Shown here: piece after piece, positions 1 to 64,000 of the stretch
Numbering within the stretch: position 1 is the stretch's first letter
How the letters are laid out: each line of letters opens with the position of its first letter
NCBI RefSeq assembly: GCF_030816475.1
Contig: NZ_JAUSXF010000001.1
Span: 2,728,001 to 2,792,000, forward strand
Length of the DNA: 64,000 bases
Reading direction: 5' to 3'
From: Arthrobacter pascens
GTDB taxonomy: Bacteria; Actinomycetota; Actinomycetes; Actinomycetales; Micrococcaceae
Made by a program: the position numbers and the translations under genes
The notes under the pieces: model-generated
Told to the model about the DNA's origin: nothing
Seen by the model: only the letters and a program-made list of their open reading frames with translations
Database searches by the model: none

Positions 1-18
1 GCTCGTTTCGGCGATCCC

Positions 19-2657
<2,639 letters not shown>

Positions 2658-2751
2658 GGAAAATGCTCCTCATGTTGGGTTGGTAGTTGATTGTCTCGGA
2701 CGTTCTAGGGGAATTCTTTACTGAAAGCCTGTCACAGACGGCGGCGGGCCA

Positions 2752-3285
2752 TTACTGGCCGCCGGCTTCCTCTGCGAGCTGCAGGAACCGCGCAGCCAGG
2801 TCCTGTCCGCCCTGGGGGTCCCGGGAGACCAGCAGCACGGTGTCGTCCCCGGCGATGGTCCCCAGGATCGAAGGCATCACGGAATGGTCGATGGCCAGGG
2901 CCAGGAAATTGGCCGCCCCCGGCGGAGTCCGCAGGACCGCGATGTTCGCCGAGGCTTCCGCCGTGACCAGGAGTTCGCTGCACAGCCGGGCAAGCCTCGC
3001 GTCAAGGATTTCCTGGCTCACACCGCTCTTGGCGGCGCGTTCGCCGCCCTCGCCCGGAACGGCGTAGACCAGGACGCCTTCCTTGCCGCGTACCCTGACG
3101 GCGCCAAGTTCCACAAGGTCCCGGGACAGCGTCGCCTGGGTGACCTGCACGCCGTCGTCCGCCAGCAATGCCGCGAGCTCCGCCTGGGAGCGGACGGATT
3201 CACCCGTCAGGATGGCGGTGATCCGCGCCTGGCGGGCGGTCTTGGTGGCCGGGCTTGAGCCCGGCTGTGCAGGTTGGACGGACAC
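2752..3285 (-). CDS. argR: Arginine repressor ArgR
   Basis: Hexameric arginine-dependent repressor of arginine genes. The 177-residue protein has an N-terminal winged helix (SQAELAALLADDG...TQATLSRDLVELGAVRV, roughly residues 35-75) and a C-terminal oligomerisation and arginine-binding domain with the GTIAGDDT motif. The GTG start shares a base with the argF stop (TAGTG), so the genes are translationally coupled. An in-frame upstream extension would lie wholly inside argF and has no homology. Its placement within the operon implies autoregulation through the operator region before argC. Confidence 0.96.
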   Translation of the reverse strand: MSVQPAQPGSSPATKTARQARITAILTGESVRSQAELAALLADDGVQVTQATLSRDLVELGAVRVRGKEGVLVYAVPGEGGERAAKSGVSQEILDARLARLCSELLVTAEASANIAVLRTPPGAANFLALAIDHSVMPSILGTIAGDDTVLLVSRDPQGGQDLAARFLQLAEEAGGQ

Positions 3286-4322
3286 TAGAACGTGCTCTCC
3301 CCGGTGCCTTCGACAGGAGAAAGTCCGTCCACGAAAGCCAGGCCGGAGCGGTGCATGAGCCACGCCATCAGTGCCTTCTGGGCATGGAGCCGGTTCTCGG
3401 CCTCGTCCCAGACGATCGACTGCGGGCCGTCGATAACGCCGGCCGAGATCTCATAGCCCCGGTAGGCGGGCAGGCAGTGGAGGACGACGGCGTCATCCGC
3501 CGCGTGTTCCATGGCCGCCTCATCGACGGAATAGTCCCGGAACAGCTGCATCCGGGCTTCCTTTTCGGCTTCCTGGCCCATCGACACCCACGTGTCGGTG
3601 GCCACGACGTCGGCGCCCTTGAGGGCCTCGGCAGCATTGGTGGTGACCAGCACCGAACCGCCTGTTTCGGCGGCCCGTGACTCGGCTGCTGCCACGATCT
3701 CCGGGGCCGGCAGGTAGCCCTCAGGCCCGGCGATGCGGACGTGCATTCCGGCCGTGACACCAGCCAGCAGGTAGGAGTTGGCCATGTTGTTGGCGGCATC
3801 GCCGAGGTAGCTCATGGTGAGGCCCTTGAGCTCGCCTTTGTGCTCCTTGACTGCCAGCAGGTCTGCCAGCAGCTGGCAGGGGTGGTAATCGTCGCAGAGA
3901 GCGTTGATGACAGGCACCCTGGAGTTCTGCGCCATTGCCACGAGCCCGGAGTGCGCCCCCGTGCGCCACACGATGGTGGAGACCATACGCTCCAGGACCT
4001 TCGCGGTGTCCTCCACGGATTCCTTGTGCCCGATCTGAGCCTCGCCCGGATTGATGATCAGGGCATTGCCGCCCATGTCAGCCACTCCGGTGGCGAACGA
4101 TACCCGGGTGCGCGTGGAGGTCTTGTCGAAGATGACAGCCACCGTCCTGCGGCCGTTCCCGTCTGCGGCGTACGGCTGGACGCTGTACGGTGCGGCCTTC
4201 ATCCTGACGGCGAGCTCGAGCACCTCGGCCTGCTCGGCCGGGCTGAGGTCAGTGTCCTTGAGGAAATGCCGGGTTGTGATGGCTGAAGGAACTGTGGTGA
4301 TTGAGGAATCTGCGGTCGTCAC
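3285..4322 (-). CDS. argF: Ornithine carbamoyltransferase
   Basis: Transfers the carbamoyl group from carbamoyl phosphate to ornithine, giving citrulline. Family motifs are present: the carbamoyl-phosphate loop STRTRVSF, the DDYHPCQ segment and the ornithine-binding HCLPAYRG. At 345 residues it is a little longer than usual because of about 17 extra N-terminal residues before TRHFLKDTDLS. The GTG start overlaps the argD stop as GTGA, which supports the longer start. Chain between argD and argR in the arginine operon. Confidence 0.97.
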   Translation of the reverse strand: MTTADSSITTVPSAITTRHFLKDTDLSPAEQAEVLELAVRMKAAPYSVQPYAADGNGRRTVAVIFDKTSTRTRVSFATGVADMGGNALIINPGEAQIGHKESVEDTAKVLERMVSTIVWRTGAHSGLVAMAQNSRVPVINALCDDYHPCQLLADLLAVKEHKGELKGLTMSYLGDAANNMANSYLLAGVTAGMHVRIAGPEGYLPAPEIVAAAESRAAETGGSVLVTTNAAEALKGADVVATDTWVSMGQEAEKEARMQLFRDYSVDEAAMEHAADDAVVLHCLPAYRGYEISAGVIDGPQSIVWDEAENRLHAQKALMAWLMHRSGLAFVDGLSPVEGTGESTF

Positions 4323-5605
4323 TGGGCGTCCTTGGCTGTTTGGAGGATGGCCGGGAAGGCCGCGAGGAACGTGCTGGCCTGGTCCTTGGTCAGGACCAGG
4401 GGCGGAGCGAGCCGGATCGTGCGCGGCCCGGGGCTGTTGACGATGAACCCTGCTTCCAGGCCGGCGGTCACCACGGCAGGAGCGACGTCGGCGTCGAGGT
4501 CGAAGCCGATCAGCAGGCCCTCCCCCCGGACTTCGGTGACGCCTTCAATGCTGGCCAGCCGGGCCCGGAGGTGCTCCCCCACCACGTCAACGTTCTCCAG
4601 CACTCGCTGGCTTTCGATGGCGTGCAGCGTGGCCAGTGCGGCTGCCGTCGCAACCGGATTGCCGCCGAAGGTGGTGCCGTGCTGGCCTGCAGACAACAAC
4701 GACGACGTTCCGTCACCGAAGGTGATCAGGGCCCCGATGGGGAAGCCGCCGCCCAAGCCCTTGGCGAGCGTGACGGCATCGGGCATAATCCCGGAGTCCT
4801 CGCTGGCAAGCCACTTGCCGGTCCGGCCAATTCCGGTCTGCACCTCGTCCAGGATCAGCAACGCCCCTACCCTGGCAGTCAGCTCCCGTGCTGCCCGGAG
4901 ATATCCGGGCGGCAAGGGGCGCACGCCCGCCTCGCCCTGGATCGGCTCCAGGAAGACCGCAGCCACGCTTTCGTCCACAGCATCCTTGAGTGCCTCCACG
5001 TCGCCGAACGGGATGTGGACCACGCCGCCGGGCAGCGGCTCGAACGGTGCCCGGTAGGCTTCCTTGGCGGTGAGGGCAAGGGCGCCCATGGTCCGGCCGT
5101 GGAAGGCTCCCTCAAGCGCAATGATCTTGGTCCGCTTCTTGTCGCTGCCGCCCGTATTGCGCCGGGCCAGCTTAAAGGCGGCTTCATTGGCTTCGGTGCC
5201 GGAATTGGTGAAGAACACCTTCGAGCCCGCGGGGGCGTCCGTCAGGTCCAGCAGCTTCTCTGCCAGCGCGATCTGGGTGGGGCTGGTGAAGAAGTTGGAG
5301 ACATGTCCCAGTGTGGCCAGCTGGCTGGAGATCACGGAGGTGACAAAAGGGTGGGCATGACCCAGGGCGTTGACGGCGATCCCGCCGAGCAGGTCCAGGT
5401 ACTCCTTGCCGTCGGCGTCCCAGACCAGGCAGCCGGCACCGCGCACCAGCACACGCTGCGGTGTGCCAAAGACGCCCATCAGGGATGTGGAATAGCGGGC
5501 CAGCCAGTCGGCACCGCTGGTGTGGCCTTTGCCGTCGACCAGGTCTCCGACTGGTGTTTTCTCAAGTGTTCCGGCCGCGTGGGTTCCGGTGCGTGTCTGG
5601 TTCAT
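4319..5605 (-). CDS. argD: Acetylornithine aminotransferase
   Basis: PLP-dependent class III aminotransferase that makes N-acetylornithine from N-acetylglutamate semialdehyde; the same family can serve as succinyl-diaminopimelate transaminase. The 428-residue chain shows [14 protein letters not shown], the cofactor-binding [14 protein letters not shown], and the Schiff-base lysine in [14 protein letters not shown]. The start codon overlaps the argB stop (ATGA) and its own stop overlaps argF (GTGA). A 30-residue N-terminal extension before the conserved core ([13 protein letters not shown]) is longer than in enterobacterial enzymes. Confidence 0.97.
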
Positions 5606-6591
5606 GGGGTTACTCCTGCTGCTTCGTTGAGTACGTCTCCGTCGGGGACCACCTGCGTGCCGATGCCCGCGGTGGTGAATGTTTCCAGGAGCATGGAGTG
5701 CGGGAGCCGGCCGTCCACGATGTGCGCCTGTTCAACGCCGCCGTCAATGGCCTTCAGGCACGCCTGCATCTTGGGGATCATGCCCGATTCCAGTGATGGC
5801 AGCAGCCGGCGCAGTTCGGAGGCTGTGAGCGAGGAAATGAGCGAGGACCGGTCCGGCCAGTTGGCGTACAGGCCTTCAACATCTGTCAGGATGACCAGCT
5901 TGGACGCGTTCAGTGCCTCGGCAAGGGCAGCGGCTGCCGTGTCCGCGTTGACGTTGAGTACCTGCCCGGTGGTCTGGACGCGCTGGTCCGGCTGGAAACC
6001 CTGGCCGGCCCCGCCGTCGTCCTCAATTTCCGGTGCGACGGTGGATATCACGGGGATGCGTCCGGCCGCCAGGATGTCCAGGATGCCTTCGGGGTTGACG
6101 CCCACCACTTCGCCCACGAGGCCCAGGTCAACTTCCTCGCCGTCGATGACGGTGCCGGTCCGGACGGCGCGCAGGAGCCCGCCGTCTTCACCGGACATTC
6201 CGACGGCGTAGGGTCCATGGGAGTTGATCAGGCCGACGAGTTCGCGTCCCACCTGGCCGGTGAGGACCATCCGGACCACGTCCATGGCCTCCGGCGTGGT
6301 GACCCTGAGCCCGCCTTTGAATTCGGATTCGATGCCCAGGCGGCCGAGCATGGCGTTGATCTGGGGACCGCCGCCATGGACCACCACGGGATGGATCCCG
6401 ACATGGTGGAGGAAGACCACATCCTCGGCGAAAGCACGGCGCAGCTCGTCGTTGACCATGGCATTGCCGCCGTACTTGATCACCATGGTGGTTCCGGCGA
6501 AGCGCTGGATCCACGGCAGGGCCTCGATCAGGGTGCCGGCCTTGCTCCGGGCGTCAGTCATGGACGTGGTCTCACGGGTCTGGGTGTTCAT
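5602..6591 (-). CDS. argB: Acetylglutamate kinase
   Basis: Phosphorylates N-acetylglutamate and is usually the arginine feedback point. Amino acid kinase fold: the phosphate-binding [10 protein letters not shown] near the N terminus and [15 protein letters not shown]. The N-terminal segment before [12 protein letters not shown] suits the arginine-sensitive hexameric class, which is an inference from the family. Start choice is uncertain: an ATG four codons upstream (6603) has its Shine-Dalgarno-like GGAG touching it, the one used here (MNTQTRE) is spaced better, and a third ATG (MTDARS) also exists. Stop overlaps the argD start. Confidence 0.95.
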
Positions 6592-6624
6592 GGGGTGCAG
6601 CATCTCCAGGTTTGGCTGGTTGAT

Positions 6625-7791
6625 CTAGCTTGAGTAGGCGCTGTTTTCGTGCACGTAATCATGCGTGAGGTCGTTGGTCCAGATGGTGGCTTCCGCGTCG
6701 CCGGCCTGAAGGTCTATCTCCACGTGCACTTCCCGCGGTTCCAGGTCCACGAGGTTGCGGTCATCGCCGATGCTGCCGTTGCGGCAGATCTGGATCCCGT
6801 TCATGGCCACATTGAGCTTGTCCGGCTCAAAAACGGCGTCAGTGGTTCCCACAGCAGACAGGACCCGGCCCCAGTTGGGATCCTTGCCGAAGATGGCCGC
6901 CTTGAAGAGGTTGGACCTCGCGACGGAACGGCTGACAATTTCGGCGTCCCGTTCGCTGGCCGCGTTGAACGTACGGATGGCGATGTCGTGGCTGGCACCT
7001 TCGGCGTCGCCAATCAGTTTGCGCGCCAGTTCGGCACACACCTGGGTGAGGCCGGCACCGAACGCCTCGGCAGAGGGCACGGCGCCGGATGCACCGGAAG
7101 CCAGCAGCACCACAGTGTCGTTGGTTGACATGCAGCCATCAGAGTCGGCACGGTCAAAGGTGACCCGCGTGGCGTCCCGAAGGGCGAGGTCAAGCAGTTC
7201 GGGAGCGACCTCAGCGTCAGTGGTGAGCACAACCAGCATGGTGGCCAGGCCGGGGGCCAGCATGCCTGCACCCTTCGCGATGCCGCCGATGGTGAACTCC
7301 TGGCCGTCGCCGTTCATGCCGATGAACAGAGCTGCCTTTGGTACGGAGTCAGTGGTCATGATGGCAAGGGCCGCCTCGGGGCCGCCATCCGTGCTGAGCG
7401 CCGTCGAGGCTGCCTCGATGCCTGGCAGGATCTTGTCCATCGGCAGCTGCTCGCCGATGAGGCCAGTGGAGCATACCAAAACGTCGGTCGCCGAAATCTC
7501 CAGCACCTTGGCCACTTTTTCGGCGGTGCTGTGGGTGTTCTGGAATCCTTCGGGCCCGGTGCAGGCATTCGCACCGCCGGAATTGAGGACAACGGCGTCC
7601 ACCCGGCCGTCGGAGACAACCTGGCGTGACCAGTGGACGGGAGCGGCTGCCACCCGGTTGCTGGTGAAGACGGCGGCGGCTGCCTTGGAGGGTCCGTCGT
7701 TGACTACCAGGGCGAGGTCGGGTTTGCCGGATGCCTTCAGTCCGGCAGTGATGCCGGCAGCCCGGAATCCGAGGGGGGCTGTAACGGTCAC
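6625..7791 (-). CDS. argJ: Bifunctional ornithine acetyltransferase / N-acetylglutamate synthase
   Basis: Recycles the acetyl group from N-acetylornithine to glutamate and, in bifunctional forms, uses acetyl-CoA. The Ntn-type precursor cleaves itself before a threonine; the site is visible in [15 protein letters not shown] (A|T). The 388-residue length is normal. The GTG start overlaps the argC stop (GTGA). The frame is open much further upstream but that part lies inside argC. No separate N-acetylglutamate synthase gene is in the window, consistent with the cyclic acetyl pathway. Confidence 0.97.
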
Positions 7792-8819
7792 GGGGCAACT
7801 CCCTGCAGGTTGAGGCCGGCGGTTTCTGCCAGCCCGAGCGCGATGTTCATGGATTGCACAGCGCCGCCTGCAGTCCCCTTGGTGAGGTTGTCCAGGACAC
7901 ACGTGACGATGACGCGGCCAGTGTGTTCGTCCAATGCCACCTGCATGGCGGCGTGGTTGGATCCAACAACGGACTTGGTGGTGGGCCACTGCCCTTCCGG
8001 CAGGAGGTGCACAAACGGCTCGTCGTCGTACGCGTCGGCCCAGGCCTGGCGGACGTCGGCTGCTGTGGTTCCCGCCTTCACCCTGGCTGTTGCCGTGGTC
8101 AGGATGCCGCGGCTCATGGGTGCCAGCGTAGGGGTAAAGGAAACAGTCACACGTCCACCGGCGGCATTGGACAGGCCCTGCTCGATTTCCGGAGTGTGGC
8201 GGTGTCCGCCTCCCACCCCGTAGGGGCTCATCGAGCCCATCACTTCCGATCCAATCAGGTTGACCTTCGCCGCTTTGCCCGCACCGGACGTACCGGAGGC
8301 GGACACAATCACCACATCTTCGGGCTGAAGCAGTTGGGCTGTGAAGCCAGGCGTCAAAGCCAGCAGGGCCGACGTCGGGTAGCAGCCGGGAACGGCGATG
8401 CGGGTGGCGCCCTTCAGCGCCTCGCGCTGGCCGGGAAGTTCCGGCAGGCCGTAGGGCCAGGTTCCGGCGTGGGCCGAGCCGTAGAATTTTTCCCAGGCGG
8501 CAGGATCCTCCAGCCGGTGGTCCGCCCCGGCGTCGATTACGACCGTGCCTTCGGGGAGCTGCGCGGCAATCTCGGCGGAGGCGCCGTGCGGCAGGGCGAG
8601 GAACACAACATCGTGGCCCGCCAGGTTCTCCACGGTGGTGTCTTCCAGGAGCCGGTCCGCCAGCCCCAGCAGATGGGGCTGCAGTTCGCCGAGGCGGGAT
8701 CCTGCATTGCTGTGCGCGGTGATGGCGCCGATGGTCACGTCCGGGTGTCCCGCCAGGAGGCGCAGCACCTCTCCCCCGGCGTAGCCACTCGCCCCGGAAA
8801 CGGCAACAGAAATAGTCAT
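7788..8819 (-). CDS. argC: N-acetyl-gamma-glutamyl-phosphate reductase
   Basis: NADPH-dependent reduction of N-acetylglutamyl phosphate. The N-terminal Rossmann start is [19 protein letters not shown] and the catalytic cysteine is in [14 protein letters not shown] use the ATG giving MTISVAVSG (343 aa). A longer version adds 12 residues ([12 protein letters not shown]), but the probable -10 hexamer TATGAT lies inside that extension, exactly seven bases before the chosen ATG, so the mRNA should begin at this codon. First gene of the operon. Confidence 0.96.
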
Positions 8820-8826
8820 GCCTTGA

Positions 8827-8877
8827 ATCATACAGCAAACAGCAAAAGTATTCATGCTGTCCGATAATTATGCATGA
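8827..8877 (-). promoter_or_regulatory. argC operon promoter with probable ArgR operators
   Basis: On the minus strand a -10 TATGAT (8827-8832) is preceded, with a 17-base spacer, by ATGAAT (8850-8855), a weak -35. Two AT-rich GCAT-type elements, GCATGAATAC (8849-8858) and TGCATAATTAT (about 8864-8874), cover and flank the -35 in an otherwise GC-rich region, as ARG boxes do in other bacteria. The start codon is seven bases past the -10, so transcription should start at or one base before the ATG. The promoter is well formed; the ArgR assignment is inference. Confidence 0.55.
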
Positions 8878-9001
8878 CCTTGGAGTTGCTCGGATAAAGA
8901 ACGGCGCGACCCCTGCCGTATGCTGGACAAAGGGTGATCCTGACCGTGCAGTCCGAGTGTCGGCTGCAGCGTTGCCCGTAACTGTTACGAGGCCCCGTTA
9001 C

Positions 9002-10096
9002 ATGACCGCCACCCTCCTTACAACTGAACGCCCTAAATCGCGTATCCGCCAGCCCAACGCCGTCGTCCTGAGCTATTCGGAACTGCTGAAGTCCGTCAAG
9101 GCCGCGGGTTTGCTGGAACGCCGGGTTGGTTTCTACGTCACTGTCTTTGCCAGCCTGGTGCTCCTGATGGCGGCCACCTGGTTCGGTTTCGCCCTGATCG
9201 GTGACAGTTGGTTCCAGCTCCTGATCGCTGCGGCCCTGGGAGTCCTTTGCACCCAGCTGAGCTTCCTGGCCCATGAGGCCGGGCACCGCCAGATCTTCGC
9301 TTCACGCCGCGCCAACGACTGGTCCGCCAGGCTGCTCGCCACCTCTGTGGCCGGGATGAGTTACTCGTGGTGGGAGCAGAAGCACGGAGCCCATCACAAC
9401 CACCCGAACGTGATCTCCAAGGATCCGGACATCATGGACAGCCCCATCGCCTTCCACACCGAAACCGCGGCCGCCCGTCAAGGATGGCTCTCGTCCGTCC
9501 TGACGCGAAAGCAGGGCTGGTTCTTCTTCCCGCTCCTCCTGGGCGTGGGCCTGGGCCTCCAGATCGATTCCGTCAAGTTCGTCTTTCGCCGCGCCAAGGT
9601 CACGCACCGCTGGGTTGAGCTGCCCATCCTCGTCGTCCGGCTCAGCATCCTGCCCATCCTCGCCTTTTCATTCCTGCCGCTGGGGATGGCCTTTGCCTTC
9701 ATCGCCGTGCAACTCGCCGTTTTTGGTTTCTACATGGGTGCCTCGTTTGCACCCAACCACAAGGGCATGCCTGTCCTTCCCGCAGATAGCCGGGTGGATT
9801 TCTTCAGCCGTCAGGTGCTGACGTCCCGGAACATCTCGGGCGGCTTTTTTATGGATATCCTCTTGGGCGGCCTGAACCGCCAGGCCGAGCACCACCTGTT
9901 CCCGGACATGGCCCGGCCGCAGCTGGACAAGGCTGCAAAGATTGTCCGTGAGTATTGCCACAAGCACCAGGTCCCCTACACGGAAACGACGCTGCTGCAG
10001 TCCTACGGCATCATCGTCCGCTACCTCAATGACGTGGGGCTTGCCGCCGGACGCCACTTCGAGTGCCCGATGGCCACGGTTACCCGCCGCTACTGA
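9002..10096 (+). CDS. Membrane fatty acid desaturase (DesA3-like)
   Basis: Membrane di-iron desaturase expected to insert a double bond into acyl chains. The three histidine boxes are HEAGH (residues 91-95), HGAHH (128-132) and QAEHH (294-298). Hydrophobic pairs lie around residues 40-85 and 200-245. I start at MTATLLTTERPKS; an earlier in-frame ATG would add 44 residues that look like non-coding sequence. It is divergent from the argC operon and followed by a quinone oxidoreductase. It resembles actinobacterial acyl-CoA desaturases; regiospecificity cannot be read. A link to cold or membrane adaptation is only inference. Confidence 0.9.
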   Translation: MTATLLTTERPKSRIRQPNAVVLSYSELLKSVKAAGLLERRVGFYVTVFASLVLLMAATWFGFALIGDSWFQLLIAAALGVLCTQLSFLAHEAGHRQIFASRRANDWSARLLATSVAGMSYSWWEQKHGAHHNHPNVISKDPDIMDSPIAFHTETAAARQGWLSSVLTRKQGWFFFPLLLGVGLGLQIDSVKFVFRRAKVTHRWVELPILVVRLSILPILAFSFLPLGMAFAFIAVQLAVFGFYMGASFAPNHKGMPVLPADSRVDFFSRQVLTSRNISGGFFMDILLGGLNRQAEHHLFPDMARPQLDKAAKIVREYCHKHQVPYTETTLLQSYGIIVRYLNDVGLAAGRHFECPMATVTRRY

Positions 10097-10180
10097 GCGA
10101 GGCTGGCGTTCCGCCCGGGTGTCCCTAGGATGGTCTGAGGATCCGGGCAGGAAATCCCGTGCCGGAGGAGGAGAGCAGCC

Positions 10181-11146
10181 ATGACGCATGCAATCGTCGC
10201 CCGGCAGCAGGGCGGCCCCGAAGTACTGGAGTACGCAGAGGTTGAGCCGCCCGTTCCCGGGCCCGGCCAGGTGCTCATCAAGGTGGCCGCCGCCGGCGTC
10301 AACTTCATTGATACCTACCAGCGCGGCGGCGTGTACAAGGTTGAATTCCCGTTCACACCCGGGTCTGAAGCCGCAGGAACGGTTGAGAAGCTTGGTGCCG
10401 GGGTCGAGGATTTCACGGTGGGCAGCCGCGTGGCCACCGCCGAAGGCTCAAAGTGCTATGCGGGTTATACCGTCGTGGACGCCGCAAAGGCCCTCCCAGT
10501 GCCGGAGGGCGTGGACGACCTGACGGCGGCGGCGCTCCCGCTGCAGGGCATGACCGCGCACTATCTGATCAATTCCTCGTTCCGGGTGGAGCCAGGCCAC
10601 ACCGCCCTCGTCCACGCAGGTGCCGGCGGCGTAGGACTGCTCCTGATCCAGCTCCTCAAGGCTCGCGGCGCACGCGTCATCACCACGGTCTCCTCCGGTA
10701 CCAAGGAGGAGCTGGCCCGGGCAGCCGGGGCCGACCATGTGCTGCGCTATGCCGGCTTCCCGCATCATGTCCGTGACCTGACTGACGGAAAGGGTGTGGA
10801 CGTGGTGTACGACGGCGTCGGCAAGGACACCTTTGACGGGTCCCTTTCCTGCCTGCGCATCAGGGGTTTCCTGGTCCTTTTCGGTGCGGCTTCCGGGCCC
10901 GCCCCGGCTTTCGACCCGCAGCGGCTGAATGCTGGAGGATCGTTGACCCTGACCCGTCCTACACTGGGGCACTTCCTCCTGAACCAGCAGGAACGCCGGT
11001 GGCGTTCCACAGAAATTTTCGGCGCGGTTGCTGACGGAAGCCTCAAAGTCAGGGTGGGGTCCACGTATCCCCTTGCAGACGCCCGGCAGGCCCACGAGGA
11101 CCTTGAAGGTCGGCGCACCACGGGCAAGGTACTGCTGATCCCCTAG
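10181..11146 (+). CDS. NADPH:quinone oxidoreductase, zinc-free MDR family
   Basis: Medium-chain dehydrogenase/reductase of the QOR type, reducing quinones or enones with NADPH in the cytoplasm. 321 residues, starting THAIVARQQGGPEVLEY. The nucleotide-binding motif HAGAGGVGLLLIQL lies in the second half, and there are no structural zinc cysteines. GGAGGAGAG upstream of the ATG is a strong ribosome binding site. The gene lies 84 bp after the desaturase and 138 bp before the NRPS gene; a functional link to either is not evident. Confidence 0.92.
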   Translation: MTHAIVARQQGGPEVLEYAEVEPPVPGPGQVLIKVAAAGVNFIDTYQRGGVYKVEFPFTPGSEAAGTVEKLGAGVEDFTVGSRVATAEGSKCYAGYTVVDAAKALPVPEGVDDLTAAALPLQGMTAHYLINSSFRVEPGHTALVHAGAGGVGLLLIQLLKARGARVITTVSSGTKEELARAAGADHVLRYAGFPHHVRDLTDGKGVDVVYDGVGKDTFDGSLSCLRIRGFLVLFGAASGPAPAFDPQRLNAGGSLTLTRPTLGHFLLNQQERRWRSTEIFGAVADGSLKVRVGSTYPLADARQAHEDLEGRRTTGKVLLIP

Positions 11147-11284
11147 GTGCGACTTTGTCTGCAGGGGAACAACTCCCATTCCGCGCCCCAGAGGTTACGG
11201 CCGGGAAAAACGCAGGCGAACCCGCGGTGGACGGCCGGCAAACCGCGACACTTTCCGTTCATCTTGTCCAGAGAGACTGCAGGG

Positions 11285-14200
11285 GTGACCGAGCAACAAC
11301 TCAGCGGCCTTGCACCAGACTGCCATGCCGAATATCAGCCCCAGCTGCCCCGGGCCGCCGCATCTCCGCCTGTGAGGACATTGGTGGAGATCCTCGAGGC
11401 AACTGCCGACCTCCATCCGGACGCATCAGCCCTCGACGACGGACGTCAGTCGCTAAGTTACGCCCAGCTTCTGACAGCCGTCAGGTCCGCAGGCAGGCAG
11501 TTGCATCTTGCCGGGCTTGGAACAGGTGACAAGATCGGCGTGCGGATCCCTTCCGGCACCAACCAGCTGTACATCTCCATTCTGGCGGTCCTCCACATTG
11601 GGGCTGCTTACGTCCCGGTGGATGCCGACGACCCCGACGAACGGGCACGCCTGGTCTTCGCTGAGGCAGGAGTGTCGGCCATCCTGAGCGCGACGGGCCT
11701 CACCCTGACGGGCGTGCGGCCCGCGCCCTTCCCGGCGCCGCGGGCCGCCACTCCTGACGATGATGCCTGGGTAATTTTCACCTCGGGTTCCACCGGCACC
11801 CCCAAGGGCGTCGCAGTCACGCACCGGTCTTCGGCTGCCTTTGTCGATGCAGAAGCACGCCTCTTCTTGGCGGCCGAGCCCATCGGCCCCCAGGACAGGG
11901 TCCTGGCCGGACTCTCCGTGGCGTTTGATGCCTCCTGCGAGGAGATGTGGCTGGCCTGGCGGCACGGGGCCTGCCTCGTGCCCGCGCCCCGCACCCTCGT
12001 GCGTACTGGAATGGACCTCGGCCCTTGGCTCATCAGTCACGGGATCACTGTGGTCTCCACTGTTCCCACGCTGGCCGCCTTGTGGCCGGCAGAGGCACTG
12101 GAGAACGTCCGGCTGCTGATCTTCGGGGGCGAGGCCTGCCCTCCTGAGCTTGCGGAGCGCCTCGCTGTGGAGGGCCGCGAAGTCTGGAACACCTATGGTC
12201 CTACCGAGGCGACGGTAGTGGCCTGCGCTGCGCCGCTGGGCGGCCCCGGGCCGGTCCGGATCGGCCTGCCGCTTGACGGCTGGGACCTGGCTGTGGTCGA
12301 TTCCCTCGGCGTTCCGGTCGTTGAAGGCGGCGTGGGTGAACTCATCATCGGTGGCGTGGGGCTGGCCCGCTACCTCGACCCCGCGAAAGATGCTGAGAAG
12401 TACGCTCCGATGCCCGCACTGGGGTGGGAGCGCGCCTACCGGTCAGGGGACCTGGTTCGGTTCGAAGCCGCCGGGCTCGTTTTTGTGGGCCGTGCCGACG
12501 AACAGGTGAAGCTGGGCGGCCGCCGGATCGAACTCGGGGAAATCGACGCCGCGCTGCAGGCCCTCCCCGGCGTTGCGGGGGCTGCTGCGGCGGTCCGGAC
12601 CACTGCCGCCGGCAACCAGATCCTGGTGGGATACCTCGCCCTTGCCGCGGATGCTGATCCGGACCTCGCCGCCGCCCGTCAACTTCTGGCAGCGAACGTT
12701 CCAGCCGCGCTCATCCCGCTGCTTACAGTCGTCGATTCGCTGCCGACGAAAACGAGCGGCAAGGTGGACCGGCATGCCCTTCCCTGGCCGCTGACCGGAG
12801 CCGGCCTGGCAGACGCCGACAACGCCCCGCTGAATCTGCCGGATGACGCCCGCTGGATCGTCGAACAATGGGCCGCCGTGCTCGGAAGTCCTGCCGCCAG
12901 CCTGAATGCTGACTTCTTCGCCCACGGCGGCGGATCGCTTGCCGCGGCGCAACTCGTTTCCGCCCTCCGGCTGCGCTACCCCACCATCACCGTCGCTGAC
13001 ATCTATGCCACACCACGGATGGGAGCCTTGATCGACGCGGCCCGCCAGTCGCTGCCCGACGGCGTTGCGGCCGGGCCGGCAAGGGAACGCACCGTCCGGC
13101 CCACGGCACGGAAGTCCCAGGTTTTCCAGACCTTCATGGGCGTCCCGTTGCACATCCTGGTGGGCATGCGCTGGCTGACCTACCTCATGGCGGGGAACAA
13201 CCTCCTCGCAGGGCTGGCCGGGTTCACGGCGGCTCCAACAGTTTCCTGGTGGTGGGTCGCGGCATCGTGGCTCGTGTTCGTCAGCCCGCCAGGCAGAATG
13301 GGACTGTCCATAGCGGCGGCCCGGATCCTGCTGCGAAAAGTAGTCCCGGGAACTTACCCACGGTCGGGCAAGGTGCACCTTCGCCTGTGGCTTGCCGAGC
13401 AGATCCAGGATCTGTCAGGCGCGGTGAGCCTCGCCAGCGCCCCCTGGGTGCCCCACTATGCCCGTGCCCTGGGAGCGAAGATCGGCACCAACGTGCAGCT
13501 GCATTCCCTGCCGCCCGTGACAGGTCTGATCTCCCTGGGCAACGACGCGAACATCGAGCCGGAGGTGGACCTTTCGGGGTGGTGGATCGACGGCGACAGT
13601 GTCCACATCGGGGCAATCCACGTTGGCGCAGGTGCGACAGTGGGCGCGCGCAGCACGCTGATGCCCGGTGCCAGCATCGGAGCCGGCGGCCAGGTGGAAC
13701 CGGGCTCGGCTGTACTTGGCAAGGTGAAAGCCGGCCAGGTGGTGGCAGGCTCTCCCGCACAGCGGCGGGGCAAGGCCCGGCAGGACTGGCCGGAGGCGCC
13801 CCGCACCGGAGCGCTGGCCGGCAGGCTCTGGTTCACGGCGTTCGCGGCGGCGTCGGCCGTACTGGCCGTGATTCCCTACTTCTCTGCGGCAGCCGCCTGC
13901 CTGGTGGTGTTCCTCTTCATCCGGGGCGGCAGCTCGCTTTCAGCTGCCTGGCCGCAATTGCTGGCGTCCCTCCCGTTGGCTGCCCTGGCCTGGTTCGTGG
14001 CCAACCTGCTGCTGGTCCTGGGAACCACGCGCCTGCTCGGACTGGGCCTGGAGGAGGGCTACTACAGGGTCCGGAGCCGGATCGGCTGGCAGGTCTGGGC
14101 CACGGAGCGGGTTCTGGACCTGGCCAGGGACCTGCTCTTCCCGATCTATGCGAGCCTGTTCACACCCGTCTGGCTGCGCCTGCTGGGAGCAAAGATCGGC

Positions 14201-15283
14201 AAGAATGTGGAAGCCTCCACAGTGCTGCTCCTGCCGAAGATGACCACCGTTGGTGAAGGGGCATTTCTTGCCGACGACACCATGGTGGCATCCTACGAAC
14301 TCGGCGGCGGGTGGATGAGGATCGCCCCGGCCAAGATCGGGAAACGTTCATTCCTTGGGAACTCAGGCATGACAGGGGCAGGCAGGAACGTCCCGAAGAA
14401 CTCCCTGGTCGCAGTCCTGTCCGCAACGCCGTCGAAGGCCAAGTCCGGAACGTCCTGGCTCGGCAGCCCGCCTGTCCGGCTGCGGCGCACCGCAATTGCC
14501 TCGGACAACTCCCTGACATTCAAGCCCCCGCTCCGTCTTAAGGTCGCCCGGGCGCTCTGGGAAGCCTGCCGATTCGTGCCGGTGGTGCTGACGGTGGGTC
14601 TTGCCTTCGGCGTGCTGCTGGCCTTCGACCGGCTGGCCGCTACCTTCGGCTACGTCCTTGCCGCTGCGCTAAGCGGAATAGTGATTCTGGTGGCAGGAGC
14701 CGTGGCTGCCGCCAGCGCCGTCATTGCCAAATGGCTGCTGGTGGGCAGGATCAGGGAGGGCGAACACCCGCTCTGGAGCTCCTTTATCTGGCGGAACGAA
14801 GTAGTGGATACCTTCATCGAGATGGTCAGCGCGCCGTGGTTTGCCCGTTCTGCCACCGGAACGCCGGCACTGGTGTGGTGGCTCCGCGGTCTGGGGGCCA
14901 AAATCGGCTCCGGAACCTGGTGCGAAAGCTACTGGCTGCCGGAAGCCGACCTGGTGACTCTTGGCGCTAATTCCACCGTCAACCGCGGGTGCGTGGTCCA
15001 GACGCACCTGTTCCACGACCGCATCATGAGTATTGGCACTGTTACGCTCGAAGACGGGGCGACCATGGGGCCGCACGGCGTCATCCTTCCGCAGGCACGG
15101 ATCGGCCGTGGCGGAACCGTAGGGCCGGCTTCGCTGGTGATGCGTGGGGAAACTGTTCCGGCAGGAACGTACTGGATGGGCAACCCGGTGAGTCCGTGGG
15201 CCGGTCCGGGCAGTCCCGCGCCCCGCCTGAAGCAGGCAGGCTCCGCAACAGAGACAAGACCGCTTGTCCATAACCTTTTGTGA
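11285..15283 (+). CDS. Pls/PosA-type nonribosomal peptide synthetase (A-T-membrane-hexapeptide domains)
   Basis: Single-module synthetase of 1332 residues. Adenylation domain: A3 FTSGSTGTPKG at 165-175, NTYGPTEATV near 302, YRSGDLVRF, GRADEQVKLGGRRIELGEI, and A10 PTKTSGKVDR near 489. Thiolation domain: HGGGSLAAAQL with the carrier serine at 551. No condensation or thioesterase domain follows. Instead, hydrophobic segments (about 620-690, 840-920, 1090-1155) alternate with three left-handed beta-helix-like domains, each opening with LGAKIG (about 730-835, 965-1055, 1200-1310). This is the layout and size of epsilon-poly-L-lysine synthetase. My manual reading of the specificity pocket is DAESIGTVVK, close to known lysine codes. 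I start at the GTG of VTEQQLSGLAP; upstream in-frame sequence lacks homology. Product inferred, not shown. Confidence 0.88.
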   Translation: MTEQQLSGLAPDCHAEYQPQLPRAAASPPVRTLVEILEATADLHPDASALDDGRQSLSYAQLLTAVRSAGRQLHLAGLGTGDKIGVRIPSGTNQLYISILAVLHIGAAYVPVDADDPDERARLVFAEAGVSAILSATGLTLTGVRPAPFPAPRAATPDDDAWVIFTSGSTGTPKGVAVTHRSSAAFVDAEARLFLAAEPIGPQDRVLAGLSVAFDASCEEMWLAWRHGACLVPAPRTLVRTGMDLGPWLISHGITVVSTVPTLAALWPAEALENVRLLIFGGEACPPELAERLAVEGREVWNTYGPTEATVVACAAPLGGPGPVRIGLPLDGWDLAVVDSLGVPVVEGGVGELIIGGVGLARYLDPAKDAEKYAPMPALGWERAYRSGDLVRFEAAGLVFVGRADEQVKLGGRRIELGEIDAALQALPGVAGAAAAVRTTAAGNQILVGYLALAADADPDLAAARQLLAANVPAALIPLLTVVDSLPTKTSGKVDRHALPWPLTGAGLADADNAPLNLPDDARWIVEQWAAVLGSPAASLNADFFAHGGGSLAAAQLVSALRLRYPTITVADIYATPRMGALIDAARQSLPDGVAAGPARERTVRPTARKSQVFQTFMGVPLHILVGMRWLTYLMAGNNLLAGLAGFTAAPTVSWWWVAASWLVFVSPPGRMGLSIAAARILLRKVVPGTYPRSGKVHLRLWLAEQIQDLSGAVSLASAPWVPHYARALGAKIGTNVQLHSLPPVTGLISLGNDANIEPEVDLSGWWIDGDSVHIGAIHVGAGATVGARSTLMPGASIGAGGQVEPGSAVLGKVKAGQVVAGSPAQRRGKARQDWPEAPRTGALAGRLWFTAFAAASAVLAVIPYFSAAAACLVVFLFIRGGSSLSAAWPQLLASLPLAALAWFVANLLLVLGTTRLLGLGLEEGYYRVRSRIGWQVWATERVLDLARDLLFPIYASLFTPVWLRLLGAKIGKNVEASTVLLLPKMTTVGEGAFLADDTMVASYELGGGWMRIAPAKIGKRSFLGNSGMTGAGRNVPKNSLVAVLSATPSKAKSGTSWLGSPPVRLRRTAIASDNSLTFKPPLRLKVARALWEACRFVPVVLTVGLAFGVLLAFDRLAATFGYVLAAALSGIVILVAGAVAAASAVIAKWLLVGRIREGEHPLWSSFIWRNEVVDTFIEMVSAPWFARSATGTPALVWWLRGLGAKIGSGTWCESYWLPEADLVTLGANSTVNRGCVVQTHLFHDRIMSIGTVTLEDGATMGPHGVILPQARIGRGGTVGPASLVMRGETVPAGTYWMGNPVSPWAGPGSPAPRLKQAGSATETRPLVHNLL

Positions 15284-15299
15284 TTGAGGCCCGCCCAGC

Positions 15300-16679
15300 A
15301 TGAGCTCACCAGATTCGACCAGCTCCGGAACAGCATTGGGGACGACTGAGGCCCGCCCCGTAACCGATCCATATGTCGCCGGCCATGGTACTGACGCCTA
15401 CAGCGTATCGCGCTATGAGCTGGACCTCGATTACCGGCTGTCCAGCAACAGGCTCTCCGGTCACGCTGTCCTTCATGCCGCGGCCACCCGCACTGTCTCG
15501 GCCATAGTGCTTGACTTGGCGGGGCTCCGGGCCGTCAAGGTCTCCCTCAACGGTCGGCGCGTCCGGCGTTTCACGCACCGCGCGGAACAGCTGGTGGTCC
15601 ACCTCGAGACGGGGCTTGTCCGGGGCGACGCCATCAGCCTGGACATCCGGTACGAGGGCAACCCGTCACCCCGCCGTGGCCTTTGGGGTGAAGTGGGCTG
15701 GGAAGAGCTGACCGACGGCGTCCTCGTGGCAGGACAGCCGAATGGAGCGCCGTCGTGGTTCCCCTGCAACGACCACCCACGTGATAAGGCCAGTTACCGG
15801 ATCTCCGTGACCACTGACGCAACCTACCGGGCCGTCTGCAACGGGAAACTGGTGGGCCACACCAGCAGGTCCAGCCGGGAAACCTGGACGTACGAGCAGG
15901 ACGAGCCGATGGCCACGTACCTGGCGACGGTTCAGATCGGCCGTTACGACGCCTTGGTCCTTGACCCCGGAACAGCGCCCGGGGGCGTCCTGCAAAGGGT
16001 GGCTGTTCCGGCAGCCCTGGCCGGCGCGGCCCGTGAGGGGCTTCGCCTGCAGCCGGAAATGATGAGGACGTTCATCAGCTCTTTCGGGCCCTATCCGTTC
16101 GCTGAATACACCGTGGTTGTGGCTGACGATGTCCTGGAAATCCCGCTGGAAGCCCAGACCCTGTCGATTCTTGGCCGCAACCACCTGAGCCTGGACTGGG
16201 AGGCACAGCGGCTGATCGCCCATGAACTGTCGCACCAGTGGTTTGGCAATTCCCTGACGGTGAGTGCTTGGAGCGACATCTGGCTCCATGAGGGCTTCGC
16301 CTGCTACGCCGAGTGGATCTGGTCCGAGGCCGCCGGCGTGATGCCCGCACAGGACCGGGCAGCGTCGGCCTGGCGGGGGCTCTCCGCCGACCCGCAGGAC
16401 CTGGTTGTCGCAGATCCAGGCCCGGCGCTGATGTTCGATGACCGGGTCTACAAACGGGGAGCCCTGGCCCTCCACGCCCTCCGGGTCCGCTGCGGCGATC
16501 TGGCTTTCTTTGCCCTCCTGCAGGAATGGACAAGGAGCCGCCGGCACGGCTCCGTATCCACCGCCGAGTTCATTCTCCTCGCTGACAGCACCGCCGGCAT
16601 CGATTCGGAAGCGCTGCTCCACCCGTGGCTGTTTGAGGAAGCACTTCCTCCGCTGCCTGCAAGGGGGCGGCCGGCCTAG
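15300..16679 (+). CDS. M1-family zinc aminopeptidase, catalytic domains only
   Basis: Gluzincin metallopeptidase: HELSH at 308-312 and the third zinc ligand Glu331 in HEGFACYAEW, exactly the HExxH-x18-E spacing of family M1. At 459 residues it has the N-terminal saddle and catalytic domain but lacks the long C-terminal helical domain of PepN. The GAMEN exopeptidase motif is replaced by PLEAQTL. No signal peptide is obvious. It begins 16 bp after the NRPS stop, so it is almost surely co-transcribed. Poly-lysine producers carry an M1-type poly-lysine-degrading enzyme, and I infer a similar trimming or self-protection role. Confidence 0.9.
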   Translation: MSSPDSTSSGTALGTTEARPVTDPYVAGHGTDAYSVSRYELDLDYRLSSNRLSGHAVLHAAATRTVSAIVLDLAGLRAVKVSLNGRRVRRFTHRAEQLVVHLETGLVRGDAISLDIRYEGNPSPRRGLWGEVGWEELTDGVLVAGQPNGAPSWFPCNDHPRDKASYRISVTTDATYRAVCNGKLVGHTSRSSRETWTYEQDEPMATYLATVQIGRYDALVLDPGTAPGGVLQRVAVPAALAGAAREGLRLQPEMMRTFISSFGPYPFAEYTVVVADDVLEIPLEAQTLSILGRNHLSLDWEAQRLIAHELSHQWFGNSLTVSAWSDIWLHEGFACYAEWIWSEAAGVMPAQDRAASAWRGLSADPQDLVVADPGPALMFDDRVYKRGALALHALRVRCGDLAFFALLQEWTRSRRHGSVSTAEFILLADSTAGIDSEALLHPWLFEEALPPLPARGRPA

Positions 16680-16700
16680 GCGGTCGGCCTGGCCGGCCGC
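16667..16700. terminator. Hairpin terminator between the converging M1 peptidase and PPTase genes
   Basis: Perfect GC-rich inverted repeat: GCGGCCGGCC pairs with GGCCGGCCGC, extended by an inner AGGC/GCCT stem around a GGTCG loop. It overlaps the peptidase stop codon (TAG at 16677) and lies between two converging genes. No T-run follows, as is common in high-GC actinobacteria. It probably works in both directions. Confidence 0.6.
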
Positions 16701-16721
16701 AAGTTCATCCCTTCGCCACAA

Positions 16722-17390
16722 TCATCCCAGCGCAACAGCCGCAGCGAAGGCGTCAGGCAGGCCTGTGCGGGTGGCGGCGAGGTCGGCGATTCCAGGCAGG
16801 CTTCCCGCATCAACAGTCCGCGGATCCCTCCGAACCCCCTCGCCCGTCATCTTGAGCCAGGCCTCTTTCCGGACCCACAGACGGGCGCGCTCGCTGAGCA
16901 GCGCAGGACCGGAGAGCGACGCGACGCCGACCCGTTCATCCTGTCCCAGGGCCACGGCGTCGAATCCTTCAAAGCCCAGCCGTCCCGGGTCCTCGGCATC
17001 AACCCCCAGCCGCAGGCCCTTGACCGGCGACGTTAGCCCTGCAAGCAGAATCCAGTCCTGCGTCCGTGCCAGGCTCAGCAGCACCGGCAGCTGTTTGCCC
17101 CTGCGTGCATACCCTGGACGGCCATGGGAGACCGCCGGGCCTGACCCGCAGACCGGGCAGGAGTAGGAGGCTTCCAGCTCATCGGGTGGCACGTCCAGCA
17201 GCGTCGCAGCGAACCGGCGCAGGGCCGTCCTGCCGGCGATGAAGCGAGCCCGTGAATCCGGCACCATGGCCGCCGCACGGCCCGCTTCCGCAGGATCCAG
17301 CAGGAGGCCATGCACGTTGTGCCCGGCGGAACCCGGACGGTCGCCCTCCCTTCCGGTTTGAACGGCCTGAAGAACGAGTCCGGGTTCCAT
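16722..17390 (-). CDS. 4'-phosphopantetheinyl transferase (Sfp/EntD superfamily)
   Basis: Transfers phosphopantetheine from CoA to a carrier-protein serine. The 222-residue protein carries the magnesium-binding GVDAED and the second motif WVRKEAWLKMTGEG, at the expected spacing for Sfp-type enzymes. An unusual CPVCGSG segment (about residue 96) contributes two cysteines. It starts nine bases after the pheT stop and so is read as the third gene of pheS-pheT, while converging with the NRPS-peptidase pair. The natural client is likely the thiolation domain of that synthetase; this is inferred from location. Family assignment is secure from the two motifs. Confidence 0.87.
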   Translation of the reverse strand: MEPGLVLQAVQTGREGDRPGSAGHNVHGLLLDPAEAGRAAAMVPDSRARFIAGRTALRRFAATLLDVPPDELEASYSCPVCGSGPAVSHGRPGYARRGKQLPVLLSLARTQDWILLAGLTSPVKGLRLGVDAEDPGRLGFEGFDAVALGQDERVGVASLSGPALLSERARLWVRKEAWLKMTGEGVRRDPRTVDAGSLPGIADLAATRTGLPDAFAAAVALG

Positions 17391-17399
17391 ACGCAGCGA

Positions 17400-19943
17400 C
17401 TACCGCTGGACGGCGCCGAAACGCTCCGAAGCCACGGCAACTGCGCTTTCACGGGCTGCGGAAGCCTCGTCCGCGGTGAGCGTCCGGTCATTGGCGCGGA
17501 ACCGGAGCCCGAAGGCCAGGGACTTCTTGCCTTCTTCGATCCCCTTGCCCGCATACACATCGAACAGCGCGACATCTTCCAGGAGCTCCCCCGCGCCTTC
17601 GCGGAGCGCCGTCAGGACATCGTCCGCCGGGACGTCCTGCGGCACCACGAGGGCCACGTCCTGGGTCGCCACCGGGAAGGTGGAAATGTGGCGGGCAACA
17701 ATGACGTCGGCGGCCGCTTCGAACAATGCGTCCGCGTCGATCTCCACCGCAACGGAGCGGGGAGGCATGTCGTGCGCGGCAAGGAGCTTCGGATGCAGCT
17801 CCCCTGCGTAGCCCACCACTTCACCGCTGCGCAATGACAGCTGCGCGGTGCGGCCCGGGTGGAAGGCCTGGTGCTTGCCTTGGCTGACCACTGTCTCCAC
17901 GCCCAGGACGTCACCGGCGAGCCGGGCGATGTCCAGCGCATCGGCCCAGTCCCAGGCACGGGGTGTATGGGCAGCGGCTGCCGGCGAATCGTGGCCGGTC
18001 AGTACGGCGGCAAGGTGCAGCGGCTGGTCCGGGACGCCGTCGTACAGTGCATCAAGCACCTCGTCGGAGGGCTTGACGCCAAGCGGCGGAATGGAAGCGG
18101 TTCCCACGGTGCCGCCGGGCAGGAACACCAGCCCGGACTCGAAGAGTGCCAGATCCCGGAAACCTCGGGAGTGGTTGCGCTTGGCCACCTCGATCAGGCC
18201 GGGGAGGATGGAAGTCCGCAGGAAGCCCTGCTCCTCGCTGATGGGGTTGGCGAGCTTCACGGCGGTCCGTTCGGCCCCCGCCTCCGCCACGCCGAACGTG
18301 TCGTTGGAGGCCTTGGATACAAAGGGGTACGCGATGACCTCGGTCAGGCCTGCGTCGGCCAGCGACTGTATCAGCCGGCGCCGCTGCTGCTGCGTACGCG
18401 TCAGGCCGCGCCCCGGAGGCGCAACCGGCAGGGTAGCCGGGATGTGGTCATAGCCCACCAGCCGCGCGATTTCCTCGGACAGGTCCTCTTTGGTCTCAAG
18501 GTCGTTCCGCCAGCTCGGGGCAGTGACTGTCCAGCCGCCGTCGTTCTGCTCCACCACGGCGCCGAGGTCCTCAAGGGAGGTGACGATCTGTTCTTCCGTG
18601 AAGTCAATGCCGATCCGTTGCGCCGCAAATGCAGCCGGCAGGTGGATGGACACGGCATCCGGAGCAGTCCCGACGTCGGTACCGGCCCCGTCCGCGATGC
18701 CCCCGGCGAGTTCCACGAGCAGGTCGGTGACCCGCTGGGCAGCGACGTTTGCCACCTGCCAGTCGACGCCGCGCTCAAAGCGCTTGGAGGCTTCGGACGG
18801 CAGCTTGTGGCGGCGGCGGGAGCGCGCAATGGACACTTCGTCGAAGTGCGCCGCCTCCACCAGGACGTTCGTGGTGGAGTCGGAAACCTCGGTGGCGGCC
18901 CCGCCCATGACCCCGGCGATGCCGATCGCGCCCGATCCGTCAGTGATGAGCAGATCCTCGACGTCGAGCGTGCGCTCTTTGCCGTCCAGGGTGGTGATCT
19001 TCTCCCCCGCTACGGCACGGCGGACCACGATGTCCCCTGAGAGCCTGTCCAGGTCGTAGCAGTGCGTGGGCTGGCCAAGTTCCAGCATGACGTAGTTGGA
19101 GATGTCCACCGGAAGGGAAATGGAGCGAATTCCGGCAAGACGCAGCCGCGAGGCCATCCAGGGAGGCGTCGGCTTGGTGGCGTCAACGCCGCGGATGGTG
19201 CGGGCTACGAAACGGTCGCAACCTGGCTTGCCGTAGATCGGGGCGTCGTCGTTGAGCTTGACGCCGTGCCCGCCGGAAAGCTCGGCCGGCGCGTTAACGC
19301 GGGAAGCGGGATCGGTGAAGGAGGTACCGGTGGCGTGAGCGTACTCGCGTGCCACACCACGGATGGAGAAGGCGTAGCCGCGGTCAGGGGTGACGTTGAT
19401 TTCGGCTGCTTCGTCATAGAGGCCCAGGAGTTCCATGGCGTCGGTGCCGATTTCCGGATCCAGCCCGATGCGGGACAGCACCAGGATGCCGTCGTGGTCC
19501 TCGCCGATGCCCAGTTCGCGGACCGAGGCGATCATGCCAGCGGAGAGGTGGCCGTAGGTCTTTCGGGCGGAGATGTGGAAGTTCCCGGGCAGTACCGCGC
19601 CCGGCAGGGTGACCACCACTTTGTCGCCCTCAACGAAGTTGTGCGCGCCGCAGATGATGCCCTGGACTCCGGACGGATCGATGCCGTCGCCTGTAAGTGT
19701 CTGCTGCTGGCCCTCCGGGACAACCCGGACCTGGCACCAGTTGATGGTCTTGCCGTTGGACTGCGGCTCCTTGACCAGGCTCAGCACCTGACCGACCACG
19801 ACGGGACCCTGCAGCCCATCGGTGGGGCGGTGGACAGCTTCCTCTTCAAAGCCGACCTTGACCAGCTCAGCCATGACCTCTTCGGCCGTTGCTCCGGCCG
19901 GTACCTGCGCGAATTCACGCAGCCAGGAAAGTGGGATACGCAC
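17400..19943 (-). CDS. pheT: Phenylalanyl-tRNA synthetase beta subunit
   Basis: Large subunit of the heterotetrameric enzyme that charges tRNA-Phe. The 847 residues are a normal length: an N-terminal EMAP-type tRNA-binding domain (about 45-160, WCQVRV...GIICGAHNF), the B3/B4 editing domain, B5, and a C-terminal ferredoxin-like anticodon-binding domain (HISTFPVATQDVALVV...). The gene starts two bases after the pheS stop. The PPTase gene follows nine bases later on the same strand. Confidence 0.98.
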   Translation of the reverse strand: MRIPLSWLREFAQVPAGATAEEVMAELVKVGFEEEAVHRPTDGLQGPVVVGQVLSLVKEPQSNGKTINWCQVRVVPEGQQQTLTGDGIDPSGVQGIICGAHNFVEGDKVVVTLPGAVLPGNFHISARKTYGHLSAGMIASVRELGIGEDHDGILVLSRIGLDPEIGTDAMELLGLYDEAAEINVTPDRGYAFSIRGVAREYAHATGTSFTDPASRVNAPAELSGGHGVKLNDDAPIYGKPGCDRFVARTIRGVDATKPTPPWMASRLRLAGIRSISLPVDISNYVMLELGQPTHCYDLDRLSGDIVVRRAVAGEKITTLDGKERTLDVEDLLITDGSGAIGIAGVMGGAATEVSDSTTNVLVEAAHFDEVSIARSRRRHKLPSEASKRFERGVDWQVANVAAQRVTDLLVELAGGIADGAGTDVGTAPDAVSIHLPAAFAAQRIGIDFTEEQIVTSLEDLGAVVEQNDGGWTVTAPSWRNDLETKEDLSEEIARLVGYDHIPATLPVAPPGRGLTRTQQQRRRLIQSLADAGLTEVIAYPFVSKASNDTFGVAEAGAERTAVKLANPISEEQGFLRTSILPGLIEVAKRNHSRGFRDLALFESGLVFLPGGTVGTASIPPLGVKPSDEVLDALYDGVPDQPLHLAAVLTGHDSPAAAAHTPRAWDWADALDIARLAGDVLGVETVVSQGKHQAFHPGRTAQLSLRSGEVVGYAGELHPKLLAAHDMPPRSVAVEIDADALFEAAADVIVARHISTFPVATQDVALVVPQDVPADDVLTALREGAGELLEDVALFDVYAGKGIEEGKKSLAFGLRFRANDRTLTADEASAARESAVAVASERFGAVQR

Positions 19944-19945
19944 TG

Positions 19946-21007
<1,062 letters not shown>

Positions 21008-21240
21008 CTACTGTTCTTAGCTACGAGTCGGGGCTGATGAATTACCTCAATGACCTGGGCGGCCGTACACGGTTTCCCGGCAGCCGCTTCCGTCACTGGC
21101 AGGCCACCTTACGAATCCGCTGAAAGATCGAGGTTGAATCATTCAGCGCACTTAATTCAGTGACCGGGTCAGGGCACACCGGGACAAGTCCGGCGGCCAC
21201 TATCCCCAGTCTAATTGAACGCCCCGGCTACCATTGCCTC

Positions 21241-21729
21241 ATGACACAGCGGCAGCGCCGGCGGGCAGGACAGCCGTTGACGCCGGGACAGCGCGTACGA
21301 CGATTCGCCAACCTGGCCAACGGCACTACGGTCCTGGGCCTGGCTCTCGCCCGGGCAGCAGGAACGGCAGTCAGCCGGGGCCCGCGCGGCCTGGTCATTG
21401 CCTCCGGTTACCGGTGGCGCGTCCCCTTCGCCGGCGCCTTCGCGGTGGGCAACGTCGTGATCTGCCGCTCGGCAGCCGGGAAACTGGCGTCCGATCCCGT
21501 CCTGCTGGGCCACGAGGAGAAGCACTGCACGCAATATGCGTGGTGCCTTGGGCTCCCCTTCCTCCCGCTCTACTTCCTCGCGGCAGGCTGGTCGCAGCTT
21601 CGCACGGGAGACCCGGCGTCGGGCAACTTCTTTGAACGCCGGGCGGGCCTTGAAGCCGGCGGATACCGCATCATTAGCAAACGACAGCCGGCTCCTGGCC
21701 CCACCCGCGGAATAGAGGATTGGACATGA
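21241..21729 (+). CDS. Small uncharacterised protein with HEEKH zincin-like motif
   Basis: 162 residues; I do not recognise an experimentally known family. The middle holds LLGHEEKHCTQYAWC, a match to HExxH of zinc proteases, followed by a hydrophobic stretch (LPFLPLYFLAAGW) and, about 40 residues on, FFERRAGLEAGGY, where an acidic residue could supply the third zinc ligand. The N terminus is basic. The same arrangement occurs in small proteins related to the eCIS-core/DUF4157 metalloprotease-like group, but I cannot confirm membership. ATG chosen at MTQRQRRRAGQ; its stop overlaps the next start (ATGA). Confidence 0.72.
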   Translation: MTQRQRRRAGQPLTPGQRVRRFANLANGTTVLGLALARAAGTAVSRGPRGLVIASGYRWRVPFAGAFAVGNVVICRSAAGKLASDPVLLGHEEKHCTQYAWCLGLPFLPLYFLAAGWSQLRTGDPASGNFFERRAGLEAGGYRIISKRQPAPGPTRGIEDWT

Positions 21730-22370
21730 CTCCCGAAGCTCCCACCCGGACCATTTCCGTGAGCGGTGCGGGGACAGCCGAGGCAGTCCCGGATCTGCTG
21801 ACCATTTCCGTAGGCGTGGAGTGCCGGCGGGACACCGTGGGCGCCGCCTATGCCGACGCCGGGGCAGCCTCCGCCGCTGTCTCCGATGCACTCAGGCAGC
21901 ATGGCGTTGCCGGAGCAGACATCCGGACTTCCGGGCTAAATGTGCGGGCAGACCTCACCTGGCTCGAGGGCGAAGGCCAACGAGTGGCCGGCTATGTCGC
22001 CTCCAGCATGCTCACCGTCCGGCTCCGGGAACTGTCCGCCGCGTCAGCCTCCATCGCTGCAGTTGTCGACGCCGGTGGCAACGACGTCCGGCTCAACGGG
22101 CTTGAACTCGGCTTTGCCGACGAGGCGGCCGTCAAGGCACGCGCGCGGGAGGCTGCCTGGAAGGATGCGCTCAGAACCGCGGAGCAGTACGCGTCCCTCG
22201 CCTCGGCCCGGCTCGGCGCGGTGGTGTCGGTCAGCGAAGGCCCGGACCTCCCGGCGCCGGTACCGTTGGCCGGGGTCCAGCGGGCGGTTTCCGTCGAAGC
22301 CTTGAATGTTGAAGCTGGCGAAACGGGCGTGTCCGCCGGCGTCAGGGTGGTCTGGGAATTGCTGGACTGA
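21726..22370 (+). CDS. SIMPL domain protein
   Basis: A 214-residue SIMPL (DUF541) protein, similar to the periplasmic or cytosolic BP26/YggE group of unknown biochemical role that is often tied to oxidative stress. Family pattern: TISVSGAGTAEAVPDLLTISVGVE at the start, then DIRTSGLNVRADL and the closing GVSAGVRVVWEL. No signal peptide is seen, unlike many homologues. The ATG overlaps the stop of the upstream zincin-like gene by ATGA, which favours it over a TTG two codons earlier, and makes the two genes an operon. Confidence 0.87.
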   Translation: MTPEAPTRTISVSGAGTAEAVPDLLTISVGVECRRDTVGAAYADAGAASAAVSDALRQHGVAGADIRTSGLNVRADLTWLEGEGQRVAGYVASSMLTVRLRELSAASASIAAVVDAGGNDVRLNGLELGFADEAAVKARAREAAWKDALRTAEQYASLASARLGAVVSVSEGPDLPAPVPLAGVQRAVSVEALNVEAGETGVSAGVRVVWELLD

Positions 22371-22461
22371 CCCCCGTCCGCATCCTGCTGCGGCTGTTCC
22401 GGTGTTGACGGACGGCCTGCGGAGGCGAGAGTGGATTCATCCCGGATAGGCCGCGGCGGCC

Positions 22462-22490
22462 TTGACTTAAGTTCGAACATAGATTCGAAT
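22462..22490 (+). promoter_or_regulatory. SOS promoter of the radical SAM gene, with LexA box
   Basis: TTGACT (22462-22467) and TCGAAT (22485-22490) are spaced by 17 bases. The spacer and -10 contain the LexA box TCGAACATAGATTCGA (22473-22488), one base short of the actinobacterial palindrome TCGAAC-N4-GTTCGA. The downstream ATG at 22498 lies seven bases after the -10, so the mRNA is predicted to be leaderless and LexA should block it directly. Confidence 0.75.
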
Positions 22491-22497
22491 GAGATGT

Positions 22498-23625
22498 ATG
22501 AGATGGGATGCCCAAGCACTGATCCCGCCGCCACCAGAAGCAGTGCCCGGCGGAGCGACCCCGGCGTTCCTGCCGCTCGCCGGACTGGTCCGCTCCGTAT
22601 CCACTCCCGAGTTTGCCGGCATCACCTTCCATGAGGTCACCGCCAAATCGGTGCTCAACAAGGTGGTTTCCGGTTCGCGGATGCCGTTCGAGTGGACGGT
22701 CAACCCGTACCGCGGCTGCAGCCACGCCTGCGTATACTGCTTTGCGCGGAAGAGCCACACCTACCTGGATTTCGACGCCGGACTGGACTTTGACAGTCAG
22801 GTGGTGGTGAAGGTCAATGCGGCAGAAGTGCTCCGGAAGGAACTGGCCAAACCGTCCTGGGGACACCACCAAGTGGCCCTGGGCACCAACACGGACCCTT
22901 ACCAACGGGCAGAGGGCCGTTACCAGCTGATGCCCGGGATCATTTCGGCACTGGCCGACTCCGGCACGCCACTGTCCATCCTGACCAAGGGAACACTGCT
23001 CGCCCGCGATATTCCGCTCCTGAAAAGTGTTGCGTCGCAGGTTCCGGTGGGCCTCGGCATATCCCTGGCCATGACCGACGAAGCCCTGTCTGAAGCCGTG
23101 GAACCGGGGACTCCTGGCCCGCGGGCCAGGCTGAAGCTGGTCTCTCGCCTCCGCGAGGCGGGACTGCCCTGCGGGGTCATGGCCATGCCCATCCTCCCTT
23201 GGCTGTCGGACAGTGACGAAGCCCTGGACGACCTGTTCAGGTCCCTGGCTTCCGCCGGGGCCACCGGTGTTACCGCCGGCGCCCTGTATTTGAAACCCGG
23301 CACCCGCGAATGGTTCATGCAATGGATCGCCAGGCACCACCCCGGGCTCACCGGACGCTATGAGGAGCTCTATGGCAGAGGGTCCTACGCGTCAAAGGAG
23401 TACCGGAGCTGGCTCTCCGGCAAGATCCGCTACTTCAAGCAGCGCCATGGCTTCTCCGGCTCCGCGGGCTTCAGCCACCGGGATCTGGAGGACGATCCGC
23501 GAGGCGAAGAGGCGCAATATCCGGCAGGCAGCCTCCCGGCAGCCGGGTCCGGGACGGCGGAACTGCCGGCCGGCGCCATCGCATCCGGCACCATTAACCA
23601 GGGTGAGCAGCCCACCCTTTTCTAG
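22498..23625 (+). CDS. Radical SAM protein, Rv2578c family
   Basis: Radical SAM enzyme of the SplB-like/Rv2578c group, 375 residues. The [4Fe-4S] motif is CSHACVYCFAR near residue 80 (CxxxCxxC). Other family features: NPYRGCSH, GTNTDPYQ, LSILTKGTLLARD and the C-terminal KIRYFKQRHGF. Biochemical activity is unknown; similarity to spore photoproduct lyase suggests DNA-linked chemistry. Start: the ATG at 22498 is predicted as the transcript's first codon; an ATG three codons earlier abuts the LexA box. SOS control fits the reported LexA regulation of the mycobacterial homologue (recalled, not checked). Confidence 0.9.
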   Translation: MRWDAQALIPPPPEAVPGGATPAFLPLAGLVRSVSTPEFAGITFHEVTAKSVLNKVVSGSRMPFEWTVNPYRGCSHACVYCFARKSHTYLDFDAGLDFDSQVVVKVNAAEVLRKELAKPSWGHHQVALGTNTDPYQRAEGRYQLMPGIISALADSGTPLSILTKGTLLARDIPLLKSVASQVPVGLGISLAMTDEALSEAVEPGTPGPRARLKLVSRLREAGLPCGVMAMPILPWLSDSDEALDDLFRSLASAGATGVTAGALYLKPGTREWFMQWIARHHPGLTGRYEELYGRGSYASKEYRSWLSGKIRYFKQRHGFSGSAGFSHRDLEDDPRGEEAQYPAGSLPAAGSGTAELPAGAIASGTINQGEQPTLF

Positions 23626-23662
23626 CCGTCGTTTCCCGCGGGCCGGCGAGCCGGCGGGGGCG

Positions 23663-24139
23663 TCAGCGGCCGCTCTGCAGGGATCCTGATGTTCCACTTG
23701 AAGCCTGTCGCTTCCCCGTGAGTGAATCCAGCAGTGCCCGGACAATCGGGAAGTCTGCTGGAATCCAGGGAAGGCTAAGAGCTTCGTCACCGTCGCCCAG
23801 GCTGATCCATCTCAGTTCGTCGTGATCCTCAAGCGGCACGGGCTCGCCTTCGCAGATCTCCGCCAGCCAGACCCGCATGGTGGCCCGCTCGTTCAGTGGC
23901 CAGCCGGCTGCGGTCGCTGCGGCGAGTTCGTTCCCCAGCCGGACCTCTATTCCGAGTTCTTCGCGGAGTTCCCGGTGCAGTGCGGCCTGGGGCGCCTCAC
24001 CCGGTTCAACTTTTCCGCCAGGGAACTCCCAGAGGCCGGCGTACTGCTCGGGGGCACTGCGACGGGCCACCAGAATGGAGGTGGGATCTGCGAGGGAGTC
24101 CAGCACAGCTCCGCCAACTACGTGTATGTGTCCAGTCAC
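23663..24139 (-). CDS. Nudix hydrolase, MutT-like (8-oxo-dGTP diphosphatase candidate)
   Basis: 158 residues with a full Nudix box, GGKVEPGEAPQAALHRELREELGI (given here as pattern GX5EX7REUXEEXGU). The preceding AGLWEFPGGKVE and LVARRS...EQY match the MutT/NudG sub-group that sanitises oxidised nucleotides. It lies convergent to the SOS-controlled radical SAM gene (37 bp between stops), so a shared promoter is excluded. Substrate cannot be told from sequence alone. Confidence 0.87.
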   Translation of the reverse strand: MTGHIHVVGGAVLDSLADPTSILVARRSAPEQYAGLWEFPGGKVEPGEAPQAALHRELREELGIEVRLGNELAAATAAGWPLNERATMRVWLAEICEGEPVPLEDHDELRWISLGDGDEALSLPWIPADFPIVRALLDSLTGKRQASSGTSGSLQSGR

Positions 24140-24323
24140 TGCCCCATTCTATGGGGGACCATTTCGATGGGGGACAATGGAGAGGCCTTTCCTTTCCGGG
24201 TGGCGTTCCCGCCCCTCTCGACTGCGGGTCCACGGAACACACTCCGGTTGGGCGGGTCCTAGACATTTCTTACTACTTCCGATCGCAGCAGCGGTTTCCC
24301 GGTAACTCCCGTAAAGCAGGCAC

Positions 24324-25529
24324 ATGAGCAGCGCCATCCAAACCCCGACCACGCCAACCCGAACGGCCAGCGTAGCGCCAGCCATTATTTCCCTGGCGAT
24401 GGGCGGTTTCGGTATCGGTGTCACCGAATTCACCATGATGGGTCTGTTAAAGGAAGTGGAGCAGGGACTCAACATCACAACCCCTGAGGCCGGGCATCTG
24501 ATTTCGGCCTATGCCCTGGGCGTCATGGTGGGCGCGCCGCTACTTGCCGCCGTCGGAGCCAAACTGCCCCGGAAGCACCTGGCACTGGGGCTGATGCTGT
24601 TCTTCACCCTGGCCAACCTCACGTCGTTCATTGCCCCCGACTACGGGAGCATGCTCGTGTCCCGCTTCGCAGCGGGGCTTCCGCATGGTGCGTTCTTCGG
24701 TGTGGCAGCGGTGATCGCAGCATCACTGGTTCCGCCGACGCGGCGGGGCTGGGCCATCTCCATGGTGATGGCCGGCCTCTCGGTTTCCAATGTCGTCGGG
24801 GTGCCGATTGCAACATGGGTGGGCCAGGCCTTTGGCTGGCGCCTGCTGTTTGTCCTGGTGGGAGCCATAGGCCTGCTGACCCTGGTCCTGCTGTGGAGGT
24901 TCGTCCCGTTCCAGGAAGCCCATCCCGAGGCGAGCATCCGCCGGGAGCTGGGCGCGCTGAAGCGCCTGCAGGTGTGGTTGGCCATTCTGATCGGCATCGT
25001 CGGCTTTGGCGGGTTTTTCGCCACGTACACCTACATTGCCCACACGATGACCTATGTCGCCGGCATCCCCTCAGCCTTGCTTCCCCTCGTGGTTGCCTTG
25101 TACGGCCTGGGAATGGTGGCGGGCAACATCGTGGGCGGCCGGATTGCAGACAAGTCCGTGATGGGGACCATCTACCGGGTCCTGCCGGGCATCGCCGTCG
25201 CCCTGGTGGTTTACGCCGTGGCTGTCCACTGGCCCTGGTCGGCGTTCGTCATGGTTTTCGTGGTCGGTGCAGCCGGCAGCATGCTGGTGCCTGCCTTGCA
25301 GACCCGACTGCTGGACGCCTCACCGGACGCGCCTTCGCTGGCGTCCTCGCTCAACCACGCCGCCCTCAATGTAGCCAATGCGCTGGGTGCATTCCTCGGT
25401 GGCGTGGTGATTGCATGGGGCTGGGGCTACGTCGCACCGGCCCTCGTCGGTGCCGTGCTGGCGGTCCTGGGGCTGGCGGTAGCCGCCGCCAGTGGCCTGC
25501 TGGAACGCAAAAAGCCGTTGGCTGCCTGA
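24324..25529 (+). CDS. MFS transporter, DHA1-type drug/sugar efflux family
   Basis: 401 residues with about twelve membrane segments. Starts IISLAMGGFGIGVTEFTMMGLL and carries DHA1 features of AraJ-like exporters: GAPLLAAVGAKLPRKH (motif A region), [16 protein letters not shown] and VGVPIATWVGQAFGWR (motif C-like). Probably an inner membrane proton-driven exporter; the substrate is unknown. Transcribed divergently from the Nudix gene and convergent with the CDF gene 13 bp away. Confidence 0.88.
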   Translation: MSSAIQTPTTPTRTASVAPAIISLAMGGFGIGVTEFTMMGLLKEVEQGLNITTPEAGHLISAYALGVMVGAPLLAAVGAKLPRKHLALGLMLFFTLANLTSFIAPDYGSMLVSRFAAGLPHGAFFGVAAVIAASLVPPTRRGWAISMVMAGLSVSNVVGVPIATWVGQAFGWRLLFVLVGAIGLLTLVLLWRFVPFQEAHPEASIRRELGALKRLQVWLAILIGIVGFGGFFATYTYIAHTMTYVAGIPSALLPLVVALYGLGMVAGNIVGGRIADKSVMGTIYRVLPGIAVALVVYAVAVHWPWSAFVMVFVVGAAGSMLVPALQTRLLDASPDAPSLASSLNHAALNVANALGAFLGGVVIAWGWGYVAPALVGAVLAVLGLAVAAASGLLERKKPLAA

Positions 25530-25542
25530 TCCCAGGGAGAGG

Positions 25543-26508
25543 TCAGGCCTGAGCGTCCTGGGCGCTGGAGTCTGAGGCCGCCGGGTCGCTGAGGGCTTCG
25601 GTACGCGGCAGGTCGGGTTCGAGGTATATGACCCGGGCGATTGGAACAGCTGCACGGATCCTCGATTCCGCATTGTCAATCGCTGCCGCGATGTCGCGGC
25701 CCCGGTCGGAGCCACCGATGGAGATCTTTGCCGCTACCAGAAGCTCCTCGGGGCCGAGGTGGAGGGTCTTCAAATGGATAATGCTGGTCCCGTCCGCCTC
25801 GATCGCCTGGCTGATCCTGGTGACGTCGCCGCGGGTGGCCGACTCACCCAGAAGCAGGGACTTGGTTTCCACTGCGAGTACTGCAGCGATGGCCACCAGC
25901 AACAGGCCGATCATGCCGGTACCCACGGCATCCCAGATTCCGTTGCCGGTAATAAGCGTCAGCCCCACGCCTACGAGGGCGAACGCCAGACCCATGAGGG
26001 CCCCCAGGTCCTCCAACAGGATGACCGGGAGTTCCGGTTGCTTGGCGTTCCGGACAAAGCTCACCCAGCCTTGCCGTCCACGCACAGGGTTGGACTCCCT
26101 GATGGCCGTCCGGAAGGAAAAAGACTCCGCAAGGATGGCCCCGATGAGCACGCCCAGGGGCACCCACCAGAAGTCACCCTCGATGGCATGCGGATGCTGT
26201 AGCTTCCCCCACGCCTCATAGAGCGCGAACAGGCCACCGACGCTGAAAAGCACAATCGAGACGATGAAGGCGTAGATATAGCGTTCGCGGCCGTAGCCGA
26301 AGGGGTGCTGGGCGTTTGCCTCTTTCCTGGCCCGTTTCCCACCAACCAGCAGGAGCAACTGGTTGCCTGAGTCCGCCACGGAGTGGATGGCCTCGGCCAG
26401 CATGGACGACGACAGGGTCAGGATGAATGCTACGAATTTAAGGACGGCGATGGTCAGGTTTGCAGCAAGTGCCGCGACAATCGCCCTGGTACCGCCAGTT
26501 GCAGCCAC
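25543..26508 (-). CDS. Cation diffusion facilitator, ZnT9/SLC30A9-like
   Basis: Proton-coupled divalent metal transporter fold, 321 residues, with about five to six membrane segments. The first metal site HSVAD in TM2 is intact, but the second site in TM5, normally HxxxD, reads EDLGAL with Glu in place of His. This change marks the ZnT9 branch of the family, whose substrate is debated. The C-terminal cytoplasmic domain (about 205-300) has the alpha-beta fold pattern HLKTLHLGPEELLVAAKI. An acidic tail ends the protein. Confidence 0.87.
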   Translation of the reverse strand: MAATGGTRAIVAALAANLTIAVLKFVAFILTLSSSMLAEAIHSVADSGNQLLLLVGGKRARKEANAQHPFGYGRERYIYAFIVSIVLFSVGGLFALYEAWGKLQHPHAIEGDFWWVPLGVLIGAILAESFSFRTAIRESNPVRGRQGWVSFVRNAKQPELPVILLEDLGALMGLAFALVGVGLTLITGNGIWDAVGTGMIGLLLVAIAAVLAVETKSLLLGESATRGDVTRISQAIEADGTSIIHLKTLHLGPEELLVAAKISIGGSDRGRDIAAAIDNAESRIRAAVPIARVIYLEPDLPRTEALSDPAASDSSAQDAQA

Positions 26509-26634
26509 GAAGGCTTCACCTCTTCAGGATTACGGGACAAAACAGGGGAAAATGCTGAACCGGCAGCGGCTCCGCCCATGAATACCGTACCCGCCACGAC
26601 GTCCGGCACGCACCTGTCACAACCGGTAAGCATA

Positions 26635-26662
26635 CTGACAATAAGGGTGCTGTGTGTTAGCT
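26635..26662 (+). promoter_or_regulatory. Possible promoter of the GlsB-type gene
   Basis: CTGACA (five of six to TTGACA) and TTAGCT are separated by 16 bases, about 50 bases before the start codon. The -10 match is poor, so a stress sigma factor could equally be involved. Listed because the gene is isolated and must have its own promoter in this 204-base gap. Confidence 0.35.
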
Positions 26663-26712
26663 TGTTGAGTAATCGGGACGAACAAATCCCGACGAATATG
26701 AAGGAGGAGACA

Positions 26713-26988
26713 ATGGGTTTTCTTGCTTGGATTATTCTCGGCCTCATCGTGGGGGCTATCGTCAAGGCCGTTATGCCCGGAAGAGTGGGCGGCGGATGGG
26801 TAACTAGCCTCGTACTCGGTGTGGTCGGTGCGATCGTAGGCGGCTGGATCGGAAGCCTCCTGTTCGGCAAGGGCGATCTTGCCTTCTTTGATCTTGGCAC
26901 CTGGATCCTCGCCATCATCGGCGGCCTGGTCGTCGCCGGCGTCTACGGCGCCATCACAGGACGCGACAGGACCACCCGCGCACCCTGA
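26713..26988 (+). CDS. GlsB/YeaQ/YmgE family stress membrane protein
   Basis: Small membrane protein of 91 residues with three hydrophobic stretches. It is Gly-rich and typical of the transglycosylase-associated-protein family: GFLAWIILGLIVGAIVKAVMPG, then LVLGVVGAIVGGWIGSLLFG. The family is linked to stress responses but its molecular role is not known. The start is fixed by an excellent ribosome binding site, AAGGAGGAG, four bases before the ATG; an earlier in-frame ATG lies before that site. A strong hairpin terminator follows. Confidence 0.88.
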   Translation: MGFLAWIILGLIVGAIVKAVMPGRVGGGWVTSLVLGVVGAIVGGWIGSLLFGKGDLAFFDLGTWILAIIGGLVVAGVYGAITGRDRTTRAP

Positions 26989-27021
26989 TTGCCGATTTCT
27001 CACCTGAAAGATTCACACTAA

Positions 27022-27049
27022 AGGGCTCCGGAGATTACTCCGGAGCCCT
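27022..27049. terminator. Bidirectional terminator between the GlsB-type gene and trmH
   Basis: AGGGCTCCGGAG pairs perfectly with CTCCGGAGCCCT around an ATTA loop, a 12-base stem. It lies 34 bases after the GlsB-type stop and 80 bases from the convergent RNA methyltransferase stop, with short A and T tracts on the two sides. Confidence 0.82.
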
Positions 27050-27128
27050 TGTCTGTGCCGGCTGTCCCGGCAAGTCCCCTATTCCGGCAGTCCCAATTCC
27101 GGCCATCCAGGCCAGTCCGGACTGGACC

Positions 27129-28058
27129 CTAGGAGGGACCGAGTCTTGAGGCAGATGCGGAGACGCTGCCCTGCTGCGACCGAGCACTCGCGTACAGGCA
27201 GACCGTGGCCGCTGTGCCCAGGTTCAGGCTTTCTGCGGTCCCGTACACCGGCACCGCCACCCGGTGGTCAGCCAGCGCCAGCTCGGCCTCAGAGAGTCCC
27301 TGTGCCTCGTTTCCGAAGAGCCAGGCTGTGGGCCGTTCCAGCGCGTAGGCCGATTGCGCGTCGGAACCCGCTAGGCGGCGCGCGGCATTTTCGTCCTGCA
27401 GGATGTCAAGATTCAGGTCACCGTAGCCATCGGCGGCCAGGAGGCCTATCCCCCGCGCCCGGCAGGCAGCTGCCAGTTCGTGGATGTCGGCTCCCAGGAC
27501 AACCGGCAAGTGAAACAGCGAACCGGCCGTTGAGCGGACTGCCTTGGGATTATAGATATCAACGCTGGAGCCGGTAAGGATCACAGCGTCCGCGCCGGCT
27601 GCGTCCGCGGCCCTGAGCACCGTGCCGGCGTTCCCGGGATCCCTGACCTGGCACAGGACAGCGATAAGGCGCGGTCCGCCGTCGAGCACTTCTTCAAGGC
27701 TGACGTCCACGAAGGCGCAGACGGCAATGATGCCCTGGGGATTCACCGTGTCCGCCATCGCCGCCAGCACGTCGTCAGTGGCCAGGCGGGCGCTGGTTCC
27801 CTCAGCCAATTCCTCGAATTCGGGATAGCGGTCAAGGCATGCTTCGCTGGCAAAGACCTCCGGGACAATGCCAGGCGCGCCGGCAGCGATCCGCTGCTGG
27901 TGCAGCTTCAGGGCCTCGCGCACGGCCTGCGGACCCTCCGCCAGGAACTGTCCGCGCTTTAAACGGGCCGGGCGCCCGGCAAGTTTCGCCACGTCCCTGA
28001 CCCGATCAGCTCGGGGGTTGGACAGTGGGAAATCTTGCGGGCGCCCGGTTTCGTTCAT
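27129..28058 (-). CDS. TrmH-family RNA 2'-O-methyltransferase
   Basis: SPOUT-class methyltransferase, 309 residues. The N-terminal substrate-binding domain (about 25-110, ARLKRGQFLAEGPQAVREAL) is followed by the knotted SAM-binding domain with QVRDPGNAGTVLRAADAAGADAVIL, WLFGNEAQGL and the C-terminal VPVYGTAESLNLGTAATV. It probably methylates a 23S rRNA ribose (TsnR/RlmB-like). The position just after infC-rpmI-rplT is conserved across actinobacteria and many firmicutes. Exact nucleotide target is unknown. Confidence 0.92.
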   Translation of the reverse strand: MNETGRPQDFPLSNPRADRVRDVAKLAGRPARLKRGQFLAEGPQAVREALKLHQQRIAAGAPGIVPEVFASEACLDRYPEFEELAEGTSARLATDDVLAAMADTVNPQGIIAVCAFVDVSLEEVLDGGPRLIAVLCQVRDPGNAGTVLRAADAAGADAVILTGSSVDIYNPKAVRSTAGSLFHLPVVLGADIHELAAACRARGIGLLAADGYGDLNLDILQDENAARRLAGSDAQSAYALERPTAWLFGNEAQGLSEAELALADHRVAVPVYGTAESLNLGTAATVCLYASARSQQGSVSASASRLGPS

Positions 28059-28119
28059 ATAAGAACTTTAGTGGCTGGTGCCACGGGTCCTTGAACTGCG
28101 GCCTGAGCAGGCTGCGATA

Positions 28120-28560
28120 CTACTCGGCAGCGGCAGCCTTCGCCTTCGGCGCCTTGGCGGCCTTGGGCGCTGCTTCAGCCTGGGCGGCCGGAGCGGACGT
28201 GTCTGCGGGGAGGGAATCCTTGGCGATGTTCACCAGTGCGGCGAAAGCGTTGGCGTCAGAGACGGCCAGCTCGGCCAGCATGCGGCGGTCAACCTCGACC
28301 TCAGCGGCCTTCAGGCCCTGGATGAGTCGGTTGTAAGTGAGGCCATTGGCGCGGGATGCGGCGTTGATGCGCTGGATCCACAGGCGGCGGAAGTCGCCCT
28401 TCTTCTTCTTACGGTCACCGTAGCTGTACACAAACGAGTGCAGCAGCTGCTCTTTGGCCTTGCGGTACAGGCGTGAGCGCTGTCCCCGGTAGCCCTTTGC
28501 GCGTTCGAGGATAACCCTGCGCTTCTTGTGGGCGTTTACCGCCCTCTTCACACGTGCCAC
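28120..28560 (-). CDS. rplT: Ribosomal protein L20
   Basis: The first 120 residues are standard bL20 ([15 protein letters not shown]..., [44 protein letters not shown]). The remaining 26 form an Ala/Lys/Pro-rich tail ([19 protein letters not shown]) absent from most bacteria. It lies 117 bp after rpmI in the infC operon. The tail resembles in composition the longer one on IF3 in the same operon. Confidence 0.98.
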
Positions 28561-28677
28561 GTGCGTACTCCTTCAAATTCTGGTCCCAAGCGTCTACTGC
28601 CGGAAAACCGGCCGGCCTGAGAAGGCTTTATGGTAGGTGGCTGCTGCCGGGAGGCAGTCAGCCGGAATGCTTGGAAA

Positions 28678-28872
28678 TTAGATGCCGAGCATCTTCCGGA
28701 TGACCTTGGCGTCGCCCTTGAAGACGATCTTGTCGCCGGCAAGGCGGCGGGTCAGCCTGGAGGACTTGTGCTCGAGGTAGTGGCGGCGGTTGGCCTGCTG
28801 GCGGCGCAGCTTGCCGCTGCCGGTCAGCTTGAAGCGCTTCTTAGCACCACTGTGGGTCTTCATCTTCGGCAT
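28678..28872 (-). CDS. rpmI: Ribosomal protein L35
   Basis: 64-residue bL35: [21 protein letters not shown] and the C-terminal [13 protein letters not shown]. Start set by homology at MPKMKTH, with a GGAG-type site upstream (AAGGAGATCGG before the ATG). Between infC and rplT, the usual order. Confidence 0.97.
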
Positions 28873-28989
28873 GGGAACCGATCTCCTTACGTATCCACAG
28901 ACAGTGTCTGCAGTTCTTTCGTGCAGCCGCCCCTGCGGGCGGCATGCTGGTTGCGTACTGCGGGAGGACACACCTCCTGCAGTTTTGAA

Positions 28990-30087
28990 CTAGGTGGTCT
29001 TCTTGCCGGCCGGCTTCGGCGCCGCCTTGGGGGCGGGCCTTGCAGCAGGCTTGGGGGCTGCGGGCCTGGCCACCGGCTTCGGCGGCGAGGGTACTGCGGC
29101 CGGCCTCGGAGCTGCCGGAGCAGGCGTTGCAGCCGGAGCAGGCACTGCAGCTGCCGGCTTGGCCGCTTCCGGCGCCTTGGCGGCCGGTGCAGATGCCTTG
29201 GGGGCCTCCCGCTTGGGAGCGGCAGCCTTCGGAGCAGCCTGTCGTGGCGCCTCCTTTGGTGCAGCTTCCGTGGCTGGAACCTCTTCAGGAACCTCCGCTG
29301 CGGGGACGGCTTCCACCGTCTCTTCGGCCTGCGTGGCTTCGGTCACCGCGGCGTCAGCTGCGGCAGGTGCCTGGGTCTCGGGTGCCTCAGCTTCGACGGC
29401 CTCGATTTCCGGCTCCGTGGAGATAGCGAAACCCTCAGGAAGAAGATCAGCCAAGGACTGGGTCAACGGGGCCTGATCGTCACCGGAGACGTCGATTCGA
29501 CCCGAAGCCTTCGCTTCGTTCTGCGCCTTTGCTTCTGCCCGCTGAGTAGCGCGGCGGGCTTCGGCCTTGGCCTCTGCCTTATTCTTCAGCGGCCCCACGA
29601 CCATCACCATGTTGCGGCCATCGATGCGGGGGCTGGACTCAACAACCCCTACGTCGGACACGTCGTCTGCAAAGCGCTGGAGCAGGCGGATACCCATCTC
29701 CGGACGCTGCTGCTCGCGGCCGCGGAACTGGATCATGGCCTTGACCTTGTCACCGGCGCCGAGGAAGCGGAGTGCATGCCCGCGCTTGGTCTCGTAGTCG
29801 TGGGTGTCGATCTTCAGGCGGAAGCGGATTTCCTTCAGAACCGTGTTGGTCTGGTTCTTCCGGGCTTCACGTGCCTTGACGGCGGCCTCGTACTTGTACT
29901 TGCCGAAGTCCATCAGCTTGCACACCGGAGGCTTCGCCTGCGGTGCAACTTCAACGAGATCAAGATCGGACTCGGCAGCCAAACGCAGGGCATCCTCAAT
30001 ACGGACGATTCCTACCTGTTCACCTGCAGGGCCGACCAGCCGCACCTCGGGGACGCGGATACGCTCATTGATTCTTGGCTCGCTAAT
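28990..30087 (-). CDS. infC: Translation initiation factor IF-3 with long Ala/Pro-rich tail and AUU start
   Basis: Binds the 30S subunit and proofreads the start codon. N-domain begins [19 protein letters not shown], and the C-domain has [22 protein letters not shown]. No ATG, GTG or TTG fits: the frame stays open upstream, but homology begins at an ATT codon preceded by CAGGAG at seven bases, so I call an AUU start, the noncanonical start used for IF3 autoregulation. The canonical protein ends near residue 180. Here about 185 more residues follow, acidic first (EEVPATEAA), then Ala/Pro/Lys repeats ([21 protein letters not shown]). Confidence 0.95.
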
Positions 30088-30341
30088 GTTAAAGCTCCTG
30101 TGTTTGTTGTGGGTATTCCACCGGCAAAATAGAGAAGGCCCCCAATTGCCGGAGCAATCGAAGGCCTCGATGATCGGTTGTGCAGGCCTCCAACGGAGAC
30201 TGCACGCATGCGCCCCGACAAATGCCTGGGGCGATGCCCGACCTGGTACCCGGCAACCTTGCTTCCCAGGAATGGCTTCCTGCGGGAAATCGGTCGACGC
30301 GGGTGGGAGAGAACTCCGCTTGCAAACTGCATGCCATTCTA
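30088..30341 (-). promoter_or_regulatory. infC operon promoter and structured 5' leader
   Basis: This is the greater part of a 346-base gene-free stretch. A -10 TAGAAT lies at 30336-30341 (minus strand) with no strong -35, giving a leader near 240 bases. Close to the gene a hairpin (30135-30168) pairs GAGGCC with GGCCTT outside and GATTGC with GCAATT inside, then runs into CTCTATTTTGCC. This is attenuator-like. Infill and ribosomal protein operons are often leader-controlled by L20 or IF3, but I cannot match a named RNA family. Confidence 0.5.
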
Positions 30342-30433
30342 CAGAAAAAATCCCGCACAGCGCAGCTTGGCGCCGGTGGGACCTTAACACAGCAAATAAC
30401 GACATCCAGTCGGTCTGTGACAAGCTTACCAGT

Positions 30434-30820
30434 ATGACCACCCCAGAAAGTAATTCACACGTTTTCGCGCCTGCCGGCACCACCGGTGACGTGACCCAGC
30501 AGATCCGCGACATCTCCGAAGTTCCGGCCATTGAGGTCATTACGACAGCGGCAGTCCACCTCATGAGCGCAGCAGCAGTGAAGCTGGGCCTGGCCGCCGA
30601 GGACAACGCCGAGGAACTCAAAGACCTGGATGAGGCCCGCAAACTCATTACGGCCCTTGCAGGACTGGTGACTGCGGCGGCGCCCGAGATCGGTTCCCAG
30701 CACGCCGGGCCCTTGCGCGATGGCCTGCGGTCGCTACAGCTTGCGTTCCGCGAGGAATCCATCATCCCTGACGCTCCAGGCAAGGGCCCGGGCGAGAAAT
30801 ACACCGGCGCGGTCAACTGA
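30434..30820 (+). CDS. DUF1844 domain protein
   Basis: 128 residues. The DUF1844 core is recognisable in [24 protein letters not shown]...[19 protein letters not shown]. Function is unknown in every member; the gene is commonly found beside infC in actinobacteria, as here, divergent from it. The start codon in MTTPESNSH lies 93 bases from the predicted infC -10, so the promoters share the gap. It probably encodes a cytosolic helical protein. Confidence 0.88.
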
Positions 30821-30845
30821 CCGGAGCGGAAAAGCCAAATTAATC

Positions 30846-30890
30846 ACGACGGCGGCGGGCTGACCATGGCGGTCCGCCCGCCGCCGTCGT
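30846..30890. terminator. Terminator hairpin after the DUF1844 gene
   Basis: A perfect 15-base stem, ACGACGGCGGCGGGC with GCCCGCCGCCGTCGT, with an inner GACC/GGTC stem in the loop. It sits 26 bases after the stop and about 100 bases from the convergent MFS stop. No clear T-run. Confidence 0.7.
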
Positions 30891-30992
30891 ACTTAGGGCA
30901 GGTTCCATTTACCTCCGCCACCCCGTCGGCTTGCTCCGCAGGCGCCATTTAGGGCCCAAAGGGCGGCGTCGCAGCAATTGATAGTGGCTCCG

Positions 30993-32300
30993 TCAGGCTG
31001 CGGCGCGGCGCCGCCGGCGCCGCTGGAGCAACAGCCCCACCAGGCACAGCGCAACCCCTGCCGCACCCACCGACACGAACCCGCCCGAGGGCCCTGTTGC
31101 GTCGATGAAAACGCCGGCCAGGGGCGCCCCGAACGCCACGCCTCCCGTCAGGGCCGAGCCGTACCAGCCCATCGCTTCCCCGCGCCGGTCCTCGTCAACG
31201 AGCTCGGCGACCTTTTCGGACGCTGCCGACAGCACCGGTGCGCAGAGCAGACCGGGAAGGAGGGACACCAGGGCCAGCGTCCAGGTGTCATGGGCGAACC
31301 CCATCGGAATAGTCAGGGCCGCCATTCCGAGCAGCAGGACAATGGGCGAAACCGGCCGGTGCATGGCCCCATAGATCACTCCGCCGACCACTGATGCCGC
31401 ACACCAGAACAGGAAAACCAGTCCGATCTCCCCCTGGTGGCCGCCTGTCTCCAAGGCCGCGACGATGCCGACATCCGTGCCACTCAGGACCATCCCCGCC
31501 CCCGCCGCAACTGCGAAGACTGCAGCCACGGTGGCCGTGAACCAGGCGAAGTTGTGCGCCACTTTTCCACGGAGTCCGGGCCGCCGCTCCGTCGCGGACC
31601 GTCGGACACCCATGGGGGCGAGTTCGGCGGCAGCCTCCTGGGGGTGGGCCGGTGCGCTGGAGACGACAGCAACGTTGGCAGCGTACTGCTGATCCCCTTC
31701 GCAGCCTTCCGCCAGGACTGGGCTGCGGGTGGGCGGATTGAACCACATCAGGAACAGCCCGGCGAGCGAAGTGGACACGCCCACAATGGTGAGTCCGACG
31801 ACGGTGTATCCGCTGGTTGCAACAATTGCTCCGGCAGCAGGGCCGATCATGAACACCACTTCGGTGGTGATCGCGTCCAGGGCGAAGGCCGTTCGACGCT
31901 GGTCACCGTCAGCCAGGACGCCGAGGGACTGGCGTACGACGCTGAAGATCGGCAGGGTGAGCAGCCCGCCAACGAAAACCAGCGGCAGCAGCCATTCGTA
32001 GGACACATGGGGAACGATCGACCAGATGACCGTTTCTGACACGACCGACGGGATAAGAGCCGTTCGCAGGCCGACAGTGTCCACGCGGCGGCCGCGCCAT
32101 GGTGCTCCCACCGCGATGCCTATTGTCATCACTGCTGCCGCAGCTCCCGCCGCAGCGTAACCCTGGCCCAGGGCGAGGACGATGTGCAGGGTCAGCAGGA
32201 CACCTGCCGCTGAATGGGGTATGCGGGCGATCATGCCGACAAGAAGAAGCCGCCTGACGGGCTGGACGGCCAGCAGCTCCCGGTAAAGAGCGAAGTTCAC
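30993..32300 (-). CDS. MFS transporter
   Basis: 435-residue twelve-helix permease. Pattern: LLLVGMIARIPHSAAGVLLTLHIVL, GAPWRGRRVDTVGLRTALIPS (motif A-like), and FAHDTWTLALVSLLPGLLCAPVL. A long central loop (about 215-240) is charged. The C terminus ends in an Arg run (RRRRRR), a cytosolic anchor. Possibly a drug exporter; the substrate is unknown. GTG start, followed by NFALYRELL. It lies 56 bp downstream of the SseB-family gene on the same strand. Confidence 0.87.
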   Translation of the reverse strand: MNFALYRELLAVQPVRRLLLVGMIARIPHSAAGVLLTLHIVLALGQGYAAAGAAAAVMTIGIAVGAPWRGRRVDTVGLRTALIPSVVSETVIWSIVPHVSYEWLLPLVFVGGLLTLPIFSVVRQSLGVLADGDQRRTAFALDAITTEVVFMIGPAAGAIVATSGYTVVGLTIVGVSTSLAGLFLMWFNPPTRSPVLAEGCEGDQQYAANVAVVSSAPAHPQEAAAELAPMGVRRSATERRPGLRGKVAHNFAWFTATVAAVFAVAAGAGMVLSGTDVGIVAALETGGHQGEIGLVFLFWCAASVVGGVIYGAMHRPVSPIVLLLGMAALTIPMGFAHDTWTLALVSLLPGLLCAPVLSAASEKVAELVDEDRRGEAMGWYGSALTGGVAFGAPLAGVFIDATGPSGGFVSVGAAGVALCLVGLLLQRRRRRRAAA

Positions 32301-32356
32301 GAATAATCCTTTGGTCCGCCGGCGTCGGCCAAGGGATCTCCCCGCTCACCCGCCAG

Positions 32357-33250
32357 CTACTGTACTGCGCGCCTTAACTTGATTTCGATCGAGTCAACCC
32401 GCTCAGCAAACAATACATTCCGGGACCATGCCTGCTGGAGCCCGGCGAGCAGATCCTGGACAGCAGCGGCGTCCAGCCCGTCTTCAAGGTAGAGCACCAC
32501 CTGCAGCTCCGGTCCTGCTCCTCCGCCCGGCATTGACCCTCCGGTTCCGGTGACGGCGGGGACGCCCGAGCCGGGGAGAAGGACGATATTGCGCACTGCC
32601 GGGAACCCGGCGGCGGTGGCGGTAATTTCCGCGGCCAGCGCTTCATCGGCGTAGGAAGGAATCCATTCCCGCTGTTGTGCCAGCGCCCACACGGCGGGAC
32701 GGCGGATCACCCAGGTAAGGTCGGAGCCCGGATCAAGGACCAGGAGTTCGGCGCCTTCGGCCACTGCGGACAGTGCCGCCCTCGCCGCGTACACCGCCAC
32801 GGGACGTGCTTCCGGATGCCAGGCCGCCAAGGCCTTTGCCGAGGTGAAGGCCGGCATCGCTGTCCGTCCATCGGCTGCCTTCAGGGTGACCAACGCCATG
32901 TCCGCCTGTTTGTCCGCTTCCAGGCCGCCCATGCTCTCCGTTCCGGCGAGCTGGGCAATGATGGGGATAAAGATCCGGGCGGTGGCCAGCGAGGCCACTA
33001 CTGCTGCTTCATCGCCGTTGCCGTCAAGGAGCGCCCCGACGGCGGCGAGGTAGCCGGCGTCGGCAGAACCGTCGTCGTCTTCAAAGTTGTGGATCTTGCC
33101 GTCGTCCCCGGCGAGGCTCCGGCCGGCCCACGGCTGGCCTGCGGTGTCGGCGGCGCCGCCCGCCCCGGCCAGCGCCGCGGCGATGTGTCCCGGAAGATGG
33201 CGCGTGACGGGTGCCGACCCTGCGCTATCCGGGTTGTCCCTGGAATCCAC
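32357..33250 (-). CDS. SseB-family protein
   Basis: 297 residues. N-terminal SseB domain (about 60-180: AAVVASLATARIFIPIIAQ, ADMALVTLKAADGRTAMPAFTSAKALAAWHPEARPV), then a C-terminal domain with LYLEDGLDAAAVQDLLAGL. The enhanced-serine-sensitivity family has no settled activity. It starts nine bases after priA, ends the histidine cluster in this strain and is conserved there in related actinobacteria. Confidence 0.85.
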   Translation of the reverse strand: MDSRDNPDSAGSAPVTRHLPGHIAAALAGAGGAADTAGQPWAGRSLAGDDGKIHNFEDDDGSADAGYLAAVGALLDGNGDEAAVVASLATARIFIPIIAQLAGTESMGGLEADKQADMALVTLKAADGRTAMPAFTSAKALAAWHPEARPVAVYAARAALSAVAEGAELLVLDPGSDLTWVIRRPAVWALAQQREWIPSYADEALAAEITATAAGFPAVRNIVLLPGSGVPAVTGTGGSMPGGGAGPELQVVLYLEDGLDAAAVQDLLAGLQQAWSRNVLFAERVDSIEIKLRRAVQ

Positions 33251-33259
33251 GGGAGCTGC

Positions 33260-34006
33260 CTACCGGCGGCCGGCGACGTCGAGCGCCTCGGGAAGGGTGA
33301 ACGCACCGGCGTACAGCGCCTTGCCCACGATCGCGCCTTCCACGCCCAGCGGAACCAGGGAACGCAGGACCTTCAGGTCATCAAGGCTGGAGATGCCGCC
33401 GGAGGCCACAACGGGTTTGCCGGTCTTTTCCACCATTTGGCGCAGCAGCTCGACGTTCGGGCCCTGCAGCGTGCCGTCCTTGGTGACGTCAGTGACAACG
33501 TACCGGGAGCATCCGGCCTCTTCCAGCCGGGCCAGGACGTCCCAGAGATCGCCGCCTTCCTTGGTCCAGCCGCGACCTGCCAGCGTGGTTCCTCGGACGT
33601 CGAGTCCGACGGCGATCTTGTCGCCGAAGCGCTCGATGGCGCGGCGGGTCCAGTCGGGGTTTTCCAGCGCTGCGGTGCCAAGGTTGACGCGTGCGACGCC
33701 GAGGTCCAGGGCAGCTTCCAGCGACTCATCGTCCCGGAGGCCGCCGGAAAGTTCCACCTTGATGTCCAGCCGGCCCACCACTTCGCGGAGCAGTTCGGCA
33801 TTGGAGCCCCGGCCGAAGGCCGCGTCCAGGTCCACCAGATGGACCCATTCCGCGCCCTGCTGCTGCCAGTTGAGTGCGGCGTCCAGCGGGGTGCCGTAAC
33901 CGGTCTCGCTGCCAGCCTCGCCCTGGACCAGGCGGACGGCCTGGCCGTTGACGACGTCGACGGCGGGCAGCAGTTCAAGTACCGGCAGATCGTATGGGGT
34001 GGTCAT
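33260..34006 (-). CDS. priA: Phosphoribosyl isomerase, HisA/PriA type
   Basis: TIM-barrel isomerase of histidine synthesis acting on ProFAR. In actinobacteria PriA also serves as TrpF in tryptophan synthesis. Both catalytic aspartates are in place: [15 protein letters not shown] and [17 protein letters not shown]. The phosphate sites LSGGLRDD and [12 protein letters not shown] are intact. 248 residues. The dual activity is a family inference; no trpF is visible nearby. ATG preceded by GAGGATTTGAG. Confidence 0.95.
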
Positions 34007-34074
34007 CTCAAATCCTCAGTGTGTATGGCGGCGTGGTGTGGCTGGAGGCAGCTTGCGGGGTGGCCGACCCCGCA

Positions 34075-34125
34075 GGGTCAGGAGGTACGCAAGGTCAGGC
34101 GGCAGGCAAGGTCAGGAGGTAGGCA
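34075..34125 (-). repeat. Three tandem 17-bp repeats at the end of the small his-operon ORF
   Basis: Units 34075-34091, 34092-34108 and 34109-34125 share the pattern RGGTCAGGMGGYASGCA, three or fewer differences between copies. Seventeen is not a multiple of three, so copy changes would alter the C terminus of the overlapping 52-residue ORF, which ends inside the middle unit. Confidence 0.8.
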
Positions 34126-34253
34126 GCCAGCAGTGACATGGCGGCGAGTACATAGAACGCGACTTGGGTCCAGAGCGGTTTGTGCTGCTGTTTGAAAGAC
34201 AGTGCCCCGCCCACGAGGAGGCCGGCGAGGCCCATCAGGACGATTGACCACAT
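34095..34253 (-). CDS. 52-residue membrane protein between hisH and priA
   Basis: A short ORF: MWSIVLMGLAGLLVGGALSF, then KQQHKPLWTQ, then VAFYVLAAMSLLAAYLLTLPAA. Two hydrophobic helices are joined by a short basic loop, a typical small hairpin membrane protein. Its ATG follows the hisH stop directly (TAG then ATG on the coding strand), which suggests translational coupling. Not part of any known histidine step. I do not recognise the family; conservation in related genomes at this place would confirm it. Confidence 0.62.
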   Translation of the reverse strand: MWSIVLMGLAGLLVGGALSFKQQHKPLWTQVAFYVLAAMSLLAAYLLTLPAA

Positions 34254-35018
34254 CTAGGCGGATCCGTCAGTCGGCACGGGTTTACGGAGTCCGCCCACCC
34301 AATTGCGCAGCAGCCGTGCTCCGGCGTCACCGGACTTCTCAGGGTGGAACTGGGTGGCGCAGAGCGGTCCGTTTTCCACTGCGGCGATGAAGGGGGCGCC
34401 ATGCTCTGACCAGGTGACCAGTGGCGGCGCCATCCGGGGCTGGACGACGTCGAATTTCCAGTCCTGGACTCCGTAGGAGTGCACGAAGTAGAAGCGTTCC
34501 TCCTCGACTCCTGCGAAGAGCTTGGACCCTTCGGGAACCTTGACCGTGTTCCAGCCCATGTGAGGTACGACTTCCGCCGGGAGGAGCTCAACTTTGCCGG
34601 GCCACTCCCCCATGCCTACGGCTTCTGTCCCGTGTTCAACGCCGGCTTCGAACAACACCTGGAGTCCGACGCAGATGGCCAGCACGGGCCGGCCGCCGGC
34701 TACGCGCCTGCCGATCAGCCGGATTCCGTCCACGGCTTTGAGCTCACGCATCACTGTTTCGAAGGCACCGACGCCTGGCACCACGAGCCCGTCCGCGTTG
34801 AGCACGTCCTCCGGTTTGGCGCTGAGGATGACCTCGGCTCCGGCGCGTTCCAGGGCACGCACGGCGGAGCGGACGTTGCCGGAGCCGTAGTCCAGGACTG
34901 TGACCGTCGGCTTGCCCTCGGGGGACGAGGGTTTCTTAAAGGCAGCCGGATCGATCACCGCCCCGTTCTGCACGATAGGGCCGGTTACAGTCGGCCTAGT
35001 TACAGCAGGCCCGGTCAC
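34254..35018 (-). CDS. hisH: Imidazole glycerol phosphate synthase, glutaminase subunit
   Basis: Class I glutamine amidotransferase that feeds ammonia to HisF. Catalytic cysteine in [11 protein letters not shown], histidine and glutamate in [14 protein letters not shown]. The core starts at [14 protein letters not shown]; 37 residues come before it, an unusually long lead with [11 protein letters not shown]. The longer GTG start is supported by GTGA overlap with the hisB stop. HisF is not in this window. Confidence 0.95.
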
Positions 35019-35647
35019 AGCGCACCTTTGGTGGAGGGAATACCTTCGACACGGGGATCAGGCTCGACGGCTGCGCGCAGGGCACGCGCGAAGGCCTTGA
35101 ACTGCGCTTCCACGATGTGGTGTGGATCCCGGCCCGCGATGACGTTCATGTGCAGGCAAATGCCGGCGTGGAGGGTGATGGCCTCAAACACGTGCCGTGT
35201 CAGCGAACCCGTAAAGTGGCCGCCGATGAGGTGGTACTCCTGCCCGGCCGGCTCGCCCCCGTGCACCAGGTACGGACGCCCTGAAACGTCCACGACGGCG
35301 TGGGCCAGCGCTTCATCCAGGGGCACCGTGGCTTCGCCGAACCGGCGGATCCCGGCCTTGTTGCCCAGCGCCGTGCGAAGGACCTCGCCGAAGGTGATGG
35401 CCACGTCCTCAACGGTGTGGTGGACGTCGATGTGCGTATCACCGGTAGCCTTGACCGTCATGTCGATGAGCGAGTGCTTGCACAGAGCGGTCAGCATGTG
35501 GTCGTAGAACGGCACCGACGTGTCGATGTCCGAAACCCCGGTGCCGTCGAGGTTGATCTCCACGAGCACCGACGATTCGCTGGTGGCACGCTCCAGGCGT
35601 GCGCTCCTGGCATCGGCGGCGTTCGATCCGGTGGAAGTCATGGTCAT
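35015..35647 (-). CDS. hisB: Imidazoleglycerol-phosphate dehydratase
   Basis: Manganese enzyme of histidine synthesis, monofunctional form of 210 residues with no phosphatase domain. Signature metal motifs: [32 protein letters not shown], and [15 protein letters not shown]. Lies 52 bp after hisC, and its stop overlaps hisH. Confidence 0.97.
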
Positions 35648-35699
35648 ATGTCCTTAGGAGAAGGAGTCGGGCGGCGCTCACGGCGCCGCTCGTTCAAGT

Positions 35700-36818
35700 T
35701 TAGGCTGGGAGCTTGTCCTGGGCGGCAAGGATGCCTTCCAGGGAGGTCAGGAAGGCTGTGGTTTCCGTCTCAGTTCCCGCGGTGACCCGCAGGTGGCCCG
35801 GAATGCCGACATCCCGGATGAGCACCCCGGCCTCCAGCAGTTCCTGCCAGACGTCATGGGGGCGGTCAAGACCTCCGAAGAAGACATAGTTCGAGTCGGA
35901 TGCTGCCGGTTTGAGGCCCATCCTGGTCAGCTCCGTCACGATCCTGTCGCGCTGCTTCTTGATGTCCTCAACGTCGGCCATCAGCGCCTCGCGGTGCTGG
36001 AGGGCTGCCAGGGCGGTCGCCTGTGTGATGGCAGAGAGATGGTATGGCAGGCGCACCAGCCGGAGGGCGTCCGTCACTTCGGGGGCTGCTGCCATGTAGC
36101 CAAGCCGTGCGCCGGCCAAGGCAAAGGCCTTGCTCATGGTCCGGGTGACAATGAGTCGTTCCCTTCCGGGCAGCAGCGTCAGTGCACTTGGCGTGCCGTC
36201 ATGCGCGAACTCGTGGTACGCCTCATCAACGATCACGATGGTTTGGGATGCCTCACCAGCAGCATAAACAGCCTCCACCACGTCAAGGGTGAGGCCGGTG
36301 CCAGTGGGGTTGTTGGGCGAGCAGAGGAAAACGACGTTCGGCTGCAGCTCCTTGACCTGCAGCGCTGCCGACTCGGCGCTCAGTCCGTAGCCTTCGGCGC
36401 GCTGGCCGACGATGTATTCCGTGTCGGTTCCGCTCGCAAGCAGGGGGTACATGGAATACGTTGGCGGGAAACCCAAGGCCTTGCGTCCCGGCCCTCCGAA
36501 AGCCTGGAGAATCTGCTGGAGCACTTCATTCGAGCCGTTGGCCGCCCAGATGTTGGTGGCGTCAAGGCCATGGCCCAGGTATTCGGCCAGGGCCTCCCGG
36601 AGGGCAGTAAACTCACGATCCGGGTACCGGTTCAGGCCTGCAGCAGCCTCTGTCACGGCGGCGCTGATTGCCGCCCGAACGTCAGCCGGAACGCCGTGCG
36701 TGTTTTCGTTGACGTTAAGCAGAATGGGCACATCCAACTGCGGAGCACCGTACGGGGTCAGGCCGCGGAGGTTGGTCCGGAGGGGTAGTCGGTTCAGACG
36801 TTCTAGCTGGTCATTCAC
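35700..36818 (-). CDS. hisC: Histidinol-phosphate aminotransferase
   Basis: PLP-dependent class I/II aminotransferase, 372 residues. Cofactor lysine in TRTMSKAFALAGARLGYM; SPNNPTGTGL and VDEAYHEFAHD are typical. First gene of the his cluster here. The GTG start (MNDQLERLNRL) lies six bases past a possible -10 TAAACT with TTTCCG 17 bases before it, and without a Shine-Dalgarno, so this gene may be leaderless, though the -35 is weak. Confidence 0.96.
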   Translation of the reverse strand: MNDQLERLNRLPLRTNLRGLTPYGAPQLDVPILLNVNENTHGVPADVRAAISAAVTEAAAGLNRYPDREFTALREALAEYLGHGLDATNIWAANGSNEVLQQILQAFGGPGRKALGFPPTYSMYPLLASGTDTEYIVGQRAEGYGLSAESAALQVKELQPNVVFLCSPNNPTGTGLTLDVVEAVYAAGEASQTIVIVDEAYHEFAHDGTPSALTLLPGRERLIVTRTMSKAFALAGARLGYMAAAPEVTDALRLVRLPYHLSAITQATALAALQHREALMADVEDIKKQRDRIVTELTRMGLKPAASDSNYVFFGGLDRPHDVWQELLEAGVLIRDVGIPGHLRVTAGTETETTAFLTSLEGILAAQDKLPA

Positions 36819-36953
36819 CTGAACAGTTTAGTGCCCGGGCAGATACCCGGAAAATGTGACAGCACGCGGCACGCCCGGGACTGGCAGTTGGGCCGGCACT
36901 GATGGAGTGACCGCCCGCCCGCCATGGCTCCGGTCTGCGAACTTGCTGGTTTG

Positions 36954-37370
36954 CTAGCTTGCGGGAACAAACAGCTGCTGGCCCGGCACGACGACACCTG
37001 AGTTGAGGTTGTTGAGCTGCACAATGTCGGCGACCACGTCGCGGGTGTCGCGTTCCGGCGCCACAGTGCCGGCAATCGCCCAGAGCGACTGGCCGGACTG
37101 GACGGTGACCGAGACCGTCGGGGTGAGTGCGAGGTCAGAGGTGTTGTCGGCCGCCTTGGCGGGAGCGGTGAGGAATCCTGCCAGGAAGAGCAACAGAGCG
37201 GCCACAAGCACGAGCGGGATGCCTATGAGGACAACCTTTCCCCGCCTGGTGAGCCGCAACGGCGGCATGGATTCCTTGCGGGTCCGGGATTCCTGATCCG
37301 GCACCGAGGTGAGGTGCTGAACGGAGACGAACGTCGGACGGGAATCCTGCGAAGCAGATATAGCTGACAT
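36954..37370 (-). CDS. LysM protein divergent from lexA, probable SOS cell-division suppressor
   Basis: 138 residues: a basic cytosolic head of about 40, one membrane helix (VVLIGIPLVLVAALLLFLAGF), then one LysM domain outside (VSVTVQSGQSLWAIAGTVAPERDTRD...QLNNLNSGVVVPGQQLFVPAS). Gene order and build match the division inhibitors next to lexA, such as YneA of Bacillus and Rv2719c of Mycobacterium, though sequence identity beyond LysM is low. AGGAGGG precedes the ATG. A LexA box 112 bases upstream should make it SOS-inducible. Function is inferred from position and domains. Confidence 0.85.
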   Translation of the reverse strand: MSAISASQDSRPTFVSVQHLTSVPDQESRTRKESMPPLRLTRRGKVVLIGIPLVLVAALLLFLAGFLTAPAKAADNTSDLALTPTVSVTVQSGQSLWAIAGTVAPERDTRDVVADIVQLNNLNSGVVVPGQQLFVPAS

Positions 37371-37481
37371 GAAATTAGCCCTCCTGGACCATACTGTGCT
37401 GCCCGGTGTGTTCGCGTCTGCCCTGGTTACCGCCCTGATGCACCGGATATTCGAAGCGGTCAGGGCGAGCAGAGAATTTAC

Positions 37482-37497
37482 TAGAACACATATTCGA
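37482..37497. promoter_or_regulatory. LexA (SOS) box 1 in the lexA-LysM gap
   Basis: TAGAACACATATTCGA: two differences from TCGAAC-N4-GTTCGA. It is nearer to the LysM gene and probably controls it, or both. The whole gene-free stretch (37371-37693, 323 bases) contains these two boxes and an additional half-site TTCGAA at 37450; I see no other element. Confidence 0.75.
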
Positions 37498-37548
37498 ACT
37501 TTGCTTTCTCAGTTTTAGCACTTATCAACGAACATTGTCGAGACTCGC

Positions 37549-37564
37549 TAGAACAAATGTTTGA
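37549..37564. promoter_or_regulatory. LexA (SOS) box 2, lexA promoter
   Basis: TAGAACAAATGTTTGA: two differences from the consensus palindrome. It overlaps a -35-like TTTGAA (37560-37565) that faces TACGTT (37584-37589) with an 18-base spacer toward lexA. This is the standard autoregulatory arrangement. Confidence 0.78.
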
Positions 37565-37693
37565 AAAAGCTCTGCGGCTGCCCTACGTTTGGAACAAAGG
37601 ATCAACCACCTTCGTAGTTGATCAGCAGGGTCTGACAATTCAGGCCGGACGTTCCCGGCATCGCCGCCGGAAAGGCCGGCCGACGGAAAGGCA

Positions 37694-38452
37694 ATGGCGA
37701 ACATGGCAGCACCAGCCGCCGACGGCAGGGCGACCCAGCGGGGCCGGCAGCCCCAGAGGACACCCAAAGGGCTCACCGCACGCCAGAAGAAGATCCTGGA
37801 GACCATCCAGCGCTCCGTCAATGACAATGGTTACCCCCCATCCATGCGGGAGATCGGCGACACCGTAGGCCTCGCCAGCCTTTCCAGCGTGACGCACCAG
37901 CTGTCGCAGCTTGAAAAACTCGGATACCTGCGCCGGGATCCCAAGCGTCCGCGCGCCATGGAGGTCCTGATGCCGCTCACGCTCGATGGCGGATCCGCCA
38001 AGGGGGCAGGCGCGGCCAAGCCTGCGATCCTGCACGGCCTCGACGGAGGGGCAATTGCGGAGCTGCCCACTGCCATGGACACGGCAATGGTCCCCCTTGT
38101 GGGCAGGATCGCGGCCGGTGGTCCCATCTTCGCCGACCAGCTGGTGGAGGACGTCATGCCGCTGCCCCGCCAACTGGTGGGCCAGGGCGAACTGTTCATG
38201 CTGCGCGTGGCCGGTGACTCGATGGTGGACGCGGCGATCTGCGACGGCGACTGGGTAGTGGTCCGACGGCAGGCTGACGCCGTGAACGGTGACATCGTTG
38301 CCGCCCTGCTGGATGACGAAGCCACCGTGAAGACTTTCCGCCAGCGGGACGGCCACACCTGGCTGCTTCCGCAGAACACCCAGTACGAGCCAATTCTTGG
38401 CGACCACGCCACCATCATGGGCAAGGTTGTATCGGTACTGCGGTCGCTTTAG
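37694..38452 (+). CDS. lexA: LexA repressor
   Basis: Master SOS repressor, self-cleaved when RecA filaments form. 252 residues: an N-terminal winged helix ([15 protein letters not shown]...[21 protein letters not shown], about 27-90) and a peptidase S24 domain. Cleavage bond A141|G142 in GRIAAGGP; catalytic Ser176 (GDSMVDA) and Lys213 (TVKTF). A GAAAGG site precedes the ATG. Transcribed divergently from the LysM gene with two boxes between; convergent with the DinG-like helicase 24 bp later. Confidence 0.98.
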
Positions 38453-38476
38453 GACCTGCCCGCGCCGCCTTTCGGC

Positions 38477-40534
38477 TCAGGAACTCTCCCTGGCCAGCCT
38501 TTCCAGCGCCGCGAAGGCGATCTTACGGTCAGTAGTGGGCCAGAACGGCGGCAACGCCGCCCGGAGAAAGCCTGCGTAGCGTTCGGTGGCAAGCCGTGAA
38601 TCCAGAACGGCAACCACTCCCTTGTCTCCGGTGGAGCGGATCAGCCTGCCCGCCCCCTGGGCAAGCCGGATCGCAGCATGCGTGGCAGACACGGACATAA
38701 ATCCGTTGCCGCCGGCCTGCGCCACTGCGCGGGACCGTGCTGTCATGAGGGGATCGTCCGGACGCGGGAAAGGAATGCGGTCAATCACCACCAGCCGGCA
38801 CGATCCGCCGGGGACATCAACGCCCTGCCACAGGGACATGGTCCCGAAAAGGCACGTATCCGGCTCGTCCGCGAACTGTTTGACCAGCGCTGTCATGGTG
38901 GAATCGCCCTGGCAGAGGATACTGATGCCCAGTCGGGGGCGTAACGCTTCAGCGGCCTCTTCGGCCGCTCGCCGTGAGGAGAAGAGGCATAGGGCACCGC
39001 CGCCGGAGGCCCTTATCAGTGCTTCAAGTTCACCCAGGGCCTCGGGCGAGGCGCCACGGCCGGGTTTCGGCAGGTGCCCGGCAACGTACAGGATCCCCTG
39101 CTTCGGGTAGTCGAAGGGAGACCCCACGTCCACCCCGGTCCAGCTGGGGGCGCCGTCCCCTACCAGCCCCAGTCCGCCGGCTGCCGGTTCAAAGGCGGAC
39201 CCGATGGCCAGGGTGGCGGAGGTCAGAACCACCGTATGGCCGGCAAACAGGCCTTCGCGCAGCTTGCCTGCCACACTGAGCGGGGCAATGTTGATGAGCG
39301 CGGGAGAGGTCTCGTCAGGCTGCGAGTAGCCCTGCTGGGGATCAAACGTGCTGGCACGGGAGAACCACACAACCTCCCGGTTTTCCCGGGCCGCGACAAG
39401 TCGTTCGCAGAGTTCCAGAATCAGCAGGAGCCGCGAACGCGCGAGCTGCCGCCCGCCGTCGGCTGTTGCACTGCTGTCCCCCTTGGAGTCCGACAGGGCG
39501 GCGCGGCAGGCCTCGCGCAGCTGGTCGATACAGTCCAGCTGTTCATCGTTGAGGCCGTTGGGAAGCAGCCCGTTAGGCACCCCCGCGAGGGCGAGCTCAA
39601 GGTTGGCCGCCGCCGCGTTCAGGGCGTCGACGGTGATGGCGGTGTGCTTCCGGGCGCCGGCAGCGGCAGCGTGGACCATGGCCACGGAGAGTTGCCCGGA
39701 TACGGCGCCGGTGACCCGGTCCTGGAGTTCGTGGGCTTCATCCACCACCACGACGTCGTACTCCGGAAGGACTGCCAGTCCTTCGAAGGCGCTGACGGCG
39801 AGCATGGCGTGATTGGTGACCACGACGTCGGCGTCGGCTGCGTCCTGGCGCGCCAGCTCGCTGAAGCATTCCGCCGCGAGCGGGCATTTCTGGGCCCCCA
39901 GGCACTCCATGGAGGTGACGGAAACCTGCCGCCAGGCGCGGTCGGTGACACCCGGCAGGAGCTCGTCCCGATCGCCTGTGGCCGTCTTTTCCGCCCACTC
40001 GCGCAGGCGCACCACTTCCTTGCCAAACTGGGACGAGGGCCCGCCCTGGGCAGCGGCGAAATGCGGCACGCTGGTGTCCTCGCCCAGGGAGAACAGCTGG
40101 CCCTCCGCAGGCTCCTCCGAGGGGAAGCCGCCTTCCAGCTTATGCCGGCAGACATAGTTGGAACGGCCTTTGACCAGGGCCACCTTGACGGGACGGTCCA
40201 GGGCCGGCGTGATGGTCTTCAGGAGGCGGGGAAGGTCCCGGCCGACAATCTGGGTCTGCAATGCGAGGGTAGCGGTGGAAACCAGGGTGGGCTTATCGCT
40301 GACAAGTGAGTGGGCAATGAGCGGAATCAGGTACGCCAGCGACTTTCCGGTACCGGTTCCGGCCTGCACCAGTAGGTGGTTGCCCGTTTCGATTGCCCTG
40401 GCCACCTGCCGCGCCATTTCGTGCTGGCCGCTTCGGCTTTGGCCCCCCATGCCGGCCACGGCACGGTCGAGCAGTTCAATCACGAACTGCTCGCCGGCCG
40501 TATCCGAAATCTCCCCGGCCGCCAGCTCAGTCAT
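38477..40534 (-). CDS. DinG-family ATP-dependent helicase
   Basis: XPD/DinG-like superfamily 2 helicase, 685 residues. Walker A LVQAGTGTGKSLAYLIP; DEAH box VVVDEAHELQ; C-terminal motifs LTSATLAIG, GTMSLWQGVDVPG, and QGAGRLIRS. Four cysteines within a spread (YVCRHK, MECLGAQKCPLAAEC) are placed like the iron-sulfur cluster of XPD/DinG. I begin at ATG of MTELAAGEISD, whose first bases overlap the hflX stop (ATGACTGA). Adjacent to lexA on the other strand, but with no LexA box of its own. Confidence 0.93.
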   Translation of the reverse strand: MTELAAGEISDTAGEQFVIELLDRAVAGMGGQSRSGQHEMARQVARAIETGNHLLVQAGTGTGKSLAYLIPLIAHSLVSDKPTLVSTATLALQTQIVGRDLPRLLKTITPALDRPVKVALVKGRSNYVCRHKLEGGFPSEEPAEGQLFSLGEDTSVPHFAAAQGGPSSQFGKEVVRLREWAEKTATGDRDELLPGVTDRAWRQVSVTSMECLGAQKCPLAAECFSELARQDAADADVVVTNHAMLAVSAFEGLAVLPEYDVVVVDEAHELQDRVTGAVSGQLSVAMVHAAAAGARKHTAITVDALNAAAANLELALAGVPNGLLPNGLNDEQLDCIDQLREACRAALSDSKGDSSATADGGRQLARSRLLLILELCERLVAARENREVVWFSRASTFDPQQGYSQPDETSPALINIAPLSVAGKLREGLFAGHTVVLTSATLAIGSAFEPAAGGLGLVGDGAPSWTGVDVGSPFDYPKQGILYVAGHLPKPGRGASPEALGELEALIRASGGGALCLFSSRRAAEEAAEALRPRLGISILCQGDSTMTALVKQFADEPDTCLFGTMSLWQGVDVPGGSCRLVVIDRIPFPRPDDPLMTARSRAVAQAGGNGFMSVSATHAAIRLAQGAGRLIRSTGDKGVVAVLDSRLATERYAGFLRAALPPFWPTTDRKIAFAALERLARESS

Positions 40535-42185
40535 TACTGACGAATGATTCCAGTTCGGCCGCGAGGCCCTCACGGACCATCACCACCGCCCGTGTTCCGT
40601 CCTCGCCGTGATCCAGGCTGAGGATTTCGGCGTCGGTTTCATGGAGCTTGCTGATCAGGTCACCCCTGTTGTACGGAATGAGCAACTCCAGCTTGACGCT
40701 TGGCCGAGGAATCGATTCGCTGATTGCTTTGAGCAGTTCGGCGATCCCCTGGCCGGTCCGGGCTGAGACCACCACGTGTCGCGGTTCGCGCTGTTTGAGG
40801 CGCTCCACGACAAACGGGTCCGCGGCGTCCGCCTTGTTGAGCACGATGATCTCAGGAACCTTGCGGGCGTCCACTTCGCTGAAGACCTTGCGGACTGCAG
40901 CGATCTGGCCTTCCGGATCGGGGTGCGAGGCGTCCACCACATGCAGGATCAGGTCCGCGTCCGCAACTTCCTCCAGCGTGGAGCGGAATGCCTCCACCAG
41001 CTGGGTAGGCAGCGAGCGGACAAAGCCGACAGTGTCAGCGAGGGTGTAGCCCAGTCCGTCGGCCGTCTCGGCTTTGCGGACAGTAGGGTCCAGCGTGGCG
41101 AACAGGGCGTTCTCCACGAGCACCCCGGCATCGGTCAGCCGGTTCAGAAGCGACGACTTACCCGCGTTCGTATATCCGGCAATGGCAACCGACGGCACTG
41201 CATTACGACGCCGGTTGGCGCGCTTTGTTTCCCGTGCCGGCTTCATGGCGGCTATTTCGCGCCGCAGCTTGGCCATCCGGGTCCGGATCCGTCGGCGGTC
41301 CAGTTCTATCTTCGTTTCACCCGGACCACGCGAGCCCATGCCGGCGCCGGCGCCGCCCACCTGGCCACCTGCCTGGCGGGACATCGACTCGCCCCAGCCA
41401 CGCAGGCGCGGCAGCAGGTATTCGAGCTGCGCCAGTTCCACCTGGGCTTTGCCCTCGCGGCTCTTGGCGTGCTGGGCGAATATGTCCAGGATCAATGCCG
41501 TGCGGTCAATCACCTTGACCTTCACGATGTCCTCAAGGCCGCGGCGCTGGGACGGTGCCAGTTCGGCGTCCACTACTACAGTGTCGGCGCCCGTGGCCAT
41601 CACGACGTCCTTGAGCTCAAGGGCTTTGCCTGAACCCAGGAACGTGCCCGGATCCGGCTTGGCACGACGCTGCACCAGGCCGTCCAGGACCTCTGAGCCG
41701 GCAGTCTCGGCCAGCGCGGCAAGCTCGCGCAGGGAATTTTCAGCGTCGGCCAGGGTGCCTTCGATCCAGAGCCCGGCGAGCACCACGCGCTCAAGGCGCA
41801 GCTGCCGGTATTCGACCTCGGTGACATCTTCGAGTTCGGTGGACAGTCCGGCCACGCGCCGGAGCGCCCGGCGCTCTTCGAGATCCTGTTGGTCGCCGTC
41901 GTAACTGGTGTGTTCCTCGTCCAGGCGCGAGATCGCCTGGGCTTTGCCGAACACTCCCTTGCCGTTGCCGTCTACGCTGCCGGCGTTCCTTGCCGGTACG
42001 TCCTTGGACAGAATCCGGTCGATGACAGCTTGGATTTCCTCAGGACTCATATCCTGGGCTGCTGGATCGGAACCGGTGTTGGGCTGGCTGGTCATGGTCT
42101 CCTTTGAAGATTCGGCATTTCCAGAATAGTGCCGATTGGTTGTGAGTGGTGAAGTATTCGCGCTGGGCTGACGGCTTGCGGTCAT
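40527..42185 (-). CDS. hflX: GTPase HflX
   Basis: Ribosome-associated GTPase that splits stalled 50S/70S particles under stress. 552 residues: an N-domain (about 95-260), a coiled coil, and a G domain from about 330 with P-loop GYTNAGKSSLLNRL, DTVGFVRSLP and VLNKADAADP. Two starts look usable: ATG at 42185 with AGGAGG five bases ahead, and ATG at 42095 (MTSQPNTGS) with AAAGGAG four bases ahead. The first 30 residues are low-complexity, so the shorter form may be right. The stop overlaps the DinG-like start. Confidence 0.94.
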   Translation of the reverse strand: MTASRQPSANTSPLTTNRHYSGNAESSKETMTSQPNTGSDPAAQDMSPEEIQAVIDRILSKDVPARNAGSVDGNGKGVFGKAQAISRLDEEHTSYDGDQQDLEERRALRRVAGLSTELEDVTEVEYRQLRLERVVLAGLWIEGTLADAENSLRELAALAETAGSEVLDGLVQRRAKPDPGTFLGSGKALELKDVVMATGADTVVVDAELAPSQRRGLEDIVKVKVIDRTALILDIFAQHAKSREGKAQVELAQLEYLLPRLRGWGESMSRQAGGQVGGAGAGMGSRGPGETKIELDRRRIRTRMAKLRREIAAMKPARETKRANRRRNAVPSVAIAGYTNAGKSSLLNRLTDAGVLVENALFATLDPTVRKAETADGLGYTLADTVGFVRSLPTQLVEAFRSTLEEVADADLILHVVDASHPDPEGQIAAVRKVFSEVDARKVPEIIVLNKADAADPFVVERLKQREPRHVVVSARTGQGIAELLKAISESIPRPSVKLELLIPYNRGDLISKLHETDAEILSLDHGEDGTRAVVMVREGLAAELESFVSND

Positions 42186-42530
42186 CCTGGCCTCCTGGTC
42201 CTCTGCTCCTGCCTGGCGGAGCCGCGGCGTGCAGAACGGGGTCCACGCCCGGTCGATGCGTGGAGTGGTGGAAAAGGCGCCGGCAAAGTCAGGAAAGGAC
42301 CAGCAGGAGGCTGATCTTTCGAGTTTGCCCGGCGGTCAGACAGGCGTCGAAGGCCTGGCTGGTTGCGCATTTGCGGAAGGTTGACACCTGCATCGCTGCG
42401 GGACGGGGCTGCGGGACGGGATTTGAAACCCGCGCCGGCTACTCGAAGACCAAGAACATGCCTTTCAGAATAGCAGACCACCAGCACGCGGTTTCCCATC
42501 GGCCCCTGCGGGCAACTAATCTGGCCAGTT
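42186..42530. other. 345-base gap between hflX and the RsmC-like gene
   Basis: Divergent promoter region. A TATTCT -10-like hexamer for hflX sits near 42472 on the minus strand, without a clear -35. I see no convincing small gene, tRNA, repeat or riboswitch. A 105-residue frame here has no codon pattern or motif that supports it. Confidence 0.5.
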
Positions 42531-43145
42531 ATGGAGTCCGCACACTATTTCAGCGCATCGCCCGCCGGGCCGTTCACCCGCAAGCCGCTCACCGTGGAAC
42601 TGGCCGGGGAAACGCGCAAGCTGCAGACCTCTGCGGGGATCTTCAGCCCGGACGGCATTGATAAGGGAACGGCTGTACTCCTCGCCGAAGTCCCGGCCCC
42701 TTCGCCCGCCGGCAACCTGTTGGACATCGGCTGCGGCTGGGGTCCGATAGCGCTGACCATGGCACTCCGGGCGCCACATGCCCGTGTGTACGCCGTGGAT
42801 GTCAACGAACGCTGCATCACGCTGACGAACGAAAACGCCGCCCTGCTGGGCCTGGACAACGTCACGGCCAGCATGCCTGATGAAGTGGATCCTGATGTCC
42901 GCTTTGACACCATCTGGTCCAATCCCCCCATCCGGATCGGCAAGGCTGAACTCCATTCGCTGCTGAAGATGTGGCTTCCGCGCCTGGCACCAGGGGGCTC
43001 GGCCTGGCTTGTGGTGCAGAAAAACCTGGGGTCCGATTCGTTGCAGCGCTGGCTTTCCACGGAGCTCGGTGCATCCTTCACGGTCAGCCGCGAAGCCACG
43101 TCCAAGTCCTTCCGGATCCTGAGGGTCAGGAAAGCGTCCCGCTAG
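42531..43145 (+). CDS. Class I methyltransferase, RsmC/RlmG-like domain
   Basis: 204 residues, only the C-terminal half of E. coli RsmC (which modifies G1207 of 16S rRNA). SAM motif I LLDIGCGWGPIALTMAL; the catalytic NPP(I/F)RIG signature TIWSNPPIRIGKAELHSLL; final FRILRVRKA. RNA or possibly other substrates cannot be told. Convergent with dapF, the two coding regions overlapping by 20 bp at their ends. Confidence 0.88.
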   Translation: MESAHYFSASPAGPFTRKPLTVELAGETRKLQTSAGIFSPDGIDKGTAVLLAEVPAPSPAGNLLDIGCGWGPIALTMALRAPHARVYAVDVNERCITLTNENAALLGLDNVTASMPDEVDPDVRFDTIWSNPPIRIGKAELHSLLKMWLPRLAPGGSAWLVVQKNLGSDSLQRWLSTELGASFTVSREATSKSFRILRVRKASR

Positions 43146-44070
43146 CCACAATCACTGCCGGGCCGCTCAGCTCGACATGTTCATCGCCGCCTGCGCCCGC
43201 AAAGAACTTCACGCCCACGACACCGCCCGGCACGTTGATCTGCCACGCGTCAGGGGCCTCCGCCCCTGCCCAATGCCTGATGGCGACGGCAGCGGCGCAG
43301 GCGCCCGTGCCGCACGACTGGGTTTCGCCGACTCCCCGTTCGTGGACCCGCATGGTCACCATGCCAATGCCGTCATGCACCAGGGGTTCGGCCGGGACCA
43401 CAAACTCCACGTTGGTCCCGTGGGGTGGGACCGGATCCACGTGCGGAGCGGTAAAGAGCCGCATGCCCTCAAGCTGGGACAGTTCCGCCAAAGCAACCAC
43501 TGTGTGGGGATTGCCCATGCTGACGGAGAGGGCAGGACGCGGTACTTCCAAGCCGTCCGCACTGACCAGCGAATCCATGGCCTTGGCGGTCGCGTCACCG
43601 GGGAAGATGAACTTCCAGGGACCCATGTCCACCGCGTAGTTGTCACCGGTCCGGACAACCGTCTTGACGCCGCCGCGGGTGCCAATGGTGAGCGCGCCGC
43701 CGTCGGGCAGGTCAATCAGGCCCTCCAGACGGAGGAAGTGCACAAAGACCCGGACCCCGTTGCCGCACATCTCGGACAGCGAACCGTCGGCGTTGCGGTA
43801 GTCCATGAACCACTCCGCCTCCGGGGCATCGGCCAGCAGTTCCCTGCCTTCGGGAAGGAACCGCGAAGGGACGGCCCGGATCAGGCCGTCACCGCCAATG
43901 CCGCGGTGCCTGTCGCACAAGGCTGCAGCCTGGCCGGCATCGACGGCGTGGACACCCTCAGGATCGGCGATCAGGACAAAGTCGTTGCCGGTGCCGTGGC
44001 CCTTCGAGAAGCGGAGACCACCCAAGGTCCGGAATGCGGGCTGCCTGGTCTCTGAAAGGGTTGCGTCCAT
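43126..44070 (-). CDS. dapF: Diaminopimelate epimerase
   Basis: Converts LL- to meso-diaminopimelate for peptidoglycan and lysine. The cofactor-free enzyme has two catalytic cysteines, visible in SEMCGNGVRVF and ETQSCGTGACAAAV. 314 residues, about 30 longer than E. coli's, with a short N-terminal lead and small insertions. It follows miaA by nine bases in the recA-recX-miaB-miaA-dapF series. Confidence 0.96.
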   Translation of the reverse strand: MDATLSETRQPAFRTLGGLRFSKGHGTGNDFVLIADPEGVHAVDAGQAAALCDRHRGIGGDGLIRAVPSRFLPEGRELLADAPEAEWFMDYRNADGSLSEMCGNGVRVFVHFLRLEGLIDLPDGGALTIGTRGGVKTVVRTGDNYAVDMGPWKFIFPGDATAKAMDSLVSADGLEVPRPALSVSMGNPHTVVALAELSQLEGMRLFTAPHVDPVPPHGTNVEFVVPAEPLVHDGIGMVTMRVHERGVGETQSCGTGACAAAVAIRHWAGAEAPDAWQINVPGGVVGVKFFAGAGGDEHVELSGPAVIVASGTLS

Positions 44071-44079
44071 GATTCAAGG

Positions 44080-44976
44080 TTACCGGCACAGTGCGGCGGC
44101 CAGCGGCACGAGCCGCGGATCCTGCCAGTCCAGCCAGGTGATCCGGGGGTCGGCGCGGAACCAGGTGAGCTGGCGCCGGGCGAACTGCCGGGTAGCCACG
44201 ATGGTTTCCTCTGCCGCCTCGTCAACTGTCACCCCGCCGTCGAGCACCTTCAGGAACTGGGCATAGCCCAGGGCCCGGGGAGCTGTTTTGCCCTGCCGGA
44301 GACCGGCCGCATCCAGGCGCCTGACCTCTTCCAGCAGCCCGTTGTCCACCATGGAGTGCACGCGCGTTGCGAGGCGCTCACGGAGCACGTCCCGGTCCAC
44401 GGCCAGCCCGATCTGGACCGCTGGCTGGAAATACGCGCGCCGGGGCATGTATGAGCTGAAGGGGCGGCCCGTCAGCTGGTGCACCTCCAGCGCCCTGATG
44501 ATCCGCCGCGCATCTGACAGGCGCCCGGCCGAGACCGGGTCCACTTCACGGAGCCGGGCATGGAGAGCGTCCATGCCTGCCGTCTCAAGCTCGGTCTCCA
44601 GCTGCCGCCGGAGCTGAGGATCCGTGCCAGGGAATTCGAGGACGTCCAGCGCGGCCCGGACGTAGAGCCCTGACCCGCCCGCCAGGATGGCGCGCCGGCC
44701 CCGGGAATGGATGTCGGCGATGAGCTCCCGGGCCTGCTGCTGGAAGTCCGAGACGCTCGCTTCCTCCGTCACGTCCAGGGTATCGAGGAGGTGGTGGAGC
44801 ACTCCCCTGCGTTCCGCGAGGGTGATCTTGGCGGTCCCGATGTCCATGCCCCGGTAGAGCTGCATGGCGTCAGCGTTGATGACTTCCCCGTCCAGCTCAA
44901 GGGCAAGGCTGACGGCAAGATCGGACTTCCCGGACCCGGTGGGGCCGACGACGGCAATGACCGGAGGGATGGCCAC
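44080..44976 (-). CDS. miaA: tRNA dimethylallyltransferase
   Basis: Adds the isopentenyl group to A37 of tRNAs that read UNN codons. 298 residues; P-loop [31 protein letters not shown], and the C-terminal [15 protein letters not shown]. Starts three bases after the miaB stop; the product is the substrate of MiaB. Standard actinobacterial placement. Confidence 0.96.
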
Positions 44977-44979
44977 CGG

Positions 44980-46524
44980 TCAGCGGTTGCGGACCGGGAG
45001 TGCTGGCATGCCCAGCGACACTCCGGTGCGGCCTGCGCCGCCGCCTGAACCTGGCGTTGGCGCTCCGCAGGAGTCGGCCTGGGACCTGTCCCAGGCGTCC
45101 CCGGCACGGGAGCGCCTCAGGCTGTAGTCCTGCGGTCCCGGGTCCGCCACCAGGTGGAAGGCAGCGGCTTCCGTGATGGTGACTGTCACGAGGTCCCCGG
45201 GACGGGGCGCCGGGGCGCCATCGGGAACGGAGAAATGCACCAGCCGCTGGTCCCGGGAGCGTCCGGACAGGCGGTGGGTCTCTCCGGACTTGCGCCCCGA
45301 CTGGGCCGTGACCATGACCTCGACCCGGCGTCCCAGCTGCTTGGCGTTTTCCTCGGCCGCGATCCTGTCCTGAAGGGCCGTCAGCCGTTCGAAACGTTCC
45401 TGGACGACTGCCTTGGGCAGCTGGTCCGGGAGGTCGGCGGCGGGCGTGCCCGGGCGCTTGGAATACTGGAAGGTGAAGGCCGTGGCGAACCGGGATTTTT
45501 CCACAATGTCCAGGGTGGCCTGGAAGTCCTCCTCGGACTCGCCGGGAAAGCCCACGATGATGTCGGTCGAAATCGCGGCGTGCGGGATCTTCGCCCGGAC
45601 CTTGTCCAGGATTCCCAGGAACTTCGTGGACCTGTAGGACCGTTTCATGTCCTTGAGGACCTTGTCCGAGCCCGACTGCAGCGGCATGTGCAGCTGGGGC
45701 ATCACGTTGGGAGTCTCGGCCATGGCATCGATGACATCGTCCGTGAAGGCCGCGGGATGGGGGCTTGTGAAGCGGACCCGCTCCAGGCCTTCAATTGCTC
45801 CACATGCGCGCAGCAGTTTGGAGAAAGCCTGCCGGTCGCCGAACTCCACACCGTAGGAGTTCACGTTCTGCCCCAGCAGCGTCACTTCGATGGCGCCGTC
45901 GTCCACGAGGGCCTGGATTTCGGCGAGGATCTCACCGGGACGGCGGTCCTTTTCCTTGCCGCGGAGCGCTGGCACGATGCAGAACGTGCACGTGTTGTTG
46001 CAGCCGACCGAGATGGACACCCAGCCGGAGTAGACCGAATCGCGCTTGGTGGGCAGTGTGGACGGGAAAACATCGAGGAATTCGAGGATTTCCAGCTGTG
46101 CTTCGTTGTTGTGGCGGGCCCTGTCCAGCAGCGCCGGGAGGGCTCCCACGTTATGGGTGCCAAAGACGGCGTCCACCCACGGCGCCTTCTTGAGAATGGT
46201 CTCGCGGTCTTTCTGGGCCAGGCAGCCGCCCACGGCGATCTGCATACCCGGGTTCGCGGCTTTGACCGGGGCCAGCATGCCCAGGTTGCCGTACAGCTTG
46301 TTGTCGGCGTTCTCCCGCACTGCACAGGTGTTGAACACGACCACGTCCGCGTGCTCACCCTCAGCCGAGACATAGCCGGCAGCTTCCAGCATGCCCGCCA
46401 TCCGCTCCGAATCATGCACGTTCATCTGGCAGCCGAAGGTGCGCACCTGGTACGTGCGTGGCTGCACAGCTGTGTCGACGGAGGGGGCCGTGCCGGATGC
46501 TGGGGAAGGAATGGTCAAACTCAC
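44980..46524 (-). CDS. miaB: tRNA-2-methylthio-N6-dimethylallyladenosine synthase
   Basis: Radical SAM methylthiotransferase, 514 residues. UPF0004 domain with the three auxiliary-cluster cysteines ([37 protein letters not shown]), a radical [14 protein letters not shown], and the TRAM domain (RRVEVMV...HLVAD). The last 50 residues (about 465-514) go beyond the TRAM domain and are of low complexity. Co-transcribed with miaA; 61 bp after recX. Confidence 0.97.
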
Positions 46525-46585
46525 CTGTTAAGGGTACCGGGTCAGCGGAAACACCGCTTCGACCGGCAGCGCACACCGAAAATGC

Positions 46586-47299
46586 CTACTCGTCAAACAG
46601 AACATCCTCCGGGCTGCCCGTCTCTGTGTGGTCCCCGTGTGCATGGTCCGCGCCTGTGTGGTCCGCGTGCGAGGCGATCACCTCGCCCACAATCCGGAAA
46701 GCCTGCGACGGCTGGTACCCCTTGCGCGCGAGCATTGAGGCCAGCCGGCGGGAGGCCTTGTCCCGCGCGGCCCGATCGGACAGGTCAATGCCCGGGCGGA
46801 GTTTCCGCTCCACGAGCAGGCGTGCTGCCGCCTCCTCCTCTTCGTCGGACAGCTGCTCCAACGCGGTGGCGGCCGTCTCCGCTTCAATGCCTTTTTCAGC
46901 GAGCTCGCGGCGAAGGGCACCCTTGGCAAGCTTCCGGGACTGCGACCGGCTGCGCACCCACATGTCGGCGAACTCGGCGTCGTCGATGAGCCGCACTTCC
47001 TGGAATCTGTCCAGCACGGCCTCGGCAACGTCCTCGGGGATGTTTCGCTCCGCCAGCTTGCGCGACAGCTGCAGCCGGCTCTTGGCCGAACTGGTCAGCT
47101 GCCGCAGCACTATGGCGCGGGCAACGGAGGCGGGATCCGGTTCCGGGTCTGATGCGACCGAAGATTCCGGGTCGGGTCCCTCCGGTCCGAAACCGCGGCG
47201 TCCGCCCCGGCCCCGCCGACGCCGACCAGAGCCAGAGTCAGGACCCGGGCCGAAGGCCTGCCCGTCCGTGACGTCCGCGGTATCCCTAGAAGCCGTCAA
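46586..47299 (-). CDS. recX: RecX regulator of RecA
   Basis: Inhibits RecA filament growth. The core (about residues 60-210) has the three-helix repeats [40 protein letters not shown] and [13 protein letters not shown] Gly/Arg-rich head ([14 protein letters not shown]) and a His/Asp-rich tail ([15 protein letters not shown]) are lineage additions; the histidine tail could bind metal. The start overlaps the recA stop by 14 bases, so it is SOS-induced with recA. Confidence 0.92.
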
Positions 47300-48341
47300 C
47301 AGCCTTCAGCTTCGGTGTGTCTTTGGAATCAGCTTCGGCCGGCTTGACGCCCACTCCGAGCTTTTCCTTGATCAGCCGTTCCAGTTCCGCCGCGAGCTCT
47401 GGGTTGTCGCGCAGGAACCTGCGCGAGTTCTCCATGCCCTGGCCCAGCTGGTCGCCGTCGTAGGTGAACCACGAACCGGACTTCTTGATGATGCCGTGTT
47501 CCACGCCCATGTCGATGATGCCGCCCTCGCGGGAGATGCCCTGGCCGTAGATGATGTCAAACTCTGCGATCTTGAAGGGCGGGGCCATCTTGTTCTTGAC
47601 GATCTTTGCCTTGGTGCGGTTACCGACCGAGTCCGCACCTTCCTTGAGGGTCTGGATCCGGCGGACGTCAATGCGGATGGACGCGTAGAACTTGAGGGCC
47701 TTACCACCGGTGGTGGTCTCGGGGGAACCGAAGAACACGCCGATCTTCTCGCGGAGCTGGTTGATGAAAATAGCCGTGGTTTTGGTCTGGCTCAGGCGGC
47801 CGGTGATCTTACGCAGCGCCTGGCTCATGAGGCGGGCCTGAAGGCCCACGTGGCTGTCACCCATGTCGCCTTCGATTTCCGCACGCGGAACCAAGGCGGC
47901 CACGGAGTCGATAACAATAACGTCAAGGGAACCGGAGCCGATGAGCATATCCATGATTTCCAGCGCCTGTTCACCGGTGTCCGGCTGCGAGACCAGGAGC
48001 GCGTCCGTGTCCACCCCCAGCTTGGCGGCGTACTCGGGATCCAGGGCGTGCTCGGCGTCGATAAACGCCGCAATGCCTCCCAGCCGCTGCGCGTTGGCGA
48101 CAGCGTGGAGCGCGACGGTGGTCTTACCTGAGGACTCCGGTCCGTAGATCTCCACAACTCTGCCGCGCGGCAGGCCGCCGATTCCGAGGGCAACGTCCAG
48201 GGCAATGGATCCCGTGGGAATGACCTCAATGGGGGCGCGTACTTCATCACCCAGCCGCATGACCGAGCCCTTGCCGAACTGCTTGTCAATCTGGGCCAGC
48301 GCTGCTTCCAGCGCTTTTTCACGATCCGGGGCTGCCGCCAT
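47286..48341 (-). CDS. recA: RecA recombinase
   Basis: Recombination filament and SOS co-protease. 351 residues; Walker [26 protein letters not shown]2 region [22 protein letters not shown]. No intein. A promoter with LexA box lies 130-160 bases upstream, leaving an approximately 120-base leader in which I see no other feature. Followed by recX (overlapping), miaB, miaA and dapF. Confidence 0.99.
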
Positions 48342-48469
48342 GGTTCACACCTCTAATGTTTGTCGCTTTGGAGTGGCTTCAGTGGCCGTTTTGGTCACCT
48401 CTGACGCTAATGGCACCCTCTGACATTCACGCCGGATGACATCGGCTATGTGGATAAACCACTAGGAAA

Positions 48470-48499
48470 ATCATAGCTTTACCCGAACAGGTATTCGAA
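48470..48499 (-). promoter_or_regulatory. recA promoter with LexA (SOS) box
   Basis: Box CCGAACAGGTATTCGA (48483-48498), two differences from the consensus palindrome. On the minus strand it overlaps the -35 region (TTCGAA, 48494-48499) of a promoter whose -10 is TATGAT (48470-48475), an 18-base spacer. LexA binding would block polymerase. Coordinates span box and both hexamers. Confidence 0.82.
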
Positions 48500-48529
48500 C
48501 AATCCTGCGGCGTGTCAGGGCAAAAGCCG

Positions 48530-48754
48530 TCAGTCCTGCTTCGGCTTAACGTCTCGGCCCAGGCGCCGCTCAGCGGGAACGTCCTGCACGTCGCAGACAG
48601 CCAGCCAGACTTTTCGGGGGCTGACTCCCGCGGCGAGGGCCTGGTCCGCGGTCCGCCCGCCCACTCCGGCAAGGACCAGGGTGCTGCTCAGGACACGGGA
48701 ATAGCCTGCCCCGAATTCGTCGTCCATGAGGCGCCAATAGTCACTGATTCGCAC
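48530..48754 (-). CDS. DUF3046 protein
   Basis: 74 residues of an actinobacterial family without known function, always near recA. Pattern MRISDYWRLMDDEFG...VLAGVGGRTADQALAAGVSPRKVWLAVCDVQDVPAERR. The GTG start gives the usual MR(L/I)S(E/D)(F/Y)W beginning; a TTG one codon earlier is possible. It lies between the recA promoter and the MarR gene, on the same strand as recA, with a gap of about 30 bases to the LexA box. Confidence 0.87.
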   Translation of the reverse strand: MRISDYWRLMDDEFGAGYSRVLSSTLVLAGVGGRTADQALAAGVSPRKVWLAVCDVQDVPAERRLGRDVKPKQD

Positions 48755-48795
48755 CAATAGAGTCTCTCACGGCGCCGGACCCTAGAATTGTTGCC

Positions 48796-49320
48796 ATGAG
48801 CAACTCCCCTGACGTCCCGGCTGCAGGTTCTGCAGACGATACAGTAGATGCGGCGCTGAGGACCGTTGAGCACCAGATCAGCGTCTTGTGGCGGCGCGCG
48901 CGCTCAGTCTCCCATCAGCTCTCGCGCCAGGTCCACCCTGACATGGAACCGGCAGCATACGGGCTGCTGACGGTAATCCGCCGGGAGGGTCCCATCCGGC
49001 TCACCGAGCTCGCGCTCAGCATCGGCGTCGGCAAGCCGTCCGTGAGCCGGCAGATCGCGTTCCTGGAGAGCATCGGGCTGGTGTCCAAGGAGGCCGACCC
49101 ACTAGACGGCCGGGCCCAGTCCATCCGCCTCACGGACAAGGGCGAAGAGAAAATGCACCAGGTCCAGGATGCGCGGCGGCAGGTCTTCCGCGAGCGGCTG
49201 GGCGAGTGGCCGCTGGAGGAGCTGCAGACCCTGGCGCAATACATAGCCAAGCTCAACGCCATCTATGAACGCGACGGCTTTCCCAAGGATGGGCTGCCAC
49301 CGCCCGATGTTTCCGCATAG
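48796..49320 (+). CDS. MarR-family transcriptional regulator
   Basis: 174 residues, winged-helix regulator. HTH region AYGLLTVIRREGPIRLTELALSIGVGKPSVSRQIAFLES, wing DPLDGRAQSIRLTDKGEEKMHQV. Targets unknown; no transporter or enzyme gene lies next to it on its strand. Divergent from DUF3046 with a 41-base gap, and ended by a strong terminator. Confidence 0.9.
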   Translation: MSNSPDVPAAGSADDTVDAALRTVEHQISVLWRRARSVSHQLSRQVHPDMEPAAYGLLTVIRREGPIRLTELALSIGVGKPSVSRQIAFLESIGLVSKEADPLDGRAQSIRLTDKGEEKMHQVQDARRQVFRERLGEWPLEELQTLAQYIAKLNAIYERDGFPKDGLPPPDVSA

Positions 49321-49328
49321 CAGGCAAA

Positions 49329-49359
49329 CGAAAGCCTCCGGCACTGCCGGAGGCTTTCG
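49329..49359. terminator. Bidirectional terminator between the MarR gene and clgR
   Basis: CGAAAGCCTCCGG pairs with CCGGAGGCTTTCG around CACTG; a 13-base stem followed by TTTGGGTTTTC. Eight bases after the MarR stop and 31 before the convergent clgR stop. Confidence 0.88.
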
Positions 49360-49390
49360 TTTGGGTTTTCGAGCTTTGTTGCGGGCTGCG

Positions 49391-49843
49391 TTACCTTGCG
49401 CCGGAAAGAAGGCCCGTGGAGAGCTCGTTAGTGAGCTCTGCATTCAGGTCACGCTCAAGGTCGCGGCCGTAGCGCTGCGAGAATTCCTGGGGAACTGTGT
49501 CCGGAACTGCAACGCCCTCGGCGACAGCAACACGGTCGCTGACTTCCCGGAGCATGCTGGACAACGGCACGTCCAATGCTGAGCAGATGGAGGATAGAAG
49601 CTCAGATGAGGCTTCCTTTTGGCCCCGCTCGACTTCACTGAGGTAGCCCAGGGAAACTCGGGCACTGTGCGAGACTTCGCGGAGCGTGCGGCCCTGGCGC
49701 TGGCGGACATCGCGCAGGACATCACCGATTTCGTGACGAAGTACAACCATCTTGCGCTCCTTCTGTTCGCTCTTAGCCTGATCGGCGAGGCCCACATCCT
49801 TCCAGCGGACAACGCCGTTTACGGATACGGGCTGCTTAACCAT
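49391..49843 (-). CDS. clgR: XRE-type regulator, ClgR-like
   Basis: Activator of Clp protease and repair genes in actinobacteria; 150 residues. HTH core: [45 protein letters not shown]; its C terminus GLLSGAR resembles the Clp degron. About 30 residues precede [10 protein letters not shown]; the latter ATG would give a conventional length, so the start is open. It sits downstream of cinA, the usual site. Name from family and place; confidence moderate to high. Confidence 0.86.
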
Positions 49844-49994
49844 CTGTATCGCCTTGCTCCCTCATAAGTCCGGTCCGCCGTGGAGCGACCGTGGTGGTTT
49901 ATTCATCCTAAGCGCCCCCGCTCTCCGGAAGCGACACAATGTAATAACTAATGGGTATAGGGATTTGTTCCCGGCTACTTTACGCCCGGTAGCT

Positions 49995-50474
49995 TCAGGA
50001 GGATAGGGCGGCGAGCAATCTTTCCAGTGCCGCCCCGCAGGCCTGTCCGCGGATCTCTGCACGGTTCCCGGTGAAGCCGTACTCGAAGGAGGCCGAGCCG
50101 TCCGCGGTGGCAATGCCGATGAACACTGTCCCCACGGCTTTCCCGTCATGTTCCTCGGGTCCGGCCACCCCCGTGGTTGATACTCCGATGTCCGAATTCA
50201 GGACGTTACGGGCGCCCGCGGCCATGGCAGCGGCAACGTCGCCGTCCACGGATCCGACGGCGGCCAACAGTTCGGAGGAAACGCCCAGGACATCGGACTT
50301 CACGGAGTTCTGATAGGCCACCACGCCGCCCTGGAGCATTCCGGATGCACCGGCAGTGTCTGCCAGGACCGCCGAAACCATGCCCGCGGTCAGAGATTCA
50401 GCCGTACCTACGGTTACCCCAAGGCCCTTCGCACTGCTCACGGCCTGTTCGGCGAGATGGTGAAGATTAGTCAC
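49995..50474 (-). CDS. CinA C-terminal domain protein (nicotinamide-nucleotide amidase)
   Basis: 159 residues, only the amidase domain of CinA, as in E. coli PncC. VGTAESLTAGMVSAVLADTAGASGMLQGGVVAYQNSVK and the STTGVAGPEEHDGKAVGTVFIG motif are diagnostic. Hydrolyses NMN to nicotinate mononucleotide. GTG start preceded by AAGGAG. Between pgsA and clgR, common in actinobacteria. Confidence 0.93.
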   Translation of the reverse strand: MTNLHHLAEQAVSSAKGLGVTVGTAESLTAGMVSAVLADTAGASGMLQGGVVAYQNSVKSDVLGVSSELLAAVGSVDGDVAAAMAAGARNVLNSDIGVSTTGVAGPEEHDGKAVGTVFIGIATADGSASFEYGFTGNRAEIRGQACGAALERLLAALSS

Positions 50475-50550
50475 ATCGGCTCCTTCTTTGCCTCGTGGTG
50501 GGCTGCCTCGTTGTTGGGGCGTTCCTGCCTGGCATCGCGGACGGCGGGTC

Positions 50551-51180
50551 CTACGTCCCGGCCGTTCCGGCGCGTTTGCCGCGGGATCGTAGCCGGAGCG
50601 CTTCCAGGACGTATTCGCCGCCGGTCCACACTGTGATCAGCACTGCCGCCATCATGACTGCGAAGGCCACCCGAATGAGCCACGGGGCCAGGGCGGCGAG
50701 GGGCAGCAGATAGAGGAAGATTGCGGCGGTCTGCACTACTGTCTTGAGTTTGCCGCCACGCGAGGCCGGGATGACGCCGTAGCGGATCACGAAGAAACGC
50801 AGGGCGGTGATGCCCCATTCCCGGACCAGAATGACGATAGTGACCCACCACGGCAATTCCCCCAGGACGGAGAGCATCACCAGCGCGGAACCGATCAGCA
50901 GCTTGTCAGCGATGGGGTCGGCAATCTTGCCGAAGTCGGTGATGAGGCCCCGGCTCCTGGCGATGTCGCCGTCGAGCTTGTCCGTGTAGATCGCGACGGC
51001 GAACGCCAGTACCGCCGCCCAGCGCCAGAGCCCTGACTCGCTGTGCAGGCCGGGGGCATCCGCAAGGAGGAACCAGACGAAGAACGGCACCAACGCAATG
51101 CGGAGCATGGTCAGGATGTTGGGAAGATTCCAGATCCCCGCACTGCCTGAGTCGGCGGCGGTTGCTTCGGTGCTAGTCAC
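50551..51180 (-). CDS. pgsA: CDP-diacylglycerol-glycerol-3-phosphate 3-phosphatidyltransferase
   Basis: Makes phosphatidylglycerophosphate in the membrane. 209 residues, several hydrophobic segments. The CDP-alcohol phosphotransferase motif D-x2-D-G-x2-A-R-x8-G-x3-D-x3-D is seen in KLDGDIARSRGLITDFGKIADPIADKLL, with the first position shifted (TDKLDG). N-terminal NLPNILTMLRI is typical. Follows ftsK by 23 bases; precedes cinA. Confidence 0.93.
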   Translation of the reverse strand: MTSTEATAADSGSAGIWNLPNILTMLRIALVPFFVWFLLADAPGLHSESGLWRWAAVLAFAVAIYTDKLDGDIARSRGLITDFGKIADPIADKLLIGSALVMLSVLGELPWWVTIVILVREWGITALRFFVIRYGVIPASRGGKLKTVVQTAAIFLYLLPLAALAPWLIRVAFAVMMAAVLITVWTGGEYVLEALRLRSRGKRAGTAGT

Positions 51181-51203
51181 CCTCCTAGGCTACATTCTTT
51201 GGG

Positions 51204-54110
51204 CTAGCGCCCGGTGAGTGACCAGGCGTCCTCTGAACCGTCCTCATCGTCTCCGTGCGAGCCCGGGGGCGAATCGGCGCCGTCGTAATATTCAACGTTC
51301 TGCGCGCGCTGATCCAGGTCGGCTGCCACGAGGTCTTCGGCATAGCCGCCCTGGGCGATATTCGCGTTGGCGTTGTCACTCAGGGCCGCCGTTTGCGAGT
51401 CCGCGGCAGTCGGCGCGTCTAGCCCCTTCATGGCAGCAAGCACAGCGGCGAGGTCGTCAGGTTTGACCAGCACGTCGCGGGCCTTGGAGCCTTCGGACGG
51501 ACCCACCACTCCCCTGGATTCCAGCAGGTCCATCAGCCGTCCCGCCTTGGCGAAACCGACGCGCAGTTTGCGCTGGAGCATCGAGGTGGAGCCGAACTGC
51601 GTGGTGACCACGAGTTCGGTGGCCTGCAGCAGTACCTCAAGATCATCCCCGATGTCGTCGTCGATCTGCTTTTTCTGCGCTTCGGGGGCAACGTCGTCGC
51701 GGTAGACGGCCTTCAGCTGGCCCTTGACGTGCTCCACGACCTTGTGAATTTCGGATTCGGTCACCCAGGCGCCCTGTACGCGCATGGCCTTCGAGGCCCC
51801 CATGGGCAGGAACAGGGCATCGCCCTGGCCGATGAGTTTTTCGGCGCCGGGCTGGTCCAGGACCACGCGGGAGTCGGTCACGGAGGATGTCGCGAAGGCC
51901 ATCCGGGACGGGACGTTGGCCTTGATGAGGCCGGTAACCACGTCGACCGAGGGCCGCTGGGTGGCCAGGACCAGGTGGATGCCGGCGGCACGCGCGAGCT
52001 GGGTGATCCGGACGATGGAATCCTCGACGTCGCGCGGGGCCACCATCATGAGGTCGGCCAGCTCGTCCACGATCACCAGCAGGTACGGGTAGGGCCGGAT
52101 GACCCGCTTGGAGTCGACAGGCGGCTGGACCTTGCCTGCCCGGACCGCCTTGTTGAAGTCGTCGATGTGCTTGAAACCGTAGTTGGCGAGGTCGTCGTAG
52201 CGGGCGTCCATCTCGCGGACCACCCACTGGAGGGCCTCCGCGGCCTTCTTCGGGTTGGTGATGATCGGCGTGATCAGGTGCGGGACGCCCTCGTAGGCGG
52301 TCAGTTCGACGCGCTTGGGGTCCACCATCACCATCCGGACCTCATCCGGGGTGGCCCTCATCAGGATGGAGGTGATCATGGAGTTCACGAAGGACGACTT
52401 GCCTGCACCGGTGGCGCCGGCCACGAGCAGGTGCGGCATCTTCGCGAGGTTGGCTACGACGTAGCCGCCTTCGACGTCCTTGCCCACGCCCATCACCATG
52501 GGGTGGTCGGTCCGCCGGGCGTTCTGGCTCCGGAGCACATCGCCGAGGGACACGGTCTCACGGTCGGTGTTAGGGATTTCGATGCCGATGGCGGACTTGC
52601 CGGGAATCGGACTCAGGATCCGGACATCTGAACTGGCAACGGCGTACGAGATGTTCTTGGACAAGGCGGTGACGCGTTCCACCTTCGTGCCCGGGGAGAG
52701 CTCAATTTCGTACCGCGTCACGGTGGGACCGCGGCTAAAGCCCGTGACCTGGGCTTCCACGTTGAACTGGTTGAGGGTTTCCGTCAGCGACGCGACAATG
52801 GCGTCGTTCGCTTCGGTGCGCTCCTTGGGGATGGAGCCCGGCGTCAGGACGTCCGACGACGGCAGGGTGTACGTGACGTCGCCGGCCAGGGACAACTGCT
52901 CGGTCCGCTGCGGAATGGGGATAGGCAGCGGCGCGGGTGCTACCGGATTTGCCGGCACCTTCACCGGGTTCAAAGAACCGGCGGCAACCATGCCCGGCGT
53001 CACGAGCGGAATGGCTTCGGTGGCGTTCTCACCCGCCGCTGCCTTGCCTGCGGTGCCCAGTCCCTGGGCAGCCTTGATCTTCTCGACGGCGATTTCCGCC
53101 TGGGTGGGACGGCGGACGCCGGGCGCGAGGCTCGGCCCCTTGCTTTCGTTGTCACCGGCAGGCGCGTCGTCATCGATGACCGCGTGCTCAAAGGCTTCAT
53201 CTCCGACGTAGCCTTCCAGGCCGGCGTCGTTCTCCTCGTCCTTGCCGAAAAGCCGCCGCCTTTTCTTCTTGGGCGCCGTGGCGGCCGGCGTTTCGTAGAG
53301 GTAGCTGCGGTCGTGTCCGGCGTCGTCGGCTTCCTGGAGGTCGATGCCCATGAGGTGCTCGTAGGCCCCGCGCAGGCGGCGGGGAATGGCACCAAACGGC
53401 GTGGCGGTGATGATGAGCAGCGAGACAAACGCCAGCAGGCCGTAAATTGCCAGGGGAACGGCCGCGTGGATGGCGGCCAGCGGTGATGCTGCGAGGAAGC
53501 CGAGCATGCCGCCCGCCTGGCGGAGCCCGTCGAAGCCCTGTGCAACGGTGGGCTGCCCGCCGAGGACGTGGGCCAGCCCGCAGCCAGCGAAGGTCATGAT
53601 CAGGAAACCGATGCCCACCCTGTTGTTCCCGCGTCCGTCCGCCGGCCTCCTGAAGAGCCGGAAGGCGCAGACAAAGAGCATCAGCGGCAGCAGGAGGGAG
53701 ATCCAGCCGAACGTGCCGTTGACCACGGCGTAGACCGTGTCCGGGAACCAGCCGGTCAGCCCCCACCAGGCGAAGGTGGCGATGAAGACACCGAGCCCCA
53801 GGTTGAACAGGGCTGCACCGTCGCGGCGTTGTTCCGCAGGCAGGTCGCTGACATCGTGGCCTATCCTGCGGACGCCGCCGCCCACCATATGGCCGATTCC
53901 GAGCCAGGCGCCGCCCAGCACGCGCAATGGCCACGGCTGGCGCTGTTCGACGGCGGGAAGCTGGCGGGTGCGGGGGGCGCGGGTGGAACTGCCGGTCCGG
54001 CCGGTCCTGGGCGTTGTGGAGCCAGTACCGCGGCCTGCGGAGCTGCCGGATTTACCGCCGGAGGTGCCGCCGGTATTTCCTCGGGGCGCGGAAGTAGTGC
54101 GAGTGGCCAT
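51204..54110 (-). CDS. ftsK: DNA translocase FtsK/SpoIIIE
   Basis: Pumps chromosome ends through the closing septum. 968 residues: a basic Gly/Ser/Thr-rich head (about 1-60), four membrane helices (about 75-250), a linker rich in Pro/Ala, the motor with Walker A GATGAGKSSFVNSMIT and Walker B YLLVIVDELADLMM, then the winged-helix gamma domain (TTQFGSTSMLQRKLRVGFAKAGRLMDLLESRGVVGPSEGSKARDVLV). Ends in an acidic 70-residue tail. ATG chosen at MATRTTSAPRG; an upstream ATG would add 21 residues. Confidence 0.95.
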   Translation of the reverse strand: MATRTTSAPRGNTGGTSGGKSGSSAGRGTGSTTPRTGRTGSSTRAPRTRQLPAVEQRQPWPLRVLGGAWLGIGHMVGGGVRRIGHDVSDLPAEQRRDGAALFNLGLGVFIATFAWWGLTGWFPDTVYAVVNGTFGWISLLLPLMLFVCAFRLFRRPADGRGNNRVGIGFLIMTFAGCGLAHVLGGQPTVAQGFDGLRQAGGMLGFLAASPLAAIHAAVPLAIYGLLAFVSLLIITATPFGAIPRRLRGAYEHLMGIDLQEADDAGHDRSYLYETPAATAPKKKRRRLFGKDEENDAGLEGYVGDEAFEHAVIDDDAPAGDNESKGPSLAPGVRRPTQAEIAVEKIKAAQGLGTAGKAAAGENATEAIPLVTPGMVAAGSLNPVKVPANPVAPAPLPIPIPQRTEQLSLAGDVTYTLPSSDVLTPGSIPKERTEANDAIVASLTETLNQFNVEAQVTGFSRGPTVTRYEIELSPGTKVERVTALSKNISYAVASSDVRILSPIPGKSAIGIEIPNTDRETVSLGDVLRSQNARRTDHPMVMGVGKDVEGGYVVANLAKMPHLLVAGATGAGKSSFVNSMITSILMRATPDEVRMVMVDPKRVELTAYEGVPHLITPIITNPKKAAEALQWVVREMDARYDDLANYGFKHIDDFNKAVRAGKVQPPVDSKRVIRPYPYLLVIVDELADLMMVAPRDVEDSIVRITQLARAAGIHLVLATQRPSVDVVTGLIKANVPSRMAFATSSVTDSRVVLDQPGAEKLIGQGDALFLPMGASKAMRVQGAWVTESEIHKVVEHVKGQLKAVYRDDVAPEAQKKQIDDDIGDDLEVLLQATELVVTTQFGSTSMLQRKLRVGFAKAGRLMDLLESRGVVGPSEGSKARDVLVKPDDLAAVLAAMKGLDAPTAADSQTAALSDNANANIAQGGYAEDLVAADLDQRAQNVEYYDGADSPPGSHGDDEDGSEDAWSLTGR

Positions 54111-54211
54111 ACCTGCCACGGTACCCGAAGGGGGCCGGATTTCCGCGGATTTCCGCGGATCCGGGGCTTCCATGTTCGCTGCCCGAGCCAGGCCTGTGAT
54201 GCTCCGACGGG

Positions 54212-54241
54212 AAAGGCCCGGTTCCGAGGAACCGGGCCTTT
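54212..54241. terminator. Terminator between RNase J and ftsK
   Basis: AAAGGCCCGGTT pairs with AACCGGGCCTTT around CCGAGG, a 12-base stem with an A tract and a T tract at its ends. It lies 30 bases past the RNase J stop and about 100 before the ftsK start. Confidence 0.82.
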
Positions 54242-54270
54242 CGTCATTCCGGACACAGGTCCTGTGGCTG

Positions 54271-55962
54271 TTACGCCTCGAGGACCACCGGGATGATCAT
54301 GGGCTTGCGGCGGAGCTTGCGGTTGACCCAGGTGCCGACCACACGGCGGACCACCTGCTGGAGCTGATGGGTGGTGTGGTCCGTGCGGTTGAGCACGGCT
54401 TCCTCCAGCGCAGCGTTGATCTTGGGAATGATTTCATCGAAGACGGCATCGTCTTCCGCAACGCCGCGGGCGTGGATCTCGGGACCCGAGACCACCTTCC
54501 CGGTGGCGCGGTGGATGACCGTGATGATGGAGATGAATCCTTCATCGCCCAGGACCTGGCGGTCCTTCAGGTCGGCGTCGGTGATTTCGCCGACGCTGGA
54601 GCCGTCCACATAGACGAAGCCGACCTCGACCTGGCCAACGATGTCCGCCTGGTGGTCATGAAGATCGATCACGGTGCCGTTGTCTGCGAGCAGGATGCTC
54701 TCGTCGGGGACCCCGGAGTCCAAAGCAATCTTGCCGTTGGCAATCAGGTGGCGGGTCTCGCCGTGCACCGGCATCGCATTGAGTGGCTCGAGGATGTTGT
54801 AGCAATACAGCAGTTCACCCGCGGCTGCGTGGCCCGAGACATGGACCTTGGCGTTGCCCTTGTGGATGACGTCGGCGCCAAGCTTCAGCAGGCCGTTGAT
54901 GATCCGGAAGACCGCATTCTCATTTCCCGGAATCAGGCTGGACGCCAGGATGACGGTGTCGCCGTCTCCAACCACCACCCGGTGGTCGCCGTTTGCCATC
55001 CGGGACAGTGCGGCCATGGGTTCGCCCTGGGAACCTGTGGACATCAGCACCACCCGGTTATCCGGAAGGTTGTCGATGTTCTTGATGTCCACCAGGAGTC
55101 CCTCGGGAACGTCCAGGTAGCCCAGCTTCTCGGCGATCGCCATGTTCCGGACCATTGAGCGGCCCACGAAGGCCACCTTGCGGTTGTGCTTGGCCGCCGC
55201 ATCCAGGACCTGCTGGACACGGTGCACGTGCGAGGAGAAGGAGGCGACGATCAGGCGCTTCGTGGCCTGGCCGAACAGCCGGTCCAAGGTGGGTCCGATT
55301 TCCTTCTCGGCGGTGGTGAAGCCGGGGACATCGGCGTTCGTGGAATCGGACATGAACAGGTCCACGCCTTCTTCGCCCAGTTTGGCGAAGTGGCGCAGGT
55401 CGGTGATGCGTCCGTCCAGGGGCAGCTGGTCCATCTTGAAGTCACCGGTGTGCAGGACGGTTCCGCCAGCGGTCCGGAGGAACACTGCGAGGGCATCGGG
55501 AATGGAGTGGTTGACTGCGACGAACTCACACTCGAACGGGCCGAACTTCTCCACCTGGCCTTCGGTGACGGTGAGGGTCAGGGGCCTGATCCGGTGTTCC
55601 TGCAGCTTCGCCTCGATGAGCGCAAGAGTCAGCTGCGAGCCCACGAGGGGGATATCGCTGCGCAGGCGGAGCAGGTACGGAACCGCCCCGATGTGGTCTT
55701 CGTGGCCGTGTGTCAGGACGACGGCCACAATGTCGGCCAGCCGGTTCTCGATGTAGGAGAAGTCGGGGAGGATCAGGTCCACTCCGGGCTGGGTCTCCTC
55801 CGGAAAGAGGACACCGCAGTCGACGACGAGCAGCTTGCCGTCGATTTCAAAGACGGTCATGTTCCGGCCGATCTCGCCCAGGCCTCCGAGCGGCACAATC
55901 CGCAACGTGTCCTGGGGGAGTTTCGGCGGCGTGACAAGGCCGGGAAGGGCGGTTTGGGTCAT
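54271..55962 (-). CDS. rnj: Ribonuclease J
   Basis: Metallo-beta-lactamase and beta-CASP nuclease: 5'-3' exonuclease and endonuclease for mRNA turnover and rRNA maturation. 563 residues. Metal motif THGHEDHIGAVPY, GDFKMDQLPLDG, SDSTNADVPG, and the C-terminal PMHGETRHLIANGKIA. About 57 bases after dapA on the same strand; the pair dapA-rnj is conserved from Corynebacterium to Mycobacterium. Confidence 0.96.
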   Translation of the reverse strand: MTQTALPGLVTPPKLPQDTLRIVPLGGLGEIGRNMTVFEIDGKLLVVDCGVLFPEETQPGVDLILPDFSYIENRLADIVAVVLTHGHEDHIGAVPYLLRLRSDIPLVGSQLTLALIEAKLQEHRIRPLTLTVTEGQVEKFGPFECEFVAVNHSIPDALAVFLRTAGGTVLHTGDFKMDQLPLDGRITDLRHFAKLGEEGVDLFMSDSTNADVPGFTTAEKEIGPTLDRLFGQATKRLIVASFSSHVHRVQQVLDAAAKHNRKVAFVGRSMVRNMAIAEKLGYLDVPEGLLVDIKNIDNLPDNRVVLMSTGSQGEPMAALSRMANGDHRVVVGDGDTVILASSLIPGNENAVFRIINGLLKLGADVIHKGNAKVHVSGHAAAGELLYCYNILEPLNAMPVHGETRHLIANGKIALDSGVPDESILLADNGTVIDLHDHQADIVGQVEVGFVYVDGSSVGEITDADLKDRQVLGDEGFISIITVIHRATGKVVSGPEIHARGVAEDDAVFDEIIPKINAALEEAVLNRTDHTTHQLQQVVRRVVGTWVNRKLRRKPMIIPVVLEA

Positions 55963-56019
55963 AGTGCACTACTTTCCAGGCGATTGCCAGGCAGGTCGTT
56001 GCCGATCAGGGGAACCTGA

Positions 56020-56928
56020 TCAGGAAAAAACCAGCCCCGCTTGCGCCAAATCCTCGCGGATGGTTTCGATCTCGGCTTCGTCCGGCTCCACGAGGGGCAA
56101 ACGGACAACCGAGTTGGGCAGGACTCCCTGCCATTTAAGAATTTGCTTGGCCGCGACTGCTCCCTGCACGCGCGTCATCGTTGCGCGCACCACAGGCTCG
56201 AGGCTGAAATTGATCTTCCGGGCGGTTCCAAGGTCGTTGGCATTGACGGCGTCAATGAGTTCCCGGAAGCGGCGGGTGGCAACGTGTGTTGTGACACCTA
56301 CCAGCCCTACGGCACCCAGGGCCATCCATGGCAGTGTCAGTCCGTCGTCCCCCGAGTAGAAAAGAAGGTCAGTCTCGGCCATAACGCGTGTTGCCGCCGT
56401 GAAATCGGCTTTGGCGTCCTTCACGGCAACGATGTTCGGGTGCTGCGCGAGGCGGATCATGGTCTCGGGCGCGATGGGGATGGAGGAGCGTCCCGGGATG
56501 TCGTAGAGCATGACCGGGACATCAACAGACGAGGCGACGGTCTCGAAGTGTGCGCGTACACCTGCCTGGCTGGGCTTGTTGTAGTACGGCGTGACCAGCA
56601 GGAGGCCATCGACGCCGAGCGCGGCGGCCTGCCGGGAAAGATGCACGGAGTGTGCGGTGTCGTTGGTCCCGGTGCCGGCGATTATGGCGGCCCGCCCTCC
56701 GACTGCCTCCTTGACGGCACGGAACATTCCGAGGTTTTCCTCGTCGGTGAGGGTGGAGGTTTCCCCGGTGGTTCCGGTCACGACGAGGCCGTCGCAGCCG
56801 TCATCCACAAGCTTGACGGCCAACTCCGCCGCCTGCTGGTAGTCCACTTTGCCGTCGTTTGTGAACGGTGTGACCATGGCGGTCAGGAGGGTACCAAGAG
56901 CAGGAACGGTCGCGGAAGTTTCAGCCAT
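56020..56928 (-). CDS. dapA: 4-hydroxy-tetrahydrodipicolinate synthase
   Basis: First committed step of lysine and diaminopimelate synthesis; condenses pyruvate with aspartate semialdehyde. 302 residues, TIM barrel. TGTTGETSTLTDEEN, TPYYNKPSQAGVRAHF (catalytic Tyr), and Schiff-base lysine in VAVKDAKADF. Start ATG in MAETSATVPALGT. dapB is 3.5 kb away on the same strand, separated by unrelated genes. Confidence 0.97.
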   Translation of the reverse strand: MAETSATVPALGTLLTAMVTPFTNDGKVDYQQAAELAVKLVDDGCDGLVVTGTTGETSTLTDEENLGMFRAVKEAVGGRAAIIAGTGTNDTAHSVHLSRQAAALGVDGLLLVTPYYNKPSQAGVRAHFETVASSVDVPVMLYDIPGRSSIPIAPETMIRLAQHPNIVAVKDAKADFTAATRVMAETDLLFYSGDDGLTLPWMALGAVGLVGVTTHVATRRFRELIDAVNANDLGTARKINFSLEPVVRATMTRVQGAVAAKQILKWQGVLPNSVVRLPLVEPDEAEIETIREDLAQAGLVFS

Positions 56929-57031
56929 GGAAAAAACGTTACCCTGTAGGCGGCTGGTTAGGACAATGCCGCCGGCGTGATGAACATCAAATTGCTTGCT
57001 TGCGGTGTCATCGGAACCCGCCGGTGAAGGG

Positions 57032-57778
57032 TCAGCGGAACTTCCGCAGCGCGCTCCGCTGGAGGATGGCCGTCACCACTTCAGTGCTTGTTCCGGCCGC
57101 CTTTTTCATCAGGAGGCCGTCCGGGCCCCAGAATCCGCTGAGCCCGCACGAGGGACCCAGCATGCTGGTTCCGCCAAGATTGGCCAGGATCGCGAACATT
57201 CTGTTGTCCATGGCCCGGGCTCCCAGGTGCAGTGCCAACCGGTGCGCCTCTTCGCGCGTGTAGACCGCCGAGACAGCGTAAACGTCCGCCCCTGCCTGCG
57301 CTGCATCGGTTGAGTGGGCTGGAACCGCGGCATCAAAGCAGATGGCGAGGGCGATTCTCCAGCCGTCCAGTTCAAGGAGGGCAGCACCTCCGCCGCGCAC
57401 AAATATCTCCTTCTCCTGCCCATGGAGATGGGTCTTGAACGAGATCTCGGTACTGCCTTCGGGGTGGATGGCCAGGGAAGCAAGCCGCGGGGTGCCGTCC
57501 GATTCGCGGTAGGGGGCGCCTGCAACGGCAGTGATTCCCGTGCGGCGGCAGATTTCGCGGATGTCGCCCAGCCGGTGGTCGTCCGGGTCCAGCCAGTTCT
57601 CCTGGTCCTCCAGCAACGGCAGGTCGTAACCGGTGAGGGACAGCTCCGGAAATATCACCAGCCTGGACCCGTGGGATTCGGCATCCTCGATCAGGCGGAC
57701 GTGCTCCATCGCGTTGGGGATGATACCGCCGTCGAGGGCCTGGTACTGGACAGCGGAAACAGTCAGGGCGTCGCTCAC
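57032..57778 (-). CDS. Carbon-nitrogen hydrolase (nitrilase superfamily)
   Basis: 248 residues. The catalytic triad is complete: Glu in VIFPELSLTGYD, Lys in SFKTHLHGQEKEIF, Cys in IALAICFDAAVPAHS. Most likely an amidase or N-carbamoyl hydrolase of small metabolites; the exact substrate is not predictable. GTG start, eight bases after an AGGA. Its 80-base upstream gap holds three copies of a short repeat. Confidence 0.87.
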   Translation of the reverse strand: MSDALTVSAVQYQALDGGIIPNAMEHVRLIEDAESHGSRLVIFPELSLTGYDLPLLEDQENWLDPDDHRLGDIREICRRTGITAVAGAPYRESDGTPRLASLAIHPEGSTEISFKTHLHGQEKEIFVRGGGAALLELDGWRIALAICFDAAVPAHSTDAAQAGADVYAVSAVYTREEAHRLALHLGARAMDNRMFAILANLGGTSMLGPSCGLSGFWGPDGLLMKKAAGTSTEVVTAILQRSALRKFR

Positions 57779-57789
57779 ACCTTCATCCT

Positions 57790-57836
57790 AGGGAACGAGC
57801 ATCCCGGGGAACGATGCATCTCAGGGAACGAGGCAT
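57790..57836 (-). repeat. Three short direct repeats upstream of the nitrilase-family gene
   Basis: Units at 57790-57802, 57806-57819 and 57823-57836 share (G/A)GGGAACGA-(N)-GCAT; on the coding strand, ATGC-NTCGTTCCC. The spacing of 16-17 bases is near 1.5 helical turns. They fill most of the 80-base gap before the start codon. Either operator sites or simple duplications. Confidence 0.6.
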
Positions 57837-57858
57837 TTTTCCGGATGCCACATCGCTT

Positions 57859-58467
57859 TCAGGATTTTGCTTCACCCGCCGTCATGTGCGGGTGCGGATG
57901 TGGACATGGATGGGATGCGGCTGCGGATGCGGCTGCGGATGCGGCTGCGGCAGGTTTCCCACCCGGGTGGCCACCAGGCGGCATCGCGGCAGGCTGACAG
58001 TACCTGCCCACTGCAGCCTCCCGCAGCCCCTCGGCCCAGCTCGCCAAACGCTGCGATGCCCTGATGTAGTGAAACAGTTCAACGGGCGTGAGGGCTTCGA
58101 GGTCAGTTTCGGCCAGCCTCCGTGCCAGTTCCGCTCCTGGCGGTTGGGCCGACAGAGTGACGCCCTCCTGTTGCCACTGCACGTCCTCCGACGATTCCCC
58201 CGTCACCAGTTGCCGGAAAAGGTAGTCCACGACGCCCGGGCTCATGGCCTTCGTCAGCCCCTGCGAAGGTGAGGGACGGCCGACGTCCCGGGCCGGCTGT
58301 GAGGAGCGGCTGGCGGCCATCGCCGCTGGTGCCACTTGCGTCGGTTGCGTGTTTTGCGCCGGTGCCGCTCTGGAGGAAACCGCCGTCCTGGATGAACCTG
58401 CCGTCCTGGATGAATCTGCTGTCCTGTATGAATCTGCTGTCCTGGATGAGCCCGATGGAGTCTGCAT
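57859..58467 (-). CDS. Truncated DUF222 (13E12-type) protein under SOS control
   Basis: 202 residues. Residues about 60-140 match the start of DUF222 (LARRLAETDLEALTPVELFHYIRASQRLASWAEGLREAAVGRYCQ), found with an HNH nuclease in full-length 13E12 proteins of some 400-500 residues. Here the rest of DUF222 and the HNH are gone. The head is S(S/Y)RTA(D/G/V) repeated four times; the tail is Ala/Ser repeats and then HPCPHPHPHM. It may be a degraded copy or a shortened gene. A leaderless SOS promoter lies just before the ATG (MQTPSGSS). Confidence 0.68.
   Translation of the reverse strand: MQTPSGSSRTADSYRTADSSRTAGSSRTAVSSRAAPAQNTQPTQVAPAAMAASRSSQPARDVGRPSPSQGLTKAMSPGVVDYLFRQLVTGESSEDVQWQQEGVTLSAQPPGAELARRLAETDLEALTPVELFHYIRASQRLASWAEGLREAAVGRYCQPAAMPPGGHPGGKPAAAASAAASAAASHPCPHPHPHMTAGEAKS
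57915..57950 (-). repeat. Three 12-bp tandem repeats in the DUF222 fragment
   Basis: ATGCGGCTGCGG is repeated three times without a change (57915-57926, 57927-57938, 57939-57950), encoding Ala-Ala-Ala-Ser units at the C terminus, flanked by degenerate GTGCGGATG copies that encode His-Pro. Confidence 0.85.
58379..58450 (-). repeat. Four 18-bp tandem repeats in the DUF222 fragment
   Basis: Four in-frame units (58379-58396, 58397-58414, 58415-58432, 58433-58450) of the type YCTGCYGTCCTGKATGAA, encoding SSRTAx hexapeptides near the N terminus. Copies differ at up to four bases. Confidence 0.85.
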
Positions 58468-58474
58468 GGCATCA

Positions 58475-58503
58475 AGGATATTCGAACATATATTCGAATA
58501 CAA
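58475..58503 (-). promoter_or_regulatory. SOS promoter of the DUF222 fragment, with LexA box
   Basis: LexA box TCGAACATATATTCGA (58482-58497) fills the exact 17-base spacer between TTGTAT (-35, 58498-58503) and TATCCT (-10, 58475-58480) on the minus strand. The ATG starts seven bases after the -10. Same layout as at the radical SAM gene. Confidence 0.75.
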
Positions 58504-58630
58504 GAGTTTCTCGCCGGATGGCCGAATCCTCGTCAGGTCCAGGGTCCACTCCAGCATCCGCTGCATCGCGCGGTCCGGCGTCCGGTGCCTGGCACCGCCG
58601 CCAAGCGCCCTTGTGTGAGAACATCGGCTC

Positions 58631-59866
58631 ATGACCTCGCGTGCCACGGCAAGACCTTCCAGGGCGCCCGGAAGCTCATCTGCCGCATACCGCCTCCGTG
58701 GTATTGACGCTGCACGTGGTCTGGCGCTTCTTGGCATGATGGCCACACACCTCCTACCCACGTTCGAGTCCGACCCGGGCATGACCCCTACCTGGATCGG
58801 CCTCACCTTCTCCGGCCGGGCCGCTGCCTTGTTCGCCGTGCTGGCTGGAATCGGGCTGGCTCTGTCAACGGGAAAGCAGGTGCCGTTTGAGGGCCCGGCG
58901 CTGGGGGCGGCCCGCCGCGGCATAGCGCTCCGGGCGGGAGTGATTGCCGCCGCCGGGCTGACGCTTGGTGGGCTGGAAGTAAACCTGGCAATCATCCTGG
59001 TCCATTACGCTGTTCTGTTCCTGTGCATCCTGCCGTTCCTGGGCCTGAAACCGAAGGCACTGTGCATCTGGGCTGCCGGCTGGATGCTGGCATCCCCGGT
59101 ACTCGCTTACCTGCTCCGCCCGTGGCTCATGGCTTCTTCCCCGCAGCTGATACTGGACCACAATCCGGCCTGGGAGGACCTTGGCACGCCCTCCCAGCTT
59201 CTGGGAGATGTGTTCTTCACCGGTTACTACCCGGTGTTCCAGTGGCTGTCCTACCTGCTGGTGGGCCTGGCCATCGGCAGGCTTCCGTTGACGAAGGCGC
59301 GTATTCCGGTCCTGCTGCTGGCCGGAGGAACGGTGCTGGCTGTCCTCGCCAAGGCGCTGGGCGTAGCGGCGATGGAGAACTGGGGCGGCAGGGCTGCCCT
59401 CCAGCAGGTACTCAACGCCCCGGACTATCCGCTGGATAGCCTGTTGCAGGTCAACCTGGCGGGCGTACAACAGGAGGGATCGTGGTGGTGGCTTGCGACG
59501 GTGGCGCCGCATTCCGGCACCACCCTTGACCTCGCACACACCTCCGGTGTTGCTGCGGCCGTGGTGGGGGCATGCCTCTTGCTGGGCCGGCTCGCGGATT
59601 GGCTCAACCTCGACCTGTTGCTGCCCCTGCGCGGCGCCGGCGCCATGACGCTAACGCTGTATAGCGTTCACGTCTGGGTGGTGGCGGCGTTCTACCTGAA
59701 GCCGCTGCCCGCCGGCTGGACGGAAGAAGGAATGTACTTTGCGCATGCCGCCACAGCCGTCATCGTGGGCATGGTGTTTGTCCTGCTGAAATGGCGGGGC
59801 CCGCTTGAATGGCTGGGCCACGCGGCAAACCAGCTGGGCCGTCATTCAGGAAGCGGACTTCGCTAG
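58631..59866 (+). CDS. Heparan-alpha-glucosaminide N-acetyltransferase-like membrane protein (DUF1624/DUF418)
   Basis: 411 residues with about ten membrane segments. Begins YRLRGIDAARGLALLGMMATHLLP; the RGxDxARGxAxxGM motif marks this acyltransferase superfamily. The C-terminal GAMTLTLYSVHVW is typical. Expected to move an acyl group across the membrane onto a surface or envelope sugar; the target is unknown. It is divergent from the DUF222 fragment. Confidence 0.86.
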   Translation: MTSRATARPSRAPGSSSAAYRLRGIDAARGLALLGMMATHLLPTFESDPGMTPTWIGLTFSGRAAALFAVLAGIGLALSTGKQVPFEGPALGAARRGIALRAGVIAAAGLTLGGLEVNLAIILVHYAVLFLCILPFLGLKPKALCIWAAGWMLASPVLAYLLRPWLMASSPQLILDHNPAWEDLGTPSQLLGDVFFTGYYPVFQWLSYLLVGLAIGRLPLTKARIPVLLLAGGTVLAVLAKALGVAAMENWGGRAALQQVLNAPDYPLDSLLQVNLAGVQQEGSWWWLATVAPHSGTTLDLAHTSGVAAAVVGACLLLGRLADWLNLDLLLPLRGAGAMTLTLYSVHVWVVAAFYLKPLPAGWTEEGMYFAHAATAVIVGMVFVLLKWRGPLEWLGHAANQLGRHSGSGLR

Positions 59867-59922
59867 CCAGGACTCCGCCAGCGAGGGGGATCCGTGCTCC
59901 CTGCCGGCACAGCCGTCAACGG

Positions 59923-60399
59923 TCAGACTGGAACTTTTCCGCGAAAGAGCCGGACGGCGTCGCGCATGGAAGCGCGGGCGCGCTTGCGGTCCCCGGCGGC
60001 ATCGTAGGCGCAGCTGAGGCGGAACCAGGAACGCCAGTCATCGGGCGCCGTCTCAGCCTCTGCACGGTATTTTTCGAATTCCTGGTCCGCCGCGGCGCGG
60101 ACGATCCTTCCGCCGGGAGTGCGCGGCAGGTCATCCACAGGCAATCCGCCCTCGGCTTCGAGGACCTTGGCCATCTGCTCCGTGCGCGCCCCGAACATCA
60201 GCTCACGGATCATGGCCCACGCCCCGATGACGGGAAGTACAAGGTATCCGGCACCAATGGCTTTGGCCGTCAGGTTACTGTCCATGAGCAGCAGAACGGA
60301 ACGCTGGAAAGACACCACCAGGTAGAACACCAGGAGGGCCGTTACGGCACCCACCCAGATCTTGGTCCGGTTTTTGCGGAAAACCTCGATGAACCCCAC
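59923..60399 (-). CDS. Membrane protein with TPR-like tail, next to dapB
   Basis: 158 residues; family not named. Two membrane helices (about 13-32 and 47-65: VGAVTALLVFYLVVSF and GAGYLVLPVIGAWAMI), then a soluble tail with DDWRSWFRLSCAYDAAGDRKRARASMRDAVRLF, close to a tetratricopeptide repeat. It starts three bases after the dapB stop, so dapB and this gene are cotranscribed; its conserved position in related genomes is likely but not checked. Confidence 0.78.
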   Translation of the reverse strand: MGFIEVFRKNRTKIWVGAVTALLVFYLVVSFQRSVLLLMDSNLTAKAIGAGYLVLPVIGAWAMIRELMFGARTEQMAKVLEAEGGLPVDDLPRTPGGRIVRAAADQEFEKYRAEAETAPDDWRSWFRLSCAYDAAGDRKRARASMRDAVRLFRGKVPV

Positions 60400-60402
60400 G
60401 GC

Positions 60403-61161
60403 TCAGAACCCCAGGTCCAGGTAGCCGTCCAGGCCCACGGTGAGTCCCGGGTGCGCGGCGACATTGCGGAGGCCCAGCAGGACCCCGGGCATGAAGGAGG
60501 CCCGGTCAAACGAGTCGTGCCGGAAGGTCAGCTGCTCCCCCGGCCCGCCGAGAAGCACTTCCTGGTGTGCCACGAGGCCGCGCAGCCTTACGCTGTGCAC
60601 GCGGATTCCGTCCACGTCGCAACCCCGCGCGCCGGCACGTTCGCTCGTGGTGGCATCAGGGCTGGGCGGGACGTCTGCGGCTGCGCGCTCCGCAGCGATG
60701 AGCTGGGCAGTGCGGACTGCAGTGCCTGACGGTGCATCCACTTTGTCCGGATGGTGCAGCTCGACGATCTCGACTGACTCGAAGTATTTTGACGCCTTCG
60801 CGGCAAGTGCCGATGCCAGCACCGAACCGAGGGCAAAGTTGGGGGCGATCAGCACGCCGGTTTCCGGCTTTGCCGCCAGCAGTGCTTCCAGGGTTGCGAG
60901 CCGCGAGGCGTCCCAGCCGGTAGTTCCCACGACAGCATGCATGCCGTGCTCGACGGCGAACCGGACATTGGCCTCGGTGCTTTCAGGAACCGTCAGGTCC
61001 ACCACATACCTGGTCCCGGACGACGCCAGCTGGTCCAGTGAATCGGCGCGTCCCAGCGCGGCGACGAGCTTCATGTCAGCGGCGGCTTCAACGGCCTTGA
61101 CGGCTTCGGCGCCCATGCGCCCGTTGGCGCCCAGCACGGCGACAGCTAGTTGTTGGGTCAT
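60403..61161 (-). CDS. dapB: 4-hydroxy-tetrahydrodipicolinate reductase
   Basis: Second lysine/DAP step. 252 residues; NAD(P)-binding VAVLGANGRMGAEAV, catalytic HHPDKVDAPSGTA, VPFMP-like C-terminal SFMPGVLLGLRN. I begin at MTQQLAVAV; a further upstream start would add 21 residues without homology. Followed at three bases by a small membrane protein gene. Confidence 0.96.
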   Translation of the reverse strand: MTQQLAVAVLGANGRMGAEAVKAVEAAADMKLVAALGRADSLDQLASSGTRYVVDLTVPESTEANVRFAVEHGMHAVVGTTGWDASRLATLEALLAAKPETGVLIAPNFALGSVLASALAAKASKYFESVEIVELHHPDKVDAPSGTAVRTAQLIAAERAAADVPPSPDATTSERAGARGCDVDGIRVHSVRLRGLVAHQEVLLGGPGEQLTFRHDSFDRASFMPGVLLGLRNVAAHPGLTVGLDGYLDLGF

Positions 61162-61284
61162 GGCGTTAACCCTACCGTCGGGCCGGGGCGTGGGCTGAAC
61201 CGGAGGCTGTGCGTTACCTCCCATCCTCCCGACCTGCCATACCGGTCACCGGCGCGGTCAGCCGCCCGTGATGTCCTTTGGCGG

Positions 61285-61746
61285 TCAGCCTCCCGCGCCC
61301 ACCCATTCCACGGTGCCGTCGGTAAAGAACTGTTCCTTCCAGATGGGCACCTGTTCCTTGATCCGGTCCACCAGCTCGGCACAGACCGCGAAAGCCTGGC
61401 CGCGGTGCGCAGCCGAAACGGCACAGACGAGCGCGGGATCCCCGATCTCCAGCATCCCGATCCGGTGGGCAGCCCAGATCCGCACGGGCTGCGGAGAGGG
61501 CCCTGCTGCGTCCTGTTCGGCCGCGAGCCGGGCGACGACGTCGGCCATCACTTGGTGGGCGGTGGGGTGGGCGCTGTAACTGAGGCGCTGCACTGCCTTC
61601 CCGCCGTCGTGGTTCCGGACGACGCCGCTGAAGCTCACCACTGCCCCGGCGGTGTCTGATTCCACGGCCGCAATGGCCTGGTCAACCGAGATGGGTTCGG
61701 CGCTGAGGACGGCGTGGACCACCTCGAAAACTGATTCAGTGCCCAT
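61285..61746 (-). CDS. moaE: Molybdopterin synthase catalytic subunit
   Basis: Large subunit of the synthase that puts sulfur into precursor Z. 153 residues; GAVVSFSGVVRNHDGGKAV, IWAAHRIGMLEIGDPALVCAVSAAHRGQAF and PIWKEQFFTDGTVEWVG are all family hallmarks. The start overlaps the mogA/moaB stop by 11 bases. The small subunit MoaD is not in the window. Confidence 0.95.
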   Translation of the reverse strand: MGTESVFEVVHAVLSAEPISVDQAIAAVESDTAGAVVSFSGVVRNHDGGKAVQRLSYSAHPTAHQVMADVVARLAAEQDAAGPSPQPVRIWAAHRIGMLEIGDPALVCAVSAAHRGQAFAVCAELVDRIKEQVPIWKEQFFTDGTVEWVGAGG

Positions 61747-62272
61747 GGCCGCCCTCCAGCTGGTCGCACAGGTGGCCGATGACGGGATCCAGGACGGACA
61801 GCCCGTCCATGACTCCCTTGGGCGATCCGGGCAGGTTGACGATGAACGTGCTGCCATGCGACCCGGCGTGCCCCCGGCTCAGCGCAGCGAGCGGCGTCTT
61901 GGCCGCACCCGCCTGCCGCATGGCTTCCATGATGCCCGGGATTTCACGGTCCAGCAGCGGGAGGGTGACGTCAGGGGTCCGGTCGTCAGGGCTGAGGCCG
62001 GTCCCGCCGCTGGTGATCACGACGGCGGGATGCTGGGTCAGGAGGGCTCGTATGGCCGCCCCGACGGGCTCGCCGTCCGGGACCACCATTGCGGGGAAGG
62101 CTTCAAACCCGTGTTCGGTAAGCCAGTCGATGATGATCGGACCGGTCTCGTCCTGGTAGATGCCCGCAGCGGCCCGGGTGGAGGCGATGACAACTCCTGC
62201 CTTCCGCCCCTGCACATCCCCGTGCCGGTGCGGTTCCGGAAGGTTAAGGGTGTTCCCGGTAATGCTGCTCAT
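61736..62272 (-). CDS. MoaB/Mog-family molybdopterin adenylyltransferase
   Basis: 178 residues, activates molybdopterin by adenylation. [43 protein letters not shown] and NLPGSPKGV. Whether MogA or MoaB is the right symbol cannot be told. It overlaps moaC by four bases and moaE by 11; part of the same operon. Confidence 0.93.
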
Positions 62273-62763
62273 CGTGTCCAGTCTCCGCTCTTGCCGCCGC
62301 TTTTCGCGAGCACTTTGATGTCCGTGAGCACCGCATGCTTGTCCACGGCCTTGATCATGTCGTAAACGCTCAGGGCCGCCACCGAAGCAGCTGTCAGGGC
62401 TTCCATTTCCACGCCCGTGACACCGCGGGTCTTGACCGTGGCTAGGATGGCTACGGAATCTGTTTCCAGCTCAAAGTCGACTGTCACCTTCGACAACGGC
62501 AACGGATGGCACAGCGGAATCAGGTCAGGCGTCTTTTTTGCGGCCATGATACCTGCCACCCGGGCCACCGCCAGGGCATCCCCCTTGGGCAGGCCGCCAG
62601 ATCCCAGCAGGCCCAGCACTTCCCTGGTCGTGCGCACGGTGGCCGTGGCGGTGGCTTCGCGGGCGGTTTCGGCTTTCGCTGAAACATCCACCATCTGGGC
62701 GGTGCCGTCTCCGCGCAGGTGCGTCAGCGCGGACGGGCTCTGTTCTGCATTCACAGCATCCAT
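62269..62763 (-). CDS. moaC: Cyclic pyranopterin monophosphate synthase
   Basis: Second half-reaction of the first molybdenum cofactor step, working with MoaA. 164 residues; [27 protein letters not shown] and [23 protein letters not shown]. Overlaps moeA by 13 bases and the moaB/mog gene by four. Confidence 0.96.
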
Positions 62764-64000
62764 ACTTCCACCTCGTCGCCTGCAGCGAGCGCCGCGACCC
62801 CTTCAGGCACGTGCACCAGCGCATTTGAACCAGCCAGGGCATGCATCAGATGGGAGCTTTCGCCGCCCTCGAGCCGGACGGTCCCGTCAGCCCCCAGGCT
62901 CCCCCGGCGGACCTGGTGCTTGTGCTCGGGCGACGTGAGTCCATGGGCAAGCCTGGCCCGGACCGGTATCCGCGGCGCCGGAGATCCGAAGAGCCCGGAC
63001 AGCACGGGACGGAGGAACATTTCGAAGGAAACCAGGCAGCTGACCGGGTTCCCTGGAAATCCTAGGAAGGGCACGGCGTCGAAGGTGCCGATTCCCTGGG
63101 GCCCGCCGGGCTGCATGGCCACGTGGAGGAACTCGGCCGGCTGCTCTTCCATCGCCTGGCGCACCACCTCATAGGCGCCTTTGCTGACCCCGCCGGTGGT
63201 GACGATCAGGTCCGCCACCGGCCGGTTGGCACGCAGGACGGCGCGCAGCTCCTCCGGCCTGTCGGTGGAGATCCCGGTGCGGAGCACCGAGAGGCCGGCC
63301 TGCCGCATGGCGCTTTCCAGCAGTGTGCCGTTGGCATCGTAGATCTTGCCTTCACGAAGCGGCTGCCCAGGTTCCACCACCTCGTCCCCTGTGGTCACCA
63401 GGAGGACCGTAACCGGCCGGTACACGGTGACTTCCGCGATGCCCAGTGCCGCCAGGAGTCCCAGCTGCGCCGGGCCCAGGAAAGTCCCGGCGGCCAGCGC
63501 CCGCTCGCCTGCCGGGACATCACTTCCCACGGACCGGACGAACGTTCCGGCTGCAGTGGACGGCAGCCACACCGTATTTTCCCGGTTCCCGGCGTAGTCC
63601 TCGTTCCCGGTGCCTGGAAGCGGGAACGTGTCGGGAACGGCACGTTCCACCGGCACGACGGCGTCCGCTCCGGCTGGGATCATTGCTCCAGTCATGATGG
63701 GGGCGGCCGTGCCGGTCTCCAGCCGGGCGGGGATGGCTCCGGCCGGGACGGGGTCCACGACCCGCAGCTCCGCACCGCCGTCGGGCAGGTCAGCCGTGTT
63801 GACGGCAAAGCCGTCCATCTGTGAGTTGGCGAACGGCGGGAGGCTGACAGGCGCCGTGACGTCCTGCGCGAGGCCTTTGCCCAAGGCGGCCCCGAGGGGC
63901 AGCGTTTCTGTCCGGTCCGCGGACCGCAGGTGCGTGAGCAGCTTCTGCACGGCTGCCCGGTGGGCAGCTACGGACCGTGCGGCGTGGCCTGCTGTTTTTG
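62751..64000 (-). CDS. moeA: Molybdopterin molybdenumtransferase, 5' end beyond the window
   Basis: Inserts molybdate into adenylated molybdopterin. The frame runs open to the right edge: upstream of an internal GTG codon it reads [21 protein letters not shown], which matches the SV..HRA start of MoeA, so the gene continues past the window. Motifs: [49 protein letters not shown] and [17 protein letters not shown]. At least 416 residues present. The moaC-moeA order suggests a single operon. Confidence 0.95.

What the first reader, a model, noticed from the sequence alone, without database searches (positions are those of the whole stretch)
11285..17390. Candidate poly-amino-acid system: Pls-type synthetase, M1 peptidase and phosphopantetheinyl transferase
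The 1332-residue synthetase has one A and one T domain, then three membrane-flanked hexapeptide-like domains and no condensation or thioesterase domain, the architecture and size of epsilon-poly-L-lysine synthetase. A zinc M1 peptidase follows at 16 bp, and such peptidases degrade poly-lysine in known producers. A PPTase that could activate the T domain sits convergent. Together they encode synthesis, activation and possible degradation of a homopolymer. I know of poly-lysine made by Streptomyces relatives; production by Arthrobacter-type soil bacteria is not something I can confirm.
Basis: partly seen in the sequence, partly recalled or inferred. Interest (0 to 1): 0.82.

Follow-up and report, generated by a model that had tools for sequence, protein, structure and literature searches.

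The report
Polylysine-making gene cassette in Arthrobacter-type bacterium
A soil-bacterium genome carries a three-gene cassette that very likely makes, activates and trims epsilon-poly-lysine, a natural antimicrobial polymer also used as a food preservative; the synthetase and peptidase are of a known kind, but the way the cassette comes and goes as one block together with its own activating enzyme is a useful new detail.

Summary
Window 11285-15283 encodes a Pls/PosA-family synthetase (TIGR02353, 694 bits against a cut-off of 423). Its adenylation domain is 66% identical to that of epsilon-poly-L-lysine synthase (PDB 7WEW), with the same ten selectivity residues (DAESIGTVVK). An M1 peptidase follows 16 bp later, as in 80 of 80 named relatives (the best 80 of at least 592); this is the published pls-pldII arrangement. 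Pls homologues in Arthrobacter are already in print (Jiang 2021). So it is a new member of a known kind, very probably lysine-specific. No product was shown here.

What I add concerns the phosphopantetheinyl transferase. Among 150 genomes of the genus its homologue is in 122 of 123 with a synthetase and 0 of 27 without; those 27 show no other Sfp-type transferase that I could find. Between a quinone-oxidoreductase gene and pheT the cassette is missing cleanly: 77-167 bp remain in 21 of 25 readable sites, against 6253 bp here. Trees need about 11-14 changes of state. The transferase gene starts 9 bp after pheT on the same strand and may ride on pheST. It is probably the synthetase's dedicated activator, and related species with and without the cassette can show what the polymer is for.

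The parts
11285..15283 (+). pls: Pls/PosA-family synthetase, 1332 aa (A - T - membrane/hexapeptide terminal domain); frame open from 11147
   Evidence: TIGR02353 694.3 bits vs cut-off 423.1; relatives in 80 named genomes
11336..12799 (+). adenylation domain (residues 18-505) with selectivity residues D215 A216 E219 S258 I279 G281 T303 V311 V312 K493 = DAESIGTVVK
   Evidence: 321 of 486 aligned residues identical to 7WEW, same ten residues; same code in 80 of 80 named loci
12851..13036 (+). thiolation (carrier) domain, residues 523-584; phosphopantetheine serine S551 at 12935-12937
   Evidence: PF00550 35.2 bits; Ser in 81 of 81
13124..15190 (+). terminal polymerisation domain, residues 614-1302: helical pairs alternating with three hexapeptide (left-handed beta-helix) units
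   Evidence: TIGR02353; AlphaFold2 model and Foldseek hits to hexapeptide acyltransferases
14999..15022 (+). third hexapeptide unit: invariant QTHLFHDR (Q1239-R1246); H1241 and D1245 also kept in three distant family members; candidate catalytic His/Asp
   Evidence: H1241, H1244, D1245, R1246 in 81 of 81; H and D kept in the L156, L158, L159 copies; role inferred
15300..16679 (+). M1 zinc peptidase, 459 aa, in the PldII position; H308-E309-H312 and E331; the usual GXMEN stretch reads IPLEA
   Evidence: PF01433/PF17900; zinc residues 81 of 81; downstream of pls in 80 of 80 loci
15286..15289 (+). GAGG, probable ribosome-binding site of the peptidase gene
   Evidence: sequence; inference
16722..17390 (-). 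Sfp-type 4'-phosphopantetheinyl transferase, 222 aa, convergent to pls-M1, 9 bp after the pheT stop on the same strand
   Evidence: PF01648 29.6 bits vs 25; GVDAE and WVRKEAWLK; co-occurrence
11147..17399 (.). the cassette: 6253 bp between the qor stop and the pheT stop, reduced to 77-167 bp in 21 of 25 readable genomes without pls
10181..11146 (+). flank: NAD(P)H quinone oxidoreductase (qor), not part of the system
17400..19943 (-). flank: pheT; the transferase gene follows it directly and may be read from the pheST operon
   Evidence: gene name by inference from the sequence and the neighbouring pheS-like frame; operon reading is inference

Best explanation
The three genes form one system that makes epsilon-poly-L-lysine. 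The transferase (16722-17390) loads phosphopantetheine onto Ser551 of the synthetase. The adenylation domain activates L-lysine and passes it to the carrier arm. The membrane-embedded terminal domain, three packed hexapeptide (left-handed beta-helix) units, joins the lysines through their epsilon-amino groups, probably with H1241/D1245 of the third unit as the catalytic pair, and releases or exports the chain. The M1 peptidase cuts the polymer and so protects the cell or recycles it. Shown here: family, lysine-type pocket, intact catalytic residues, the fold by prediction, the joint presence and absence of the three genes. Inferred: the product, the peptidase's substrate, the catalytic pair, export, and expression of the transferase from pheST.
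For: TIGR02353 over cut-off. Adenylation domain 66% identical to 7WEW with an identical ten-residue code; the same code in 80 of 80 named loci. PosA paper (PMC10522769, passages): Ala at position 2 goes with lysine, Met with ornithine, Phe with diaminopropionate/diaminobutyrate. Same-strand M1 peptidase downstream in 80 of 80 loci, within 183 nt in 76, also in annotated Streptomyces and Kitasatospora plasmids. Published pls-pldII operon, 4-bp overlap in S. albulus (PMC4361855 passages), and proven product for C. variabile Pls (PMC8117764). Transferase homologue in 122 of 123 genomes with pls and 0 of 27 without; the exception, G091, has a divergent transferase-like frame (34% identical). In this genome PF01648 finds only this gene and an AcpS-sized one.
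Against: No polymer has been seen. Even a proven pls can be silent: C. variabile made none, and its gene made none in C. glutamicum, until expressed in Streptomyces. On a Rhodococcus opacus plasmid a 63% identical synthetase has neither peptidase nor transferase within 5 kb on either side, so the peptidase is not obligatory everywhere. No sigma-70-like promoter was found, which says little in a GC-rich actinobacterium. Full-length S. albulus Pls and PldII were not held, so those alignments were not made. The peptidase lacks the standard GXMEN motif and has no hydrophobic N-terminal stretch, while PldII is reported on the outside of the membrane. A review says inactivating the degrading enzymes did not change production or chain length. 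The genome has one more carrier-domain protein beside the ACP (L090), so Pls is not provably the transferase's only client.
Confidence: 0.83

Rival explanations
1. It is a Pls-family enzyme but makes another cationic polymer (ornithine, diaminobutyrate, diaminopropionate, beta-lysine).
For: The family has several products (PMC10522769), and related genomes carry copies with a different code, DFECLSVVTK (L158, L159).
Against: The ten selectivity residues equal those of the lysine enzyme 7WEW. The genes directly flanking it are qor, the peptidase, the transferase and pheT, none of them a diamino-acid biosynthesis gene, unlike the split system in L156 that sits next to SbnB.
Confidence: 0.08
2. 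The transferase is a general one for the cell and its position beside pls is incidental; its joint absence reflects loss of a neighbouring stretch.
For: It sits right behind pheT, and a deletion of the stretch would remove it with pls. One other carrier-domain protein exists in this genome (L090).
Against: In 5 genomes with pls the transferase is same-strand beside the peptidase, and in 11 it is farther away (6 on the same contig over 2 kb off, 5 on another contig), yet it is still present with pls. G018 and G073 lack pls at the pheT site, and G094 has no close pls anywhere, but all three keep a 50% identical pls elsewhere and keep the transferase. ORFs of L090's size class (about 850-980 aa) with a carrier match occur in genomes without the transferase, for example G001, G007, G011; I did not test that they are true L090 relatives.
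Confidence: 0.13
3. The peptidase is a housekeeping aminopeptidase unrelated to the polymer.
For: M1 enzymes are common; more distant M1 genes (34-43% identity in the listed rows) occur in the genus. The best PDB matches are annotated zinc metalloproteases and general aminopeptidases. The R. opacus plasmid synthetase has none beside it.
Against: A close homologue is in 123 of 123 genomes with pls; of 27 without, one (G142) has only a 42% partial match. It follows pls in 80 of 80 named loci. In S. albulus the adjacent PldII degrades the polymer (PMC9223678 passages).
Confidence: 0.13

Closest known systems
Streptomyces albulus Pls-PldII (epsilon-poly-L-lysine synthetase with its degrading peptidase)
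   Same: Domain order and size as described in print, peptidase directly downstream on the same strand; adenylation domain 66% identical to 7WEW with the same code (that 7WEW is the S. albulus protein is recalled).
   Different: Gap of 16 bp instead of a 4-bp overlap; a transferase gene beside the pair, which I did not see near the Streptomyces and Kitasatospora plasmid copies. Full-length alignment not made.
Corynebacterium variabile Pls and the coryneform Pls homologues of Jiang et al. 2021 (PMC8117764)
   Same: Same family, pls-peptidase operon, Arthrobacter named among the carriers.
   Different: That study used cheese and skin isolates and, in the parts I read (1 and 2 of 4), does not mention a linked transferase or cassette loss.
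PosA, delta-poly-L-ornithine synthetase of Acinetobacter baumannii (PMC10522769)
   Same: Family and predicted fold: three five-turn beta-helices on six bent helices.
   Different: Code DMEHNGTVSK against DAESIGTVVK here; posA is a single-gene operon.
[quoted passage not shown]
   Same: Same cluster type by genome mining.
   Different: Other genera; no linked transferase in the passages read.

Membership tests
Pls/PosA family synthetases (TIGR02353) | Terminal domain over the curated cut-off, last in the protein | tested here: met
   694.3 vs 423.1 bits, residues 614-1302, profile 2-695 of 695; in the genome search 1 of 14 control genomes was over the cut-off
Pls/PosA family synthetases (TIGR02353) | One A and one T domain, no condensation or thioesterase domain | tested here: met
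   Ser551 in 81 of 81
Pls/PosA family synthetases (TIGR02353) | Six transmembrane helices in three pairs around C1-C3 | tested here: inconclusive
   Hydropathy finds two pairs; the model shows three helical groups; no topology program was run
Pls/PosA family synthetases (TIGR02353) | C1-C3 related to hexapeptide acyltransferases | tested here: met
   AlphaFold2 pLDDT 87.8; Foldseek top hits maltose, galactoside and serine acetyltransferases, E from 7.1e-5, partial matches with target-normalised TM mostly 0.2-0.5 and often large rmsd
epsilon-poly-L-lysine synthetase (Pls) | Lysine selectivity code | tested here: met
   DAESIGTVVK in window, 7WEW and 80 of 80 loci; the ten positions were mapped by recalled core motifs
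epsilon-poly-L-lysine synthetase (Pls) | Makes epsilon-poly-L-lysine | not testable with these tools
   needs expression and mass spectrometry
PldII-type peptidase | M1 zinc site, gene directly behind pls | tested here: met
   HEXXH and Glu 81 of 81; 80 of 80 named loci
PldII-type peptidase | Sequence alignment to S. albulus PldII and activity on the polymer | not tested
   PldII sequence was not held; activity needs the bench
Sfp-type phosphopantetheinyl transferase | PF01648 and the GVDxE and WxxKEAxxK motifs (motifs recalled) | tested here: met
   29.6 vs 25 bits; both motifs in the window protein; in 30 named-locus hits, some aligned only in part, GVDxE-like in 18 and WxxKEAxxK-like in 28

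The most novel reading that the evidence does not exclude
In Arthrobacter-type bacteria epsilon-poly-lysine synthesis is a self-sufficient cassette: synthetase, polymer-cutting peptidase and a dedicated activating transferase, swapped in and out as one 6.2-kb block at a fixed site by recombination in flanking core genes. The transferase is wired to the pheST operon, so the synthetase can always be activated and control rests on pls itself. A trait kept in about 82% of the species sampled and repeatedly lost is then a conditional fitness trait, not a rare antibiotic.
Probability: 0.43. Interest if true: 0.52.

Novelty: new member of a known kind. Interest (0 to 1): 0.42.

Why it matters
Jiang et al. 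call the regulation and natural role of this polymer 'less well understood'. The genus offers closely related species that differ in having the cassette (rpoB fragments 99.0% identical for G099/G135 and 98.9% for G126/G122, pheT 94%; in G135 and G122 the cassette sits at another site than pheT), and a transferase whose presence tracks the synthetase. Both make role and activation directly testable. The enzyme is also one more candidate for making a food-grade preservative in a non-filamentous host.

Tried and rejected
Longer start at 11147: the frame is open, but it begins right at the qor stop, and relatives align from residues 1-31 of the 11285 start onwards, so 11285 is kept. Hydropathy scan for six helices: only two pairs at 1.5. 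Sigma-70 promoter scan: none; three terminator-like sites, fewer than the shuffled mean of 5.2. Idea that L090 (AMP-binding, carrier, acyltransferase) is the transferase's true client: not favoured, since ORFs of its size class with a carrier match also occur in genomes without the transferase, but not excluded. Idea that pls absence is one clade: rejected. Presence of any pls changes 14 times on the pheT tree and 14 times on the rpoB tree, against a shuffled mean of 19.3 and minimum of 12, with 12-13 as lower bounds after collapsing weak branches. Because seven of the tips with pls (G009, G016, G021, G049, G122, G130, G135) carry it away from pheT, I recounted: presence at the pheT site changes 14 (rpoB) and 13 (pheT) times, and without those seven tips 12 and 11 times. 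So absence is partly clustered but not one event; the pheT tree is weaker evidence because pheT flanks the cassette. Paper searches: (one search gave nothing of use); nothing that I saw links a transferase gene to pls. Two papers opened gave no bearing on the point beyond general remarks (PMC12025171, PMC11078813; passages).
Full report
WHAT IS THERE. The synthetase frame runs 11147-15283; the likely start is GTG 11285, giving 1332 residues. NCBIfam TIGR02353 'Pls/PosA family non-ribosomal peptide synthetase' matches residues 614-1302 with 694.3 bits (cut-off 423.1). Pfam adds one AMP-binding and one PP-binding domain and, at E up to 0.001, no condensation or thioesterase domain. The M1 peptidase starts 16 bp after the stop, behind a GAGG. 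The transferase lies convergent, 42 bp from the peptidase stop and 9 bp from the pheT stop.

SUBSTRATE. The best solved relative is 7WEW, the adenylation domain of epsilon-poly-L-lysine synthase (E 6.2e-197); that it is the S. albulus protein is recalled, since the passage I read names only the enzyme (PMC10522769). Identity is 321 of 486 aligned residues, and the ten selectivity positions are the same, DAESIGTVVK; 80 of 80 named relatives share them. The positions were mapped by core motifs that I recalled. In PosA the code is DMEHNGTVSK, and the authors tie the second position to chain length: Ala for lysine, Met for ornithine, Phe for the shorter diamino acids (PMC10522769 passages). I therefore expect lysine.

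TERMINAL DOMAIN. An AlphaFold2 model from 53 of the 81 sequences held has mean pLDDT 87.8 and pTM 0.89. Foldseek finds hexapeptide acyltransferases, lowest E 7.1e-5; the matches cover part of the model (query-normalised TM 0.08-0.16, target-normalised 0.12-0.51, rmsd 3-20 in the rows shown). This agrees with the published model of PosA (PMC10522769 section 13). Among invariant residues the stretch QTHLFHDR in the third unit stands out. H1241 and D1245 are also kept in three distant copies of 22-29% identity (L156, L158, L159), where H1244 is not, and model residues 644-646 (H1244 to R1246) have pLDDT below 50. By analogy with hexapeptide acetyltransferases (recalled) H1241 may be the general base. 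This is inference.

PEPTIDASE. Zinc ligands H308, H312, E331 and the catalytic E309 are invariant in 81 of 81. The usual GXMEN stretch (recalled) reads IPLEA, with the Glu invariant. The best PDB matches are 6a8z and 6iff, annotated zinc metalloproteases. There is no hydrophobic N-terminal stretch.

NEIGHBOURHOOD IN NAMED GENOMES. In 80 loci from genome contigs (the best 80 of at least 592 relatives) the peptidase follows the synthetase on the same strand in 80 of 80, within 183 nt of the aligned synthetase end in 76 and 635-2206 nt away in 4. Three plasmid copies outside this set were opened: peptidase present behind pls in Streptomyces sp. NBC_01454 and Kitasatospora sp. NBC_00039 (43% and 48% identity), absent within 5 kb in Rhodococcus opacus B4; no transferase homologue in any of the three stretches. 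A transferase homologue appears in 30 of the 80 loci, in 25 of them within 1.6 kb after the peptidase (24 convergent, 1 same strand) and elsewhere in 5; 50 have none within the DNA held, some because the contig ends. By the record titles the 30 are Arthrobacter and its relatives plus Compostimonas (L035) and Agreia (L047); none is a Nocardia or Rhodococcus locus. Where pheT and the transferase are both held (17 loci) they are on the same strand in 17, and 70 bp or less apart in 13.

PRESENCE AND ABSENCE IN THE GENUS. The same 150 genomes, drawn evenly from a larger group, were searched four ways. TIGR02353 over cut-off: 123 of 150 (at E up to 0.001 all 150 ring, and 13 of 14 controls, so only the cut-off is informative). 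Synthetase protein at E up to 1e-150: 123 of 150, of which 120 have a copy of at least 73% identity and three (G018, G073, G094) only one of about 50%; some of the 120 are split or frame-broken (for example G053, G102, G131). Transferase at E up to 1e-8: 122 of 150, that is 122 of 123 with the synthetase and 0 of 27 without. Peptidase at E up to 1e-40: 124, that is 123 of 123 and 1 of 27, the one (G142) by a 42% partial match. The lists of genomes without a match are cut; the unnamed ones were identified by elimination. PF01648 was sought in all 27 genomes without pls: 25 have one match, taken as AcpS by score and profile range without reading each; G099 has two (the second frame, L171, ends in an AcpS-like sequence, by eye); G118 (63% complete) none. 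G091, the one synthetase genome without a close transferase, has a frame with a PF01648 match, 34% identical to the window's transferase, near a 3632-residue frame with several carrier domains. The transferase lies within 2 kb of the best peptidase hit in 111 of 122: 106 convergent, 5 same strand; 6 are farther on the same contig, 5 on another contig.

EMPTY SITES. In 25 of 27 genomes without pls the pheT region could be read (for the other two the contig ends just behind pheT). qor and pheT are 77-167 bp apart in 21, and 864-1646 bp apart in 4 (G112, G001, G029, G006) that hold other frames, transposase-like by eye in G001. In the window the distance is 6253 bp. In G018 (L151) and G073 (L169) the local pls is gone while peptidase and transferase remain, and a distant pls copy lies elsewhere.

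HOW OFTEN. On a 61-tip pheT tree presence of pls changes 14 times. On a 60-tip tree of an unlinked rpoB fragment it also changes 14 times; shuffled labels give a mean of 19.3 and a minimum of 12; lower bounds with weak branches collapsed are 12-13. Seven tips carry pls away from pheT; scoring presence at the pheT site gives 14 (rpoB) and 13 (pheT), and dropping the seven gives 12 and 11. The tips were chosen by me: all 27 genomes without pls (25 with an rpoB match) and 33-34 of those with it, plus the window's own. The pattern is partly clustered yet needs many events. Loss, gain and exchange through flanking recombination cannot be told apart here.

OWN GENOME. One TIGR02353 protein over cut-off, two PF01648 genes (a 118-residue AcpS-sized frame and this one), and three PP-binding matches: an 87-residue frame (ACP by size), the synthetase and an AMP-binding/carrier/acyltransferase protein. 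ORFs of the latter's size class with a carrier match also occur in genomes without the transferase.

WHAT IS KNOWN. Jiang et al. 2021 (PMC8117764; parts 1 and 2 of 4 read) proved the product for the C. variabile enzyme, described the pls-peptidase operon, and list Arthrobacter among genera with homologues. S. albulus PldII is reported as the main degrading enzyme, adjacent to and coupled with pls (PMC9223678 passages; PMC4361855 passages). A review says that inactivating the degrading enzymes did not change production or chain length (PMC8506220 passages), while repression of pldII is reported to harm the cells. The cluster type is reported from genome mining in Leifsonia, Agrococcus and Microbacterium (PMC10628120 and PMC12067966 passages). 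I found no paper linking a transferase gene to pls in the searches; the library is partial.

VERDICT. A well-supported new member of a known kind. The added value is the transferase as the third member of the cassette and the related species with and without it.

Noticed in passing
L156 (G088:C11:1-12000), 312-9324; similar frame in L157; frames of about 1050-1190 residues also in G046, G061, G116, G132, G140: A split Pls-like system: a 1042-residue protein with three carrier-domain matches followed by the TIGR02353 terminal domain (653 bits) but no A domain, beside a separate A-T protein (874 residues), an SbnB-type 2,3-diaminopropionate enzyme, a frame with a weak dioxygenase match and a LuxE-like ligase. 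It may make a diaminopropionate-containing polymer by an unusual layout; worth its own study.
   Followed up: partly
L158 (G106), L159 (G139); at least 25 of 150 genomes show a second TIGR02353 match over the cut-off in the listed part: Second Pls-family copies (about 1440-1510 residues in these two) with code DFECLSVVTK and 29% identity to the window enzyme, suggesting a shorter diamino acid; product not predicted firmly.
   Followed up: partly
L152-L154 (G009, G021, G122); also G130, G135: In genomes with a pls about 74-75% identical, pls, peptidase and transferase lie on one strand at another chromosomal site, as if the cassette moved whole.
   Followed up: partly
L151 (G018), L169 (G073): Peptidase and transferase kept at the pheT site after the local pls is gone; the peptidase might then protect against polymer from neighbours or from the distant pls copy.
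   Followed up: partly
L165 (Rhodococcus opacus B4 plasmid pROB01): A Pls-family gene 63% identical to the window's without peptidase or transferase within 5 kb.
   Followed up: partly
plasmid hits H8-H12: Pls-family genes about 60% identical on Mycobacterium avium/intracellulare plasmids; not looked at further.
   Followed up: no
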